64,000 nucleotides of DNA from Lunularia cruciata (Eukaryota > Streptophyta > Marchantiopsida > Lunulariales > Lunulariaceae): the NCBI GenBank assembly GCA_948567375.1, contig OX419759.1:44110593-44174592 (forward strand), read 5' to 3'. The stretch's first letter is position 1. Each line of letters starts with the position of its first letter. The notes below the pieces were generated by a model, which did no database searches, had not been told where the DNA came from, and saw only the letters and a list, made by a program, of their open reading frames with translations. Both the position numbers and the translations under genes were made by a program. Below are positions 1 to 64,000 of the stretch, piece by piece.

Positions 1-700
1 AAATGTTACTTTGAAGCCACCAATCTTCAAGATGAACGGAAATAGATTCTCTTGGCCTCTAGCCAATTAGATGGTGTGGACTTTGGTGGCGATTTTGAAT
101 GGAGCAAGCTAAAAGACAAATTGTTGCACCAATTTTGACATGGGCAGAGTTCAAGGATGCAATATTGGGGCGGTTTCAAATTATAAATGCCACCTGAGCC
201 GCATGAGATAAATTGGTGGAGTTGAAGCAAGTTGGTTCAATAAGGAGCTACATCACACAATTTCAAAACATTATCATGCAAATTCTAGATATACAAGAAG
301 GTGAAGTTCTGGATCAATTTGTGCGGGGATTGAAGTCACGAACCAAATTAGAGGTGACCATGCGGGAACCACAAAATGTAGAAGAAGCCATGCAATTGGC
401 TGAGTGCTTTGATTCCTTGGTTGCAACAACTTGGTCTTGACCTCGACCTACACAAGGCCTACCAGTACACTATGCACGGATTGAAGAACCCACACCAATG
501 GAGATTGATGCTATTTAATGGAGATTGATGCTATCCAATGGAGACCACTTGGTACAGCAGATATAAAAAGATTGCAACAAAATGGAGGTTGTTTTTATTG
601 TCGCCAAGTTGGACATTGCATTGTTGAATGCACACTTAAGAATGACCAACCTCATCAAGTTGCCCAAATGGAGATTGTGGAATAGAATGATCAAGGAAAC
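1..700 (+). pseudogene. Element A gag remnant with CCHC zinc knuckle
   Basis: Gag forms the retrotransposon particle and packages RNA. An open stretch at 213-440 reads like the capsid part of plant Ty3/gypsy gag, with the typical phrases FVRGLKSRTKLEV and EAMQLAE. A zinc knuckle of exact CX2CX4HX4C spacing follows at 590-631 (CFYCRQVGHCIVEC). The reading frame is broken upstream and between the two parts, and the start lies outside the window. Near 505-545 the short phrase encoding EID-AI is duplicated. This is a recognisable but dead gag. Confidence 0.75.
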
Positions 701-858
701 AAGGAATCCGAGTAGGAGATTTTGAGCTACCTACTTGGAGCTTGGTTTGTTCCAATGGGATTGAAGGCTTGACCTATAAAAGGTTACTTCACTTGCAAGG
801 TATGATATCTAATCGGGGTTGTAGGATTTTGGTTGATTTTGAAAGTTCATAGAATTGC

Positions 859-2792
859 ATGTCTATGCAAGTAGCAAAGGAATTGAGTATTCCTATCAAG
901 CCAATGTTTGGAAGTAGTTTGATGATGGTGGATGGTAGAAAAGGTTCTGCATTCCGCACCTTGCATCTTGTTACCTTCAAGATTTGGAAAGAGTATTTGG
1001 AGTGTATGAGGTTTGTAGTGGCACCTCTATACTATGATATCATTTTGGGTCTACCTTGGCTTGAACGTCATAAGGTTCAATTTTATTGGACCCGACGACA
1101 AATTCAAGTACAGCACCAAGGTAGGAATTTCCGATTAGGTTGTCTAGCACCTTTGAGTAAGACACCTAAGAATAGTCAGTCCCAAGATGGGAAGTTTTTT
1201 GAGAAGGTAGTCATAGAGCAAATCTAGAAGGGAGATGAGTCCCAAGATGGGAAGTTTGCCATAAAAGCAACCATGGAGCAAGCTTGGAAGAGAGATGAGT
1301 CCTTGGAAGGGAAGTTTGTTAGTAAAGCAGCCATAGAGCAAGCTTTTGAGGAAGATAAGGTTGTATTCACGTTGTGGATCAAAACGATTGCACAAAAACA
1401 ATCTGAGGAGGGTCAAGAGCCTCATCAAGCAATGGTTGATCAGATAGTTCAAGAGTTTGCAAATGTGTTTCTAGATGATTTGCCAAAGGGATTACACTCT
1501 GATCAAGGTATGCCCTTCAAGATCAAGTTATTTCCAAGAAGTACTCTAGTGAGTAGACCAATCTATCGGCTCTCACCAAAGGAGTTGGAGGAGTTGCGAA
1601 CAACACTTACAGAGTTGTTAGAGAAGGATTTCATACGACATAGTACCTCTCCTTGGGGAGCACCGATACTATTTGTTCTAAAGAAGGATGGAGGACTTTG
1701 TTTTTGTATTGATTACCGTGGGCTCAATAAGCAAACCATGAAGAATGCATATCCCTTGCCTTGGATTGATGAATTGCTTGATCAACTAAGGGGAGCACGC
1801 TACTCTTCCAAGCTGGATCTTCATAGCGGCTATTGGAAAATTCCTATTGAAAGAGAGGATGTGCAAAAGATTGCCTTTTGTACAAGGTATGGGCATTTTG
1901 AGTGGAGAGTCCTAGCTTTCGGACTCACTAATGCTCTAACAATCTTCATGGATCAGATGCATTGGGTGTTGGATGGACTATTGGATCAGTCCATGGTGGT
2001 GTTCTTGGATGATATCTTAATCTATAGTAAGACAAAGGTAGAATACTTGAATCATGTGCAAGAAGTCCTAAGACAACTATGACAATGGAAATTTTATTGC
2101 AAGAAGTTGAAGTGTACCTTTTGGCAAAAGAAGGTTACCTTCTTGGGTCATAAGATCTTAGCAGAGGGGATCAAGATGGAAGAAGAGAAGATCAAGGCCA
2201 TTACTGATTGACCTACCCCAAAGGATGCTACAAAAGTACGGGCATTCAATGGATTGGCCAGTTTTTACCGACGGTTCATCCATTATTATGCTCATGTGGC
2301 TGCACCATTGACTGACCTCTTGAGAAAGAACTTGAGTTTCCAGTGGACCACCAAGCATGAAGAAGCATTCCAGAAGTTAAAACATATGGTGTCTTTGAGA
2401 CCCATTCTTCAACCATATGATCTCCAACTACCTTGTGTGGTTGATTTTGATGCTTCTAACTTTGCAATTGGAGCTATGTTGCACTAGGAATTCCCAGATG
2501 AACTACATCCATTGCCTTTGTGTCTTGCCAACTAAATACAGCTGAAAGAAATTACTCTACTTGAGATTGGGAACAACTTGCAATGGTATATGCCACCAAG
2601 GTATGGAGGCATTACCTCTTGGGAAAACAAGTGGTCATGCAAATTGATCACAAGCCATTGTTACAGATCTTACACTTGGAACACATGAAGAGTCAACATC
2701 ATCAATTGGAGGAGCAACTCCAATTGTTTGACATCAAACTTGAGTACAAACCAGGTCGGTTCCATATCATCCATGATGCGCTATCACAATGA
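859..2792 (+). pseudogene. Element A protease-RT-RNase H remnant
   Basis: 859-1140 matches the retropepsin-like region of Ty3/gypsy pol, ending in the common phrase DIILGLPWL. The active-site Asp-Ser-Gly just upstream is degraded. A linker at 1150-1350 contains an imperfect repeated unit (SQDGKF/SLEGKF). Reverse transcriptase runs from about 1440 to 2240, with the primer-grip region, the FGLTNA motif and the catalytic FLDD near 1996-2010. RNase H follows to 2792, including DHKPLLQI. Stops at 2080, about 2209, 2485 and 2790 break the frame. It would have copied element RNA into DNA in cytoplasmic particles and is now non-functional. Confidence 0.85.
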
Positions 2793-2798
2793 CCTGAT

Positions 2799-3453
2799 TT
2801 GAAGTCTTTTCCTCTCATCACAGTGGCAATTACGACGGTGACAATTGACCCCAAGGTCTATAACAAGTTTCGGTCAGCTCTACAACAAGATCCCTTCTTC
2901 CAAATGGTACATGATGGTCTAACAATAGGCAACAAGGAGTACAACAACTTCTCCTTCAAGGAAGGCCTTCTATTCCATGCGGACCGGATCTGTGTTCTAG
3001 CTTAAGGTGATCTTTGACTCGTACGCCTTCCAGAAGCCCATGATTTACCAATAGTTGGTCACATGGGGGTGGATAAGACCTTGGGTACCCTCCAGCGCCA
3101 ATGGTGGTTTCCCAACATGATGTGAGATGTTTGGGAGTTTGTACGATCATGTGAGAGTTGTCAATGCAACAAGGCCAATAACCAGAAGCCAAGTGGACCC
3201 CTTCAGCCACTTCCCATTCCAACTACTCATTGGGAACATGTGGGCTTAGATCTCATCACCTCCTTGCCCAAGACACAACAAGGTCACATTGCAATTGTAG
3301 TGTTTGTGGATAAGCTTAGTAAGCAAATCCATTTGGCACCAATGGTTGATATTGTGGATGCTCCAACCTTGGCGCAACTCTACTTCAATATGTATTCAAA
3401 CATCATGGGATGTCATGTGTACTCATCTCCAACCGTGATCCTTGCTTCACCGG
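2799..3453 (+). pseudogene. Element A integrase, N-terminal part
   Basis: Integrase inserts the cDNA into the genome. This part holds the zinc-binding region (H near 3060, then CESCQCNKA near 3150-3175) and the start of the catalytic core, with the first Asp in GLDLITSLP near 3243-3270. The second catalytic Asp can be read in another frame as NRDPCFTG at about 3431-3453. Coding then stops abruptly at the inserted block that begins at 3454, and the same integrase resumes at 5970. The frame has shifted between 3360 and 3430. Confidence 0.8.
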
Positions 3454-5969
3454 TGTCACGGGGATTGTAAGGTCTTGAGATTGCACTGGGCACCTAGCTG
3501 CTTGTGCTTATGCTGGCTTGTTCATCATAAGCTTAGCATTGGTTCTATTTTCAGCTTTGTGACAACTTCTCTTGGCAGACTTTTTGTTGTTGTTCTGTGC
3601 CTAATATTCCTGAGTTGTCGTTCTAGACTATTTCTCACTCTAACCTTCTTGGGAGGGTGATGGGTTTTGTTGTAACGTCAGGTCTGGCCAAGCACTAACT
3701 CAGGGATTTGAGGACTAGTCCATAGGTCATGCAACTGACTCAACTCCAGAATTTTGTTCCATGTCCTATTTGAATTTTGCAGCCTCTGGAATGAATACCA
3801 TGGCATTCATTCCATTCTTATTACTGTTCTTATTTTGTACACACACACTCAATAATGGGAAAATCACTTCCATCTTCACACCAAGTTTCAAAGCAGACTT
3901 GACTGCATATTGTTTGCATCTAAGCACATTGCCTAGTCAAGCATGTATAGAACACAAAGTCAGCCTGATCCTAACTCCTATCCCTTATAGTTTTTGGCTT
4001 CCTGCTTATAGTCTCCGCTTGATGTCTCTAAAGTCTTCACTGCTTGGTAGAATTCCTTTGGTTTCTCCATCTTGTCATTGTGAGTCCATATGGTCTCCTT
4101 CTTGAGTATTTCTCTCCTCACACTCCAATTCTTGACCTCCCTTGATCTTTTCTCTTGATTCTTCTCCTAACCTTTTGTCACTTGAAGTTCCTCCAAAACC
4201 CCTCTCTGTTCTCCTCAAACATGTCTTCTCAAAACCACTCCTCCACTTCTCAAACTCCTCTCCAGCCCTACTCCAAAATCATTTCTTGCCAAGAACCTCT
4301 CTATCAACCTTCAACTTCTTCCTGAAACTCCTCATCGTTCTCCTGCAAAAATTTCTCCTCAAAACCCCTCTGCCATTTCTCAAAACTCCTCTCCAACCCT
4401 ATTGAACTTCCAAAACTCCCTATCATGAACCTCTCCACTTGAAGTTCCTCTCAAAACCTCACTGATCTCTCAAAATCATTTTCTGCCAAGAATCTCGGTC
4501 AACATCAATCCTCTCTCACTCAAAGCTTCTCTCCAGCCTTTCTAGTCTCCCAAAATACCTCCTGCATTTCTCTCCACTATCCAGCCAAAGCACTTTTAAA
4601 TTTCTCTTTTCCTGCTTACCCTATCTTAATTCAAAAATTCATGTACATTCATGTTTTCCTCTCCCACTATCCTGCACAAAAGCACTTCTAAATTTCTGCT
4701 CTCCTGTACACCCTATCTCAACTTGAAAATTCATGTACATTCTTGTTTTCCTCCCTCACTGTCTTGCACAAAAGCACTTCCAAAATTTCTGCTCTCCTAC
4801 ACACCCTATCTCAACTCAAAAATTCATGTACATTCCTATTTTCCTCTCCCACTGTCCTGCACAAAAGCATTTTGAAAACTTCTGCTTTCTTGCACACCCT
4901 ATCTCAATTCAAAATTTCATGCACAACCCTTCTTCCTTCTCCCATTGTCTTGCACAAAAGCACTTCCAAAATTTTCCCCTCTCATGCACACCCTATCTCA
5001 ATCCAAAAATTGTTGCACAGCCTTCTTTCTTTTCCTATTGTCTTGCACAAGAGTACTTCCAAAAGTTTCCCCTCTCATGCACACCTTGTCTCAATCCGAA
5101 AATTCCTGCACATCCTTCTTTCTTTTCCTACTGTCTTGCACAAGAACACTTCCAAAATTTTCCCCTCTCATGCACACCTGTCTCAATTCTAAAATTCCTG
5201 CACAGCCTTCTTTCTTTTCCTACTATCTTGCACAAGAGCACTTCCAAATTTTTCCCTCTCATGCACACCTTGTCTCAATTCAAAAATTCATGTACATTCC
5301 TCTTTTCCTCTCCCATTGTCCTGCACAAAAGCACTTTGAAAATTTTTGCTTTCCTGCACACCCTATCCCAATTTGAAAATTCTTGCACAACCCTCATGTC
5401 CAACTCAAAATTTCACTCCTCCTCTCCTAGCTTGCACTCCATTCCTGCGAGAAAACCCTACTTGCTTTCTCTCCTGCTCAGACCTCCTGTCCAACTCAAA
5501 AATTCCTTCCTCTTGTCCAAGCTTGCACTCCATTCCTGTGGGAAACTTACTTGCCTTCTCCTGCCCAGCCCTCCTGTCCAACCCAAAAAATCCTTTTTTT
5601 ACTGTCTGTCCCTGCCTTCCCAAAAGTCCCTTTCAGAATTCCCTTCACGGACCAAAACTCCCAACCAACATTTTTGGGAAATTCCCAAAAAGGGTTCTTT
5701 TGCTCAAAACACTAACTGAAATACTCACATGAGACTTATTTTCTCAAATGGTACGAGACAAAATACTCTCTCCATATTTACTTGCTCAAATGACACTAAA
5801 TTAAATTCCCGAGATTCCAGTTCCATAAACAAGTCATGTGTAGGTAGATCACAAAGTTGAGCTCCAAGTGTTGTGTAACACAAATAAACTTTCGATATTA
5901 AGTATTACAAAGGGAAACTCTAGAGCTCACCAAATAGCACCAACTATCTGAATCAATTTCCCAACGACA
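3454..5969. mobile_element. 2.5-kb solo-LTR-like insertion in element A integrase
   Basis: The block begins TGTCACGG and ends AACGACA, so it has the TGTC...GACA inverted ends of an LTR. It splits integrase cleanly after DPCFTG; coding resumes with KFWQALFQ (W now a stop). Flanks are CACCGG before and CACTAG after, which match except for two CpG-type transitions, consistent with a decayed 4-6 bp target-site duplication. No pol domain and no second LTR are visible inside, so it is read as a very large solo LTR or a non-autonomous element. It is dominated by tandem repeats. Confidence 0.65.
4580..5420. repeat. Tandem array, about 9 copies of a 93-bp unit
   Basis: The phrase CACCCTATCTCAA followed by an A-rich stretch recurs near 4609, 4707, 4801, 4897, 4988, 5081, 5174, 5265 and 5358, a period of about 93 bp. 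Each unit also holds TTGCACAAAAGCACTTCCAAA-like and TTTCCTCTCC-like blocks. The array is open in several forward frames at once because the unit lacks stops. Those long overlapping reading frames are artefacts of the repeat, not genes. Similar but weaker C/T-rich repetition extends left to about 4150. Confidence 0.9.
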
Positions 5970-6815
5970 CTAGAAAGTTCTAGCAAGCTCTCTTCCAGAT
6001 ACTTGGCACCAAGCTTGCTTTGTCCACAGCCTATCATCCTCAAACTGATGGACAAACTGAATGTGCAAATTGCACCTTGGAAGATATGCTTTGTGCCTTT
6101 GTCAACATTCACTATACCAATTGGGATGCATGTCTTGCAGCTACGGAGTTTGCACACAATAATTCTAAACATGCAAGCACCGGATTCTCTCCTTTCTTTC
6201 TCAATTTTGGCCAAGATCTGCTTGTCTCAAGTTCTCTTCTTGCTCCTCCATCTCAAGTCCCTCATACTTCAACCTTCTTGACCACCATATCAGAATCTCT
6301 CCAACAAGCCAAATCTTACCTCCTTGTTGCTCAAAATTGTCAAAAACAATATGCGGACCACCATTGTTGTGATCTCACCTTTGAAGTTGGTGATAAAGTT
6401 ATGCTATCCTCTAGTAATCTACCCCTCCCACTTGATACCCAAGTTTGTAAACTTGCCCCTAATTGGATAGGACTTTTTAATGTCACTCAAATTGTCTCTC
6501 CTCTTACTTATTGACTTGCCTTGCCTGGTCATATGCATATCCATCCTATCTTTCATGTTTCCAAGTTGAAACCCTTTGTTCCTTATCCCTCTTCTTTTTC
6601 CTCTTGAGTCCAACCTCCTCCTCTCCCTATCCCTATCAATGATCATGAGGAGTACAAAGTTGATCGTATCCTTGCGCGTCGCCACATCCAACAAGGACAC
6701 CAACAACATATGGAGTACAGAGTCCTTTGGAAAGGGTATCCCCTTCATGATGCCACATGGGAACCTCTTTCTCACCTCCAGAATGCACAGATGGCCATCT
6801 AGGAGTTTGAAGCTT
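5970..6815 (+). pseudogene. Element A integrase C-terminal part and chromodomain
   Basis: Integrase resumes with KF-stop-QALFQ and then AYHPQTDGQTE near 6023-6065, which contains the catalytic Glu. The C-terminal part follows, with the GDKVMLSSSNL motif near 6389. A chromodomain-like segment at about 6650-6800 reads YKVDRILARR ... YRVLWKGYP ... TWEP. In chromoviruses this module steers integration to particular histone marks. A stop at 6513, a frame change and a CAG-to-TAG at about 6799 show decay. Confidence 0.85.
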
Positions 6816-6856
6816 CAATGGTGATGAAGATATCACCAACTAGCAATGGGAGAATA

Positions 6857-7159
6857 TGTAACAATATGGAGTTTAGTGACATAGTTAGTAAGGCTAATGA
6901 AGTAGAAAATAAGCCAAATTAGCCTATAATATGCTATAAGCATCTAGAAAGCTTCTTGGGAAGCTTCCTGGTTAACTTGGCTTGCACTCTAAGAAAGCAG
7001 CTCAAGGAAGCTTCTTGAGAAGCTTCTCAAGGGCCTTGTATGCTACCTATAAATACCAAATCCAAAGCTCATGCTAGGCATTTGGATTCTTCCTTCATTC
7101 AAGTGTCCCAATGTGAGTTTCCATTCTCCTAATTCTCTCCTCAATCTTGGTCTTTTACA
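6857..7159 (+). repeat. 3' LTR of element A (303 bp)
   Basis: Starts TGTAACAATATGG directly after a purine-rich tract (6844-6856) and ends CTTTTACA. The same LTR, 433 bp long, occurs at 36455-36887, where a perfect target-site duplication fixes both ends. It has a TATA box (TATAAATA, 7048-7055) downstream of repeated GAAGCTTC palindromes. The length difference from the other copy is an internal stretch of extra GAAGCTTC-type repeats. Confidence 0.85.
6945..7055 (+). promoter_or_regulatory. LTR promoter: heat-shock-element-like palindromes plus TATA box
   Basis: Several GAAGCTTC palindromes (GAAnnTTC, the core of plant heat-shock elements) lie at about 6947-6966 and 7006-7026. About 22 bp further on is TATAAATA (7048-7055). 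The layout resembles a stress-responsive LTR promoter such as that known for the Arabidopsis copia element ONSEN. Heat response here is inferred from motif pattern only. Confidence 0.5.
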
Positions 7160-7326
7160 CCAATGGAAATTGTGGCAACATCAGTCAATGGCATAGGAGT
7201 AAGAGAAGCACTAGTTTTGAGTTAGACTTGTTTGACAAGTATGTAGAGAAGGAGACTTTACAAAAGAAGAAGTTTCTTTTGGAGAAAGAATCCCCATCCA
7301 CTTAGAGTATGGATCACTAGATTTTT

Positions 7327-10283
7327 GTGGTACCCACTTCTTCTTTTTTGATAGTTTTTAGCAAAGAAGTGTATTTTTTAAGCCAAATTAAAGACAAATT
7401 GGAAGAAGAAGAGAAGAATTGTGTGTTGGGATCAAAAGAAGGATATCCAATCCAACCAAATGAAGTTGACTTCATGTCAAATGAAGGACTTGGATTGGAC
7501 TGGAGGGGCGGTACACCCAAAGTAATGATACTTTGCATCAAAATAATCAACTCAATTCAAAGATGCCTTAACCACTTTGACTCAAGCTATACCAACCAAG
7601 AAGGTACTTTCAGCAAAAATGGCTACTTTGTGTGAGGATAAATTTGAGAGTGACATTAGTAAGTCATACATAAGTGTGAGCTTTGACTAAGGCTCAAATG
7701 AAGAATGCCTACAAATAAGAGAATATAAAATTGAGACTTTGCAAGGAAACTCTACAATGCTGAAGAGATATCCTATCCCTCTAAACAATTGTCATGAGAG
7801 CATTAGAATCACAAGACAAGTCATGGGATTGCTTTGTGAGAAACCAAGAGTGAGTGAGCACATAATGCTAATGAAGGCCATTAAACATGTTCTAGAACTC
7901 TTTGTTTGAAATCCTACAATTTGGAGATTAGACATGTTAGCAAGGATTGAAGTCTTGAGCCAACTTTGGATTATGTTTTTGGCCTAAAATTGGAACTTGA
8001 GTTTTCTAGGGTTCATGGCAAAAATCATAGCTATCAATTGTATAGATAGACACAAGGCAGAAGGGAAGAAAGGAAATTTGACTCAATGGATTGAGTTGGA
8101 TTGGAGACTTGTGTTGGGTAGAGATGTAGGAGAACCTACATGAATCACCTTCAATCAAAACTATGATCCTACAAAGGAAATGGAGGAGCTGAAAAGTACT
8201 TTCAGTGAACCTTGCATGAAGAATGGGTACAAGGAACCTATAGGAATCCAATGAGGTGAAGTATCATCAGGGAAATAATGGCTATGTTGAAGATGGAGCA
8301 AACCACTTATGTCATAAAGGAACAAGCGGTTTTCTTCCACCTCATGTTTGCAAGAGAGAGTGTGAACTAGGCACAATGTTTCTATACCAAGACACATCAG
8401 ATGATTTGGCATTGGCAAGATGATTGTGTACCCTATTACTTTGTACCTTTTGCAATACATCTCTACTTGAGTTTAAACCTACTCAACCTAAGGAGAGAAA
8501 GAAGATGGGGTTACATTTTCATCTAGATCTTCATCAAGATGCAGATAAAGAAGAATGATGTTACATGGCAGAAGTAAAAGAAGAAGATGTGTATTGTGCC
8601 GAAATTGGACAGGAAAAGGCGGTGATAGCATGCCAAAGTCAAAGAAGCAAAGTAAACCCAATGATATGGTGCTCCCAATGAAGAGAAGGCTTACTCGGAG
8701 GTTGAACCCAAGTCAAGACATGGCAATGGTGGACTTGTCATCCAGAGCTAAATTGAAGGAATAAGCAAAGTCTAATTTTGGAGACTTTGAGGAGGAGCTC
8801 ACTTTGAAGAGTAAGGAGTCAAGTAGTGAAAGTGAACCCAAGGTCCAACAGTCAGCCAAATAAGTGGCTGAGGAGGGATCAGATCAGGAGTTCCATGCCA
8901 AGATTGAGCACATGGAGAAAGTAGACACTCCTTGTTTGGAATTACCTAAAGATGATATTCAAGAAGAGCAAGAAGAAGAACCAAGAAGTGTAGTTCCAAG
9001 GGGAGTGAGATCAAAAAGAAGTATACAATCTATAAGTAGACCCAAGGAAGATGAGGAAAGCTTGGAGTGGATTAGTTTGGAAGTGAGAAGATCATGTCTC
9101 TGGAGTAAGGCACTAGCTACTACATTAGCTAACAAAGGTGGCAACAAGGATACATTCAAGGGATTGAATTATCTATCAAGTGTTGTATGTACCTTATTGG
9201 TGCATTTGCAAGAGAGGATGCAAGAGACAAAAGGAGAGCATCTGGAGGTGAAAATGAACTTCAGATGGTGAAGGCATTGAGTAATGAAGTTCTATAGTTG
9301 AAGGTGCAGTTGGCTCAATTTGAAGAGGAAGCCAAAGTACTTTGGGTTGATGCAATAATTCACCAATAGAGTTTAAAAGACTTACAAAATAGTTTTGAGC
9401 AGCATGGAGGTTTCTTCGAGCAACATAAGGAGACACTTAAGAAGTTAAAGGGAAATTTTGATGATGCTCAAATTGAATTGATGCATTCTAAGACCATAGC
9501 ATTGATGCATGAACATGATATGGAGGAGTTGAGATCAGTTGTAATAGAGAAGGATCAGGCCTGGCAATGAGAACTCGTGAGCTGAGAGTGCAAAGAACAA
9601 TGTTTGCAGGATTTGGTTGAGCAAGCAAAATCTCAAGTCAGTCACCAAGCTAAAGAATGCAAAAAGATGGAGGCAAAGCATGTTAAGGAGTTGTAGGTGC
9701 TTCTAGAGAGGTTGAAGAGGAGATGATTTAAGGCAAGTTGATCCCACATAAGGAGAAATCAGGTTCAATGGAAGAGATTGTCATTAAGATGAAGGTGATA
9801 CCCAACACAAGCATTGAAATTCAATTGGAGGAGTCCTACTTGCATGAGTTGAAGTTACTAGTGCATGACACTCATAAATGTAAGACAAAGGACACAGATT
9901 TGAACCATTTATTAATTTGTCTCAGAGATAGAGTAGATAGAAAGATGGTGGAAGTAGGAGATAGTGTATGTCTCATATTAGATCTAGTTAGAGCTAATAT
10001 AAAGAAAATTACTCATACTCTAAGTGAGAGTAGAATAATTCAATCTGAAGTAGTTGAGGTTGGAGTGCAAGTGACTTTAGATGAGTTACTAAAGTCATTT
10101 GAACCAATTAGGATAGAAGAGGAAGTATTTAGTACCATTATGACTTTAGTTGCAATGCAAATTGAGGAAGAAAGAGAAGTAAAAGAAGATGTAGAAGTGG
10201 TAGATGAACCCAAAGTGCAAGAGGTATTTGTAGTTGATTTGGGTGTAGAAGCCGAAGTTGAGGTAGTACTTGGATCGTATTAG
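7327..10283 (+). pseudogene. Long charged, coiled-coil-rich region of element B
   Basis: No known domain recognised. Open pieces at 7327-7635, 8864-9271 and 9738-10283 are rich in Lys, Glu and Gln. 9250-9720 has the heptad-like spacing of a coiled coil once stops are ignored. The phrase NPTIWRLD near 7911-7935 recurs on the minus strand at about 35800 in element C, and both copies share a GTGGTACCCA stretch near the left end. The conserved order shows one repeat family. It may be an extended gag or an extra reading frame of the element; function unknown. Confidence 0.5.
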
Positions 10284-11125
10284 GATTAAGAAGTAGATCA
10301 AATATGAAGGGGTAGGATGGCACTTTGGATTTCGAGATTAGCAAGACATAGTTGAAGTAGTTAAAAAGTTTTTTAAATTGCTAAGTTTTTTTCTTACTTA
10401 AAGCATACATTCACAATGTATTGTATTTAGCATTGAAGTTGAGTAAGGCAAAGTGCTAAACTCAATGCTCATTATTTTAGCTTAATTCCAAGTATCAAAC
10501 TACTTTTTTCATTTCTAAGTGTGTGGAGAAATTTTGATTGCAATGAGAGTGTGTTAGATGTTGGATTCTATAGCTTTGATTTCCACTCTATGTGTTTGAT
10601 CTTGAGTGGAAAGCAATCAAAGCAATGCCTTGATGGATCTATGAGAATTGTAGTGTTATTAGTATTTGATATTGGTGATTACAAGCAAATGATTGATGCA
10701 AAGTCATTTCAATTGAGGAAGTTGTACCTTTAGTGGGGAGATGGAATGCAATTCAAAGATGAAGTCACTTTGTGGTGAAGTATCCTTCTTTGAATCAATT
10801 GAATCATCACAATTGAGATTGGATTGGAAAGAAATTGCTGAATTGTGATTTTAAGTGACATTGATTTGTAACAAGAGTTGTTGTTGAGTGCTTGTTACTC
10901 TCTTTTGGATGTGGTTTCTACCCAAGAGATTAAAGAAAAAATCAAGAAGGACTAAATTGTTACTTTCACTTTGTTTCACTTGACCATTCTTGACGAGTAT
11001 CTCTATGCAAAAAATTAATATTTGCCCATGTTTACAAAGGTGATACTTGCTAGGTTGTCATAATTTGACCCCAAAACATTGTCCTTTTTGTTTTTCTACC
11101 ATTTTCTACACCACTACCACCACCA
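10284..11125. other. Non-coding stretch in element B
   Basis: AT-rich, with frequent stops in all frames and no recognised domain, RNA gene or terminal repeat. It separates the charged region from the gag-like reading frame at 11126 and could hold a degraded leader or LTR. No TG...CA-bounded repeat was found to prove it. Confidence 0.4.
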
Positions 11126-12560
11126 ATGGCAAATCTTGCACTATTCACATATCAAGGATATCAGCAATTTAGAGTGCAAGAAGAAGATGATGACCTTGAT
11201 ACCTTGAACTCCTTGATAACTTTATCAAGGAGTTCAAATCCATCTCCTTTGCCAATAGAGAAGACTCAAACCTCAATTGACTTCAAATTTTTCCCAATCT
11301 ACCTCACAAGAGGGTGAGAAGCTAGCATACTCATGCTAGTCATATTGGAGCCAATATTCTTACTTGGCCAGATTTAAGGTAAGGATTTCTAGATCACTTC
11401 AAAGAATTGGATTATGAGGCAAACTTGTTTGCCACCTTGAATAATTTTGGAAGGAACAGAAAAGAAAAATCAAGAGACCACACAGAGAGGTTCCATAACC
11501 TCCTTGCATGAATTCTTGGACCAATAGTGGGCATGGGATATTCAAAAGCTCATACAGTGCCTTGGTTCCTATGTTGTTTATCCCCAAAGATTAGAATCTT
11601 TGCTCAAGAATGAGAACATGATACATTGACAAAGGTGGTCAAATCAGCAAAATTATACAAGCCACCCAAGTGCATGGTTATGGAAAATACTAGTGATCCA
11701 TAATAAAAGGGAGAAAGAGCAAGAATGAGAAGAAGACCTTGCAAAGATTATCTTTTTTTGACTCTGACTCTTCAAAGTTTGACTCTTCACCCAAATCTTC
11801 ATCTTCCAAAGAAGAGAAGAAGAAGCAATAGAGTCAGCAGAAGAAGATTGTAACTATTCCAAAGTATCCATCAAAAACAAATGCCAAGCTCAAGGAGCTA
11901 ACTAAAGGTTTCATAGAATTCAAGGTACAATTGGTTGGATTGCAAGATAAAAGGAGAGCTCCATCTTATCCTTGATGCCAAGACATTTAGTGTGCTACCT
12001 GTACTAAACCAAGACATGCCACACTAAATGTTTGAGTGCAAGACCATTGTACCTGATACTCGTATGGAATGGGCTTCCACTTTGAATCACAAGAATATTA
12101 TATAGAAGTAGAAGAACAAGTGGTTGCTATGCATGAAGCGCCTACCACTAAACCAAAATTGGCATTCATTATACCACGCTATGTGCATAGAGAATATCCA
12201 AGTAGTGAACCTAAATGAAGAATCATGCTGCCCATGCAGAATATCAATCCTTTTCTTATTATAATTATGGTGTATAGGGACATTGGTCCAAAAACTGTCC
12301 AAAACCTAGGAGGAAAATTGGGTACATTCCATTGTGCTCCAATTGCAACAGAACCAGACATGTGGTGGAAAATTGTCCTCAACTACCCATGCCTAAGCCT
12401 CAAGTACAATTTGTTCCTACCCCACCTCCCACCACTAAGGTTACCACCAATGTACAATCTATCAACTTAGAGAAAACTAACCCAAAGGATAGATTGTTAT
12501 CTGGGGATGGGAGTTGGTTAGACTTGGAGGTCAACTCAATAAAAATAAGATCTTGTTAAA
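11126..12560 (+). pseudogene. Element B gag remnant with zinc knuckle
   Basis: A gag-like region opens at 11126 with an acidic N-terminus. It is followed by broken capsid-like sequence and a glutamate/lysine-rich linker near 11760-11850. At 12335-12376 a zinc knuckle of exact CX2CX4HX4C form is intact (CSNCNRTRHVVENC), followed by a proline-rich tail. Frames change several times. The knuckle just upstream of a retropepsin is the usual gag-pol arrangement. Confidence 0.65.
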
Positions 12561-13179
12561 AGACTCTTGGTGAAGAATTAGATTGAGACTCTTCATCTAG
12601 TTCAAATGCACAATCAAATAGACTTTGGATGAAGATTCTATTGAAGAAAGAGCAAAAATTCATAGCAAAACATCTGAAAAAATAGAGGAGAATCTAAATT
12701 TTCAAAAGAAGTCACAAAAGGACAAAGACACACCTGAGCCAGCCAACTCAACTTTTCCAACAAATATTGGCAAGGCTTGATCCAAAACTTGATCCAAGAA
12801 GAACTACAAAGGACCTCTATGGGGCCAAGTCCTATACCAACTACAAGAAAGTACCAAAAATCACCATATTGTCTAACAATGTGCCTACTCTTTCAAAGAC
12901 CTTGTCTTCAGAACATGTGGCCCTACCGCTTGACCTTTTAAGTGACAAGAATTTTGAATGAAGACCAGAGGAAGGAGAAAGGTCTTCCAAAGAAGAAGAA
13001 GAAACAAATTTTGGCCATAGGAGCACCGCAATAACATATTGTGGGAGATCTCACCTTGGCTTGAGCAAATATTTCATATAAACAATTAAGGGAGGACAAC
13101 AAGTTTTACAAGAATCAACTAGCAGTAGCCTTGAGAAAGGTCACCAAAATAAATAACATGAGTGGCTCACTATATACCA

Positions 13180-15200
13180 AATAGAGCAAGAAGATCCATT
13201 CACTATAAATTGAAGTAGAAAATGGAGGATGTGTTATAAACTCTATCTCCATTGACTCCGGATCAAGCATCAATGTATTGATAGAAGATACAACCCATAA
13301 GTTGGGATACACAAAATTCAAACCAACTCCACGCGTCCTATGGTTTGCAACCAAACTCAAAGATGACCTTTAGGATTGCTCACAAATGTGTTGACCATGA
13401 TAAGAGCAATGACCTTTTGATTGAATTATATTGTCTTATGACTTGTTGCCAAGATTGGGTACCCATTATTCATTGGATGACCATGGTTATATAGTGCTCA
13501 TGTATGGATTGATTGGCACCACCAGTCAATGAAGTTCAAAGATCCAAACAAGGAGGACTAAAAACCTGTCATGATCAGCTAGAAGAAGATTCCACATCTT
13601 GGAGAAACCTTGTCCTCAAATGAAGGATACACTATGGGTTCTTCTAATTATTCTTCTAAAGAGATCTTTGAGAATTACCTTGAGTGCTACAAAATTGATG
13701 AAGATAATCAAGGTCACCCAAAGATGCATCTTTGAAAGAGGAAGGATTGCGAGGTTCTTTTGCAATGTTATGCACAAGTCAGGTGAGTCACATAGAGTGG
13801 ATTGTTAAACCTAAATAATATCATGACATTGTTGTTGAAGAAAGGAAGGTCTTGAAGATTTCCAAGTACATATATTCAAAGAGTATGATGCTTATGCTGA
13901 CCTATTCAAGGAATTTTAGGAGATCTTTGCATGGTCTATTGATCAAATGCTTGGCATTCCTTGGCAGTCTGGTGAGCATTGGATCAGCTTGATGGAAGGA
14001 GCAATTCTTGTCTATCAATGTCAATAAATATTCAATCCAAAATAATCATTGCTTGTGAAGGATGAAAGAGACAAGTATCTTCACGTAGGAATTATCTTTC
14101 TTGTACTCTATAGTGAATGTGTATCGCCTATTGTGATTGTATAAATGAAGAAGACCAAAAGAATTTGCATATGTCAAGACTTCAAAGACTTCAGAAAGAT
14201 CATCATCCATTGCAGTTTACAAATACCATCCTAGATCAAGTGGCAGACCATGTATGTTATAGCTTCTTGATGGATTTTTGGGGTACAGTCAAGTGTATAT
14301 TCACAAGCAAGACAAAGATAAGACTACCTCATCCTTGATAGAGAAACATATGTTTACAATCAGATGCACTCTAGCCTTTGCAATGCCCCTGCAACTTTTC
14401 AAAGAATTATGAATGCAATATATAAAGATTTTCTTCAAAAATTTGTGGAGATCTTCATTGACAATTTTTTTGTCTTTAGCTAGCAAAGTACATCATCTTG
14501 AACATCTTTGGAAGACCTTCGAGCGATATCGTTCTACCAGACTTTCTTTTCAGCCGGAGGAATGTTTCTTTTTTATGGAGGAAGGAATACTATTGGTACA
14601 TTGTGTCTCTAGAAGAGAAATTGTTGGGACATTGCATCTCTAGAAGAGGAATCAAGGTAGATGTGAAGAAGGTCAAACTAACAAAAGCACTAATGAATAT
14701 CACAGAACTTTGGGCATTCTTGGGATACGTGGGATGTCATTGAATGTGTGCAAACTATGCAATACTTATTGCCCCTTTGATGAAGCTATTGAAGAAATCC
14801 AAGTACTATGTATATGCGCAAATCCAAGATGATGCATTTTTTGTCCTTAAATCAAAATTGGTGGAAGCATTGGTCATAAGAGTACCTAATTGGGATCTGC
14901 GAGTTTAACTTCATGTGGATATATTTTCTGTCTCTATTGGAGTTGTCCTTAGTCAGAAGGATGACAAGTCAGAAGGAAAGAGACTATCCCATTTACTATG
15001 CAAGTACAATTTACTATGCAAGTAGACAATTGTCCGCACCGGAGAAGAATTACACCACCACATAGAGCAAGCTTTGGGCATGGTCTGTGCTTGTAAGAAA
15101 TTCAAACATTATCTCTTGGATATGAATTTGTATACTATGTTCGACCACTTGTACTTGCAACATCTTGTGAAGAAGGAAAACCTCTCAGGACGGATTGCGA
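13180..15200 (+). pseudogene. Element B protease-RT-RNase H remnant
   Basis: An intact retropepsin active-site motif DSGS lies at 13254-13265 (context SISIDSGSSINV). After a degraded linker, RT is recognisable from about 14080: CQDFKDFRK, ETYVYNQM, NAPATFQRIMNAIY. The catalytic box near 14449-14475 reads FIDN instead of FIDD, so the second Asp is lost by a G-to-A change. RNase H-like sequence runs 14870-15180. The match stops abruptly near 15200-15230 and no integrase follows. Related to the minus-strand pol of element C. Confidence 0.75.
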
Positions 15201-15230
15201 TATGGGTGTTGTTATTCCAGGAGTTCACCT

Positions 15231-16192
15231 AACCAGAATTTGATGCCACTGATGCAATTGGATCTGGACGAACCCTAGACTCTTCAAACCCGAGCAATAA
15301 GACTTGTGAATGTTCCGATTCCCAACGCACGATTCCTTGATTGATTTCCGGATGATGCGAAAGACAAAGCACAGTTCCTCAAGGTTTTTCAGTTTGGCGA
15401 AATCAACTTTCAACTTTTAAGGTTATGAACATAGTTTGGACGCAACGAATTAAACTAGCTCTAGGGTCTGGAATCCCCTGTTACTGAGAATTTTCACCGC
15501 AATTTTCCTACTTCTCTTGATTTGATTACACGATCGGACTGGATTAGACCATTCGTTTGCAGCAATATACCAAGCTACAAGTCATGCCGCACCTAGGAAA
15601 CCATTGACTGTGACTCGATGCAGACCCTGCTGAGTCCAGGAGAGAAGAGTCCCACTGTATTTAAATACAATGAACTCCACGCTATGGGCTGCATTGTTTT
15701 TGCCATACTAGGCAGAGCACATACCTAATGAGAACAGATGATACCGACAGACGTATCTGGCTGCGTCCCAATTTCCTAAATATCAGGTTGCTCTCACCTA
15801 GTTATCCATCAAGGGGTAAAGAGTTCACACATCACTGTGCTGTCGGTTCTTAGAGAATTGGTCCACACATATGTTTCCTAGTGATACCCAATGTGAGGAG
15901 ACAGTCATTCTAGTAAAATGCGAAAATCAACAAGTTTTACTTCGATAGGAATGAACACACACTGCAGAGATGTAGATTAAACTAAACTCCGAAAATTCTT
16001 TTTTTCTTTCTCGCGGAAGGAAGAATGGCGAGTTGTAAGTGTACATGCGCAATCCGCTTTCTCTGACTATCAGCTCAAGTTCTTCTTGAGAAATTCTGTA
16101 CAAGTGCTTTGAGTGTCAGCGTCGTCGTCAAGAGGTACGAAGAGGCAATAAGAATAGATTACAAAGACGGTGGAGAAAAGGTTCTACGGTGC
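15231..16192. other. Intergenic DNA downstream of FAD4
   Basis: Base composition and codon-free texture differ from the retroelement to the left, so this marks the edge of the gene island. It should contain the 3' untranslated region of the minus-strand FAD4 gene that ends at 16193. No reading frame, tRNA or repeat was recognised. Confidence 0.5.
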
Positions 16193-17182
16193 TCATTGTT
16201 GACCAGAACTGAAATCCTCACCGTCCTCAAAGTAAGAGCCTTCCTGTAGCCACTCTGTATTTGTTTCGCCCCATGACCTTGGTGCAACTCCAAAGTTCGA
16301 ATGTATGAACGCTTCCAGACTGGGGAAAATGCGATTGCTGTCTAACAAAGGGTTCCACCACCCACTAACTATGCAGTAATTAATGTCATAAGGGGCGCGA
16401 TGGTGAGCGCCGTGCATCTTTCTGGGAATAAGAAGCCCACTCTCCTGTAGAGCTACTACTGCGGAAGGAAGCTGGCTTTTTTTCATGTGAGACCATGCAT
16501 GGAATTGCTGGCTCATTACAACAAATCCCAGGAACAGACCAAGAAACGTGTCGACTCCCGGGTTACCTGGGAGGGCGAAGAATGGAGTGAGAAAAATTGT
16601 AGCTGGACGCGCGATGGCGTGAATGTTATTCGCAAATTCTCTCTTCGTTATCGTCCATGGTCGCTTGTGGTGACCTTGAAAGGCGTCAATTTGAGACCCA
16701 ACCAACGGTGTCTTGGCGTCTCCATAGTTGTCCACTCCCCAGTGGTAAAATCCTGTTCCTAGATCTGACAGCAAATATGATGCAAACGCTCCAGAACAAA
16801 TGGCAACGATGTCCTCAAACGAATGGGCTGCCATTACCCCTTTTGTGATCATGGCAACTAAAGCAACGGCACCTGCACTTACCCAAAATCTATGTTCTAG
16901 CGTCGATTTTAAACTATCATCCGAAAGTCCCAATTCCATCGGGCGCTGACCTCTATCTTTCGTCTGACCTCCGGCTTTCTCCAGCACACGTGTTGGTGGT
17001 GTTTCGACTAACACGGCCCGACTGGGATTTCGACCATTTCTACTTAGTGCACGAGTGGAACTGAGCCCCCGAATCTTGAAGAAAACTTGCCGGCCTAGAA
17101 ATGAACCTCGGAGGAGATTGAATTTGGGTGCGACGAGCTTGTCAGCGCACAGCACACAGCTTGCGGCGGCGGTGACAGCCAT
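16193..17182 (-). CDS. FAD4: Plastid fatty-acid desaturase FAD4 family (TMEM189-like)
   Basis: Single-exon gene of 329 residues. Arabidopsis FAD4 (323 residues) introduces a trans double bond at carbon 3 of palmitate in chloroplast phosphatidylglycerol. Residues 1-60 are Ser/Arg/Ala-rich like a chloroplast transit peptide. The lipid-desaturase domain spans about 100-310. Visible family motifs: YHWGVDNYGD (146-155), AFQGHHKRPWT (167-177), FANNIHAIARP (183-193), QQFHAWSH (225-232) and HGAHHRAPYDINYCIVSGWW (257-276), supplying the metal-binding histidines. Hydrophobic stretches at 102-120 and 211-224 fit membrane spans. The frame stays open 67 codons upstream to 17383, but the Met at 17182 was chosen because it starts the transit-like sequence, has A at -3 and gives the family length. 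The gene appears intact. Confidence 0.92.
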   Translation of the reverse strand: MAVTAAASCVLCADKLVAPKFNLLRGSFLGRQVFFKIRGLSSTRALSRNGRNPSRAVLVETPPTRVLEKAGGQTKDRGQRPMELGLSDDSLKSTLEHRFWVSAGAVALVAMITKGVMAAHSFEDIVAICSGAFASYLLSDLGTGFYHWGVDNYGDAKTPLVGSQIDAFQGHHKRPWTITKREFANNIHAIARPATIFLTPFFALPGNPGVDTFLGLFLGFVVMSQQFHAWSHMKKSQLPSAVVALQESGLLIPRKMHGAHHRAPYDINYCIVSGWWNPLLDSNRIFPSLEAFIHSNFGVAPRSWGETNTEWLQEGSYFEDGEDFSSGQQ

Positions 17183-18115
17183 CTTGCAGTATTCAGTAGG
17201 CACAACAAGCTGAAGGGGATTGCGGCAACGCAAGATTCTACAGGTCTCTTCCTGAAGAAAGATATTCTCAGCTGCTCCAGATTGTAAAATCAAGGTACCC
17301 CAAAGACAAGTCTGTTGGTGCAAATCAACAGGCAGCCAACGAACCCCGTCAATTACAAGCTGCAGAACACTGCTGCTACCCAAGGAAGAGCAGGTTCAAG
17401 CACGTCGAAGAAATTCTACTGCTGCGAGAAAAATAACAACTACCCACCGGTTCATGAGAACCTGAGGCGGCTCAAGCTCAAACTTTGAGAGGCTCCCAGT
17501 TCAGAAGACCGGAGGTTGAGAATTGAGGACTAGAAAGAGCAATTCAACCTGCAATTCCTCTCATCCACAACTTACGATGAGAGTTTGAGAGTAGGAGATC
17601 TAGCAACGGAAGTACCGGTCTTTGAGTCTCAGCAAGAAATCTCAAAACTTCTGAGCCACAAGACTGATTTCCAAACTCCGTACACATACGTCCCTGACAT
17701 TTTAGCCACGTGGTTGCTCTCACGGCACCCAAACATTCCATGATAAGCTGCTTTCGTACCGGGAAACATGAATTCGTGTCGGCACACATCCAAATTGAGA
17801 GTTCCTTTACAAGTTATCGGGTTTCTATGGGGGCTGGTACTCAGAAATGCATAGTCTGGTGATGACCCACGTCTACTACCTCTCCGCCAATTAACTATTT
17901 CTGCGACGGTTCTTGACATTTTTCCTATCATCATTACCTTTCTGTGCGGAAGACAAAATCTCTCTCCCAGTGGTGTTGGTTAACGTTTTTCTTTTTTCTT
18001 TTCTTTTTAAATTATTTGATTATTCATAATAAATTTAAAAACATTTTAAACTACATATATTAAATTTTAGGTTTATTTTTACATTTTATATATAATATTA
18101 AATATATTTAAATTT
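17183..18115. other. Upstream region of FAD4
   Basis: Contains the upstream-open extension of the FAD4 frame (to 17383) and a minus-strand open frame at 17629-17934 (101 codons) that resembles no family I know. Both lie where a 5' leader and promoter of the minus-strand FAD4 would be. From about 17990 the DNA becomes very AT-rich up to the transposon end at 18116. No TATA box could be assigned with confidence. Confidence 0.4.
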
Positions 18116-18145
18116 CACTACCGAGTTATCCCCGGATGTAGTGAC
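18116..18145 (+). repeat. Left terminal inverted repeat of the Tigger-like element
   Basis: The inner 20 bases, ending GGATGTAGTGAC, pair with the complement of the right end (CGATATAGTGAC). Roughly 17 of 21 positions match. The outer bases are more diverged. Confidence 0.65.
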
Positions 18146-18282
18146 ACCTATTGGTGCGGCATCTAGGTGTCACTAGATCGAGGGTGTCACTATAGCAAGT
18201 ACCACTCTATGTGATGGAAAACTAATGTTTGCCTATTGTGATGGGACCCTACTAGAATATAGAAATATAGAAGGAAAAAAGG

Positions 18283-18460
18283 GCGAAGATAAGTCTAAGT
18301 CAGAAACTGAATGTGATTAATTTAGTCAAAGCTTGGAAGTCCCATGTTGAAGTTGCTCTTCACTTCAGAGTGCGAGGATGAGTCTAAGTCAGAAACTGAA
18401 TGTGATTAATTTCGTCAAAGCTTGGAAGTCCCATGTTGAAGTTGCTCTTCACTTCAGAGT
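18283..18460 (+). repeat. 89-bp tandem duplication at the transposase start
   Basis: 18283-18371 and 18372-18460 are nearly identical adjacent copies, differing at only a few positions (for example GATAAG versus GATGAG and TTTAG versus TTTCG). The duplication repeats the first codons of the DNA-binding domain. Only the second copy continues in frame into the transposase. Confidence 0.9.
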
Positions 18461-20073
18461 GTCATGGCCTATGGTGAACAGCATCATGAAAAAATCTGAA
18501 CTAATCAAGACCGAGATCGAGAAGTCTGCAATCAATAGATCCAAAAAGAGCCTTAGGACATCTGGCTCAGAAACTCTCAAAAATATGTTGCATCAATGGC
18601 ATGTTCGATGTGAGATCGACTCACCTGATCTCAATGTCACGGGAGAGGTTCTTCAGGCCAAGGCTCTAGAATTTCAAAATAAAATACTGAGCAAATATGA
18701 GGGTGGCCTTACTCTCATGCTTAAGGAGTATTTTGTCTCCTTCAAGACATCAAATGGATGGCTTCAGAACTTTCTCTCTCGTAAAGGGACTACCAACAGG
18801 AGACGTTGCGATGAGCATAACTCGACAGACACAGCAACAGTTGGCAAGCGGCTTGCTGATATTCGCCAGCATTTGGAAAGCATACCATTGAAGGAAATTT
18901 GGAATATTGATGAAACCGCTCTCCAGCATCGCACCACGTCTTTACGATCATATTTGACCATTAAAAATGATGGTCGAGGAGTAAAGTGATGCAAAGATTG
19001 CATTACAGTCATCCCAATCGTGAGCGCAGCAAGTGAAAAACTAACCGTTCAGGTGATTGGGAAGTTGAAACAGCCTCACGCTCTTAAAAGCATAGACAAC
19101 AACAAAACATTCAACATTGTTTACGACGATCAGGCCAAGGCGTGGCAAGATGGATCTTCCATGATGCACCTCCTCCATAGAATCAATCAGGAAGCACTAA
19201 GAAGGCAAACACATTTCTACATTTTACTTACAATTGTAGCTCACACATCTTTGCAGCAAAAGTGTTGGACACAACAGGTTCCGCATAGACATCATTCACC
19301 TTTGAAGTGATTACGATCCTATTTTTCCCACCGAATGCGACGAGGGACTGCCAACCACTAGATCAAGGGATCATTCGCTCACTAAAGGCAGGGTATCACA
19401 AGGTGATGCTTTGCTCACTACTCAGTGAATACGAGCGGTGGCAGTGCTCATGTGATGAGATGCCCATGAGTTATTTTCCAATTCACCAACACACACATAT
19501 GCAAAATGTTCTTCATTGGCTTCAGGAGGCACACTATAATATTTCTGAAAATACCATCCGACTATGTTTCTTAAAGGCAAATGTTTCTTTGCTCCAGCTT
19601 TCAACGAAGACGACGATGTTGTTGATGATGTTGTTGTCGATCTAGTTAATCTGATGTCATCTGTTCAAATGCATGATGTCTTGGCAGACTCGCTTGGTAT
19701 TACGGAAGACGTGTCGGAATTGATCGACTTTGACAATGATGAACCCACAAGCAGTTCGGAAATTGATGAGACTGAGATCATTGAGAGTGTTCTGATCTCG
19801 TTTGGCGACCTGATATCGCCTGCTGATTCTGATGATGATGATGATGACATTGCGGATCTAGTCTCAATCGAGACTGCTCTTATAGGAGTCAAAGCCATGC
19901 GAAATTATCTATCCTATTCGGCACCTTCATCATTAAACTCATCTAAATTTGTTGTCAATAATGATCTGCATAAGGCTCTTTACCAACTCCAAAAGTGTAT
20001 TGCGAAGGACCAAAGCATCAACAAGTTGGAGAGTAAGAAGCAAGCTTCTATCAAGTCCTTTTTCCAGCTTTAG
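18372..20073 (+). pseudogene. Tigger/pogo transposase remnant
   Basis: The transposase would bind the terminal repeats and cut and paste the element in the nucleus. 18378-18989 encodes a helix-turn-helix (LSQKLNVINFVKAWKSH) and a CENP-B/Tc5-like second DNA-binding region. The DDE core starts at NIDETALQ (first Asp, near 18906). The second catalytic position, expected as D-N-x-S-S-H, reads YNCSSH near 19220-19240, so Asp is lost. The third region, FFPPNATRDCQPLDQGIIRS, lies at 19324-19383. An acidic C-terminus ends at 20073. A stop at 18987 and two frame changes break the gene. The N-terminus before the duplicated segment is missing. Confidence 0.85.
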
Positions 20074-20260
20074 AAACTATCATTTTTAATAAAATTTTAA
20101 TGCAAACTTCTTCGCCCATGACTTATGAGCACCGTAAACACACTTCCTTGATATAGTGACATTGCACTAGAGTGCCCATCATCTGTCACTATTGGTAAAT
20201 AGTGACACCCTGTCACTATTTACTATCGTCTCTCATACAAATTATCACTATATCGAGGAA

Positions 20261-20286
20261 GTCACTATATCGAGAGATAATGGTGC
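20261..20286 (-). repeat. Right terminal inverted repeat of the Tigger-like element
   Basis: Begins GTCACTATATCGAGAGATAA and mirrors the left end. Close by, at 20143-20260, the GTCACTAT or TAGTGAC motif is repeated at least five more times, as expected for transposase-binding subterminal repeats. Confidence 0.65.
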
Positions 20287-21138
20287 ATTTAGAAAATAAT
20301 TAAATTTATACATCTTTTTTAAATATATATTGTTTACTTTTATGGAAAAATAACTATATATTTTTATTTAAAAATTTAATTTAAAATAATTTTAGATTAT
20401 AATTTTTTACTTCTGATATTTTTAAAAAATTTATAATATTATAATTTAAATTATATAATTTTTAAATAATATTTAAACTCCATGTTATTATTATTTAAAA
20501 AATAATTATTTTTCTATAAATATATTTAAATTAAAAATGCAAGATCAATATAAATATTAAATAATTTAAAATAATTTTACATATATTTCCATAAAGACAC
20601 AAAAACTATTCTACAACAATCAAGTAAAATATTTTTAACTATAAAAATCCAAATATTACAAAAAAGCCAAATATAATAGAATTGTTAAATTTGAAATGTT
20701 TTCAATATTTAATAAAATAAACTATTTTAATTTTATCTCACTTTGATATTTTAAATATTTTTTTACTTTTATAAATATTCTAAGAGTGAATAAAAAAATT
20801 TTCCAAAAAAATTCTCAATATAATTATTCAAAAATTAAAATTTTTTTTTCATTACCATGAATCAATTATTTGGACAATCTAAATTTAAAATTTATGAAAT
20901 AATAATATTACATTTATATTTATTTCATACTGATTTTATATTATTTATTTTTATTTTATATTTAAAATTTATAACTCATTTTTTTAAATACTATAATAAT
21001 TATAAATTTTAAAACATTAGAGAAATTATATCTCAATGGATATTGATTATTTTATCATGATAAATTTTACTTATTATCTATATAATTACCAAATCCAGAA
21101 AAGTTATGAGTAAGGTTTTATCACAGGCAAACGCAACT
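20287..21138. other. Very AT-rich intergenic stretch
   Basis: Long runs of A and T with no reading frame, domain or terminal repeat recognised. It separates the DNA transposon from the tRNA gene. Confidence 0.6.
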
Positions 21139-21211
21139 GGGGATGTAGCTCACCTGGTAGAGCGCTCGCTTCGCATGCGAGAGGTACGGAGTTCGAGTCC
21201 CCGCATCTCCA
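21139..21211 (+). tRNA. tRNA-Ala (anticodon CGC)
   Basis: Full cloverleaf of 73 bases: acceptor stem GGGGATG with CATCTCC (one G-U pair), D-stem GCTC with GAGC, anticodon stem CTCGC with GCGAG around loop TTCGCAT (anticodon CGC at 21172-21174), a 5-base variable loop, T-loop TTCGAGT and discriminator A. The T-stem CGGAG with CCCCG has one A-C mismatch. There is no intron, and the CCA is not encoded, as in eukaryotic nuclear genes. It should read GCG codons. B-box AGTTCGAGTCC is close to consensus. Confidence 0.95.
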
Positions 21212-21467
21212 TTCTAATTTTAGATTTGGGCCAAGAAAGATTGGCAACGAAGCGGTCCTACTAATGAACTTTGGCAGATCGACGTCTACATACTAGTCTC
21301 TCTGTATAGATCTCATTCTGTTTAAGAAACCGATGATGTCGAAGTACGTGAGGACAGAAAGTTCCATGTTCTCGACTACTGGATGTACTCGATCTTGTCG
21401 TGTTTGGCGAACCCAACGTTGCAACTGGTTGCGGCTTATTGGGGCTTAGCCCCATGTTACCCTTTTT

Positions 21468-21531
21468 TCTCTCCCTTGTACGGCTTGATGGGGTCTTCCC
21501 ATCCTTCGTTTTTCCTACGCGGTCGCCTTTC
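21468..21531. repeat. 64-bp repeat, copy 1
   Basis: Starts TCTCTCCCTTGTACGGC and ends GCGGTCGCCTTTC. It matches 28342-28405 at 63 of 64 bases in the same orientation, and its core is present inverted at 28452-28478. It lies directly beyond the stop of the kinase fragment, so it may be old 3' flanking DNA of that gene or a piece of an unknown mobile element. Confidence 0.9.
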
Positions 21532-21828
21532 CTTTACTGGTTGCGATATCTGAACCGGGATGTAAAGGCAGTGTCCCTGCCAAAATATTGACTTGTTTCA
21601 TGGTAGGTCGATCATCGGGATTAGGCACATCAACTTGTCATCTACAACACTGATTACATTTCCCTGTTTTAGTTTAATCCACACCCAATCCACAAGTATT
21701 TCCTCTTCCTCTAGCAACCGATGATTACAAGCCTGTCTTCCAGCAGCAACCTCCAAAGGAACATCCGATTTTGCAGTGCATTTACCAGTGTGGGGGGTCT
21801 CAGGAGCTATAGACCCGAACGTTTCATG
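21532..21828 (-). pseudogene. Receptor-like kinase fragment (lectin-RK type)
   Basis: Minus-strand translation shows kinase subdomains VIII to XI: ETFGSIAPETPHTGKCTAKS (activation-segment end, APE intact), SDV then PLEVAAGRQ, and EEILVDWVWIKLKQGNVIS, typical of plant L-type lectin receptor kinases. About seven residues after SDV (normally YSFGVxx) are missing. A one-base shift follows, after which NPDDRPTMKQVNIL (subdomain XI) can be read, ending in a stop near 21532. Only the C-terminal third of a kinase is present and no intact N-lobe is seen nearby, so it is a pseudogene fragment. Confidence 0.7.
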
Positions 21829-21969
21829 GATCTGCATCAGCTGCTTGACCTTGCAATCTTCCTCTCTACGACCATGAAGTCTATCGGCGAAGACAAGATT
21901 GATGCTTAGGTGGGAACCCGGTAAAGAGTGTGGAGTTATTTCCGTCGTTATGTACAGATTTTCGGACAA

Positions 21970-23878
21970 ATCAAACCGTAAATCTGAAGCTTATGAGTTA
22001 TCAACAGATTTTATTTCAATGCTTCTCTTTTCTATCCCATGCCTAATCAACCGCGATTCATTCGCTCGGAAACTAGCAAACGGGATTCAGCACTTACAGC
22101 ATTTCTACCTGAATTGAAGTACGTATTTTCATCATTCCGTGGCCGCATGACGTGAAAGTTTCAACATTCGGTTAGAGGAAGAGACTAGGTAAACAAGACC
22201 AAGGGTTCTCTTTATCATTCTCACTGTTTGAAAGCAAACTTCGCTCCTCCCCAGGAAGGTGTTATTGGAGAACACATCTATTGAAGTTCTCCGTCGATGT
22301 GGAGATTTTTCCTCCCTACGCTATAAATATCAATCGCCTTCTAAAGTATGCAACTATTGCAGAAGTACAAGAGGTGAAGGATCCCGGACACATTGTCCCG
22401 AGTAGAATATTTCACATCCATACTTTCGTCTGATCAGGATATGGGAAAACGTCGGTTTCCTTCGGGATTCTAGCATCCATAGTTGTCCGGTGTTTTTATA
22501 TCGGCGCATGGATGGGCACCGGAGGACTAATGGCTGTGAGATGGGGTACGAATATGGACTATGCTGAGTGGGAAAGTAAGCTTCCCTTCCAAACAGCTTG
22601 CTAAAATTTTCTTAGCAGGGTACTAAGTATCTGAATTTGCTTGTCAGACTGTACGAAGTGAGTTGCTTCGGAGAGTTGTATGAACACAAAACTGCAAAAA
22701 GCTATCGGTCCAATTCTGTAAGAATCAAAGACTAGTGTTACTATAGATGCAAAGCTGCTTGTAATTACGTCAGCAGATACCATATCTATATCGTGGTATC
22801 CAATCTCTCCGCGGAGCCCCAATATTCTCTTGGCTCCGTCTGTGTCGGATTTGCCGGGGAAGATGAGTAACGGACTGCGATATCGCTGGCGACATCCTTG
22901 TACAGCAAGTTTCGCGATATGCACAATGGGGACTCTACTACTAAGGGCGGGATGACGCTGCAAAAGGCCATGAAGATTGCGCATGTAATGGATAATCGTG
23001 TCTTCCACTAGGGAATAGTTCCATCTACACATCCCAACATTGTTGCTACGTACCAATCGTACATTGGTGGGTGTACTCTTCGACACAACGAAATAAAATT
23101 GTTAATGTTCGAAATACCAACATGCGTGAGGTAGACGCTAATCCATCTTTAGTGCGATCAATGGGCTATGGACGTAAATCACCGGTTCAATCTTGTCTAT
23201 TACCGGTTAGAGCTACTGGGTATGAGCTTGGAAGAACGTTGCGAAAAGAGACGGAGATTATCTACAGCGATGGAGTCTATGCCTTTCATGAAGGATTTCA
23301 TCTCATGAGAAGTACAGCTGGCATTAATGTCTTGGAAGTTATTCTGAGGACAAAAGGTTGTCAATGTGACTAAGATGTAGGTCTACTGAGTAACAGAAGC
23401 TGAGTTCTTTACAGCTAACTAAAAATGGTCCACATTATCATATGCTTTGTTGGACCGAGTATGAGCTTTTGGGGTCCCCTCAAGGGACTTCAAAAGATTG
23501 TGTCTAGCTGCATAAATCTAACTTGCTGGCACCGCCTCCGGAGGGATTAATTTAATACGCACAAAACGTTAGCGCATTCCCCGACGGCAACTGATCCTCC
23601 AACGGAGGTGTTTTCTTGTCCAAATGCGTACTTCGCTTTAGTTTCTGCATCACACAATCAGTCGTACGGATCAGTAAAAGTTATAGTGATATTGCAAATC
23701 CACGACCTTAATTCTTTCCAGAAAATCTTCGATTCTTAATTCTAGGTTAATACAGAGTAATGAAAGATTTCCTCGCAGCTAAAGTAGACGGCTAAGCTAC
23801 GATCGTAGAAACTCCTCTCTATCGAAAGAGTAGATATAGAGAATCTTGGGTATCGATAGTGCAAAAGCTAGGACTGAT
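21970..23878. other. Gene-island DNA without a recognised gene
   Basis: GC content is higher than in the surrounding AT-rich DNA. A minus-strand open frame at 22601-23086 (161 codons) and a forward one at 23071-23373 (100 codons) overlap slightly at their ends. Neither resembles a family I know, and neither has a convincing start context or splice-joined partner. They may be chance frames, kinase remnants or the 3' flank of the LisH gene. Confidence 0.45.
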
Positions 23879-26657
23879 TTACCACGCCAAAAGTGAACCC
23901 ATCATGAGCTTGAGAAGCATACCTCGTTTTGGAGAAGATCGACGAACAGTAGAGCTCTTGGTGGGTCTGTCTCCTGAGGAAATTAGATTGGGATCTCTTT
24001 CTGTCAGAACTCCAGCAGGTCGCAATGCGGAGCTCTCAGGCTCATTAGAAGAAATTTGACAAGTATTGTCTTTGACAGCACTGCCGGGGACTTCCTCTTG
24101 TTTACCAAGAGCAGGAGCAACGCTCCCAGAGACGGATCCATCTAAATGGAATCCGAAACTATCTTCTCCGATAAAGGGTCTGCAAAATGGAAGCACCACA
24201 CTCCATCTCTCAGTACGTGCAGTTTGTGCCAACAGTGATCTGTTACGTTAAAGAGCAACTGAACAACATCGACAGGACATAATAATAATATTGGGAAAAT
24301 GGAGTAACAGGAATCGGACTTTGAAACGTACCTGTTTGTAACATTTTGTATATTGGAGAAATCTACATCTCCATAGCTTTGAGTGTTGGGAACCAGGTCA
24401 TTAAGAGTTATCTCATCTGTTCCCAGCATATCACCAACAAGATCGGGAAAAGAGGCATCATCCAAGCTTGCAAGAATGTCGTCTATCAGATCAAGGTCTG
24501 CTGCAGAGTGTTCCGAGCTTTCACCGACCTGCAGACCTACGGAGGCCCCACAATCGGAGGGTGCTGCGGAAAGCTCTGAAGGAGACCATTGACTAGAAGG
24601 AGAAGCGGGATGTTCACTTGGAGCTGAATCGTTGAAGTGAAGGGGTCGCATTGTTTTCGAAGGAACTTTTTTGAATTGAAACGAATCTCGAGTCCTCTGA
24701 CTATTGCAGCTCTCTGGAGTACACTGGGAGCTAGAATCCATAAGCCCATCCGCAGACCCACCCTCTCCAGGCTGCTGAGAAGAAAGTTCTTCAAGTGCGG
24801 ACTGGGTAGCGCAGGAATCGGAGATCAATGGACGGTTGTTACTTGGTTGAATGGGAGGGCTAGCTTCCAACGGCGGTAAGCGCGTGGAAGCCTGTTGTGG
24901 AGAACCTACGGTAGCAAGGACTCGAGGAGGGGTTTGGGGATCTTGACCATTTCCAGTGTCAGCCGCCCCTATTTCTATAGAATTCAGTTCGGGAGCACTC
25001 GATTGATGTTGCTGATTACTGCCATCTAGTGTTTGAAATGTGGGGAGGGGTGTAGGTTCCCTGGAACATGTCGCTTGAGGCGATGAAGATTTTAGACGAG
25101 TTAAAATCATAGAAGGGGCTAATTGAGCCGATTGCTGGACCTTCGACCCTGAATTAGAGACGCGCGTTTCCTGTGGAAGAATCGGAACAACCGGTCGCAC
25201 CAAATTCAGTGAGTTTTTTCTTACTGTGCCGCACATCCAGAGTGAGGACTCTTGTCCGCCTTGAACAGAGCCTGTAGTTGAACAACATATACAAGAAAAC
25301 GTGTGAATTTCTATGAATTTGACATGTCCGCGAAGCAAAGGACGAAGTAGAGAAAAGATTCAAGGAGACGTGATGAATTAAACGTTCTAGTGATTGAACC
25401 AAAGAATCAAGAGCTGAAAGAGACAATAACCGATCTAATTACCTGACGTTTGACGTGCTTTCTTAGAAGCAGCGATACTTGTCGTTGGGCTGTAGGACCT
25501 AAGAGCTTCCGGTGGGGTGGTTTTGTTCACAACGATTTTTCTCTTGTTTGAAATCGAATTAGAATGTAAAGCCCTCGCAGAACTTTGGGTTCTAACGAGC
25601 TCTTTGTCAACCCCAAGAGGGCTATGATGACCAACTGCGCAGCAAAGGTGACAAATTTAGACCTATCTCTTAGACTCCTCACTAGCAGCTTTGCTTTACA
25701 GTTTGGGATTTAAGTGGACTGTTGCTGAAAGTGGACTCGAAGTAAAATCATGAGTAGATTGGATGGATGGACGAAGAGAGCCAAGAATAATTTCGTACAG
25801 CTTAGCAAGTAAAGCTTATTCTAGAAGTATCATTGGAGGAAAATAGTACTGACCTTGATACATGGTGGCTGACTGTGTCGGGGTACTTGACATCGAAGGT
25901 AGAGCAGGAGAATCGTGTGGGATGTGTCCGGTCTGATATACTGCAAGGGATTCGTGCACTCCCTGAACAAACGAGTTCATCCTGGTTCTTTCCTGGTGAA
26001 TAATCATCTGTGTTTCCTTTAAACATTGCTCCAGTCTGGACTTGTCGTCAAACAGCCCTTGCTGCTTTTCCCTCAAGGTCACGAAATCATTCAAAATGGT
26101 AGTCAAACTTCTCACTGCCGGAGGTGACTGCAGAACAATAGCACAAGATCAGCTTATTGTCTGAAACACCGTTCTCGAAAAAAAAAAACTTAAAAGCAGA
26201 ACATGCAATGGCTACTAGATTCAGTGCACGTAGAGGACGTTAATGCATGAGGATAAAGATTCAGGCGTTTGAAGGTAGGCCTGTCCACAAAATGTCCAAG
26301 AATTTTGACAGTTATTTAGTTTCGACACCCATCAAAATGCTAGAGCTCATAATAGACAGTTAATTTCTAGGCCTTAATGAATTAAACGGTGTTGAGTTAT
26401 CCTGGGTCCTAAGGTCTGTCCTACGAATATTTCTAGAAGACAGATACTAGAACAAAGGAGAGATCCTAATGTGATGAAGGGAGACTCACAGTTTTCAAAG
26501 ATGCCAAGATCGGGGCTGCCTCGCACCGGAACTCTGCCAGTGTCTTCGAGAACTGTTTCTCGGTCAAGTAGCTTTGAACAACATATGCCGCTTCGACATC
26601 TGAAACCTTCTTTGTTGGACTTGGCTCTTTCCGGGACCGATTATGTTGTTTAGCCAT
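23879..26657 (-). CDS. LisH-domain protein of unknown function, five exons
   Basis: Joining exons 26657-26490, 26127-25854, 25634-25443, 25271-24332 and 24179-23879 gives one open frame of 624 residues. All four introns (362, 219, 171 and 152 bp) have good GT donors (GTGAGT, GTCAGT, GTAATT, GTACGT) and CAG acceptors, and phases agree at every junction. ATG context is GCCATGG. Residues about 17-50 form a LisH dimerisation motif (VSDVEAAYVVQSYLTEKQF). Residues 65-115 look like a coiled coil. 148-211 is basic (NKRKIVVNK). 212-460 is Ser/Pro/Gln-rich and probably disordered. 470-495 is an acidic hydrophobic patch (LDLIDDILASLDDASFPDLV). This suggests a nuclear or scaffold protein that dimerises, but function is not known. 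The end of exon 5 could instead splice at a GTATGC near 23920. Confidence 0.82.
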
Positions 26658-28341
26658 GGCCTCGTCGTATTCCGTACACGAATAAGATTTACTCGAGAAG
26701 TTAAGATACTGGCCAATTTGAACCCTTGAATTGGTGAATTGAAACTACAAGGTTTACAGCCCAAGCTCATAAGCTGCGGCGGATGAAGATCCAAGAGAGA
26801 AACGGCCGAGAAAGTTCAAAACTGTTCAAATATGCTCGTCAAACTCGGGAGAGGAAACCCAAGTCCATTACCGCCCCCAAGAACCCTGAAATCGAGAGAG
26901 ATTTGACGCGCTCAGACATATGATCACGGGCCCCCGATGCAGGATGCCGAACCAATAATAAAGATTGGGCTTTCAATGTAACACTAAAGACAGATTCCAC
27001 ATACAGGTTCTCGACTCGAGCCGCTACAACAGCTGTGGGGTTACTTCAGTCTGAACGATATCACGAGAAACCAGGATTTCGGCGGAAATTCGCATCCAGT
27101 TTGTTTCCCGTGCTGAATAGCCAGAACCGTGTCCAATTGAAACGAAACTCAGTTGAAGGTAACTTCTAAGCCCCTTGTATATGCGAACTAGTCCTCAGCC
27201 CCTCGGGGAAACCAAATTTAAGAGAAACGTGAAATAACTGCAGAAAATTCAATTTGTGAAGAACCGTACGCAACGTCCGTAAAGCTGTTTGGATCGTCTC
27301 AGTGCGCGGCGAACATATCGAGAGCGCTCAGCGTTTTCAGACAGCTGGAGAGATGACAAGTATAGAACAACCACAAGGCACACGATTGTATCAATTGAGA
27401 GCCAAAGAACCAAGGACAGCCGATACGTCTCTGAAGCGGATGCCGAAGACCAGAGCTGACGAACGAGAAACTCAATTACAGACAAGATGCAGAAAATGAC
27501 TGCTGTATTGAGCAGCGAGGAATAGAACTCGACGCGAGAAAGTAGAGATGGAAAGAGTGGACGTGGAGACATAATCGGACGAAATAGAAAGGAGATGAAT
27601 GAAAGCGGGAGAATGATTCCTGAGAGGAATGCTGGGGAGGGAGATGTCGCGACAACAGGACTGATTGCTGAATGTGGAGAACTTTTGAACTGTCCGGTAG
27701 AACAAGCACAATGAATGCACGTGATCTGAAGTAGAGAGTAAGGTAGAGAGGATAAGCGATACGAATCAAATGATCGCAAGGTTTGAATACAGGGCGGGAG
27801 CTGGAATTGAGGCAAAAAAGTTCGTGGGAAAAGGATTCCCTCCATTTCTGTCATTTTGGCGCATATTTGGAAGACCTTCACTCAAAAACGTCAATTTCAC
27901 ACCGACGGATTTAGAGAACAAGAAGCACGCCAGACCCAGTAACCCCCTCTTCTCTGGACTTTAATTCCTACGCGGGGAAAATTCCTAATCAGGTTGCCGC
28001 GCATGAAGCGCGCACTACAAACTCCAGTTCGCGGTAAACTAATTTCCCGGGACTTTTCACAAGAACAGGCACAGTCAACTTGCGATGGAGACATCAACGA
28101 CTTGTGTTGCCCCGATGATAGGACCTCTGACCTCTCATAAGTCGCTGATAACGGAAGCCCTACTTGATACGGACTCTATGTCCAGGCTCTGTCTACTTCA
28201 ACCTGTCCTCGTGTACTGTTGACGTGGTTGTACAATAACACTACCGGTCAGGCACCTCTACGCCGGCGGTTACTACCGGTACCGGGTTATCGGAGCGAAC
28301 CTAATGAGGGATTGTGCTTTGAGTTAGGGGCTACTTTTTTT
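26658..28341. other. Upstream region of the LisH gene, one weak open frame
   Basis: This should hold the promoter and 5' leader of the minus-strand LisH gene. A minus-strand frame at 27249-27881 (210 codons) includes two hydrophobic stretches (near LLNTAVIFCILSVIEFLV and LVLWLSIDTIVCLVVVLYL) and a basic C-terminus, so it could encode a small membrane protein. I recognise no family, and serine/leucine-rich translation of C/T-rich DNA could also produce it. No other gene seen. Confidence 0.35.
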
Positions 28342-28405
28342 GTCTCTCCCTTGTACGGCTTGATGGGGTCTTCCCATCCTTCGTTTGTCCTACGCGGTCG
28401 CCTTT
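28342..28405. repeat. 64-bp repeat, copy 2
   Basis: Same orientation as copy 1 at 21468-21531, one mismatch (T versus G). The two copies lie at either side of the tRNA-distal part of the gene island, 6.8 kb apart. Weaker similarity may extend upstream (GCGAACC and GGGGCT blocks near 28293-28331 and 21408-21448). Confidence 0.9.
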
Positions 28406-28451
28406 CACTGTTTGAGTTAGCATTAGAAAAAAAGTCGATCACATAGAACAC

Positions 28452-28478
28452 ATGAAGGATGGGAAGGACCCATCAAGC
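28452..28478. repeat. Inverted third copy of the 64-bp repeat core
   Basis: The complement of this 27-bp stretch matches the core of copy 2 (GCTTGATGGG ... TTCCCATCCTTC) at 24 of 27 positions. With copy 2 it forms an inverted pair about 46 bp apart, which could fold into a hairpin or represent terminal inverted repeats of a small element. Confidence 0.7.
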
Positions 28479-29149
28479 ATTAGAGTGTTTTCACATTTAT
28501 TGTTCAGAATAGTTACCAGAAAGACAATAACAACTAATATGGACACGTTGTAACATCAATTTGCAGTTGTCGATAACATCAACTTAGAGAAAAACGTAAA
28601 CCCTTCATTTGTATGAAAAAATAACATTGACCTGATTTTATAAAAATTCAAGAATATGGGCCACAAATAATTAACAACGAATAAACAAATTTTAATTGTC
28701 AAAAATTTATGAATCGCTACTGGGCAAGCGTTTACCACCCATAGAAATTTATTGATCCCCTCATCAAGATAAGTAGTTGAAAAAAAGAAGCGTCCATAAC
28801 TTTATTTAAGGAAGTTCTACCAATCGAGGGTCCATAACTATATTCATTGTTCCTGCATTAAGAACTTTAAAAAATTACAATAATGGGTCACGTATAATGT
28901 TTATGGTTCGGTCTCCATAATATCCCATTAAATTTGGTATGAGGAACCCTCCGCAACAAATTGCTCGAATTCACTACTTCCAGTAACTCGCTAATTAAAA
29001 ACCTTATTGGGATATAGTCTTTTACACATCTATAAGGCTAGGGGGGAGCATTTATAATTAAACCGTGCCATGAATTACCTCGCTAATTAAAACCCTTAAT
29101 AGGATACACTTCTCTACATGGGGTAGAGGGAGGATTTATAACCACATAT
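28479..29149. other. AT-rich DNA, nothing recognised
   Basis: No domain-bearing reading frame. A short phrase (CTCGCTAATTAAAA with CCTTA and ATAGGATA-like followers) occurs twice near 28988 and 29078, suggesting a small local duplication. Confidence 0.5.
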
Positions 29150-29762
29150 TGTATAACGATTATATAATATTAGTAATTCGATATATTATATAGAGATGAA
29201 AATTATTTTAATAATATTTAGAAAAATATTATATATGATGGATTAAATAGGTCAAATAGAAATGTTAGCAAAATAATATTTTCATTATTAGAACAAGAAT
29301 CAAAAATATCATAAAAATTCATAGCTAATTTTGGATGCCAAATAAATGAATTATGTTTTGAAAATAAAAAATCCTCCACTTTCAAGAAAAATGGCTTGGT
29401 TTCTCTCCTATGGTTAGTCTCATTGAGAGCTTTCCAACAAGACCTCACCCATGCAATTCTGAACTTCCTATATGAAATTTTTTTATTTAATTCATTATGG
29501 TCAAACTTGTTTGATCAACCAATAGAACAAAGATATTCATATCACCCATCCATGTAACTAATCTAAAGGTGGAGCTCATTGACTTATCATCAATCCATGT
29601 ATTTGATCCATAGGTGTAGTTTCTTTTGAGAGATTCTTTTTACTATATAATAAAGATAAGGTGATCTTTGGGAGATCTTAGTATTGAATCTCTCTTTGTA
29701 TTTTCTTTCTTGTGTTTCTCTTGGTGTTTCTCTTGGTGTTCTCTTGCACTCGGAATATTACA
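29150..29762 (+). repeat. Diverged family-D LTR, about 613 bp
   Basis: Begins TGTATAACG and ends GGAATATTACA. It aligns along its length with the 3' LTR of element F (54926-55501): shared blocks include CTCACCCATGCAATT, GATCAACCAATAGA-like, TATATAATAAAGA (the TATA region) and the C/T-rich end. It is much more AT-rich and diverged than the other copies, so it is an old solo LTR. No target-site duplication was recognised. Confidence 0.7.
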
Positions 29763-32700
29763 AATTATTGTTGTAATACCAACTATCGAAGCATCCTTTG
29801 TAGTTGAAGGAGTTACCACAACTTCCATTGAAATTAGAGTTTGTGGGTGCAAGCATATTGTTAGCCTTGCCGGTTCTTTTCCTTTTCATGCTTTCTCATG
29901 ATTTGATGTTGTATTTAATATATTGTCTTTATTGAACAATGAGAAGAAAACCATCTTATAAGTCAAGAGGATAGCTCCACTTGTAGATGAGGTAAGTAAA
30001 CTCCCTGTACTTTTTGAAATTGAACCCCATTGCAATTCTCATATGGTACCCATATTATGATTTGATCTAATTGTTTACTTTCGTCAATCTTTTTTTTATC
30101 AAGTTAGGATTTTTATGTTCTATGCTTAGAGTAAATATATTACATTAACACAAATGTTATGTCTCATCCATCACCATGTATATTAGCTTATCTTTTGCAA
30201 TTTGATCAAATATCTAAAAACAAAAAAATGAATCAAATGTTTATGGAGAAAGTATATGCACCCAACTAACTTACTATGGAGAAAATATAGAGCTTTGAAG
30301 TAATTTCAAAATTTATAAAAGCCTTTCTTTTCATAATACATAAATAGTTGAAAATTACATACTAGATGAATAAATATTGAGCTAAGTTTTATTCTGTTCT
30401 TTGACAAATACAGATAATTGTATATTGATATATTCAGTGATCTGGAATAATTTACTGCAAATTTTATTCCTAAATTGCAAAGTACAAAAATAAAACTACT
30501 GCAAAATTTATTCCTAAATTTATAAAGAATTATCACCTCAATTTGTTCATAGGAATTTCACACTTCAAATTTATATATTTGGTTCTAATAAATGGGTGAG
30601 ATATTTTAATATTTTTGATTTAGTATACCTACATTATTAAAATAATATTGGGCAGTAATTTGGAACCATAATTATGTTGCACATTAACATATATTTACCT
30701 ACTTCTTTACCTATACATGTATAAATATAATAAAAAAGTTCTTCCAATAATTTTGATATTAGTGTTTTAATTTATTGATGTTATTCCTCACTCATAAAAA
30801 TATTACTAACTGGATATATAGTGAATTTCATATTTTATAATATTAGATGATAGAAAGTAAGCTCTAGAATTTATGAATTCAATAGAGTGATTTATTAGAT
30901 TGATTTGAGTACTTTTTTAATTATCTTTAGATGTTTTGATATTATCTGTAATAAATCAATTTAGTACTACTTAAGTAACAATAATGATAATTAATAGTTA
31001 AATCTTAATTTATGTATTAAATATAAAAATATTTGTTCTTGTATAATTTGAGTTTATTTTCATAATTAAATATTAAAAAAATTAATCTTAATTTGTATTT
31101 ATTACTTAAATGTATAAAATAAAATTCCTTGTATTGATAAAGTTTGTTTATATTACAATTTTAATACATACAAAGTATACAAATTAAATAATTATATGTG
31201 TTTAAATTCTATTTCACTTTATTATTTATGATTTTATAATTTGTGTAATCCAAACTTAATGTACTTGAAGGAAGAAATGAATATCTTAAGGATATCTTAG
31301 TACACTATGTATGAAAAGTAGGTATAATATAATCATCTCACCGAAATGGCAAAGGAGATCATAAAACTTGATGTTATTAGTTGCTATCTTTTTATCTTTT
31401 ATAGGAATTGAGTAATGAACCAAACTAGCAAGATACATTTGAAGTCTTTGATACCCAAATTCAATATACTAGACTATAGACTATACTAGTTTTGCTATTT
31501 TAGATCTTTATTATGTACACTATGTTATTTTTGAAAAGGCACTTAAAACTATCAAATATATTGTATCTAGTCCATAAGTGGTACTGTCAAAATAACCAAG
31601 AGGAACAAATCAACCTTCCAACAATTGCTGATTTGACCCTTCAGATTTATTATCACCTCCTTTAATAATGCAGAAATAGATCTCTTGAACTAGGAAAAAA
31701 TGTCCTTAGAGTGTAGTGTTCTTGATTAATTAGAAGGGAAGCACAAAAGACACAGAGAGAGAGAGAGAGATATATATATATATATAATTCATTAAAATAA
31801 AGAATTAATTATATGATATAAAATTGAACTAGGTTTTGCTCAAACTTCAAGAAGATTATTAGTATTATTGTATATGATTGAGGGTTGATATAGGTTAATC
31901 CCACATGCAAATTACAAATTTTATCCACTTCAAAGATATAAGGATCATATGAAAGCTATTCATCTTAAGCTTCAAAGTCACATTAGAAGTTAGAAGCAAT
32001 TTATAGTTTATTTTGATACTACATTCAATTAAGAATAGTGTTTTCTATTGTCTAAACTTTGATAATTGTTTATAACTATTAGATTATTTATTATAATGCA
32101 TACTAAATCCATGTAATTATTTGTTTGTATAGTTTGCTAGAATCATCTAAAGTTATTATGCAATTGCATTTTGGGGAGAACAAGCTAGCTTTGGGTTTGG
32201 GTGGCATTTAACCCCTAACTACAACTCATCCACTAATTTTTCAACATCAGTTGGTTGGGACCTCCACTTAGTTTCACCCAAGCTTCATAGTTGTCATTGA
32301 TAGATCACTTATGTTTGGGTCCACAAGCATTGATAATCGCACCAAGAAGCCTTGTGCTTGTTATGGCTCCAAAAGGTTCCCTTAGACAAGCCATTGTCTA
32401 TAAGTTACCATCTCATTCTTCAACCAGCATGCGGTCAAAGATTCAATTCTCCTCCCACTACATGGGAACTTACAATTTCATGTTCTATTCCACTCCTTGA
32501 TAGGGTTATTTTCACCATTCCCTCATAGTACTTAGTAACTTTACTTATTTTGAAAATTAGTATCTCTTATGTGTAAGAATTTCACAAGTGCATAAAGAAA
32601 GGATTATGAAGTACTGACTGTGGCACACACAGTTTCTCAATGTGCAAGTTGATTCTACTTTTCTAAATTTTGTAACAATAAAGAGACTAACCATGCTCAT

Positions 32701-33779
32701 GCAAGGAAAACTCTAAGTTGTGTATTCTATGGAGTCATTCTTGTATGCACTAAGGTATAAAGGAGATTGCCCCAAAGGATGGTACAATATGAAGGAATGG
32801 GTATGGAGTCAAGTTTGAAGAAGGAAAAAAGTCAAAGAAGACAAGTACAAAGTCCTTTGGATCCAAAGATTGTACATCAATTTGAATGCATTGCCAGTAC
32901 ATTAGTAACCACATTGCAAAAAAAGAGTTAGCTCCAGAGAAGAAAGAAGCAAACTTCTTTCTTCTTTCCCGCTTTATTCGCATTGCAAATGAAGCTTTGA
33001 TTCTCAAAAGATTTAATAACGATGCATATTTTGGCAGTCATTCCACGTGGTTTTTTAGTTTTTCATTATGCCATTACCTAATAATGGCATAATCCTGATG
33101 GTTTTTATGGGCTTCTGGTGCTTTCATCGTTCCACCTTTACCCATCATTCGCTATGCTGGGGTAAAGTTGAGCGTGTTCGGGTATCGTGCGTGGAAATTG
33201 TAAAGTTCTTTGGAACCTTTGGCACTTCTTTTGTAAAGAAGTCTCCGTCGGACCTAAGGGGGACTTGACCAGTGGGAGAGGCCCAGGGACTTTTTTTGTA
33301 ATTTTCTGCCCATAGAGCAAATACTTCACGGTCTTTGGTCCAAAGGCCCGAGAGGTCGGAAATGCCTTTACCATTTCCGCACACAAACCCTAACGGGGAG
33401 AACTCAAGCCCACAGGCTCATGTATTTTTGAAAGGAAGAGTTTTTGCTTGCTTATTGTTCTTATTCTTCCATTCACCAAATTGACTAATCTTTCTATAGC
33501 CGATCTATTATGCAATTTACAACAAAAGCTGCTGAAGTTATCTCCAATCTGATGGACCAAATAAAGATTATTTTTTAAGCCTGGGTGCCCCCTAATTTTT
33601 GTTTGAAAAAGTATAGGGTTTGTACTTCTTTTGTATGCATTGTTACTTCACAACTTATATATCCAGCCTTTTCAATGGAAAAACCTCCATCCCAGCTAAC
33701 CCATTTTTAAATTGATCCTCATCATTTTTCACATAAATAAGGAACTACCGTTGAAGACCATTGATGTCTACCAAAGAGA
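29763..33779. other. AT-rich region without recognised genes
   Basis: 29.8-32.2 kb is strongly AT-rich with stops in all frames. 32.2-32.75 kb and 33.1-33.45 kb are less AT-rich and may be pieces of other LTRs: the stretch around 32540-32620 resembles the TATA-proximal part of the LTR near 44070-44120 (TTTCACAAGT, then ATAAA). Short open frames at 33138-33386 show no known domain. Confidence 0.4.
31755..31786. repeat. (GA)n(TA)n microsatellite
   Basis: About eight GA units run directly into about eight to nine TA units. Confidence 0.9.
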
Positions 33780-36445
33780 CTTCATGTGTAGAGAATGACT
33801 TCTCATTCACTAAGGACTGGTGACCAAAAAACCCTAGCTATAGAACCAAGTCTACTTGAGGAATTTCACTTCTTGCCAATAGTTTGTAGCCTCAAACCTA
33901 AAGAGCAACTAGATCTTCATATTTCAATTCTTTGTAGACTTCTATTGTCTTTATCTCAACTCTCTCTCTTGTGTGTGCTATGAGTTTCTTGAAAAGTGGC
34001 ACCACCACAACCCATCTAGTCTCCTTGCTCAAAACTCTCCACTCTTCTTATTTTGAGCAAAGTTGAGGGTCCACTCACGTCTCTCTTGATCTCAATGAAG
34101 ATAGTGTACTCTTGCTACTTGAATACCAATCCTATCAAGGTCAGTACCTCTGTCTTGGATGACACTTTCTCCAAATTTTTATCTTCTTTCTAAATTCTAC
34201 CTTTGCTTAAAGACCTTCCTTGTCATGATAGGAACCCACATATTCCACCTTGAGCACCTCTTCATCATGGAGGATTCCTTCCTCCTTCAACTCCAATTTT
34301 CCTATGGGTAGGAACAAAGGGGATTTTGTCATCCCTAAACCCTATACCATACTTTTCTCTAGGCTAGACGGCTTGGCTTCTTGATCATAGTATCTAAGTG
34401 CCAGTGTTCATTCTTCCTTCAATAAGTTGTTTGTTTGTGGAGGGGTTTGTGCTAAGGTGCACTGTACTTCTCCACCCTCTTGATCTTTGGCCACATCCTT
34501 GTATGACAAGATTACAATTCTTGTGAAGGATTGCTCATTGGTTGTTGGAGTAGGATCCTGCTATAGCCCCCTGCCACCTTCTTCCTGGAATTTTTCTTCT
34601 TCTTCATCTTCCTCTTCTTGCTCCACAAGGATCCTCCTCATCCTCTTTGTAGCCTTTGCCTTCAACCTAGAAGGAGTTGTGGGTTGTTTAAAAAGTATTG
34701 GCTCCATGGCTATCTCCTCCTACCTCTACTTCTGAAAGCCCAAGGTGTTGTAGGCTTCTTTCACCTCCACATACTTCCCTATGCAACCAAATTCCTTATC
34801 CACCTCCAAGTACTTTTGTACCATGAGCGCTCTTTCCTTAGGCTTGTTGAAATATCTCACAAAGAAGAAGTGGTTAGGGTATTTCTTCTTCTCTTCCAAG
34901 GCTAGCAAATCCATCTCCAAGTAGAAATGGATGACAAAGGGAGATACCAAAGTTACTCCTCCTTTATTTTCATAGTTCTTGCAAGCTCTCTTGTTCTTGC
35001 CCAAAACACTGCACATTTTATAGGTTTCACTTGGTATAAATACTTAAAGAAAATTGACTGGCTATTGTTCAATTAAGTTATTTGTTTGGATTTCAACAAC
35101 TTCATTATTGAGTAGATTAGGATCCTCCTTGTAAGATATTTAATATCAAGAATAGAAAAACCATTTTTGCCCTTCTTATCTATAAAGTGACCTTAAACTT
35201 GGTCTCAATGGTCAAGTTGGGCCAAGACGATACACTATCCAAAATTATGCCATTTGGGGAGAATTGTTATGCCCTAACACTCTTGGATAATGCTCCTTGG
35301 TCCAAGCAAAGAGGTTTCTTCTCAAATTCACTAGCCCTAGATCCTTGTTATCTTCAATTTCATGCAATATTGCATGATTGCTCAATTCCCAATTTGATCA
35401 TAACAATTTGAGCATCTTGCTGCAAGCTAGTTGTTGTTTATAGTATAGTCCCACTTGACTAATCCTTGGGATTTGATGATTGATTTTGGTACCCTCCTTG
35501 TCCTCCTTGGCACATTTGGGTAACTACTTCCTATCTCTTTTTTCCTCTCATCATTCCCTCTTTTCTTTCTCACTTCTAAATTCTACTCACACATATACAC
35601 TCTCTCAAAGTTTGAAGGGTTAAGTAAAAATTCTTGCTAAGGGTGAAGGAATTGCAACTAGTTTCACTTAGATTGATTCTACAAAAAGTGAAAAGGATCC
35701 AAGCTCTAGGTGGATATTTAAGGTGTTGGTCTAGCCACTATGAGCTTTTGATAAGTGTGCCCCACTATGACATCTAACCTCCAAATTGTAGGATTTCTAA
35801 ATACAAGTGAGGGACTCTTCTTTCCTCCCCTCATTGGCATCATGCAATCTCTTACTTGTGGTAGCTTGAAGATAATTCTTCCGTCTTTTGGGCATGAAAT
35901 TCTAACTCTCTTAGGATTCTTGAACATCAAACTCTCAACTAGCTTTGTAATAGGGACTATTGCGGATTGACTACTTAGTAGCTTTGGATACTTGCATGAC
36001 ATTCCAAAAGTCCATCAACAACGTCTCAATTTTATAGTTCTTTGCTGCATGATCATTCTTCAAGCACTTGTCACTTGATAATTACCCATTTTTCATGTGC
36101 TCCTCTTGTCACTATCAATTTTATCCCGCTCATGCCTTAGTTTTTTTCTTGATTGTATGTTCTTGGCTGGCAAACCCAAAGAAAATTTGTTATATTATCT
36201 TTGCATCAAGTCGATCACCTTGAGGTGGAGTTTTCTTACTTTGGGTTTCTCTAGTAACAAGTCTGATCCAAGTTCTTCATTTCCTGACATGAAGTAAATT
36301 ACTTCAGGTTTAACCAAAAGACAAGATTCTTCTTCTTTTGTTGCCATTCGGGTTCAATCCAACTTTGACTGTACACTTCTTCTTCAAAATATAACAAAAC
36401 CAACACATGTGGGTACCACATTATTCAAGAAGTGTAATGCTCAAT
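33780..36445 (-). pseudogene. Element C charged region
   Basis: Minus-strand pieces at 35718-36002 and 34726-35016 are Lys/Glu-rich without a known domain. The first contains FRNPTIWRLDV, also found in element B near 7911. A proline- and glutamate-rich stretch lies near 34570-34640. Directly beyond the inserted LTR the complement reads SD-stop-ALHFLNNV, which looks like the second catalytic region of integrase (SDQGxHF), so integrase may run directly into this region through an old deletion. Confidence 0.5.
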
Positions 36446-36454
36446 CACTCATGA

Positions 36455-36887
36455 TATAACAATATGGAGTTTGGCGATGTAGTTAGTAAGGCTAATGAAG
36501 TAGAGAATAAGCCAAATTAGCCCAAAATATTCCAGAAGCATCTAAGAAGCTTCTTGAGAAGCTTCCAAACTAGCTTAACTTGCACTTGCAGGTAGCTTCT
36601 AGAAGCTTCTAAGTAGTTTAGCTTGCATGCCAAGTAGGCGGTTTCTAGAAGGAAGCTTTTCAAGAAGGAAACTGGGAAGCTTCTCAAGAAGCTTCATAGT
36701 TAACTTGGCTTGCACTCTAAGAAAGAGGCTCAAGGAAGCTTCTTGAGAAACTTCTCAAGTGCCCTGTATGCTACCTATAAATACCAAAGCCAAAGCTCAT
36801 GCTAGGCATTTAGAGTTTTCCCACATTCAAGTGTTCCAATGTGAGTTTCCATTCTCCCATTTTGCTCCTTGGGCTTGGTCTTTTACA
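36455..36887 (+). repeat. Solo LTR of the element A family, 433 bp, with perfect TSD
   Basis: Matches the 3' LTR of element A over its whole length, with an extra internal stretch of GAAGCTTC-type repeats. The first bases are TATAAC where A has TGTAAC, a G-to-A change in the terminal TG. It ends TTTTACA. The flanks CATGA (36450-36454) and CATGA (36888-36892) are identical 5-bp target duplications. It is inserted into the integrase of minus-strand element C, in the opposite orientation. Confidence 0.92.
36545..36783 (+). promoter_or_regulatory. Heat-shock-element cluster and TATA box in the solo LTR
   Basis: A perfect three-unit heat-shock element TTCnnGAAnnTTC lies at 36597-36609. Further GAAGCTTC palindromes occur at about 36545-36564, 36640-36670 and 36676-36695, and near 36735-36755. 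TATAAATA follows at 36776-36783. The cluster is denser than in the other LTR copy. Confidence 0.55.
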
Positions 36888-36892
36888 CATGA

Positions 36893-38470
36893 ACTCCAAT
36901 AGACTTCCATATTTGGAGATGATGTTGAAAAAAAAGATTTGAAATGGTGAAAGCATTATCTTATCATGTAGCATTGGCTTTGACTATCTTTGTTGCATGA
37001 TCCATGTATACTAAAATATATCTTTGTTAAGTGGTCTTTGTAGCAAGTTTGATTGGCATATGAAGTCAATTCCCCATTTTGAGTGGTGCCAATGGTAGAA
37101 TTGGTCTTAAGAGCCATTGGTGTTGGTCTTCTTCTTTGTTAGCATCCATCATATCTCTTGATATACTTGTGCACATCCTTGTACATGGTTGGACACTAAG
37201 AACTAGTCAATTGGTCATCAAGATCTTCTTCACAATATTCTTGAGAGAAAAATGCCCTCTTGTAGCTTTAGAGTGGAGTGGGGTATGGTGGGAGCATAAA
37301 TGACTCCTCCAACCATAAATGCCTCTAAAAATTACCAAAGAATTTTATCTCCTCCCAACTTGAACAAAATGTTTCCCTTCAATTGATAGGGATATATTTT
37401 ATGAAGGAATCCAATCTATTGCTTGACATCCATTCATTTAGAACATTCTAAGATACAATGGTATTGGTACGCCTCAAGTACCTTTTATGCTTTGTGGTTG
37501 AGATATGAAAGATCTCTTTGTAGAGAAAGTCATCATTGAGGAATTCATCTTGGTCATTAGTCTTAAGGCATGATAGGAAATTGGTGTTCTTGTGATGAGC
37601 TCCCTTTTGTATGTGAATAGTGTATGTGAATTTTTGCAAAGCAATATCCATTGTGCTATCCAACCAAACACCTTCTTGATTAGATGTTGAAATGCAAAGT
37701 GGTTTACATGGAACACAAATTGATATCATAATAGGTAATGGCAAAACTTATTATAATCATACATCATCCCTAGTGCCTCTCTCCTTATAGTCATGTACTT
37801 ACATTTGGCTTGAGAAAGTTGACTATTGGCATGATACACTTAGTAATCCTTTTTATTGATATCCTTCCAATTGAGGATCACTCCAATGGCTACTAAAGAG
37901 GTATTCATGTACATGTGAAATGGAGCTTCTCAATGGTGTATTCTCATGATAGGTGCTCTGACCAACTTTTCTTTAAGTGCTACAAATGATTCTTTTTGGG
38001 CCTTCATCCAATCATATTTTTGGTCTTCTTTAGCAACTTTGTAAGGGGGCAGTTAGGACTAGGAAATGGACCTATGGTAGTATCCTACATGACCAAGAAA
38101 GACTCATGCTTCCCTTAAGTTTTTAGTGGATTCAAGTGCCTAGATCATTTTACCTTTTTGCATCCACTTCTACACCTTGTTCTTAGATACAATATCCTAG
38201 CAAGCTGCCCTTGGTCATCATGAAGAAACATTTTTCCAAATGTAAGAAAAGTCATGCCAGATAATATCTCTCAAATGTTTTCCTTAGGAAGGAAAGATGA
38301 TCTTCCTTGTTGCTGAAGACACAAAAATCATTGATGAAGATCTTCATGAATTTTGTAAATAGTACTTGAAGATGATAATGATCGTTTGCTAGAATATTGT
38401 AAAGAGCATTACAAAAACCAAATGGCATATAATTGTATGCATATGTCTCCTAATCAATGGTGAAGGTAAT
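36893..38470 (-). pseudogene. Element C RT-RNase H-integrase remnant
   Basis: The minus strand from 38460 reads ETYAYNYMPFGFCNA (RT), then KIFINDFCVFS near 38338-38312, where the catalytic FIDD has become FIND, losing the first Asp. RNase H follows (LVRAPIMRI, about 37960-37900, and the hydrophilic end at 37448-37744). Integrase core sequence, YILVYMDHATKIVKANAT, lies near 37020-36960 and breaks at the solo LTR. Stops are frequent. Element B has lost the other Asp of the same box, so the two copies died independently. Confidence 0.75.
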
Positions 38471-38477
38471 CATTAGA

Positions 38478-38550
38478 GGATTGAGTGTGAAACCTACGTT
38501 TTCTCTCTTGTATCTCTCTTGGAAAGTTCTCTTGTCCTCAGAGTATTACA
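38478..38550 (+). repeat. Truncated 5' LTR of element F
   Basis: These 73 bases match the last part of the 3' LTR (55429-55501): GATTGAGTGTGAAAC ... TTTTCTCTCTTGTATCTC ... GAGTATTACA. The rest of the 5' LTR is missing, and the RT of minus-strand element C abuts it directly, so a deletion removed the junction. Confidence 0.88.
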
Positions 38551-38551
38551 A

Positions 38552-38563
38552 TGTTATCAAAGT
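38552..38563 (+). other. Primer-binding site of element F (tRNA-iMet type)
   Basis: TGTTATCAAAGT lies one base after the LTR end and matches 9 of 12 bases of TGGTATCAGAGC, the complement of the 3' end of plant initiator tRNA-Met. All differences could be single substitutions of an old copy. Confidence 0.7.
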
Positions 38564-39162
38564 GGGTATTCCAATCCAAGAGAGTGGATCACCCCTCTTG
38601 GAAGAGCACAAGCTACCGAAACTTAGTCATTTGAGGTGGAGAACATAGTGCAATTGCTAGACTTGAGAAGTGCTTTAGAGAGCGGATGGGATGGATGCAC
38701 CAGGAGGACAATTTCCTAGACCTAGCTTCCTATTCTTGAATCTATTCTACATCAAGATTATGTACATCTAGCGGGAGAAAATAAGAGTATCTAGTTTATC
38801 ACTTTGAAGTAGAATTCATGGATAAAGTGATGAATTCACCAAAATTGGTGATTCTACTTGTGATGGTATACAAGAAAGAGTGGGATTTGACAATCTACAT
38901 TCTATTACGATGTTATGGATCTGAATGTACCAAATCCTCACCCTTTCAACATGCAAGTAGAAATCCATTATGTAGTTAGACCCAAAGTGATGTCTAGGGA
39001 TTTTGTAATCCATAAATTTTGGTGAGGAATATCATCAACAAGTGATAGCCTTTGAGGTCCCAATGGTAGTCCGCATAGTTTATGCACCCTCTTGAGTGAT
39101 CATTCTAACCCTTTATTGAAGTAGGAAGTAGTAATTGAACATTGGTTGTGTGTAGGAATCAT

Positions 39163-40697
39163 GGATCTATAGTTGCAAGAGTTGATACAAGGAATGCAAG
39201 GGATGTTGAACAAGTTTGGAGAAATCAAGATGACCATGGAGGAATTGCAGAATCAAATATGTACTATCAAGAATGATCAAGTAGTGCAAAAAGGGAAGTT
39301 GTCTCAACAACTAGCACCAGCAATTGAAGTACTTGGAGAGTTATGCATGCCAATGACACCAATTCCAATCAACAACCAAGCCACATTGTTACTACAAATG
39401 AAAAAGACGTGCAACATTGAGCCTTACAAGGGATAAAATTCAATGGGAGTAGTGGAAAATTGGATTTCAAGAATGAATCAATACCTTTGATTGTTCATAA
39501 ATAAGATCATTGATCACTCTGTATGTGTATTTGCTCGTGGGTACTTGATTGATAAAGCCCTCACATGGTATGACACTTGGGAATGATCATTGTTGGTGGA
39601 AGGAAGAGAGGTCACTTAGACAGCCATGCTAGAAGGGCTGCTTAAGAAATTCTAATATGTGGATTCTATGAAAATGGCCTGAACCAGACTTTGGGAGTTG
39701 AAGTAGAAGAATAACATATAAGAGTACATGGAGGCATTTTTGGATCTACAGGTTGCAATAAACAATATGAGTCCAGCCGAAGCTCTTGACAATTTCAAGA
39801 GAGGATTAAAAGAGTGGATTCACCAAGAGGTAATGGTGCAAAATCCTCATACTATTTTTTAAGCCATTGCATGCATCCAAAGTATAGCAAGGGCTCTTGG
39901 CAGACGTGAAGCAATAACACCAATGAAAAACTATTGGGCCGAGACATACCATTTGCTGTACCAGTTCCTATGGAATTGGGCAACATTCTATTTTAGATAA
40001 AGGAGCAAGAACTCTCCAAGGAGAATGGGGACGGGTTGAAGAAAGGAGAGAAGGAGTCCCACAAGGAGAAAGAGCTTGAGCAGAACAACAACAATATTAC
40101 AATTGTGGCTAAATTAGGTACATAGTTATGAATTGTTGTGCTCATCATCTTAGAGGCCCTCGGTATCCATACAAGAAACCTCTGAACCACATAGAGAGGC
40201 AAATTGAAGAGGAAGATATGGGAACCGCATTGAAAAGTGAATATAATGTACCTTGTGGCCTTATTGGCTTGGTGAAGAAGAGTAAAAGTGAGGGGAAGAA
40301 GAGGACAAGTGTGCAAAGAAAGAGGAAGATAACTACAGAATTAATTGTTGTAAATGGAGTGCTAGAAGGCAATCTAGTGAGAGTGTTGATAGATCTTGGG
40401 GTAATAAAGAATTTCTTGTCTCACTCTGTTGCAATAAAGTTGGAGATGGAACTAGAGAAGGATGAGAAGGACAAAGTAGAGTTACCTAATGGTTAGATAG
40501 AGAGGATTCAGTAGTTACCTAGAAAGGTAATACTCTCTGTAGTAGAGTATTGAGAAGCAATCGAGTAGTGAGTGATACAACTAGCCTGTTATGATGCGAT
40601 CTTAGGTATGTTGTGGATGGAGCACTACAACCCGACGGTGGATTGGAGAAAGAAAGTAATGAAAACTAGTCAATGGAAGATCTTTGGGAGTAAAGGA
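39163..40697 (+). pseudogene. Element F gag and protease remnant
   Basis: A Gln/Met-rich coiled-coil N-terminus (39173-39436) is followed by capsid-like sequence (LTWYDTWE, WELK, FKRGLKEWIHQEV). A decayed knuckle near 40095-40136 still ends GxIRYIVMNC but has lost the first Cys and the His through G-to-A and C-to-T changes. The protease region starts near 40340, and the active site LIDLGVIKNF replaces LIDSGASxNF. DAILGMLWMEHYNPTVDW at 40590-40650 is the usual end of a gypsy protease. Element G interrupts at 40697. Confidence 0.75.
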
Positions 40698-41136
40698 TAT
40701 CACACCATTTGTAGTGTCGCATCTAGATACTCACACTGGAGTTATAGTGATAGTAGTTAGAGTAATTTCAGCAGTTTCTCAAAGACTACTTTCCGACGAT
40801 CAGATTTTGTGTTTGGGGTACTGACTTCACGGTGGGGCACACCATCACTTTGCACCGTTTGCACTGTCAAGTGTACCATCAATGGGACCGTTAGGGTTCA
40901 GACCTAGCTCGAGTCCAAGGAGTATACTTTCAAAGTGCAGCTCCAAAGAGCTCTTTTATTTGATGTTGAGCCTTCGAGTTCCTGGCTATGGTGGACAGAG
41001 GTTGGCAAGCATCACCTGGATTCTCTATGCTTGAGTGGGTGTGGCTTGACTGTAATCAATACCTAGTTGTTGGTAGTTTATAGAGTGAGAGATCAAGTAT
41101 TGATCTTAGTTGAGTTGAGTTGAGAGTGGTAAACAA
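40698..41136 (+). repeat. Element G 5' terminal repeat (segment m)
   Basis: 439 bp matching 50687-51126 over its full length with scattered substitutions. Starts TATCACACC where the 3' copy has TGTCATGCC. Ends GTGGTAAACAA, after which the two copies differ. Contains the phrase GAGTTGAGTTGAGTTGAGAG and a 5'-AGCCTTCGAGTTCCTGG block. Confidence 0.85.
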
Positions 41137-42472
41137 TCTAATTACATCAAAGAAGTGAAGTTAGGGGGAAATTGGGTGTAGGAACTTTGAGTGTTGGTGG
41201 TATCTCCAAGCTTGGTGGATCATTGGTAGCTCGATTCAAGTTCAATGTTTCCCTAGTGTGCAGAAGCTTGTTCAATTGATGTAGATTTGGCAGTTAGGCA
41301 GACGGTGTGCGGAAGCGCTGGCCAAATTTTGAGCAAAGAAGGAGCAAAGAAGGAGCAAATTTTGAGCAGTGGTTGTGATTTTGAACTCAAGAGGTGAAGG
41401 CAGGACCAATTTGCTACGAGTTGGGCTCAGAAAGTCAAATTGAAGGTGGAGTTGGGAAGCTATTCTCATGAATTTGTGATTTGGAGAAACTCGTGTTGTC
41501 AATTTGGCTCAAGTGGAAAGTTAACGGGGGATTTGGCGGACAACCAACTTTAGGGTTTATGTCAAATTTTGGCCAGATTTGGAGGACTTTTGCTAGTTTG
41601 GAGAAGTTTTACCAATTTTGGAGGAGGTTCAAAGTGGCAAGAAGAAAGGCCTCATTTGGCTGAATTTCTGCATTTTGAGGCTTTGAGGCATAGGGTTGTG
41701 GGCTATGAGAGGCTATGAAGGCCTAGAAAGGCTAGCAAGCCAGCTTGTTGGCGTGAGGCTAGCTAGTTTAGAGTAGATCTTGGTCATTGGTTGGCAAAAT
41801 CTGCCCATCATGCTAGATTGTGCGTAACAGAGTTTGACCCCTAGACTGGTGACCTAGCCAATTGGTCTACCCTCACTTGTTGTCCTAGTGACTGTGCCAC
41901 TGTTATCTATTCACATGTAGCTTTGGCTAGGAGAGGCAGTTTGATCCCATTCTTGGTGATCCTGGTAGCTTAGGACTTAGATACGAATTGCTTTTATGTC
42001 AAATGCCAAATGGTGGCAGAGTCAGTCCCGTGTTGTGTTATGAGATGGAGAGTTTTTGTTTAGATTTCTTGTGATTGGATCCCCTCCATTCTCTACTTCC
42101 TGTTTGTGCACCATGTTTGTGTGAGGTGCCCTGACTTTTGAGCGTTGGTGCTTTGGTGTGCTCTCGATAGTGAGGCTGGAGTGATGACCAGTCAGACTAC
42201 CTTTGTTTCTCTCCGGTGAGGCAAGAAGTGATGACCTACAGACCGTGAGAGTGCCTGTTGTGATGGCAAGTTACAGGTTGCCTTTCTCCTAGTATAGTTA
42301 TCTTGGTTAGAGTTACATTAGTAGGTGGTGCTTAGTTGGTATTAGCACTTGGTGGTGTTTGCACTCGGTGGTGTTGGCACTTGGCGGGGTAATTGCGGTT
42401 ACAATTTGCGGTTGCAGTTGTGGTTACTTTGTCACGACGGAGTTTGTTGGAGATTCCAAAGGAGTTAACCCT
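41137..42472 (+). other. Element G leader, no gene
   Basis: About 1.3 kb rich in G and T with no convincing reading frame. TGGTGGCAGAGT at 42011-42022 resembles an initiator-Met primer-binding site (9 of 12). If real, the 5' LTR would run to about 42008, and the 3' LTR would have lost that part. A low-complexity GGTG-rich stretch at 42330-42425 precedes the gag start. Confidence 0.4.
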
Positions 42473-45030
42473 ATGGTACGCAATGAAATTACTTAGAGTG
42501 GTGCTCGATATCAGCTTGTATCTCGAGTCCCAGTGAGGAAGGAGATTGACTCTGAGTTGGAGTTCAACATAGGAGCTGATTCAGTTGAGAGTGCACTTGG
42601 TGTGTCCGCACTGTTGTTGTGGGACATGAATGAGATTTATGGGGCCTCTAAAGGCCCTAGGCGCTACTCTGGTACAATGGGTACCATTGAGTTGGATGAC
42701 TTCATTCAGGAGTTCAATAGTTGGTGTGATCTGCATTAGATGTGGAACTCAACTTTGTTTACACCCTTCATGGCATAAAAGAGGTTGTTTCAACATCTAG
42801 AGGGTCCGCCAATGGATGACTACCATGAGTTCAGGAGAGCTCATTTGGAAGAGATTGAGTTATAGAGACAATATTGGTCTCCACACTATGTCTCCATCAC
42901 TTTAGGCTCGGTGGCTAGGAGTAGATTGGCTATACCTATGAGTTCTAGCTTGAGTAGTGTTGGTGGAGCTAGTGGAGGTGCACTAGCTAGAGATAGTGCT
43001 ACTACAGGTGGAGGTACCGCTACAGGAGGTGGTGTGGTACCAAGGTTTAACCCCATGGTGGAGTTCTTCTTGTGTTTGAGGCAAAACTACCATGGAGTGC
43101 GGACTGACAAGCTGAGGAGCTTGCAAGAGTTCCAACAGAAGGCTAGAGAGAGCCTACGGGAGGCATACACTCACATGAGGTGGCTGATCAGTTTCACTCA
43201 GGGAGTTACTGAGGCCTAGGCAGTCTAGTTTTGGTATGGGATATTGGACAAGGAGTTGTGATGTAGAGTTCATGATGCTATGTTGTTATAGGCTACTTCA
43301 CCTACTTTGGCAGTGGTCTTTGGTTTGGCTGAGCGTATTGAGCTCAACATAGTGGAGAGAGTGGTGACATCTAGATTTGGTAGGGAGACCTCATCCACAA
43401 CTGTGACTTCTTCTAGAGTGCAGCAGAGTGCACCACACCCAATTGGTTTTTGAGGACATGGTGGACAGCCCAGATCCTATGGAGCGAGTGGAGGGCCTAG
43501 TGGAGCTAGACCCTTACCTTCATTTTTGGGTCAACAACAACCAATGAGTGGTAGTGTTGCTTGTTGGACTTGTGGTGGACCTCACCATAGGAGAGAGTGT
43601 ACTTAGGGCAATAAACTGTAACACCCATTTGTGCATGTGTGTGGTATTGTGATATTTAGCTTGGTATTACAAGTACTTAAGAGATATTATTTATATAGAG
43701 ATAAAGAATGGTTCTATATTAGTCATGGTTAGCTAAAGTTATTCATAGCTAAGATAGAGTGGACCTTAATTTAGAGGAAGTAGAAAAGATGAGCACCACG
43801 ATTTTGGATTTTAGTGTGTTGACTTGGTATTATCGATAGGTGTTTGGCTTTGAGGAAAGAGTTGAGAACTCTTGGGCCCGCAAGCCTTTTTGTTTTGGAT
43901 TCTTCTTTAGTCCAAGGATAGCCCATGTGAAGGAATCCTTGACTTAGTGGTTAGGTCAAGATAAGATCACATGCTTAGGAGAATATGCCCATGTGAATGG
44001 ATATTCCTTTTTACTTTTTGACTTTACTTGACTTTTAGTCTAGTAACTTGAGTTACTACGGTAATTAGTAACTTTGGTATGTAAATATTTCACAAGTATA
44101 TAAACAAGGGGTGAGGAGGTACTCATCATCCTTTCATTTGCAACTATCTCTCTCTCATTGAGTTCTCTAGTGAGCAATGTCTTGAGTCTTGGAGTGTTAG
44201 CCTTGGAGGAGTATGATGGAGTTGGGGTTCCTTGCCTTCTTAGTCCATGGTGCGCTACCATAATAGCCATCAGAGGTTCATCCTGAGTGAGAGACAGGCC
44301 GGCTCACATGACCTGATACCTTTGGTGCATCATAGCCAGCATAGAGGCAGTGTGAGCACTGCCACATATTTGGTCATACTAGTGATCGGTGTTTTGACCT
44401 ACACCTTGAGTTACGGAGTGGTAGGGCTGCTATTGCAGGTAGTAGAGGAGATCCGAATCATGGAGGACAAGGTGGTAGAGGTGGTGGTAGAGGATCTATA
44501 CCTAGTAGGGGTGCAATACCTGCCCTTACTTCTGACACAACTATGTCTACTCGGATTGAGCAGTTGGAGTAGAGATTGGCTAGTATGGCTATTGCTCAGA
44601 GGAGATCAGATTCGGGTGTTGAGGCTTCCACCTCATATGCTGGTGATAGAGATGCTTTGGATTTCATGTGCGGAGCAACATAGGTGGATGCATCTGCAGC
44701 AATGACTAGGAGTGCAGTACATGCTCCAGAGCCTAAAGGAGCATCAGTGGAGTTGGACCCACAAAGAGGAGAGGTTGGGAGACAAGTTAGACTTCCTCAG
44801 TATTTCACATTATCTGAGGCATTGCAGACAACATCCATGGTTCCTAGACGTCCCAGTGTAGGTGTGGTAGGTGGTGATGGAGTGCATGATGGACTACTTG
44901 CTAGTCAGCCACCTACTACTACACAAACTAAGTCTAGCATGATATTGGGGGCGGCTCAACTGATTATGCGGCATCCTTTGCTTTTGGCCAATGATATGTT
45001 TCCATTAGGAGTTGACCTAGCCCTAGTATT
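42473..45030 (+). pseudogene. Element G gag with two zinc knuckles
   Basis: ATG at 42473 opens a frame broken by a few stops (CAG or CAA to TAG or TAA, TGG to TAG). The capsid-like part spans 42480-43400: IELDDFIQEFNSW, LFQHLEGPP and ESLREAYTHMRWL are recognisable. A Gly/Ala/Thr-rich linker lies at 42930-43040. The first knuckle, CWTCGGPHHRREC, is at 43562-43600. A solo LTR then interrupts (43617 to about 44250). The second knuckle, CEHCHIFGHTSDRC (exact CX2CX4HX4C), is at 44351-44392, followed by a Gly/Arg-rich stretch. Two knuckles of different type in one gag are a notable feature. Confidence 0.75.
43617..44250 (+). repeat. Solo LTR nested in element G gag
   Basis: Starts TGTAACACCC, a common Ty3/gypsy LTR start, immediately after the first zinc knuckle. 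A TATA-like TATATAAACA lies near 44098. Gag resumes before the second knuckle at 44351. The right end is uncertain (a CCA at 44240 or 44255), and no clear target duplication was found, though TAAAC before and TAATA after may be a decayed pair. Confidence 0.65.
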
Positions 45031-46000
45031 CTAGTTGGCTACCACGCTATGTAAGAGTAGGGATGGTGCAGTTCCTACTACTAGAGCAGAGGTGGTTGGT
45101 AGTGGAGTTGACTTGGTTGAGGAGCATGGGATCGGTTCAACGACCAGTGGTTTATGGCAGGCAACAGCGGCTAGACTGGAGGAGTTGCCAACTAGACCGG
45201 CCTTTGAAAGAGCGCGGTTTACACCTGGTGTTGTCTTATTGGATAACCACATGGGGATTTTCCGTTTGGTGGGACCTTTAGGGAAGGTCTATACACCATA
45301 GAGAGTCTTGTTAGACTTTGGTGCGTAGCTCCTTATGTTGGGGAAGGTTGTCATTGTCGGTTTGGAGTTACAAAAGACCAATGTGGAGAGGTGTCCATTT
45401 TAGATCCAAACATCTCTAAGTGGTGGTTCGACACACTACATCACACATGGGGAGCTTGTTGTCCAGGTTCAACTTGGTCATCCAACTCATAGCTCGGTGG
45501 TGAGAGCTCAGGCTATTGCGACAATAGCTGAGTCACATGATGTGCTAGTTGGAGGAGCAATGTTATACCCCATGGGTTTCAGCATTGACTATTGGGAGGA
45601 GACAACCTCTTATAGACCTGGTTGGCAGTCTGGTGAGGGACGGGTATGTTGCCTACCAATATGCTTCAATAATGGTAGTCTTGGCTCACTACAGTCTGGG
45701 ACCATGGCAACATCAATTTTAGCTTTCAATGGTGCAATTACTTGGCCTAGTGACTTGTTGGAGTGGAACGCCCATGCAAAGGATACTCCAGTACTAGAGG
45801 AGATCACTTGGCTTTGGAGTACAAGTGAGATTGTTCCATCCACCTTGGATGTTCCATTGTGGAGTTCAGAGGAGGCGTTGTAGCAGCATGCATATCAGTT
45901 GGTGCAGCAGGCTTGGAGTGGAGCCTTTGTACCATCAGAAGATGAGTGTGAGGATGAGCATCCAGAGATGATTGCTTTGACACCTCTGGATACCACACTC
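45031..46000 (+). pseudogene. Element G protease and linker
   Basis: The retropepsin-like active site lies at 45305-45325 in VLLDFGA: the expected Asp-Ser-Gly has Ser replaced by Phe (C-to-T). LMLGKVVIVGLELQ follows, as in plant gypsy proteases. The region to 45883 is open (128 codons) but unlike other proteases. Its WEETTSYRPGWQSGEGRV and WSSEEAL phrases I cannot assign. This part leads directly into the methyltransferase. Confidence 0.65.
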
Positions 46001-46018
46001 ATTGCTTGGTAGTATCCA

Positions 46019-46980
46019 GTAGAGGAGATATGTCTATTGGAGTTGTTTGATGGGATTAGCATCGGACTAGCTATGGTGTTATAGGCGGGTATACGAGTAC
46101 AGAGGTACTTATATGTAGAGAGAGATGAGACTGCTAGGTGAGTCTCTCTATATCATGTGGCACACTTGGCCTATCAATATCCGGAGTTATTACCAATGTC
46201 AACAGTCAAAGGTTACCAGAAGGCCCTACCAACAGACATTTCCTTATTGGGGGCGCATGATCTAGAGAGACATGGGCCTATTCACTTGGTGATTTTTGGA
46301 TGGCCATGTCAGGGACATACACGTGCTGGTAGAGGATTGGGTCTTCAGAACCCTTGTTCTGGTGTGTTTTGGGAGATTTTACAAATACTACAACATCTTC
46401 AGGTTCATCAATCTATTTCTCCAGCTTACCTTTTGGAGAACTTTCCTTTGATGGCTATTCTCACACCAGAGTGGTGGTGAATACACATCAGGTCCATTCT
46501 TGGATGGGACCTACTACATTGTTAGATGCAGTCAGAGTGGGATCACGGGCTCATCATCTTTGTCTTTGGTGGACAAACCTCTTACCCATAGAGGTTTTAC
46601 AGCATGCTTATGATGGGATTCACGACTTGACCACATCCTTGTTGATGACATCTTGGATGTTGAGCGTCAGTCTCAGGTAGTGGTAGTGGTCGATAGGTCA
46701 CCTATGGTAGTGATTAACCTAGTGAGACAGCCTAGAGCTGCATTCCCCACACTCATGAGTTTCCCAGGCTCTCATGCTTTTTGAGAGGTAGGACCTGGAC
46801 TTGTTTGGGACTCATAGTTACAGTAGTTGGTGGAGCCCAACGTTGATGAGAGAGAGCAAGCGACGGGTTTTCACACCATTACTACCGCTATTCTAGCAAT
46901 GTCAGGCATCCAGGCGTCAGGTGTTAGGTTAGGCTATGGACCTAAAATTTTTGACATGGATTGTGAGCCTTGGCTTGGTA
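46019..46980 (+). pseudogene. DNMT3-like cytosine-5 DNA methyltransferase domain in element G
   Basis: C5 methyltransferases move a methyl group from S-adenosylmethionine to cytosine in DNA. Motifs appear in family order: I, LELFDGISIGLA (46037-46072, AdoMet binding); GIRVQRYLYVERDE (II region); IV, GPIHLVIFGWPCQG, with the catalytic Cys codon at 46307-46309; the loop TRAGRGLGLQNP; VI, YLLENFP, with the Glu at 46436-46438; VIII, SRAHHLCLWWTNLLP (46543-46587); and X, RRQVLG-stop-AMDLKFLTW (46912-46959). Motif I and its GIxVxRY continuation and motif X resemble DNMT3 more than MET1, CMT or DRM. PCQ instead of PCN in motif IV is unlike animal DNMT3. Stops (two TAG/TGA near 46082 and 46139), a frame change near 46442 and others later inactivate it. 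It lies between protease and RT. Confidence 0.85.
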
Positions 46981-47429
46981 GAGCAGCGTAGGATGTGCTT
47001 GATTGGCATCACCACTTGACACTTGTGAGCCCTATGCCTATCAAGACTATTCAGGCACATGTTGGGGGTGATGGACCGAGTGGACATGGTATTCTTGGGA
47101 CACATCCAGTAGCTACTAGGGAGAGTGGTCTACTTGGGGTCTATCCAGGTGAGCATGGGCTACTTGGATTACACCCTTGGTCCACTTGGGATGCAACTAG
47201 AGGACGTGTGGAGCTTGCAGCCAAAGTGGAGGGAGTTTTTCACACAAAGTTTGGGACTTTTAGTGGTCGGGAGCATGACACTATTGCTCCCAAGGGCCCA
47301 GTGTAGCAACCAGTCAGTACATCTTCCACTCCTACTATAGTTACAGAGGATACTTGGGAGCCAAATCTTGGACCCAAGCTTATTGGAGAGGAAAGACTGA
47401 AGGTTTGGAGGTTCTTGAAGAGCCACACG

Positions 47430-48355
47430 AGTTGTTTTGCCTTTAGTATGAAGGATTTGGGTGCTCTGAAGGGACCTGGTATACAGATTGTGCTGACTAG
47501 CAATACACTAGTTTTCCAACGTCCTTATTGTTATAGTGACATGGAGAGGACATTGATTCAGAGCCAAAGTAGTGACTTTTTTAGGCTAGTTTGGTGGAGA
47601 TTTCACATAGAGAGTATGCATCAGTGATAGTGATGCCAGCCAAGAAAGATATGCATGGCAACTACACAGATAGGCGGATGTGTGGAGATTACCATCCTAT
47701 CAACCAACATACCAGGGCTGATTGGTATGCCATGCCTACACTGGAGGAGATTTTTGATGCAATTGGGTATGCAAAGGTCTTTAGTACTTTGGATCTTCGA
47801 GCAAGATATCATCAATTGCTAATCAAGGAGGAGGATAAGTCCAAGACAACATTTTGGGCTATTGATCCTCACGGCAAGGATGTGTTATATCAGTGGAGGT
47901 TCTTACCATTTGGGTTGAAGAACTCTCCTACTGAGTTCCAGAGGGTCATGGATAGGATCCTAGTTGGATTGGATTTAGCTCGGTGCTATATTGATGACAT
48001 TTTGGTTTATAGCACTACTGTGGAGGAGCATGAGAGACAGTTGTTGGAGGTATTTTGAGAGGTTGAGATCTCATGGACTCAAATTACATCTTGGGAAGTG
48101 TAGGTTCTTCCAAGAGCAGGTTGAGTATTTGGGTCACACTATCTATCTCGGAGGACTTGGTGTTCAGCAGACCAAGGTGGAGGCTATTGCACTTATTCCT
48201 TGGCCTATAGATGTGAGTAGAGTGCAAGCATTTCTTGGGTTGGCAAACTTCTATCGCTGCTATGTTAGAGGATTTAGTGTCATTGCCAAGGCCTTGACAA
48301 AGCTGACCAAGCTTACACATGAGTGGTGTTGGGGAGATGAGCAAAGGTGAGCTTT
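47430..48355 (+). pseudogene. Element G reverse transcriptase
   Basis: The N-terminal part (QIVLTSNTLVFQRPYCYSDM) starts near 47485. After one frame change near 47595 the palm region is open from 47591 to 48058: RMCGDYHPINQHT, FSTLDLRARYHQL, FGLKNSPTEFQRVM and the intact catalytic YIDD at 47987-47998. After a one-base shift near 48055 the thumb and connection continue (HLGKCRFFQEQVEYLGHTI, FLGLANFYRCYVRGF). A repeated GLLGxHP-type phrase lies upstream near 47080-47180, between methyltransferase and RT. Confidence 0.88.
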
Positions 48356-48980
48356 TGTAGAGCTCAAGGAGAGGTTGACATCTGCTCCTATTTTGAGGAG
48401 ACCGATTAGAGGACAACCATTTCAGGTTCATACTGATTGGTGTATGTTGGGGTTTAGAGCAGTGCTCACCCAGAATCATGATGAGGGGAAGAAGTTTGTG
48501 GTGGCCTATGCTAGTCACTCTAACAATTCAATAGAGGTGAAGTATAGTTCATATTAGGGAGAGTGCTTGGCAACAGTTTGGGTTGTAGCACATTTCCGAT
48601 GTTACCTATTTGGTAACCCCTTCACTCTCATCATTGATCATCAGCCACTGAAGTGGTTGATGGAGTCTGACAAGCTTTCAGGGAAGCTTGCACGATGGGC
48701 TCTGATTTTACAAGAGTATGATTTCATGGTTGTTCATAGACCTAGAGTGGTGAACCGTGATGCAGATGGGTTGAGTAGAAACCCATGTCCCAACCAACAG
48801 GATCAGACCAGAGCACATTGGCATGGTGAGATAGATGAGGAGATGGTGCCAAGTAGGCATGCATCTACTTTTCTATGTTTATTTTTTGAGGCTTTGGTGG
48901 TATCTCTCTCAACACATACAAGAGGAGTTATTGAGGTCATAGATCCAGAGAGTGAAGATATTGGTATAGTTCAGTGAGAT
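48356..48980 (+). pseudogene. Element G RNase H
   Basis: Follows RT in frame after stop codons replacing single residues. Catalytic Asp in VHTDWCMLGFRAVL near 48430, Glu in YSSY-stop-GECLATVW near 48560 and Asp in IDHQPLKWL near 48640. The tail phrase RDADGLSRNP closes the domain near 48780. 48800-48980 is a linker to integrase. It degrades the RNA strand during reverse transcription. Confidence 0.82.
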
Positions 48981-50269
48981 ATTCATGATGATGTCTTAGT
49001 GATGGACTATCTTTGCACTAGTGTTGTGGGTGGCACAATTGGGGCCGAGGAGAGAGACCATGTTCTTCAGTGAGGCCGACGGTTCAGATTGGAGGGTAGA
49101 CACCTTTTTTGTGTATGGGAGGATGGTAGAGTGCGAGTAGTACTACTTCCATCTTAGAGACCATAGTTGGTCTGTCATGCTCATGAGGAGCTAGGACAAT
49201 TTGGAGTAAACCGTACATATAGCTTACTCTAGAGTCACTATTGGTGGCACGGTATGCAGACCAAGGTATAGCAGTTTGTTGCCAAATGTGTGGTTTGTGA
49301 CCGAGTTAGAGCATCATTCAATGCTCTTACACCACAGTTACACCCATTACCTATCATGGGATTGGGTTATCATTGGAGTTTGGACTTTGCTGGACCTTTA
49401 CCGCTGACTGTGAGACATCATCGGTATGTTTTGGTGATGGTGGAGCACTTCTCCAAGTGGATTGAGTTGGTGGCACTTCCTGACAAGTCTAGTGAATAAC
49501 AACTTACTCATTCCTGGATTGAGTTCTTGGGGCACTAGCTGAGGTTTTGAATGATCAGGGTAAAAAGTTCTTGGGAGAGTTTCAGGTCTTATGTGACAAG
49601 GCTTTGATTGATCACCGTACTACCTTCCGAGATCACTCTGAGGCAGATGGCTTAGCAAAGAGAGTGGTTTAGACAGTGAAGAGAGGATTGCAAAATTATG
49701 GTTTGTAGAGAGGCCACTTGGGAGATTGGGATCTCCAGTTACCTTGGTTGGCCATGGGCTATTGGTTCAGCTGGCAAGCCTCCTTAGCATCCTTCCCCCC
49801 GTACTTTCTACTCTATGGACAAGATCCAGATATACCTGTAGCCATTTGTCAAGATGCTATTGTACTTTAAGACTTGGATGACCCCGATGTATGGATGAGC
49901 ACATGTTCTTAGCGGGCAGAGATCTTTCGGAGAGTGATGCCAATGGCCTTTGAGAACTTGGTGATTGCTCAACATAGAGATACTTTACGCTATGCTACCA
50001 TTCAAGGAGGAGGTTATAGACCCTCGATCTGTCAATTTCATCCAAGAGACTATGTATATCTACAACAGACAACACCAACAACACTTGATGTTTTGACAAG
50101 CCGCACTATCTTGGGAGTGCATGAGGTTTTGCCATCTAGAGTCCTTGTGTTAGAAGGACGTGATGGTGTTTTTTGGGAGGATCATGTTTGCAATTGTGCG
50201 CCATGCCACCTCCCAAACATTGATGGTACTATAGACCCAAGTTTGGCACTTGTACATACAGGCTTGAGG
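48981..50269 (+). pseudogene. Element G integrase
   Basis: The zinc-binding N-terminus reads CHAHEELGQFG (49168-49200) and KCVVCD near 49285-49300. First catalytic Asp in SLDFAGP (codon 49383-49385). The second, in NDQGK, is at 49553-49555. The third catalytic residue, Glu in the family, is Lys (AAG, 49658-49660, in ADGLAKRVVQ), a G-to-A change that would abolish integration. The long C-terminal part is open from 49934: MAFENLVIAQHRDTLRYATI, then a barrel-like region with FHPRDYVYLQQ, EVLPSRVLVLEG and NCAPCHLPNIDG. It ends directly in a PHD finger, not a chromodomain. Confidence 0.88.
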
Positions 50270-50410
50270 TGTATGTTATGTGGCTCTTCTGGTGGAGCTG
50301 CTACTATGTTAGTGTGTGATAGTTGTTTAAGAGGATGGCATATGGCATGTATGACTCCTCCCCTCACAATGGTTCCTCAGGGACAGTGGTTATGTCCTAG
50401 ATGTACTTGA
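50270..50410 (+). pseudogene. PHD finger at the integrase C-terminus of element G
   Basis: PHD fingers bind histone H3 tails. The eight zinc ligands are all present with exact C4HC3 spacing: Cx2C-x11-Cx2C-x4-H-x2-C-x14-Cx2C. Key phrases are MLVCDSCLRGWHMAC and QWLCPRC, including the Trp two residues before the seventh ligand. It is in frame with the integrase tail from 49934 and ends at a stop at 50408-50410, so the domain itself is undamaged. It occupies the position of the chromodomain in elements A and F. The Asp after the third Cys suits contact with the H3 N-terminus; the preferred methylation state cannot be told by eye. Confidence 0.93.
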
Positions 50411-50568
50411 ACTATAGGTAGTTCATTCTTTATATGGTATAGATTGCAGATAGGCAACTAACGATAGGGCTCCATAGCACTCGACATCCTGATCTTTGCC
50501 CATTAGAGGGTATACCATATACTTAGAGTAGATGGCTATCCGGAGTTAGAGGGACCTAACCACCAGCT

Positions 50569-50579
50569 AGGGGGGCGAT
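50569..50579 (+). other. Polypurine tract candidate of element G
   Basis: AGGGGGGCGAT-type tract about 160 bp after the PHD stop, directly before repeat r1. It is the expected site of plus-strand priming just inside a 3' LTR, yet the terminal-repeat segment m starts only at 50687. Confidence 0.5.
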
Positions 50580-50585
50580 TGTGTC

Positions 50586-51239
50586 ACTTTTGAGTCTATG
50601 TATGACTTATGTGTGAGTTGTGCTTCTATAGTGTATGATGTTGACAGCGATGTATGTTGTGCAGAAATGTATATACGCACAACAACTGTCATGCCATTTG
50701 TAGTGTTGCATCTAGATGCTCGGACACTGGAGTTGCAGTGATAGTAATTAGAGTTATTTCAGCAGTTTCTTAGAGACTACTTTCAAACGATCAGATTTTG
50801 TGTTTGGAGTACTGACTTCACGGTAAGGCCCACCGTCACTTTGCACCGTTGCACTGTCAAGTGTGCCATCAACGGGACCGTTAGAGATAAGATCTAGCTC
50901 AAGTCCAAGGGGTAAACTTTTGAAGTGCAGCTCCAGAGAGCTCACTTCTCTGATGTTGAGCCTTCGAGTTCCTGGTTATGGTGGATAGAGGCCGGTGAGC
51001 GTCACCTGGATTCTCTATGCTTGAGTGGGTGTGGTTTGATTGTAATCAATGCCTAGTTGTTGGCACTTTATAGAGTGATAGATCAAGTACTGATTTGAGT
51101 TGAGTTGAGTTGAGAGTGGTAAACAAGCTGATAATTATGGCATTTTGAGTCTATGTATGACTTATGTGTGAGTTGTGCTTCTATAGTGTATGATGTTGAT
51201 AGCAATGTATGTTGTGTAGCGATGTATATATGCACGACA
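50586..51239 (+). repeat. Element G 3' terminal repeats, order r1-m-r2
   Basis: r1 (50586-50684) and r2 (51141-51239) are 99-bp direct copies starting near TTTTGAGTCTATGTATGAC and ending GCAC(A/G)ACA. Between them lies segment m (50687-51126), the partner of 40698-41136. The span 50687-51239 has LTR-like ends TGTC...GACA and abuts the AGGA target duplication. r1 lacks a counterpart at the 5' end, and the 5' copy of m lacks the r part. Exact LTR limits are therefore unsettled. Confidence 0.75.
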
Positions 51240-51243
51240 AGGA

Positions 51244-51712
51244 AGATTACAAAGGCAAGAGTTGCCTATGTATATCATAAGGACCACATCTATTGGTGAG
51301 ATAGATAGATGTTTCATAGGTTTTATAAGAGAAGTCTAGAGTGCCAAACACAATGGACAAATTCTTGAGAAATTGAAAGATGTGGTCAATGAGTTCCAAG
51401 ATATCTTTTTGGATGAATTACCCATAGGTTTACTACCAAAAAGGAGAGTAGATCATAAAATTGAGATAAATTGTAGGAAGACTCCTCCTTGTAAGGCCCC
51501 ATATTGACTATCACCTCATGAATTGGAGGAGTGTAAGGCTCAAATTGAGGATATGTTGCAGAAAGAGTTTATCCAACCCAACATAACACCATATGGGGCT
51601 CTTGTATTGTTTGTGAAGAAGGATTGAACAATGTGCATATGCATTGACTACCAAGGACTGAATCAACAAATGGTGAGGAACAAATATACATCACCTTAGA
51701 TGGATGACTTAC
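51244..51712 (+). pseudogene. Element F pol: connection to the first part of RT
   Basis: Resumes the element F frame after element G: RLQRQELPMYI, then VVNEFQDIFLDELPIGLLP and CKAPY (51484 region), and FIQPNITPYGALVLFVKKD with CICIDYQGLNQQM near 51640-51680. A CGA/TGG-to-TGA and a CGA-to-TAG interrupt it. It stops at the inverted LTR inserted at 51713. Confidence 0.8.
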
Positions 51713-52445
51713 TGTAATACTCTGAGGACAAGAGAAGAGAGAAAACACAGACTTCACACTCAAAAATTTGATGCCCCAAAGGAGCACCTTCTCTTTATTA
51801 TATAGACAAAGAGGATCTCCTCCAAGGAAGCTCCACCATAGGATTAGGCACACAGATATGTGACATGTCAGCAAGCTCCACCCTTGGCTTACTTACTTGG
51901 ATGGGTGACATGTCGGTCTAGGTCCTATCTAGCTTGTCAAACAAGCTTTGACCAGAGGGAATCTTTTATGGAATCTTCTTGTAGGAGCCTCAGAATCACG
52001 TAAGGTACCGTTGGAAAGCTCTCGACAAGAAAAACCAGGGGGAAGGGAAGGCCAGCCTTCCCTCTATTGGGAGGGGGACTTCACACATTTTTGAGGCCTA
52101 ATTCATCCATTTAGGCCTCCAAAATTGCCTTCAAAGATCAGACATATTTTGATTCCTACTCTATTAGTAGAAGTACCCTTTTGGTGATACCTCTTTCTGA
52201 TCTGTTTAGTCCATCATGTGTACCATCCTTCCAAATGTTACCAAACCAATTCTCACCTTTAAATCATATGTCTAGCTATTGGTTCTAAGGTTCTCAAGTC
52301 CATTTTGGTTTTTGCCTTATTAGTAGAAGTACTCTTTTGGTGATACTTCTATCTAATCTATTTTGACCATCATGTATAACATCATTCTAGATGTTACCAA
52401 ACCAAATTTCACATCTAGATCATATGGCTAGCTCTTGGTATTACA
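51713..52445 (-). repeat. Solo family-D LTR inserted in RT of element F
   Basis: 733 bp, minus orientation (forward view starts TGTAATACTCTGAGG, ends TGGTATTACA). Same family as F's own 3' LTR but longer, because the 54926 copy lacks part of the left half. It contains an internal duplication of about 180 bp (GTAGAAGTAC(C/T)C(T/-)TTTGGTGATAC near 52167 and 52325). RT coding resumes directly after it with [15 protein letters not shown]. Flanking bases are only partly alike, so the target duplication has decayed. Confidence 0.88.
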
Positions 52446-54870
52446 CTCTTGATCAACTCAATGGGGCAAGACACTTCACCAAACTTGATTTGTGGAGCGG
52501 TTACAACCAAATCAAGATTGCGGAAGAAGACATACACAAACAGCCTTTCAAACAAGGTATGGTCACTTTGAGTACTTGGTGATGTTGTTTGGCCTCACTA
52601 GCCACTTTCATGAGTTTGATGAATGATATATTTTATTCATACTTGGATAAATCTATTATCATTTTTCTTGATGATAACTTTGTCTACTTAGGATGTTGAC
52701 AGAGCACAAGCAACATCTAGAGAAGTCCTCCAAATTCTACATAAAATCAATTATATGCCAAAATCTCAAAGTGCGGTTTGGCAAATTTGAAGTAGACTAC
52801 TTAGGGCATAAAGGTAGTGAAAAATGTATCCCAAGTGTTAACAAATAAAATAGAGGTCATTCAAAAATAGATGCTCTATAAGAGCAACTCAACTCAAGAG
52901 TTTCTTGGGATTGATGGGGTTTTATTGCTGATTTCTCAAGGATTTCTCCAAGATTGCACAACCTCTGACAACACTATTGTGCAAGGGGAAGGGGTGGATA
53001 TGGAGAACCACACAAGAATTGGCCTTTTAGGGGTTGAAAGATGCATTATTACATGCACCAATCTTGAAATGGTATGACCCAAAACATCCAATCAAGATAG
53101 CTATAGATGCATTAGGTGTAGCAATAAGAGCAGTCGTACAACACGAATGGTAGGATGGATGGTACTCAATTGTGTATTTCTCTTGTAAGTTTCTACTGGA
53201 AAAATGCAACTATCACACCACCAAATGAGAGGAGCTGGAAATTGTCCTTGCAACCAAGCACTGGAAGCACTATCTAGGTGAGAAGGCATTTGTGGTACAG
53301 ACGGACTACAAACCTCTAGTCTACCTTGAGACACAAAAATATCCTTCTCATTGACAAATTTGGTGGGCAGAGTGGAGACAACAATTTAACATGACAATCA
53401 AATATGTGGAAGGAAAAAAGCAACTTGCAGATGCATTCACCCAAATGCCGATGGCAAAAAAATTAGTGGTGGAAATCAAGATGAACCTTGAATTTTGGCC
53501 CAAGATTCTTATTGCTAAAAAATTGATCCATAGATTGTAGGTGCTCAATCATCCAAACGTATCACCAACACCCAAGTACTCACCTTCTGTGATGGTAGGT
53601 TGTGGATCCTAGATGATATGGATCCAAGAACCACCATCATAGCAGAATGTCATGATTCTGCCATTGCAGGTCACGTTGGAATGAACAAGACTTTGGATGC
53701 AATCAAATGCCATTACTATTGGCCCAAGATGAGCAATAATGTGATAGAATATGTTCATAGTTTCCTACTTTGTCAAAAAAATAAGGCTTCTAATAAAGCT
53801 CCTATAGGACTTCTCCAACCTCTCTCCACTCCTACACAACGTTAGGAACAAGTAAGCATGGATCTGGTTTGTGAATTGCCCAAGACCACCTTTGGGTTTG
53901 ATTCCATTGTAGTCTTTATCAATCGACTTTGCAAAAATGATTCATGTACGTCCTACCACCAAGGATGTGACTGCCCCGCAACTAGCTCAATTATATTTAG
54001 ATGTAGTTTTCTCCTATCATGGCTTGTCTCGAGTGCTCATCACATATAGAGGCACTCAATCACTAGTTTGTTTTAGAGAACACTCCTTGGGTTCTTCAAA
54101 ACTAAATTGGCTATGTCCATAGTTTACCATCAACAAACCGATGGACAAATAAAGAAGGCAAATTTCACTCTTGAGGACATGCTTTGGAGCTTTACTTTGG
54201 ATGAGCAAGAGAGTTGGGGAATTTGCTTACAACAATTCATTGAATGCCTCCACACAAGTCACACCATTCTTCCTCATGTATGGAGAGCATCCTTTCACAC
54301 CTTCAAGCTTGATGAAGGTCCATCTGGTGGCTACCAAGGTTGACATTATCAACACTTTTGTTTCTAGAATCCAAAAGGGGGTGGAGCACGCCAAGCGCAG
54401 GTTGCAAATCACCCAAAATTGGTAGAAGCAATATGCAAATGCACACTGCTAATACACAAAGTTCAATGTGGGAGATCAAGCCTGGCTGTCAACTACCAAC
54501 CTCAAGTTAGTTGGTCCTCAAAAGCTCAGATTTCATTTTATTGGACCTTTCTCCATCCTTTGTCACATATTTGTTGTGGCCTATCACCTCAAGCTACCGC
54601 CACATATGAAGATCCATCCCGGTGTTTCATGTTTCCTTATTACACTAATATGCTCCCCGGATGCCCCACTTCTCTTCCATCCAAGAAATTTGACCTTGTT
54701 TGACCTTAGTTGATGAGGTAGAGGAGTATGAGGTCAAACGCATTCTCCATAAATACATCCATGGTACTTGCCATCCACATGTAGAATATCTGGTCCATTT
54801 GGAAAGAGTACCCATTGTACAAGGCAACATGAGAGCCAACATCCAACTTGACCAGCACACCAGTTAACAT
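52446..54870 (+). pseudogene. Element F RT, RNase H, integrase and chromodomain
   Basis: RT continues with [19 protein letters not shown] and the catalytic IIFLDDN near 52656-52676. RNase H runs 53080-53440 (AIDALGVAI, YFSCKFL, TDYKPLVYL). Integrase has HDSAIAGHVGMNKTLDAIKC from 53652, the first Asp in SMDLVCELP (53860) and a mutated second Asp region (TYRGTQ near 54040). YHQQTDGQ near 54125 is the third region; the Glu expected there is Lys (GQIKKANF). LNASTQVTPFFLMYGEHP and GDQAWLSTTNL follow. The chromodomain-like end EEYEVKRILHKY ... HVEYLVHLERVP lies at 54716-54815. Many stops and shifts. Confidence 0.85.
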
Positions 54871-54925
54871 TGGTGCGGTGGTTAATAGCTTTGCAATGAG
54901 GACGTTGCATCTTAAGGGGGATGTT

Positions 54926-55501
54926 TGTAATACAAGTAGCTAGACATATTAGCTAGAGTTGAAAATTGACTTGGTGTCTAGAAGGATTTTGTGTACAATG
55001 GGCTAGGTAGATCAGACAGAGGTGTCACTAAAAGAGTCCTTCTACTAATAGAGCAAAAGCCAAAAATAGCCTAAAAACTTTGGAGCCAATTTTGAAGGCC
55101 TAATTGGATGAATTAGGCCTAAAATGGACAGATTTGAATCCCTTAGGGATAATAAGGCTTTTTTTCTCCTCCTATGATTCATCTCATCAAGAACTTTCCA
55201 ATAGCACCTCACCCATGCAATTTTGAGCTCCCTACAAGAAGATTCCCTAAAGATTCTGTTTGACCAACTAGATATGATAAGGATTGACATGTCACCCATC
55301 TAAACAACTAATCCAAGGATGGAGCTTGCTGACAGGTCACCAATCCATGTATCTGATCCAAGGGTGGAACTTCCTTTGAGGAGATCCTGCCATATAATAA
55401 AGAGAAGGTGCTCCTTTGGGGCATCGGAAGATTGAGTGTGAAACTTGTGTTTTCTCTCTTGTATCTCTCTTGGAGAGTTCTCTTGTCCTTGGAGTATTAC
55501 A
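54926..55501 (+). repeat. 3' LTR of element F (family D, 576 bp)
   Basis: Follows a TTAAGGGGGATG polypurine tract (54911-54923), starts TGTAATAC and ends GGAGTATTACA. TATATAATAAAG (TATA region) lies near 55391. Its last 73 bases match the fragment at 38478-38550, which identifies it as F's own LTR. Three further copies are seen in the window (29150, 51713 inverted, 57460). Confidence 0.9.
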
Positions 55502-57459
55502 TGGTAGAACACTTCATTGCATCTTGTTAGTAGCAAATTCTCTTAGTACAAAACAAGGAATCATGAATGCCAAGGCTAGGGGTGCCTTTGGAGCAACTTT
55601 CTACACTACAAACACATGGTCATCCTCTTCTATATATTATTCTTGTTGCTTCCATGCATGAGTCCATTCCACTTGATGTAATAAGGAAGAAGGGTGATTA
55701 CTTATGCAATTTGTGTTAGCATGTCTTATCTTATCGTAAGTCATACACCAAATGTTGGGTAGGGTGTACAAAGGAGGTTTGTGCAGTTCCTTCAATCTGA
55801 CTAGTTGTACTTTGGAGTTAGAAAACTCCTTGATAAGTTCTTCTAACTTTTTCCCCAATTTTGTGAAGGCTTTATGGTTGGTCATTATTGCATGTTGATG
55901 GCTTCCCTATTGTTCCTTCTGTTTCTCTTTCTTGTCTTTAGGTAATGAGGATTTTGATGAGGAGGCTACACTGGATGATTATGAGGATGATCATGATCTT
56001 TGTTTTGCTCCCTTCTTGGATTTTCTCACTACATTACCACAATTAGACCTTCTTGAGGGATTTAGGCAAGCTGATTTATACAATTCTGTTGATTCATCTC
56101 CTTTTTTAGCATATCATGTCCTCATTCCTTGGCAAAGGTAAAAAAATTTGTGTGTAATCCTCCCAAAAACCAAGCCATTGCTTGAGCATTTGAGTAGTCT
56201 AGATTGGGACCTCATCTTGGTACTCTACTCAAAAGACTAGAACTTCTCTGTATATACTCTTGACTTTTTGTATCTTGTACACTCCAAACTGTTGAGCATC
56301 AAAGAAAACATTTGCTTTGTAGTCTAGCTCACTAAAATGCTTCAAAAATTGGCCATGAATCATTGGACAATCTACATCATTCATTGGATCTTGGCTCACA
56401 TGCATGTCCTATTTTTGGGCTTTCTTTCTTCTTGGAAATATCTATAGATGATCAACATCTACATCTTCTATATTGGTGACCAAAATAGCTTGAAATTCCC
56501 TCAAGAAAGTTTCTAGATCATCCTTCTCATCCTTGCTTTTGAACTTTTGGTACTTTTGTGTTTGTTGTGTCAAGTGAGCATGATTTTCCATGTACAAAGG
56601 AAGGAAGGTAAGATCAAGAATTTCCTTCTTTAGAGAATGAATAAATGGATCATAGGCAAGCACACAACTCAAAGACTATTTGGACTCTTTGCAGCAAGCC
56701 CAACAAAGAGGTCAATGGGGTCTTATGGAGAGGATCCCTCTCCAACTTCCTAGATGGGGAGGAACTTGTGTAGAAGTCTTAGAAATCTCTACCTCATTGA
56801 GATTTTGTCAAGTATCTTCTTCCACCATGAACTGCTGGCTAGTAGTACTGGTTGGTGAGGTGGTGGTTAGCAAAGAAGATGTTAGTAGTAGATGGTGTTA
56901 AATGTTCTTAAACCCACCTTCCTTGTTATTCAAAGACAAATGCCAAAATGCTAGTTCAATATCACTCATTCTATTTTTCTCCAAGATGACCAACTCCTTG
57001 AGCTTTTTGTCTAATGTGGAATGTCCTTTGACTTCTTTCTTCTAATTTCTCAAGATAATTCTCTGCTCACAAAGGGTTTGAATATCTCTTGATACTCAAT
57101 CCATCAACAAAATTCATTGTATTATGCTATTGCACTTCTAGCCACTCCAAGAAATGTGGTTCCAATAGTAGTACCAAAAATGTAACAATTGAGTGTTGTT
57201 CAAATATGTAATAAATTGGTAAGGACTGGTTGATCCCACAAGGATATAAGTTGGATATGGCTAAAAGTGAGATGAAGTATTACAATGATGACTATTTACT
57301 ATTTGTTATTTAACCTCTTGAGCAGAATCATGTATTGTCACCACAGCTAGCATATTATGAGAATAATCAAAAGAAATCACTTTCTCTACAAGTCTGCTCC
57401 AAATTATCCCTAAATGTGATGGCTCATTTGTAATGAAGTTCAATTTGCCTTGGACTTAC

Positions 57460-58214
57460 CGGAATACCAAGAGCTAGCCATATGATCTAGATGTGAACTT
57501 TGGTTTGGTAACATCTATAAGGATGTTATACATGATGGTCAAAATAGATCAGATAGAAGTATCACCAAAAGAGTACTTCTACTAATAGGGCAAAAATCAA
57601 AATAGACTTGAAAACCTTAGAACAAATAGCTAGACATATGATTTAAAGGTGAGAATTGGTTTGGTAACATCCGGATGGATATTACACATGATGGACTAAA
57701 CAGATCAGAAAGAGGTATCACCAAAAGGGGACTTTTACTAATAGAGTAGGAATTGAAATATGCCTGAAATCTTTGAAGGCAATTTTGGAGGCCTAAACGG
57801 ATGAATTAGGCCTTGAAAATGTGCAAATACCCTCCCTCGCCCCCCACCCACACCCCCAATATAGGTAAGGTTGGACTTCCATCCCTCTTGCTTTCTCTCA
57901 TTGATGGCTTTCCAATGGTACCTCACCCACGTGATTTTGAGATTCCTACATGAAGATTCCCTAAAAGATTCCCTTTGGTCAAAGCTTATTTGACCAACCA
58001 GATAGGACCAGGACCGACATGTCACCCATCCAAGTAAGTAATCCAAGGGTGGAGCTTGCTGAAATGTCACCTATCTGTGTGTCTAATCCTATGGTGGAGC
58101 TTCCTTGGAGATCCTCTTTGTCTATATAATAAAGAGAAGGTGCTCCTTTGGGGCATTGGATGATTGAGTGTGAAATCTGTGTTTTCTCTCTTCTCTTGTC
58201 CTCAGAGTATTACA
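57460..58214 (+). repeat. Solo family-D LTR in remnant H
   Basis: About 755 bp. Starts near CGGAATACCAAGAGCTAGCC (the expected TG is mutated) and ends CAGAGTATTACA. Flanks CTTAC (57455-57459) and CTTAT (58215-58219) match 4 of 5. The copy carries the long left half with an internal duplication (TTTGGTAACATC near 57503 and 57660), like the inverted copy at 51713. TATATAATAAAG lies near 58124. Confidence 0.82.
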
Positions 58215-59269
58215 CTTATCTTCCTTGGTAGAACTTGTTTGAAATTTGGTATCATTGAGATGGTTGTGTATACTGAGGTCCTTGTTTGAATCACAAAGTT
58301 CATGGTCATACAAGGTCAACACTAGAACAAAGTCCTACAAACAATATCCTAGAATATGCATACAAAGAAGGAGTAGAGTTCCTTGAGGGTTCAATCGCCT
58401 CAATTACTACAACTTTGAAGTAGGTTACACAATTCTCAAGAGGTGCAATGTCATCTGAGTCTTGGATAGATCATGCAACTTAATCTTTCAATCTTGCAAT
58501 AGTTAATGATACTAATGTCTTTTGGTAGTTTATCAATGTACCATCCTTAGTGTTTGAGAGCCACTAGAGATGCATACTCTAGTCAAACACAAATGATTAC
58601 TCACTCAAGTATCTTTGCTCCTCCTTCAAGATTCCTCATTTCTACTCAATTAAGCATGTAGTACTTCATACAAGGCACCAAAACATATGCATACACCAAC
58701 TCAATTTCCATGATGGTATAAACTTCAATTATTGCAAAAGGAAGATGCACCAAATGAACCTTGTGGACATTGGGCCAAAGCCTTTTATACATGTCCTACA
58801 TAGCAACCAAAGAGATCCAATTGCTGAAATATACTATAAATATCCTATTTACATATACTATGCTACTTGCTAATCCTAGCTTGATCACTTATCTTATCCT
58901 TATTGGGAGAAAAATTGCAACTTGGAATTTGGGAGAGCCATGAGAATCCAAATTCAGCTATGAGATGGAGCATAAATCATTCATCAATCTGCACAAAAAG
59001 AGCATGCATAGAAACTATGCCAAATTTCATGTGGTTTTGCCAATGTTTACCTCCATCCACAATTGTACAAGATTTTATTACTCTTGAATTGTCAATAAAA
59101 AATTATAATTTTTTTTTTGTGAAAGTCACTTCTAACAACAAACTCTATACCCTTGCATTTGAAGATCCTTATCTAGTTCTAGATTGTGTGGTGCAAATTG
59201 ATTCCATATCTAATCACTAGATTGTTTGGTACTAATTGATACACATCCCCTCACTCAGTTCCTCTAGTA

Positions 59270-59480
59270 GAGGCCATGCAAGTAGCCTTCTCGTAGGTCC
59301 TATGGTCATGGAGCCTTCCTATAGGTCGTAAAGCCATGCCCGTAGGATCCATACTCACAAGTCCTATAGCCATGCACATAGGTCCCATACTCATAGGTCT
59401 TGAATCCATACCCACAATCCTGTAGCCCATAGCTCCCGTAGCCTACTTGTAGCTCCTACAATGGAATCTTTTACCTCTTG
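59270..59480 (-). repeat. Degenerate short tandem repeat, Tyr-Gly-rich on the minus strand
   Basis: CATAGGTCC(C)ATAC-like units recur about every 24-36 bp. One minus-strand frame reads GYGSYGLQDCGYGFKTYEYG and continues with further EYG and HGY phrases. It could be a low-complexity part of remnant H or a simple satellite. Confidence 0.6.
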
Positions 59481-62400
59481 TATGACACATTTGTCCTAAA
59501 CTTCAAGTGAGCATAACCTTTTCTAGAGCTCTATTTTCCATGATATTGGTGTCTATGGAAGCCTTTGAGAAGACAATTCCAATGATTGGGTAAGATTGGG
59601 AATGAGGATTGAGAAGATGCTTCCAATAACAGGGATTCCAACAATAATGATCCAATGCTTCCAAGGCACACCTCATTTGCATCTTTATTCATAAAGATAT
59701 GGGTCTCAACATGAAATGTCTTTTTGTTCACTCCTATCAATGGAATCTTGTGATTTGAAGATTGGTCATATACTTACACTTCTACACTCTTGTAGAAGAT
59801 CTTCCCCATACTAACTCTTCAATGTTCACATAAAAGATCTATCCTATTTTTGACTCTTGTAACATTCTATAGGATATTTTTCCCATAGATTATTCCCATA
59901 ATTAATTAGACTCCACACTTAACAATCCTAATCTAACTAAGGTAGGCATGGCCCACATGGAATGACCACCTCATGGAACTTCTTGATTCGTCATTTACTT
60001 GCTATTTTTTTGTGTAGTTTCCTAGCACCAAACCTTTGTATCATAGCCTAGCTTAAGGTTTTATGAAGTATGTATAGGTATGAACGGCCTTGGATCACAA
60101 CCAAAAAGTGGGTTGATCTCAAATTCTATTCTATCCTAACTACAAGATGGGCTATACTTGTGCTTCTCTGTTGACAATTGTGTTGTACAAAGTTCCTTCT
60201 CCTGTTTTTCTAGACCTTTTGATGGCACATATGACAAACTTCCTTCTCCTTTATGAAGCCAAAGGAGCTCTACAAGCTCCTTCTTATAACCTCCAACTTC
60301 TTGGAGAATGCTTTTTTGTATGTCTTAAAACTTGAAGTTGGTGTTGCCATGAAGCTTGATAGACAATGCCTTTAGTTGTTGTTTGTGTAAACCTTTCTTT
60401 CCAACATATCTATCTACATCTAGCGGTCCTTCAACTTTTTATGCTATGGTGTTCTATCTACAATTTTTCCAGCTGTTCAAGGAGTTGCTTTGCCATGTGC
60501 TTGATCATAATGAGTAACTCTATTTGTTTATTCTTCAAGTTTGCTTGTTCTTTTGGAGCTCCATTTCATTTTAATTTGTATCTTTGTTTGGAGCTTGTCT
60601 TCCTTCTCTTTTTGACACTTTCAGGCTCATAGTGAGCTCCTAGATACAAAGATCTGTTATCGTCTTTAGATTCTTGTAACAAGATTTTGTTACAATTGTC
60701 TTGGCACAAGCTTTGTCTAACTCCTAGCATAATGTTGCAACTTCCTCATCTTGTGCTTGTAATTGATTGTTATGCCTAGTACATGGTTGGGTCATTTCAT
60801 TGCTAAGGTTGTTAATATTTTCTTTCAGACATCATAAGACTCCCTCACTGTATGGCACAATGTGCCAACTTGTCCTTCTAGTATTTCTCCAACATCTTAT
60901 CTTTCTCTTGAGAATGCTCTTCTTTGCTCTTGAACTTTTTTGACTTGGTTTAGTTTACTACAAAGAGGAGCTTTGTCCTTAGTACTTGTTAGTGCCAACT
61001 GGTGAATATGTTGTACCATTAATATTAGGTCTTTGATTGTAGGATCAAGTTCTTCTAATATTTCCATTTTTGGCACCACTATGTTCATAATGTATACCAT
61101 CACAACCACAAGAGTGAGTTACCTTTGTGCTTCAAGTGGCATGGGATGTCTTTAGTGGCAATATTGTTCTTTGCTTGTTCATTGTTTGCTAGTTGTGGGC
61201 TCATAGGCTGAACCATAGAATCCTCTTTCTCCTCTTTGTGAGATGTGGCCATATTGTTGGCCGTATTTGCATCCTCCTTCTTCTCATGTAGTCATCTGCC
61301 CATGGAATTCTCTTCATTTTGAGAACTTGTTCCTTTATGAGTGGTTCAAAATGAGAACTTGTTCCTTTGTGGGTGATTCAAAATGACATTCTTGTCAACT
61401 TACTTTCTTTGTGATGACTCAGCTCTGTTGTTGTGTGCACCTAAGATGGCAATAAGGATTGTTGCAGCTTTCTTTGACAGCTTTCTAAGACTTGTTAATC
61501 ACTTAGGGGTGTTGTTTCTATTTCCTGGAGGCTTGAACCTTAGATTGTGCAATTGTTGCTTTTTTACAATAATTTGTCATATCGCATGCCTCCACAAGCA
61601 CAAATTTCTTTGTTCTTGCATACTCTTTGTTAGCTAATTGGTACCTTTTTATCTCCCTAGTTACGGGTGCACACTAAAATATTCTAGAGGATGGAAGTGA
61701 CTAGAGTATTTCCTCTTTTCCTTCTTTGTAAGGAGGTCCAATCTTATGTAAAAATGTATGATGAAGGGTGATGTGATCAAAACCTCTCCTTGCTCAATCA
61801 TGTCTTGTACTAGCTCAACAACATGCTCTCAAAACATCCTTGCATAGCTTACTAATTTTCCCTTGTGAAGAAGTTGAAAGAAGATGGCTTGGTTGAGGTT
61901 AACATAGGCAGTTTGGTTTGACTTGAAGAGTTTTATAGTCATTTTGGTGACAACTCTTCAGATAGGGATCTTTGAAGGGGGCTACACAATAGCCATTAGT
62001 CATTTTCTCTTTGTCAAAATAGTAATCTATTCTGGCTTTAAGTTTCTTGCTATGACTATCATGAAGAGTCATTTGTTCAAAGGGCAAGATTTCAGGTCCA
62101 AGAATTTGTTGCTAGTGATCTTTGGTCCAAAAGGTAGGATTTCCTTTCAAGTTCTATTGGCTTGGAGCATTATTATTACATATTTCTTCAAGAGTATGAG
62201 ATACTTCAATCCCACAACAAGAAGTCTAGTTTTCTACTATAGATATACTCCGCTCTAAGCTCTAGGCTCCACTTGGAGAACTTGGGAGTTTTATTGATGA
62301 TTTTGGGTGTTTTTCTTTGTCTTCTCTCACCTCTCACTTCCAAGACAATTACCCTACTTGTTAGCTAAGTTAATAACTTGAAAACTTTAAAATCTATCAT

Positions 62401-62500
62401 ACTCACTTGCACACATACTTGTTCATTGTTGAAATCACAATGTAGATAGATGAAACTCATTATTAACATGCACAAGGTATCTAAGGTAAAAAATGACAGA

Positions 62501-64000
62501 AAATAAGATGTCAAAGAACTGCTTCTCATGCAACACTCTTTAATTTATAGTATGCTCAAACCATTTCTGAATTTGGTGATCATGCCATTTAGTGAAAGGT
62601 CACATGCTTGGGATGCAAGTATTTAGTCAATAGAAATAGTTGGAAATTTCTTTTAGCAACACAATCATGCCAATTGAATGCTTTCAATCATTTTGACTCT
62701 GGGTGGTGCAAACTAGTGGTTGTTTGTATTTGTAAGGTCATTGAGACTATTAAGTCCTGCTTGTAGTTACAAATGCCATGAGGTTTTGAGTGACTACCTC
62801 TATGAACTTCCACAAGGTGACCATGGTTCTGATGACATAACTTACAATTTGCATCACTCCAAGATTTATGAGTACGGATCTTCATCTTTGTATGGTAATT
62901 TCATGGAAATGTCACGGAAGTATTCTTGTGTTTTGTGCTGCCTCCAAGCCATGTTAAAAACTAGTCTAACAACGGACAAACATGCATTCATTTTTGTGAC
63001 CTAATTAGTACATTGCTTTATGTTCACATATTAAAATAAAGAAAAAATGAAAATTTCTCTCTCAGAAAGCAAATATATGTCACTAGTACTATACAAAGCT
63101 TCAAGTTTGAAATTACTAAGTCCTATTTATCCTTAGAATGGATGAGGATAAATGATTAATGTCCTTTATGATATAAAACTACATTTACCTTAAGAGTTTT
63201 TGTATTTGTTTTATCATTGATGATTGTCATAGTTCAATCAATGTGCAAATTTAGTTTTTAAATTTTTAAAATTTGCTTAAGTTTTTATAAAGGCTTTGTG
63301 CATAAATAAATAGTTGTATTCCATCCGTAATTATGTGACAATATCAAAGCTGATATATAGTTCCAATTTGGATAGGCATTATAAAAGGTTTTGGTTGAGG
63401 ATGACAAATATATAGGATTAATTGTAGATTGGATGTTCTATATCAAAATAGGTTTTGGTTGAAAATGAAAAATATAAAAGATTAATTATAGACTGGATGT
63501 TCTATATCAAAATAGCCATCTCTTTCTTGGCCTCGTCCACCCAAGAATATTGATAGAACTATTCCCAAGTTGAAGTCCACTTTGTTGATGTGTTATCTTC
63601 ATTCATTATCTTAAGTAAGATAATCTCTTAATCTCTTATGATATTAAGAGTGATTCAAACTTAATAGTTGCTTCTGTTCACCATACTATCTCAAAATTTC
63701 ACATTACCATTTGTTGTAAATAAATTAAATAACTGAGAAATCTATTATTTTTAGCTAGATGTCTCTCTTTGTATAAATAAATATTTTCAAGAAATAAAAG
63801 TGTATATTCTTCTAGTTAATATATCTATAAGCAAAGTATTTAATTGTACCAATACAATTAACTAATTTGATTATAGAGATTGACATGAGAGGAAAGTTCA
63901 CCTTGCTTTTTATTAAAATTGTATAAAATCAATATATTATCCTAAATCAAAGGTTTTAGTTTATGCAACATTGAATAAGAATTTTGAGTTAAAATATCCA
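62501..64000. other. AT-rich end region, nothing recognised
   Basis: Frequent stops in all frames; the open frame at 62720-63004 has no known domain. Apart from the tandem duplication at 63387-63514 no repeat or RNA gene was found. Confidence 0.5.
63387..63514. repeat. 64-bp tandem duplication
   Basis: 63387-63450 and 63451-63514 are adjacent near-identical copies beginning GGTTTTGGTTGA and ending TCTATATCAAAATA. Confidence 0.9.

Follow-up and report, generated by a model that had tools for sequence, protein, structure and literature searches.

The window analysed here, 64,000 nucleotides of the Lunularia cruciata genome, contains a Ty3/gypsy retrotransposon spanning 40698-51239, whose parts follow the order Gag, protease (PR), DNA methyltransferase (DNMT), reverse transcriptase (RT), RNase H, integrase and PHD finger:

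40694-40697, unstranded: target-site duplication AGGA, left copy (4 bp)
40698-41142, plus strand: terminal repeat A1, the 5' end of the element, a direct repeat of A2 that differs from it at 52 of 444 positions
42011-42025, plus strand: putative PBS-like site TGGTGGCAGAGTCAG, present in 8 of 8 copies scanned
42626-43600, plus strand: first part of Gag, decayed, placed by similarity to Marchantia protein P0020
43617-44345 (bounds approximate), plus strand: later insertion splitting Gag, a gap in the P0020 alignment
44351-44750 (end approximate), plus strand: zinc-knuckle part of Gag, with the knuckle recognized by eye and collinear with P0020
45238-45890 (approximate), plus strand: aspartic protease region, placed by the relatives' motif LLDSGA
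46013-46995, plus strand: DNMT3-type C5-methyltransferase domain, decayed, in four frame pieces, with the catalytic Cys codon at 46307-46309 (PF00145 and alignments of relatives)
47304-47306, plus strand: stop codon UAG that closes the Gag-PR-DNMT frame; the next six bases, CAACCA, fit CARYYA
47448-48350, plus strand: reverse transcriptase, decayed (PF00078)
48351-48740, plus strand: RNase H (PF17917)
49152-50250 (end approximate), plus strand: integrase, H2C2 finger and rve core (PF17921, PF00665)
50270-50404, plus strand: PHD finger at the integrase C terminus (PF00628, E 4e-11)
50569-50575, plus strand: putative polypurine tract, AGGGGGG, just before B1
50578-50684, plus strand: repeat B1, a direct repeat of B2
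50685-50686, plus strand: 2-bp spacer, AC in the window, between the CA ending B1 and the TG starting A2
50687-51132, plus strand: repeat A2, a direct repeat of A1
51134-51239, plus strand: repeat B2, the 3' end of the element, a direct repeat of B1
51240-51243, unstranded: target-site duplication AGGA, right copy (4 bp)

Pfam matches place RT and RNase H before the integrase, which is the Ty3/gypsy order. Gag and protease gave no Pfam match in the window or in P0020 and were located by motif reading and collinearity with P0020; zf-CCHC was matched in the Closterium protein P0034. The insertion of about 730 bp within Gag begins TGTAACACCC, lacks a counterpart in P0020 and is perhaps a solo LTR. 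The initial annotation had described a DNMT3-like methyltransferase between the protease and RT of a Ty3/gypsy element in a land plant, and this was confirmed, with the domain at 46013-46995. The PHD finger after the integrase and the split terminal repeats are added here.

Comparison with intact relatives divides the methyltransferase domain into pieces at 46013-46453, 46453-46623, 46635-46886 and 46903-46995, and because it carries three frame changes and six in-frame stops the window copy is dead. In the PF00145 search that had been proposed for the region, the longest open piece (46142-46477) gave a match at E 1.6e-4 and 21.7 bits, just under the cut-off of 22. The catalytic Cys lies where it had been read, encoded by TGT at 46307-46309. 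Among the motifs that had been called, I, IV and VI are intact, whereas motif VIII is broken (RAHHLC against AHRxR in relatives) and motif X is interrupted by a stop (LG*AMDL). The DNMT pieces align with eight liverwort proteins at 58-65% identity, and a chance origin is excluded by the collinearity of the element with Marchantia and Calypogeia proteins. When used alone as a query, the 112-aa piece retrieved no relatives, as the length rule of the search probably excludes polyproteins.

The motifs run in the canonical order I, IV, VI, VIII, X; they lack the DRM-type rearrangement, with VI-X before I-V. A profile built from eight domains, window pieces included, was compared to the sequences of solved structures and found 57 at E 0.001, the best 29 of which are DNMT3A, 3B or 3C (E 1.8e-22 to 1.3e-16). 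These were followed at 1e-9 to 2e-9 by a tRNA(C38) methyltransferase and 4onj, which we take to be tobacco DRM, and no chain named DNMT1 or CMT occurs among the 57. Judged by sequence, DNMT3 is a closer match to the window domain than are DNMT1, CMT, DNMT2 or the bacterial enzymes. The retrotransposon-borne enzymes (retro-DNMTs) share the type of catalytic domain with plant and animal DNMT3 and plant DRM, and the canonical motif order with DNMT3, but differ from them in forming a separate clade and in motif IV, which is mostly GWPCQG as opposed to GFPCQD in host DNMT3 and GSPCND in DNMT3A.

The methyltransferase is a family trait in the Lunularia genome, present in many copies. Across 565.8 Mb, at least 123 PF00145 matches were scored from 2161 candidates; a few of these matches do not belong to the element, such as two DNMT3-like host genes (L005 and L008), a DRM-like host gene with rearranged motifs (L006) and one further place (c1). 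At 40 of 40 further places chosen by their DNMT, the domain lies upstream of RT, with a gap of 562 bp in 33, and is open over nearly its full length in only five. As copies chosen by DNMT cannot reveal its absence, a second sample was based on RT, for which at least 150 places were scored (77-79% identical to the Calypogeia RT, the list ending at E 1.1e-98). Twenty of these, hand-picked at rough steps through the 150 and away from places already fetched, all carried the domain at the expected distance, with a stop-free piece in 13. The concern that other family members might join protease directly to RT, with the methyltransferase only a later insertion in this copy, is therefore not borne out. 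Bursts of Ty3/Gypsy elements are part of the description given for a 580-Mb L. cruciata assembly (PMC9985172).

Gag, protease and DNMT share one frame in the predicted protein P0020 and, when stops are not counted, in copies c3 and c7. The suggestion that this frame might stay open from protease through methyltransferase to RT failed, since all 26 copies with DNMT and RT in one frame have a stop in the spacer between them. At a fixed offset before RT, 36 of 40 copies carry UAG and one UAA, while L047, L051 and L070 have no stop there. The six bases after the stop fit CARYYA in all 37 stop-bearing copies of the 40, and the window reads UAG CAACCA; we assume UAG-CARYYA to be the leaky-stop context of tobacco mosaic virus type. 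Extra conservation of this context relative to its surroundings was not found, as 15% of windows had as few changes. Among relatives, P0006, P0028 and P0034 hold DNMT and RT in one frame.

The element ends were examined in ten fetched PF00145 places, nine of which are element copies; c1 was dropped because it has no match to element proteins, and the incomplete copies c5 and c8 were kept in the counts. Direct repeats A1/A2 and B1/B2, together with the AGGA sequences flanking 40698-51239, give the arrangement A-coding-B-A-B. In place of two matching full-length LTRs, the window and seven of the nine copies have A1 alone at the 5' end and B1-A2-B2 at the 3' end; c8 has lost B2 and part of A2, and in c5 A1 is absent from the fetched stretch and B2 is partial. 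No match to B was found in the 5' stretch of any of the nine. When the 691-bp B-A-B module served as the query, all 40 scored places, the window's included, matched it over 665 bases or more, out of 9913 first-look candidates. The B1-A2 junction consists of CA, two bases and TG in the window and six of eight copies, with TA for CA in c3 and c7. Perfect 4-bp target duplications were present in all seven readable cases (window, c2, c4, c6, c7, c9 and c10; ends were readable in six of the nine fetched copies and unreadable in c3, c5 and c8), and the element has the DDE-type integration with a short target duplication.

The element is nested in another gypsy-like element in the same orientation (40399-40697 and 51244-51900), and joining the flanks at the AGGA site restores the reading frame of that element, with one frame across the junction. 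Readings of the B-A-B end as a truncated or tandem LTR were rejected, as the duplications lie at the start of A1 and the end of B2, and the restored frame of the empty site also speaks against them. Separate inheritance of A1 and A2 was likewise rejected where the tree resolves: the same-copy pair fell together in six of nine cases, with starred support for the window, c2 and c7 and weaker support for c3, c6 and c9, and the tree did not resolve c4, c8 and c10. In the window, c2-c4 and c6-c10, the PBS-like site lies ~0.9 kb downstream of A1 and the purine run just before B1. Such a placement is at odds with ordinary LTR priming if A1 and B2 form the ends of the element.

A PHD signature was found in all eight copies scanned (c5 was left out of the nine), one of which has an internal stop. 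Among relatives, a PHD finger follows the integrase in P0007, P0009, P0015, P0017, P0025 and P0028, PF00628 has no match in P0006, and none of the Marchantia or Calypogeia proteins inspected extends as far as the PHD position. The solved chains nearest the window PHD finger (best 60 of 85) include CHD4, MLL3 (KMT2C), KMT2D, PHF12, DPF3, KDM5 and KAT6A, and several of the PHD fingers of these proteins read unmodified H3 tails. A histone-reader-type module at the integrase C terminus is shared with the chromoviruses, Ty3/gypsy elements that carry a chromodomain there, whereas the Lunularia element has a PHD finger together with a methyltransferase; no chromodomain (PF00385) was found at E 1 in three frames of 49700-50421, and by that mark it is not a chromovirus.

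Selection was assessed in single-frame copies only (30 of 40 for DNMT, 34 of 40 for RT). Variants present in at least five copies had fewer amino-acid changes than singletons, with nonsynonymous to synonymous counts (N/S) of 11/21 against 112/41 for DNMT (p 4.4e-5) and 5/16 against 64/34 for RT (p 5.6e-4); variants in two to four copies were no different from the singletons (DNMT p 0.28, RT p 0.63). Median pairwise dN/dS was 0.45 for DNMT and 0.26 for RT. Together, these patterns indicate that DNMT is constrained in transposing lineages, less so than RT, and decays after insertion. Nine stops in DNMT were shared by two to four copies and two in RT by at least five, so recurrent mutation or the copying of broken elements is in play. 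In the 32 of 39 copies used to estimate decay, C-to-T changes per site per copy reached 0.0605 at CG, 0.0431 at CHG and 0.0064 at CHH, with 0.0026 for A/T transitions. This pattern resembles plant-type silencing and suggests that the copies are methylated like ordinary silenced elements; given such strong CG and CHG decay, carrying a methyltransferase does not keep methylation off them.

We interpret the window copy as a dead member of an old, abundant streptophyte Ty3/gypsy lineage in which a DNMT3 made at the Gag level would methylate the cDNA and a PHD finger would guide integration, and assign this reading a probability of about 0.5. ORF1 would encode Gag-protease-DNMT3 and ORF2 RT-RNase H-integrase-PHD, the latter made by readthrough of the leaky UAG, and the amounts of methyltransferase made and packaged would match those of Gag and exceed those of RT. 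Once the RNA has been reverse transcribed, the enzyme may methylate the double-stranded cDNA of the element within the particle or close to it. The PHD finger carried by the integrase may guide the complex to chromatin that bears a particular H3 tail. As a built-in copy of the joined ends, the B1-spacer-A2 junction could restore both termini during copying. The roles put forward in the initial annotation, namely cDNA methylation, CpG masking, copy-number control and evasion of host sensing, are likewise hypothetical. A more specific proposal, which we consider possible but unlikely, is that a land-plant lineage descended from elements of streptophyte algae forms a particle that methylates, in which the leaky-stop DNMT3 marks the cDNA before PHD-guided integration. 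If this were true, new copies would enter the genome already marked.

Alternatively, the enzyme may act on host chromatin or integrated copies, not on cDNA, resulting in self-limited copy number or local silencing around new inserts, a role that is possible but unlikely in our view. The heavy CG and CHG decay of the copies is consistent with such a role, as is the chromatin contact suggested by the PHD finger, and a host benefit through slower transposition has been discussed in the text of an earlier study of retrotransposon methyltransferases (PMC5890265). However, CHG decay would be expected from host enzymes alone, and with at least 150 RT places scored, any restraint of copy number is weak at best.

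Another possibility is that selection retains the domain for RNA methylation or for a role in structure or nucleic-acid binding, and not for DNA methylation. Two relatives, P0003 and P0013, have ECQ for PCQ in motif IV, although with the catalytic Cys kept, AHRxR is retained in only 21 of 30 readable Lunularia copies, and the DNMTs of SymbioLINE elements are suspected, according to the same study, to act on RNA (PMC5890265). Against this, GWPCQG is kept in 29 of the 30 readable copies and all five tested motifs in 17, and we consider this alternative improbable.

That a host DNMT3 was captured separately within liverworts, one of two origins considered in the initial annotation, was weighed against the other, an older and wider lineage, using RT and DNMT trees of relatives (159 protein matches, of which the best 120 were examined). 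Marchantia polymorpha has Gag-protease-DNMT in the predicted protein P0020 and protease-DNMT-RT in P0002, and Calypogeia fissa has separate proteins for the DNMT part (P0021) and for RT to integrase (P0004), whose adjacency was not seen; all were already in public databases under hypothetical or unnamed entries. In Closterium, parts of the domain precede RT, with P0026 starting after motif IV and the predicted P0034 protein lacking that motif. P0027, which belongs to the retro-DNMT clade too, has a second layout, with the domain between RNase H and integrase. A quick RT tree was built from 52 rows, all of them matches of the protein search (P0008 and P0034 fill less than half of the columns), and in it the window grouped in a clade of 22 (SH-aLRT 99) that includes all 10 other DNMT-bearing rows and all five PHD-only rows. 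A DNMT tree of the relatives grouped the window, Marchantia and Calypogeia (100/99), and a wider one that added DNMT3 and DRM enzymes of the host, human DNMT3A and three enzymes from viral contigs joined the retro-DNMTs from liverworts, Closterium and unnamed sources in one clade (100/99), apart from the host DNMT3s.

The RT tree and the DNMT tree of the relatives both join P0006 to P0008, and the Closterium pair to each other, and RT and DNMT identities correlate with r 0.87 over 54 non-independent pairs, DNMT being lower by 13 points on average. The two trees disagree on P0028, P0013, P0027 and the order inside liverworts, which would favour separate capture, as would the two DNMT3-like genes of the host. 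In the DNMT tree P0028 is next to the liverworts (95/94), the window pairs with Marchantia (85/84) and P0013 joins P0027, a pairing flagged as long branches meeting; in the RT tree P0003 and P0013 are nearer than P0028 (84), and Calypogeia groups with Marchantia apart from the window (93). One RT clade and one DNMT clade apart from host DNMT3s nevertheless look like one old lineage, though the trees differ in places, and they favour the wider lineage over a separate capture, which we consider very improbable. As nearest to the retro-DNMT clade, neither human DNMT3A nor plant DNMT3 was favoured (AU p 0.065 and 0.076). Four methyltransferase loci on viral contigs were set aside as distant (29-43% identity). 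The possibility that a methyltransferase fragment inserted by chance into a single copy, or that the motifs were misread, would agree with the broken window copy and its Pfam score just below cut-off but is refuted by the domain preceding RT in 20 of 20 RT-chosen copies, as in 40 of 40 DNMT-chosen ones.

The Lunularia element has its closest described counterpart in KnitGypsy-Dnmt3 of Klebsormidium nitens, reported by de Mendoza et al. in 2018 (PMC5890265) and compared here by its published description. As described there, this LTR element of the Gypsy group has repeats in a DIRS-like order and a polyprotein that contains a Dnmt3-type domain, non-rearranged and under purifying selection (PMC5890265). 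The Lunularia element likewise is a gypsy element with a Dnmt3-type, non-rearranged domain and A-coding-B-A-B repeats. It differs in that its domain closes the Gag-protease frame, whereas that of KnitGypsy-Dnmt3 is placed in the Pol ORF, in having a PHD finger, a word absent from the main text of that paper (PMC5890265), and in its land-plant host with at least 150 RT places. No Klebsormidium-named match was among the 120 listed.

SymbioDIRS-Dnmt3 and SymbioLINE-Dnmt of Symbiodinium are, by the same account, also many-copy retrotransposons with a cytosine methyltransferase (PMC5890265). They belong to other retrotransposon orders, and SymbioDIRS uses a tyrosine recombinase, as opposed to the DDE-type integrase and 4-bp duplications found here. 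The Lunularia element is not a DIRS element, as the scanned pieces gave no Pfam match to a tyrosine recombinase, and integrase (PF17921, PF00665) and target duplications are present. In yeast, SymbioDIRS-Dnmt3 domains are reported to perform de novo CG methylation, and the Klebsormidium domain had no activity, a result its authors call inconclusive (PMC5890265).

These findings extend mobile DNA armed with methylation chemistry to land plants and not algae alone, with the liverwort family as a many-copy bryophyte counter-example in a host group that has genetics and in which Marchantia carries relatives. Why an element silenced by host methylation keeps a methyltransferase becomes testable, and a PHD finger is added in the same element. 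Retro-DNMTs should also be borne in mind when DNMT genes are counted in liverworts. A literature search, whose scope took in few subscription journals and no preprints, found no publication on methyltransferase-bearing liverwort elements.

Elsewhere in the window, a FAD4-like gene (16193-17395, minus strand) is 76% identical to its Marchantia and 72% to its Riccia fluitans counterpart, and in its tree the window pairs with Marchantia (93/72), the two being nested in a clade of Marchantia and Riccia (100/97). The ORF at 18351-18986 resembles a transposase and carries a DNA-binding domain of the Tc5 type (PF03221), and a fragment at 32181-32321 (minus strand) matches bacterial-type LSU rRNA and is perhaps organelle DNA moved to the nucleus. 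Repeats spaced by 93 bp occupy 4654-5719, where long open frames encode many repeated peptides.
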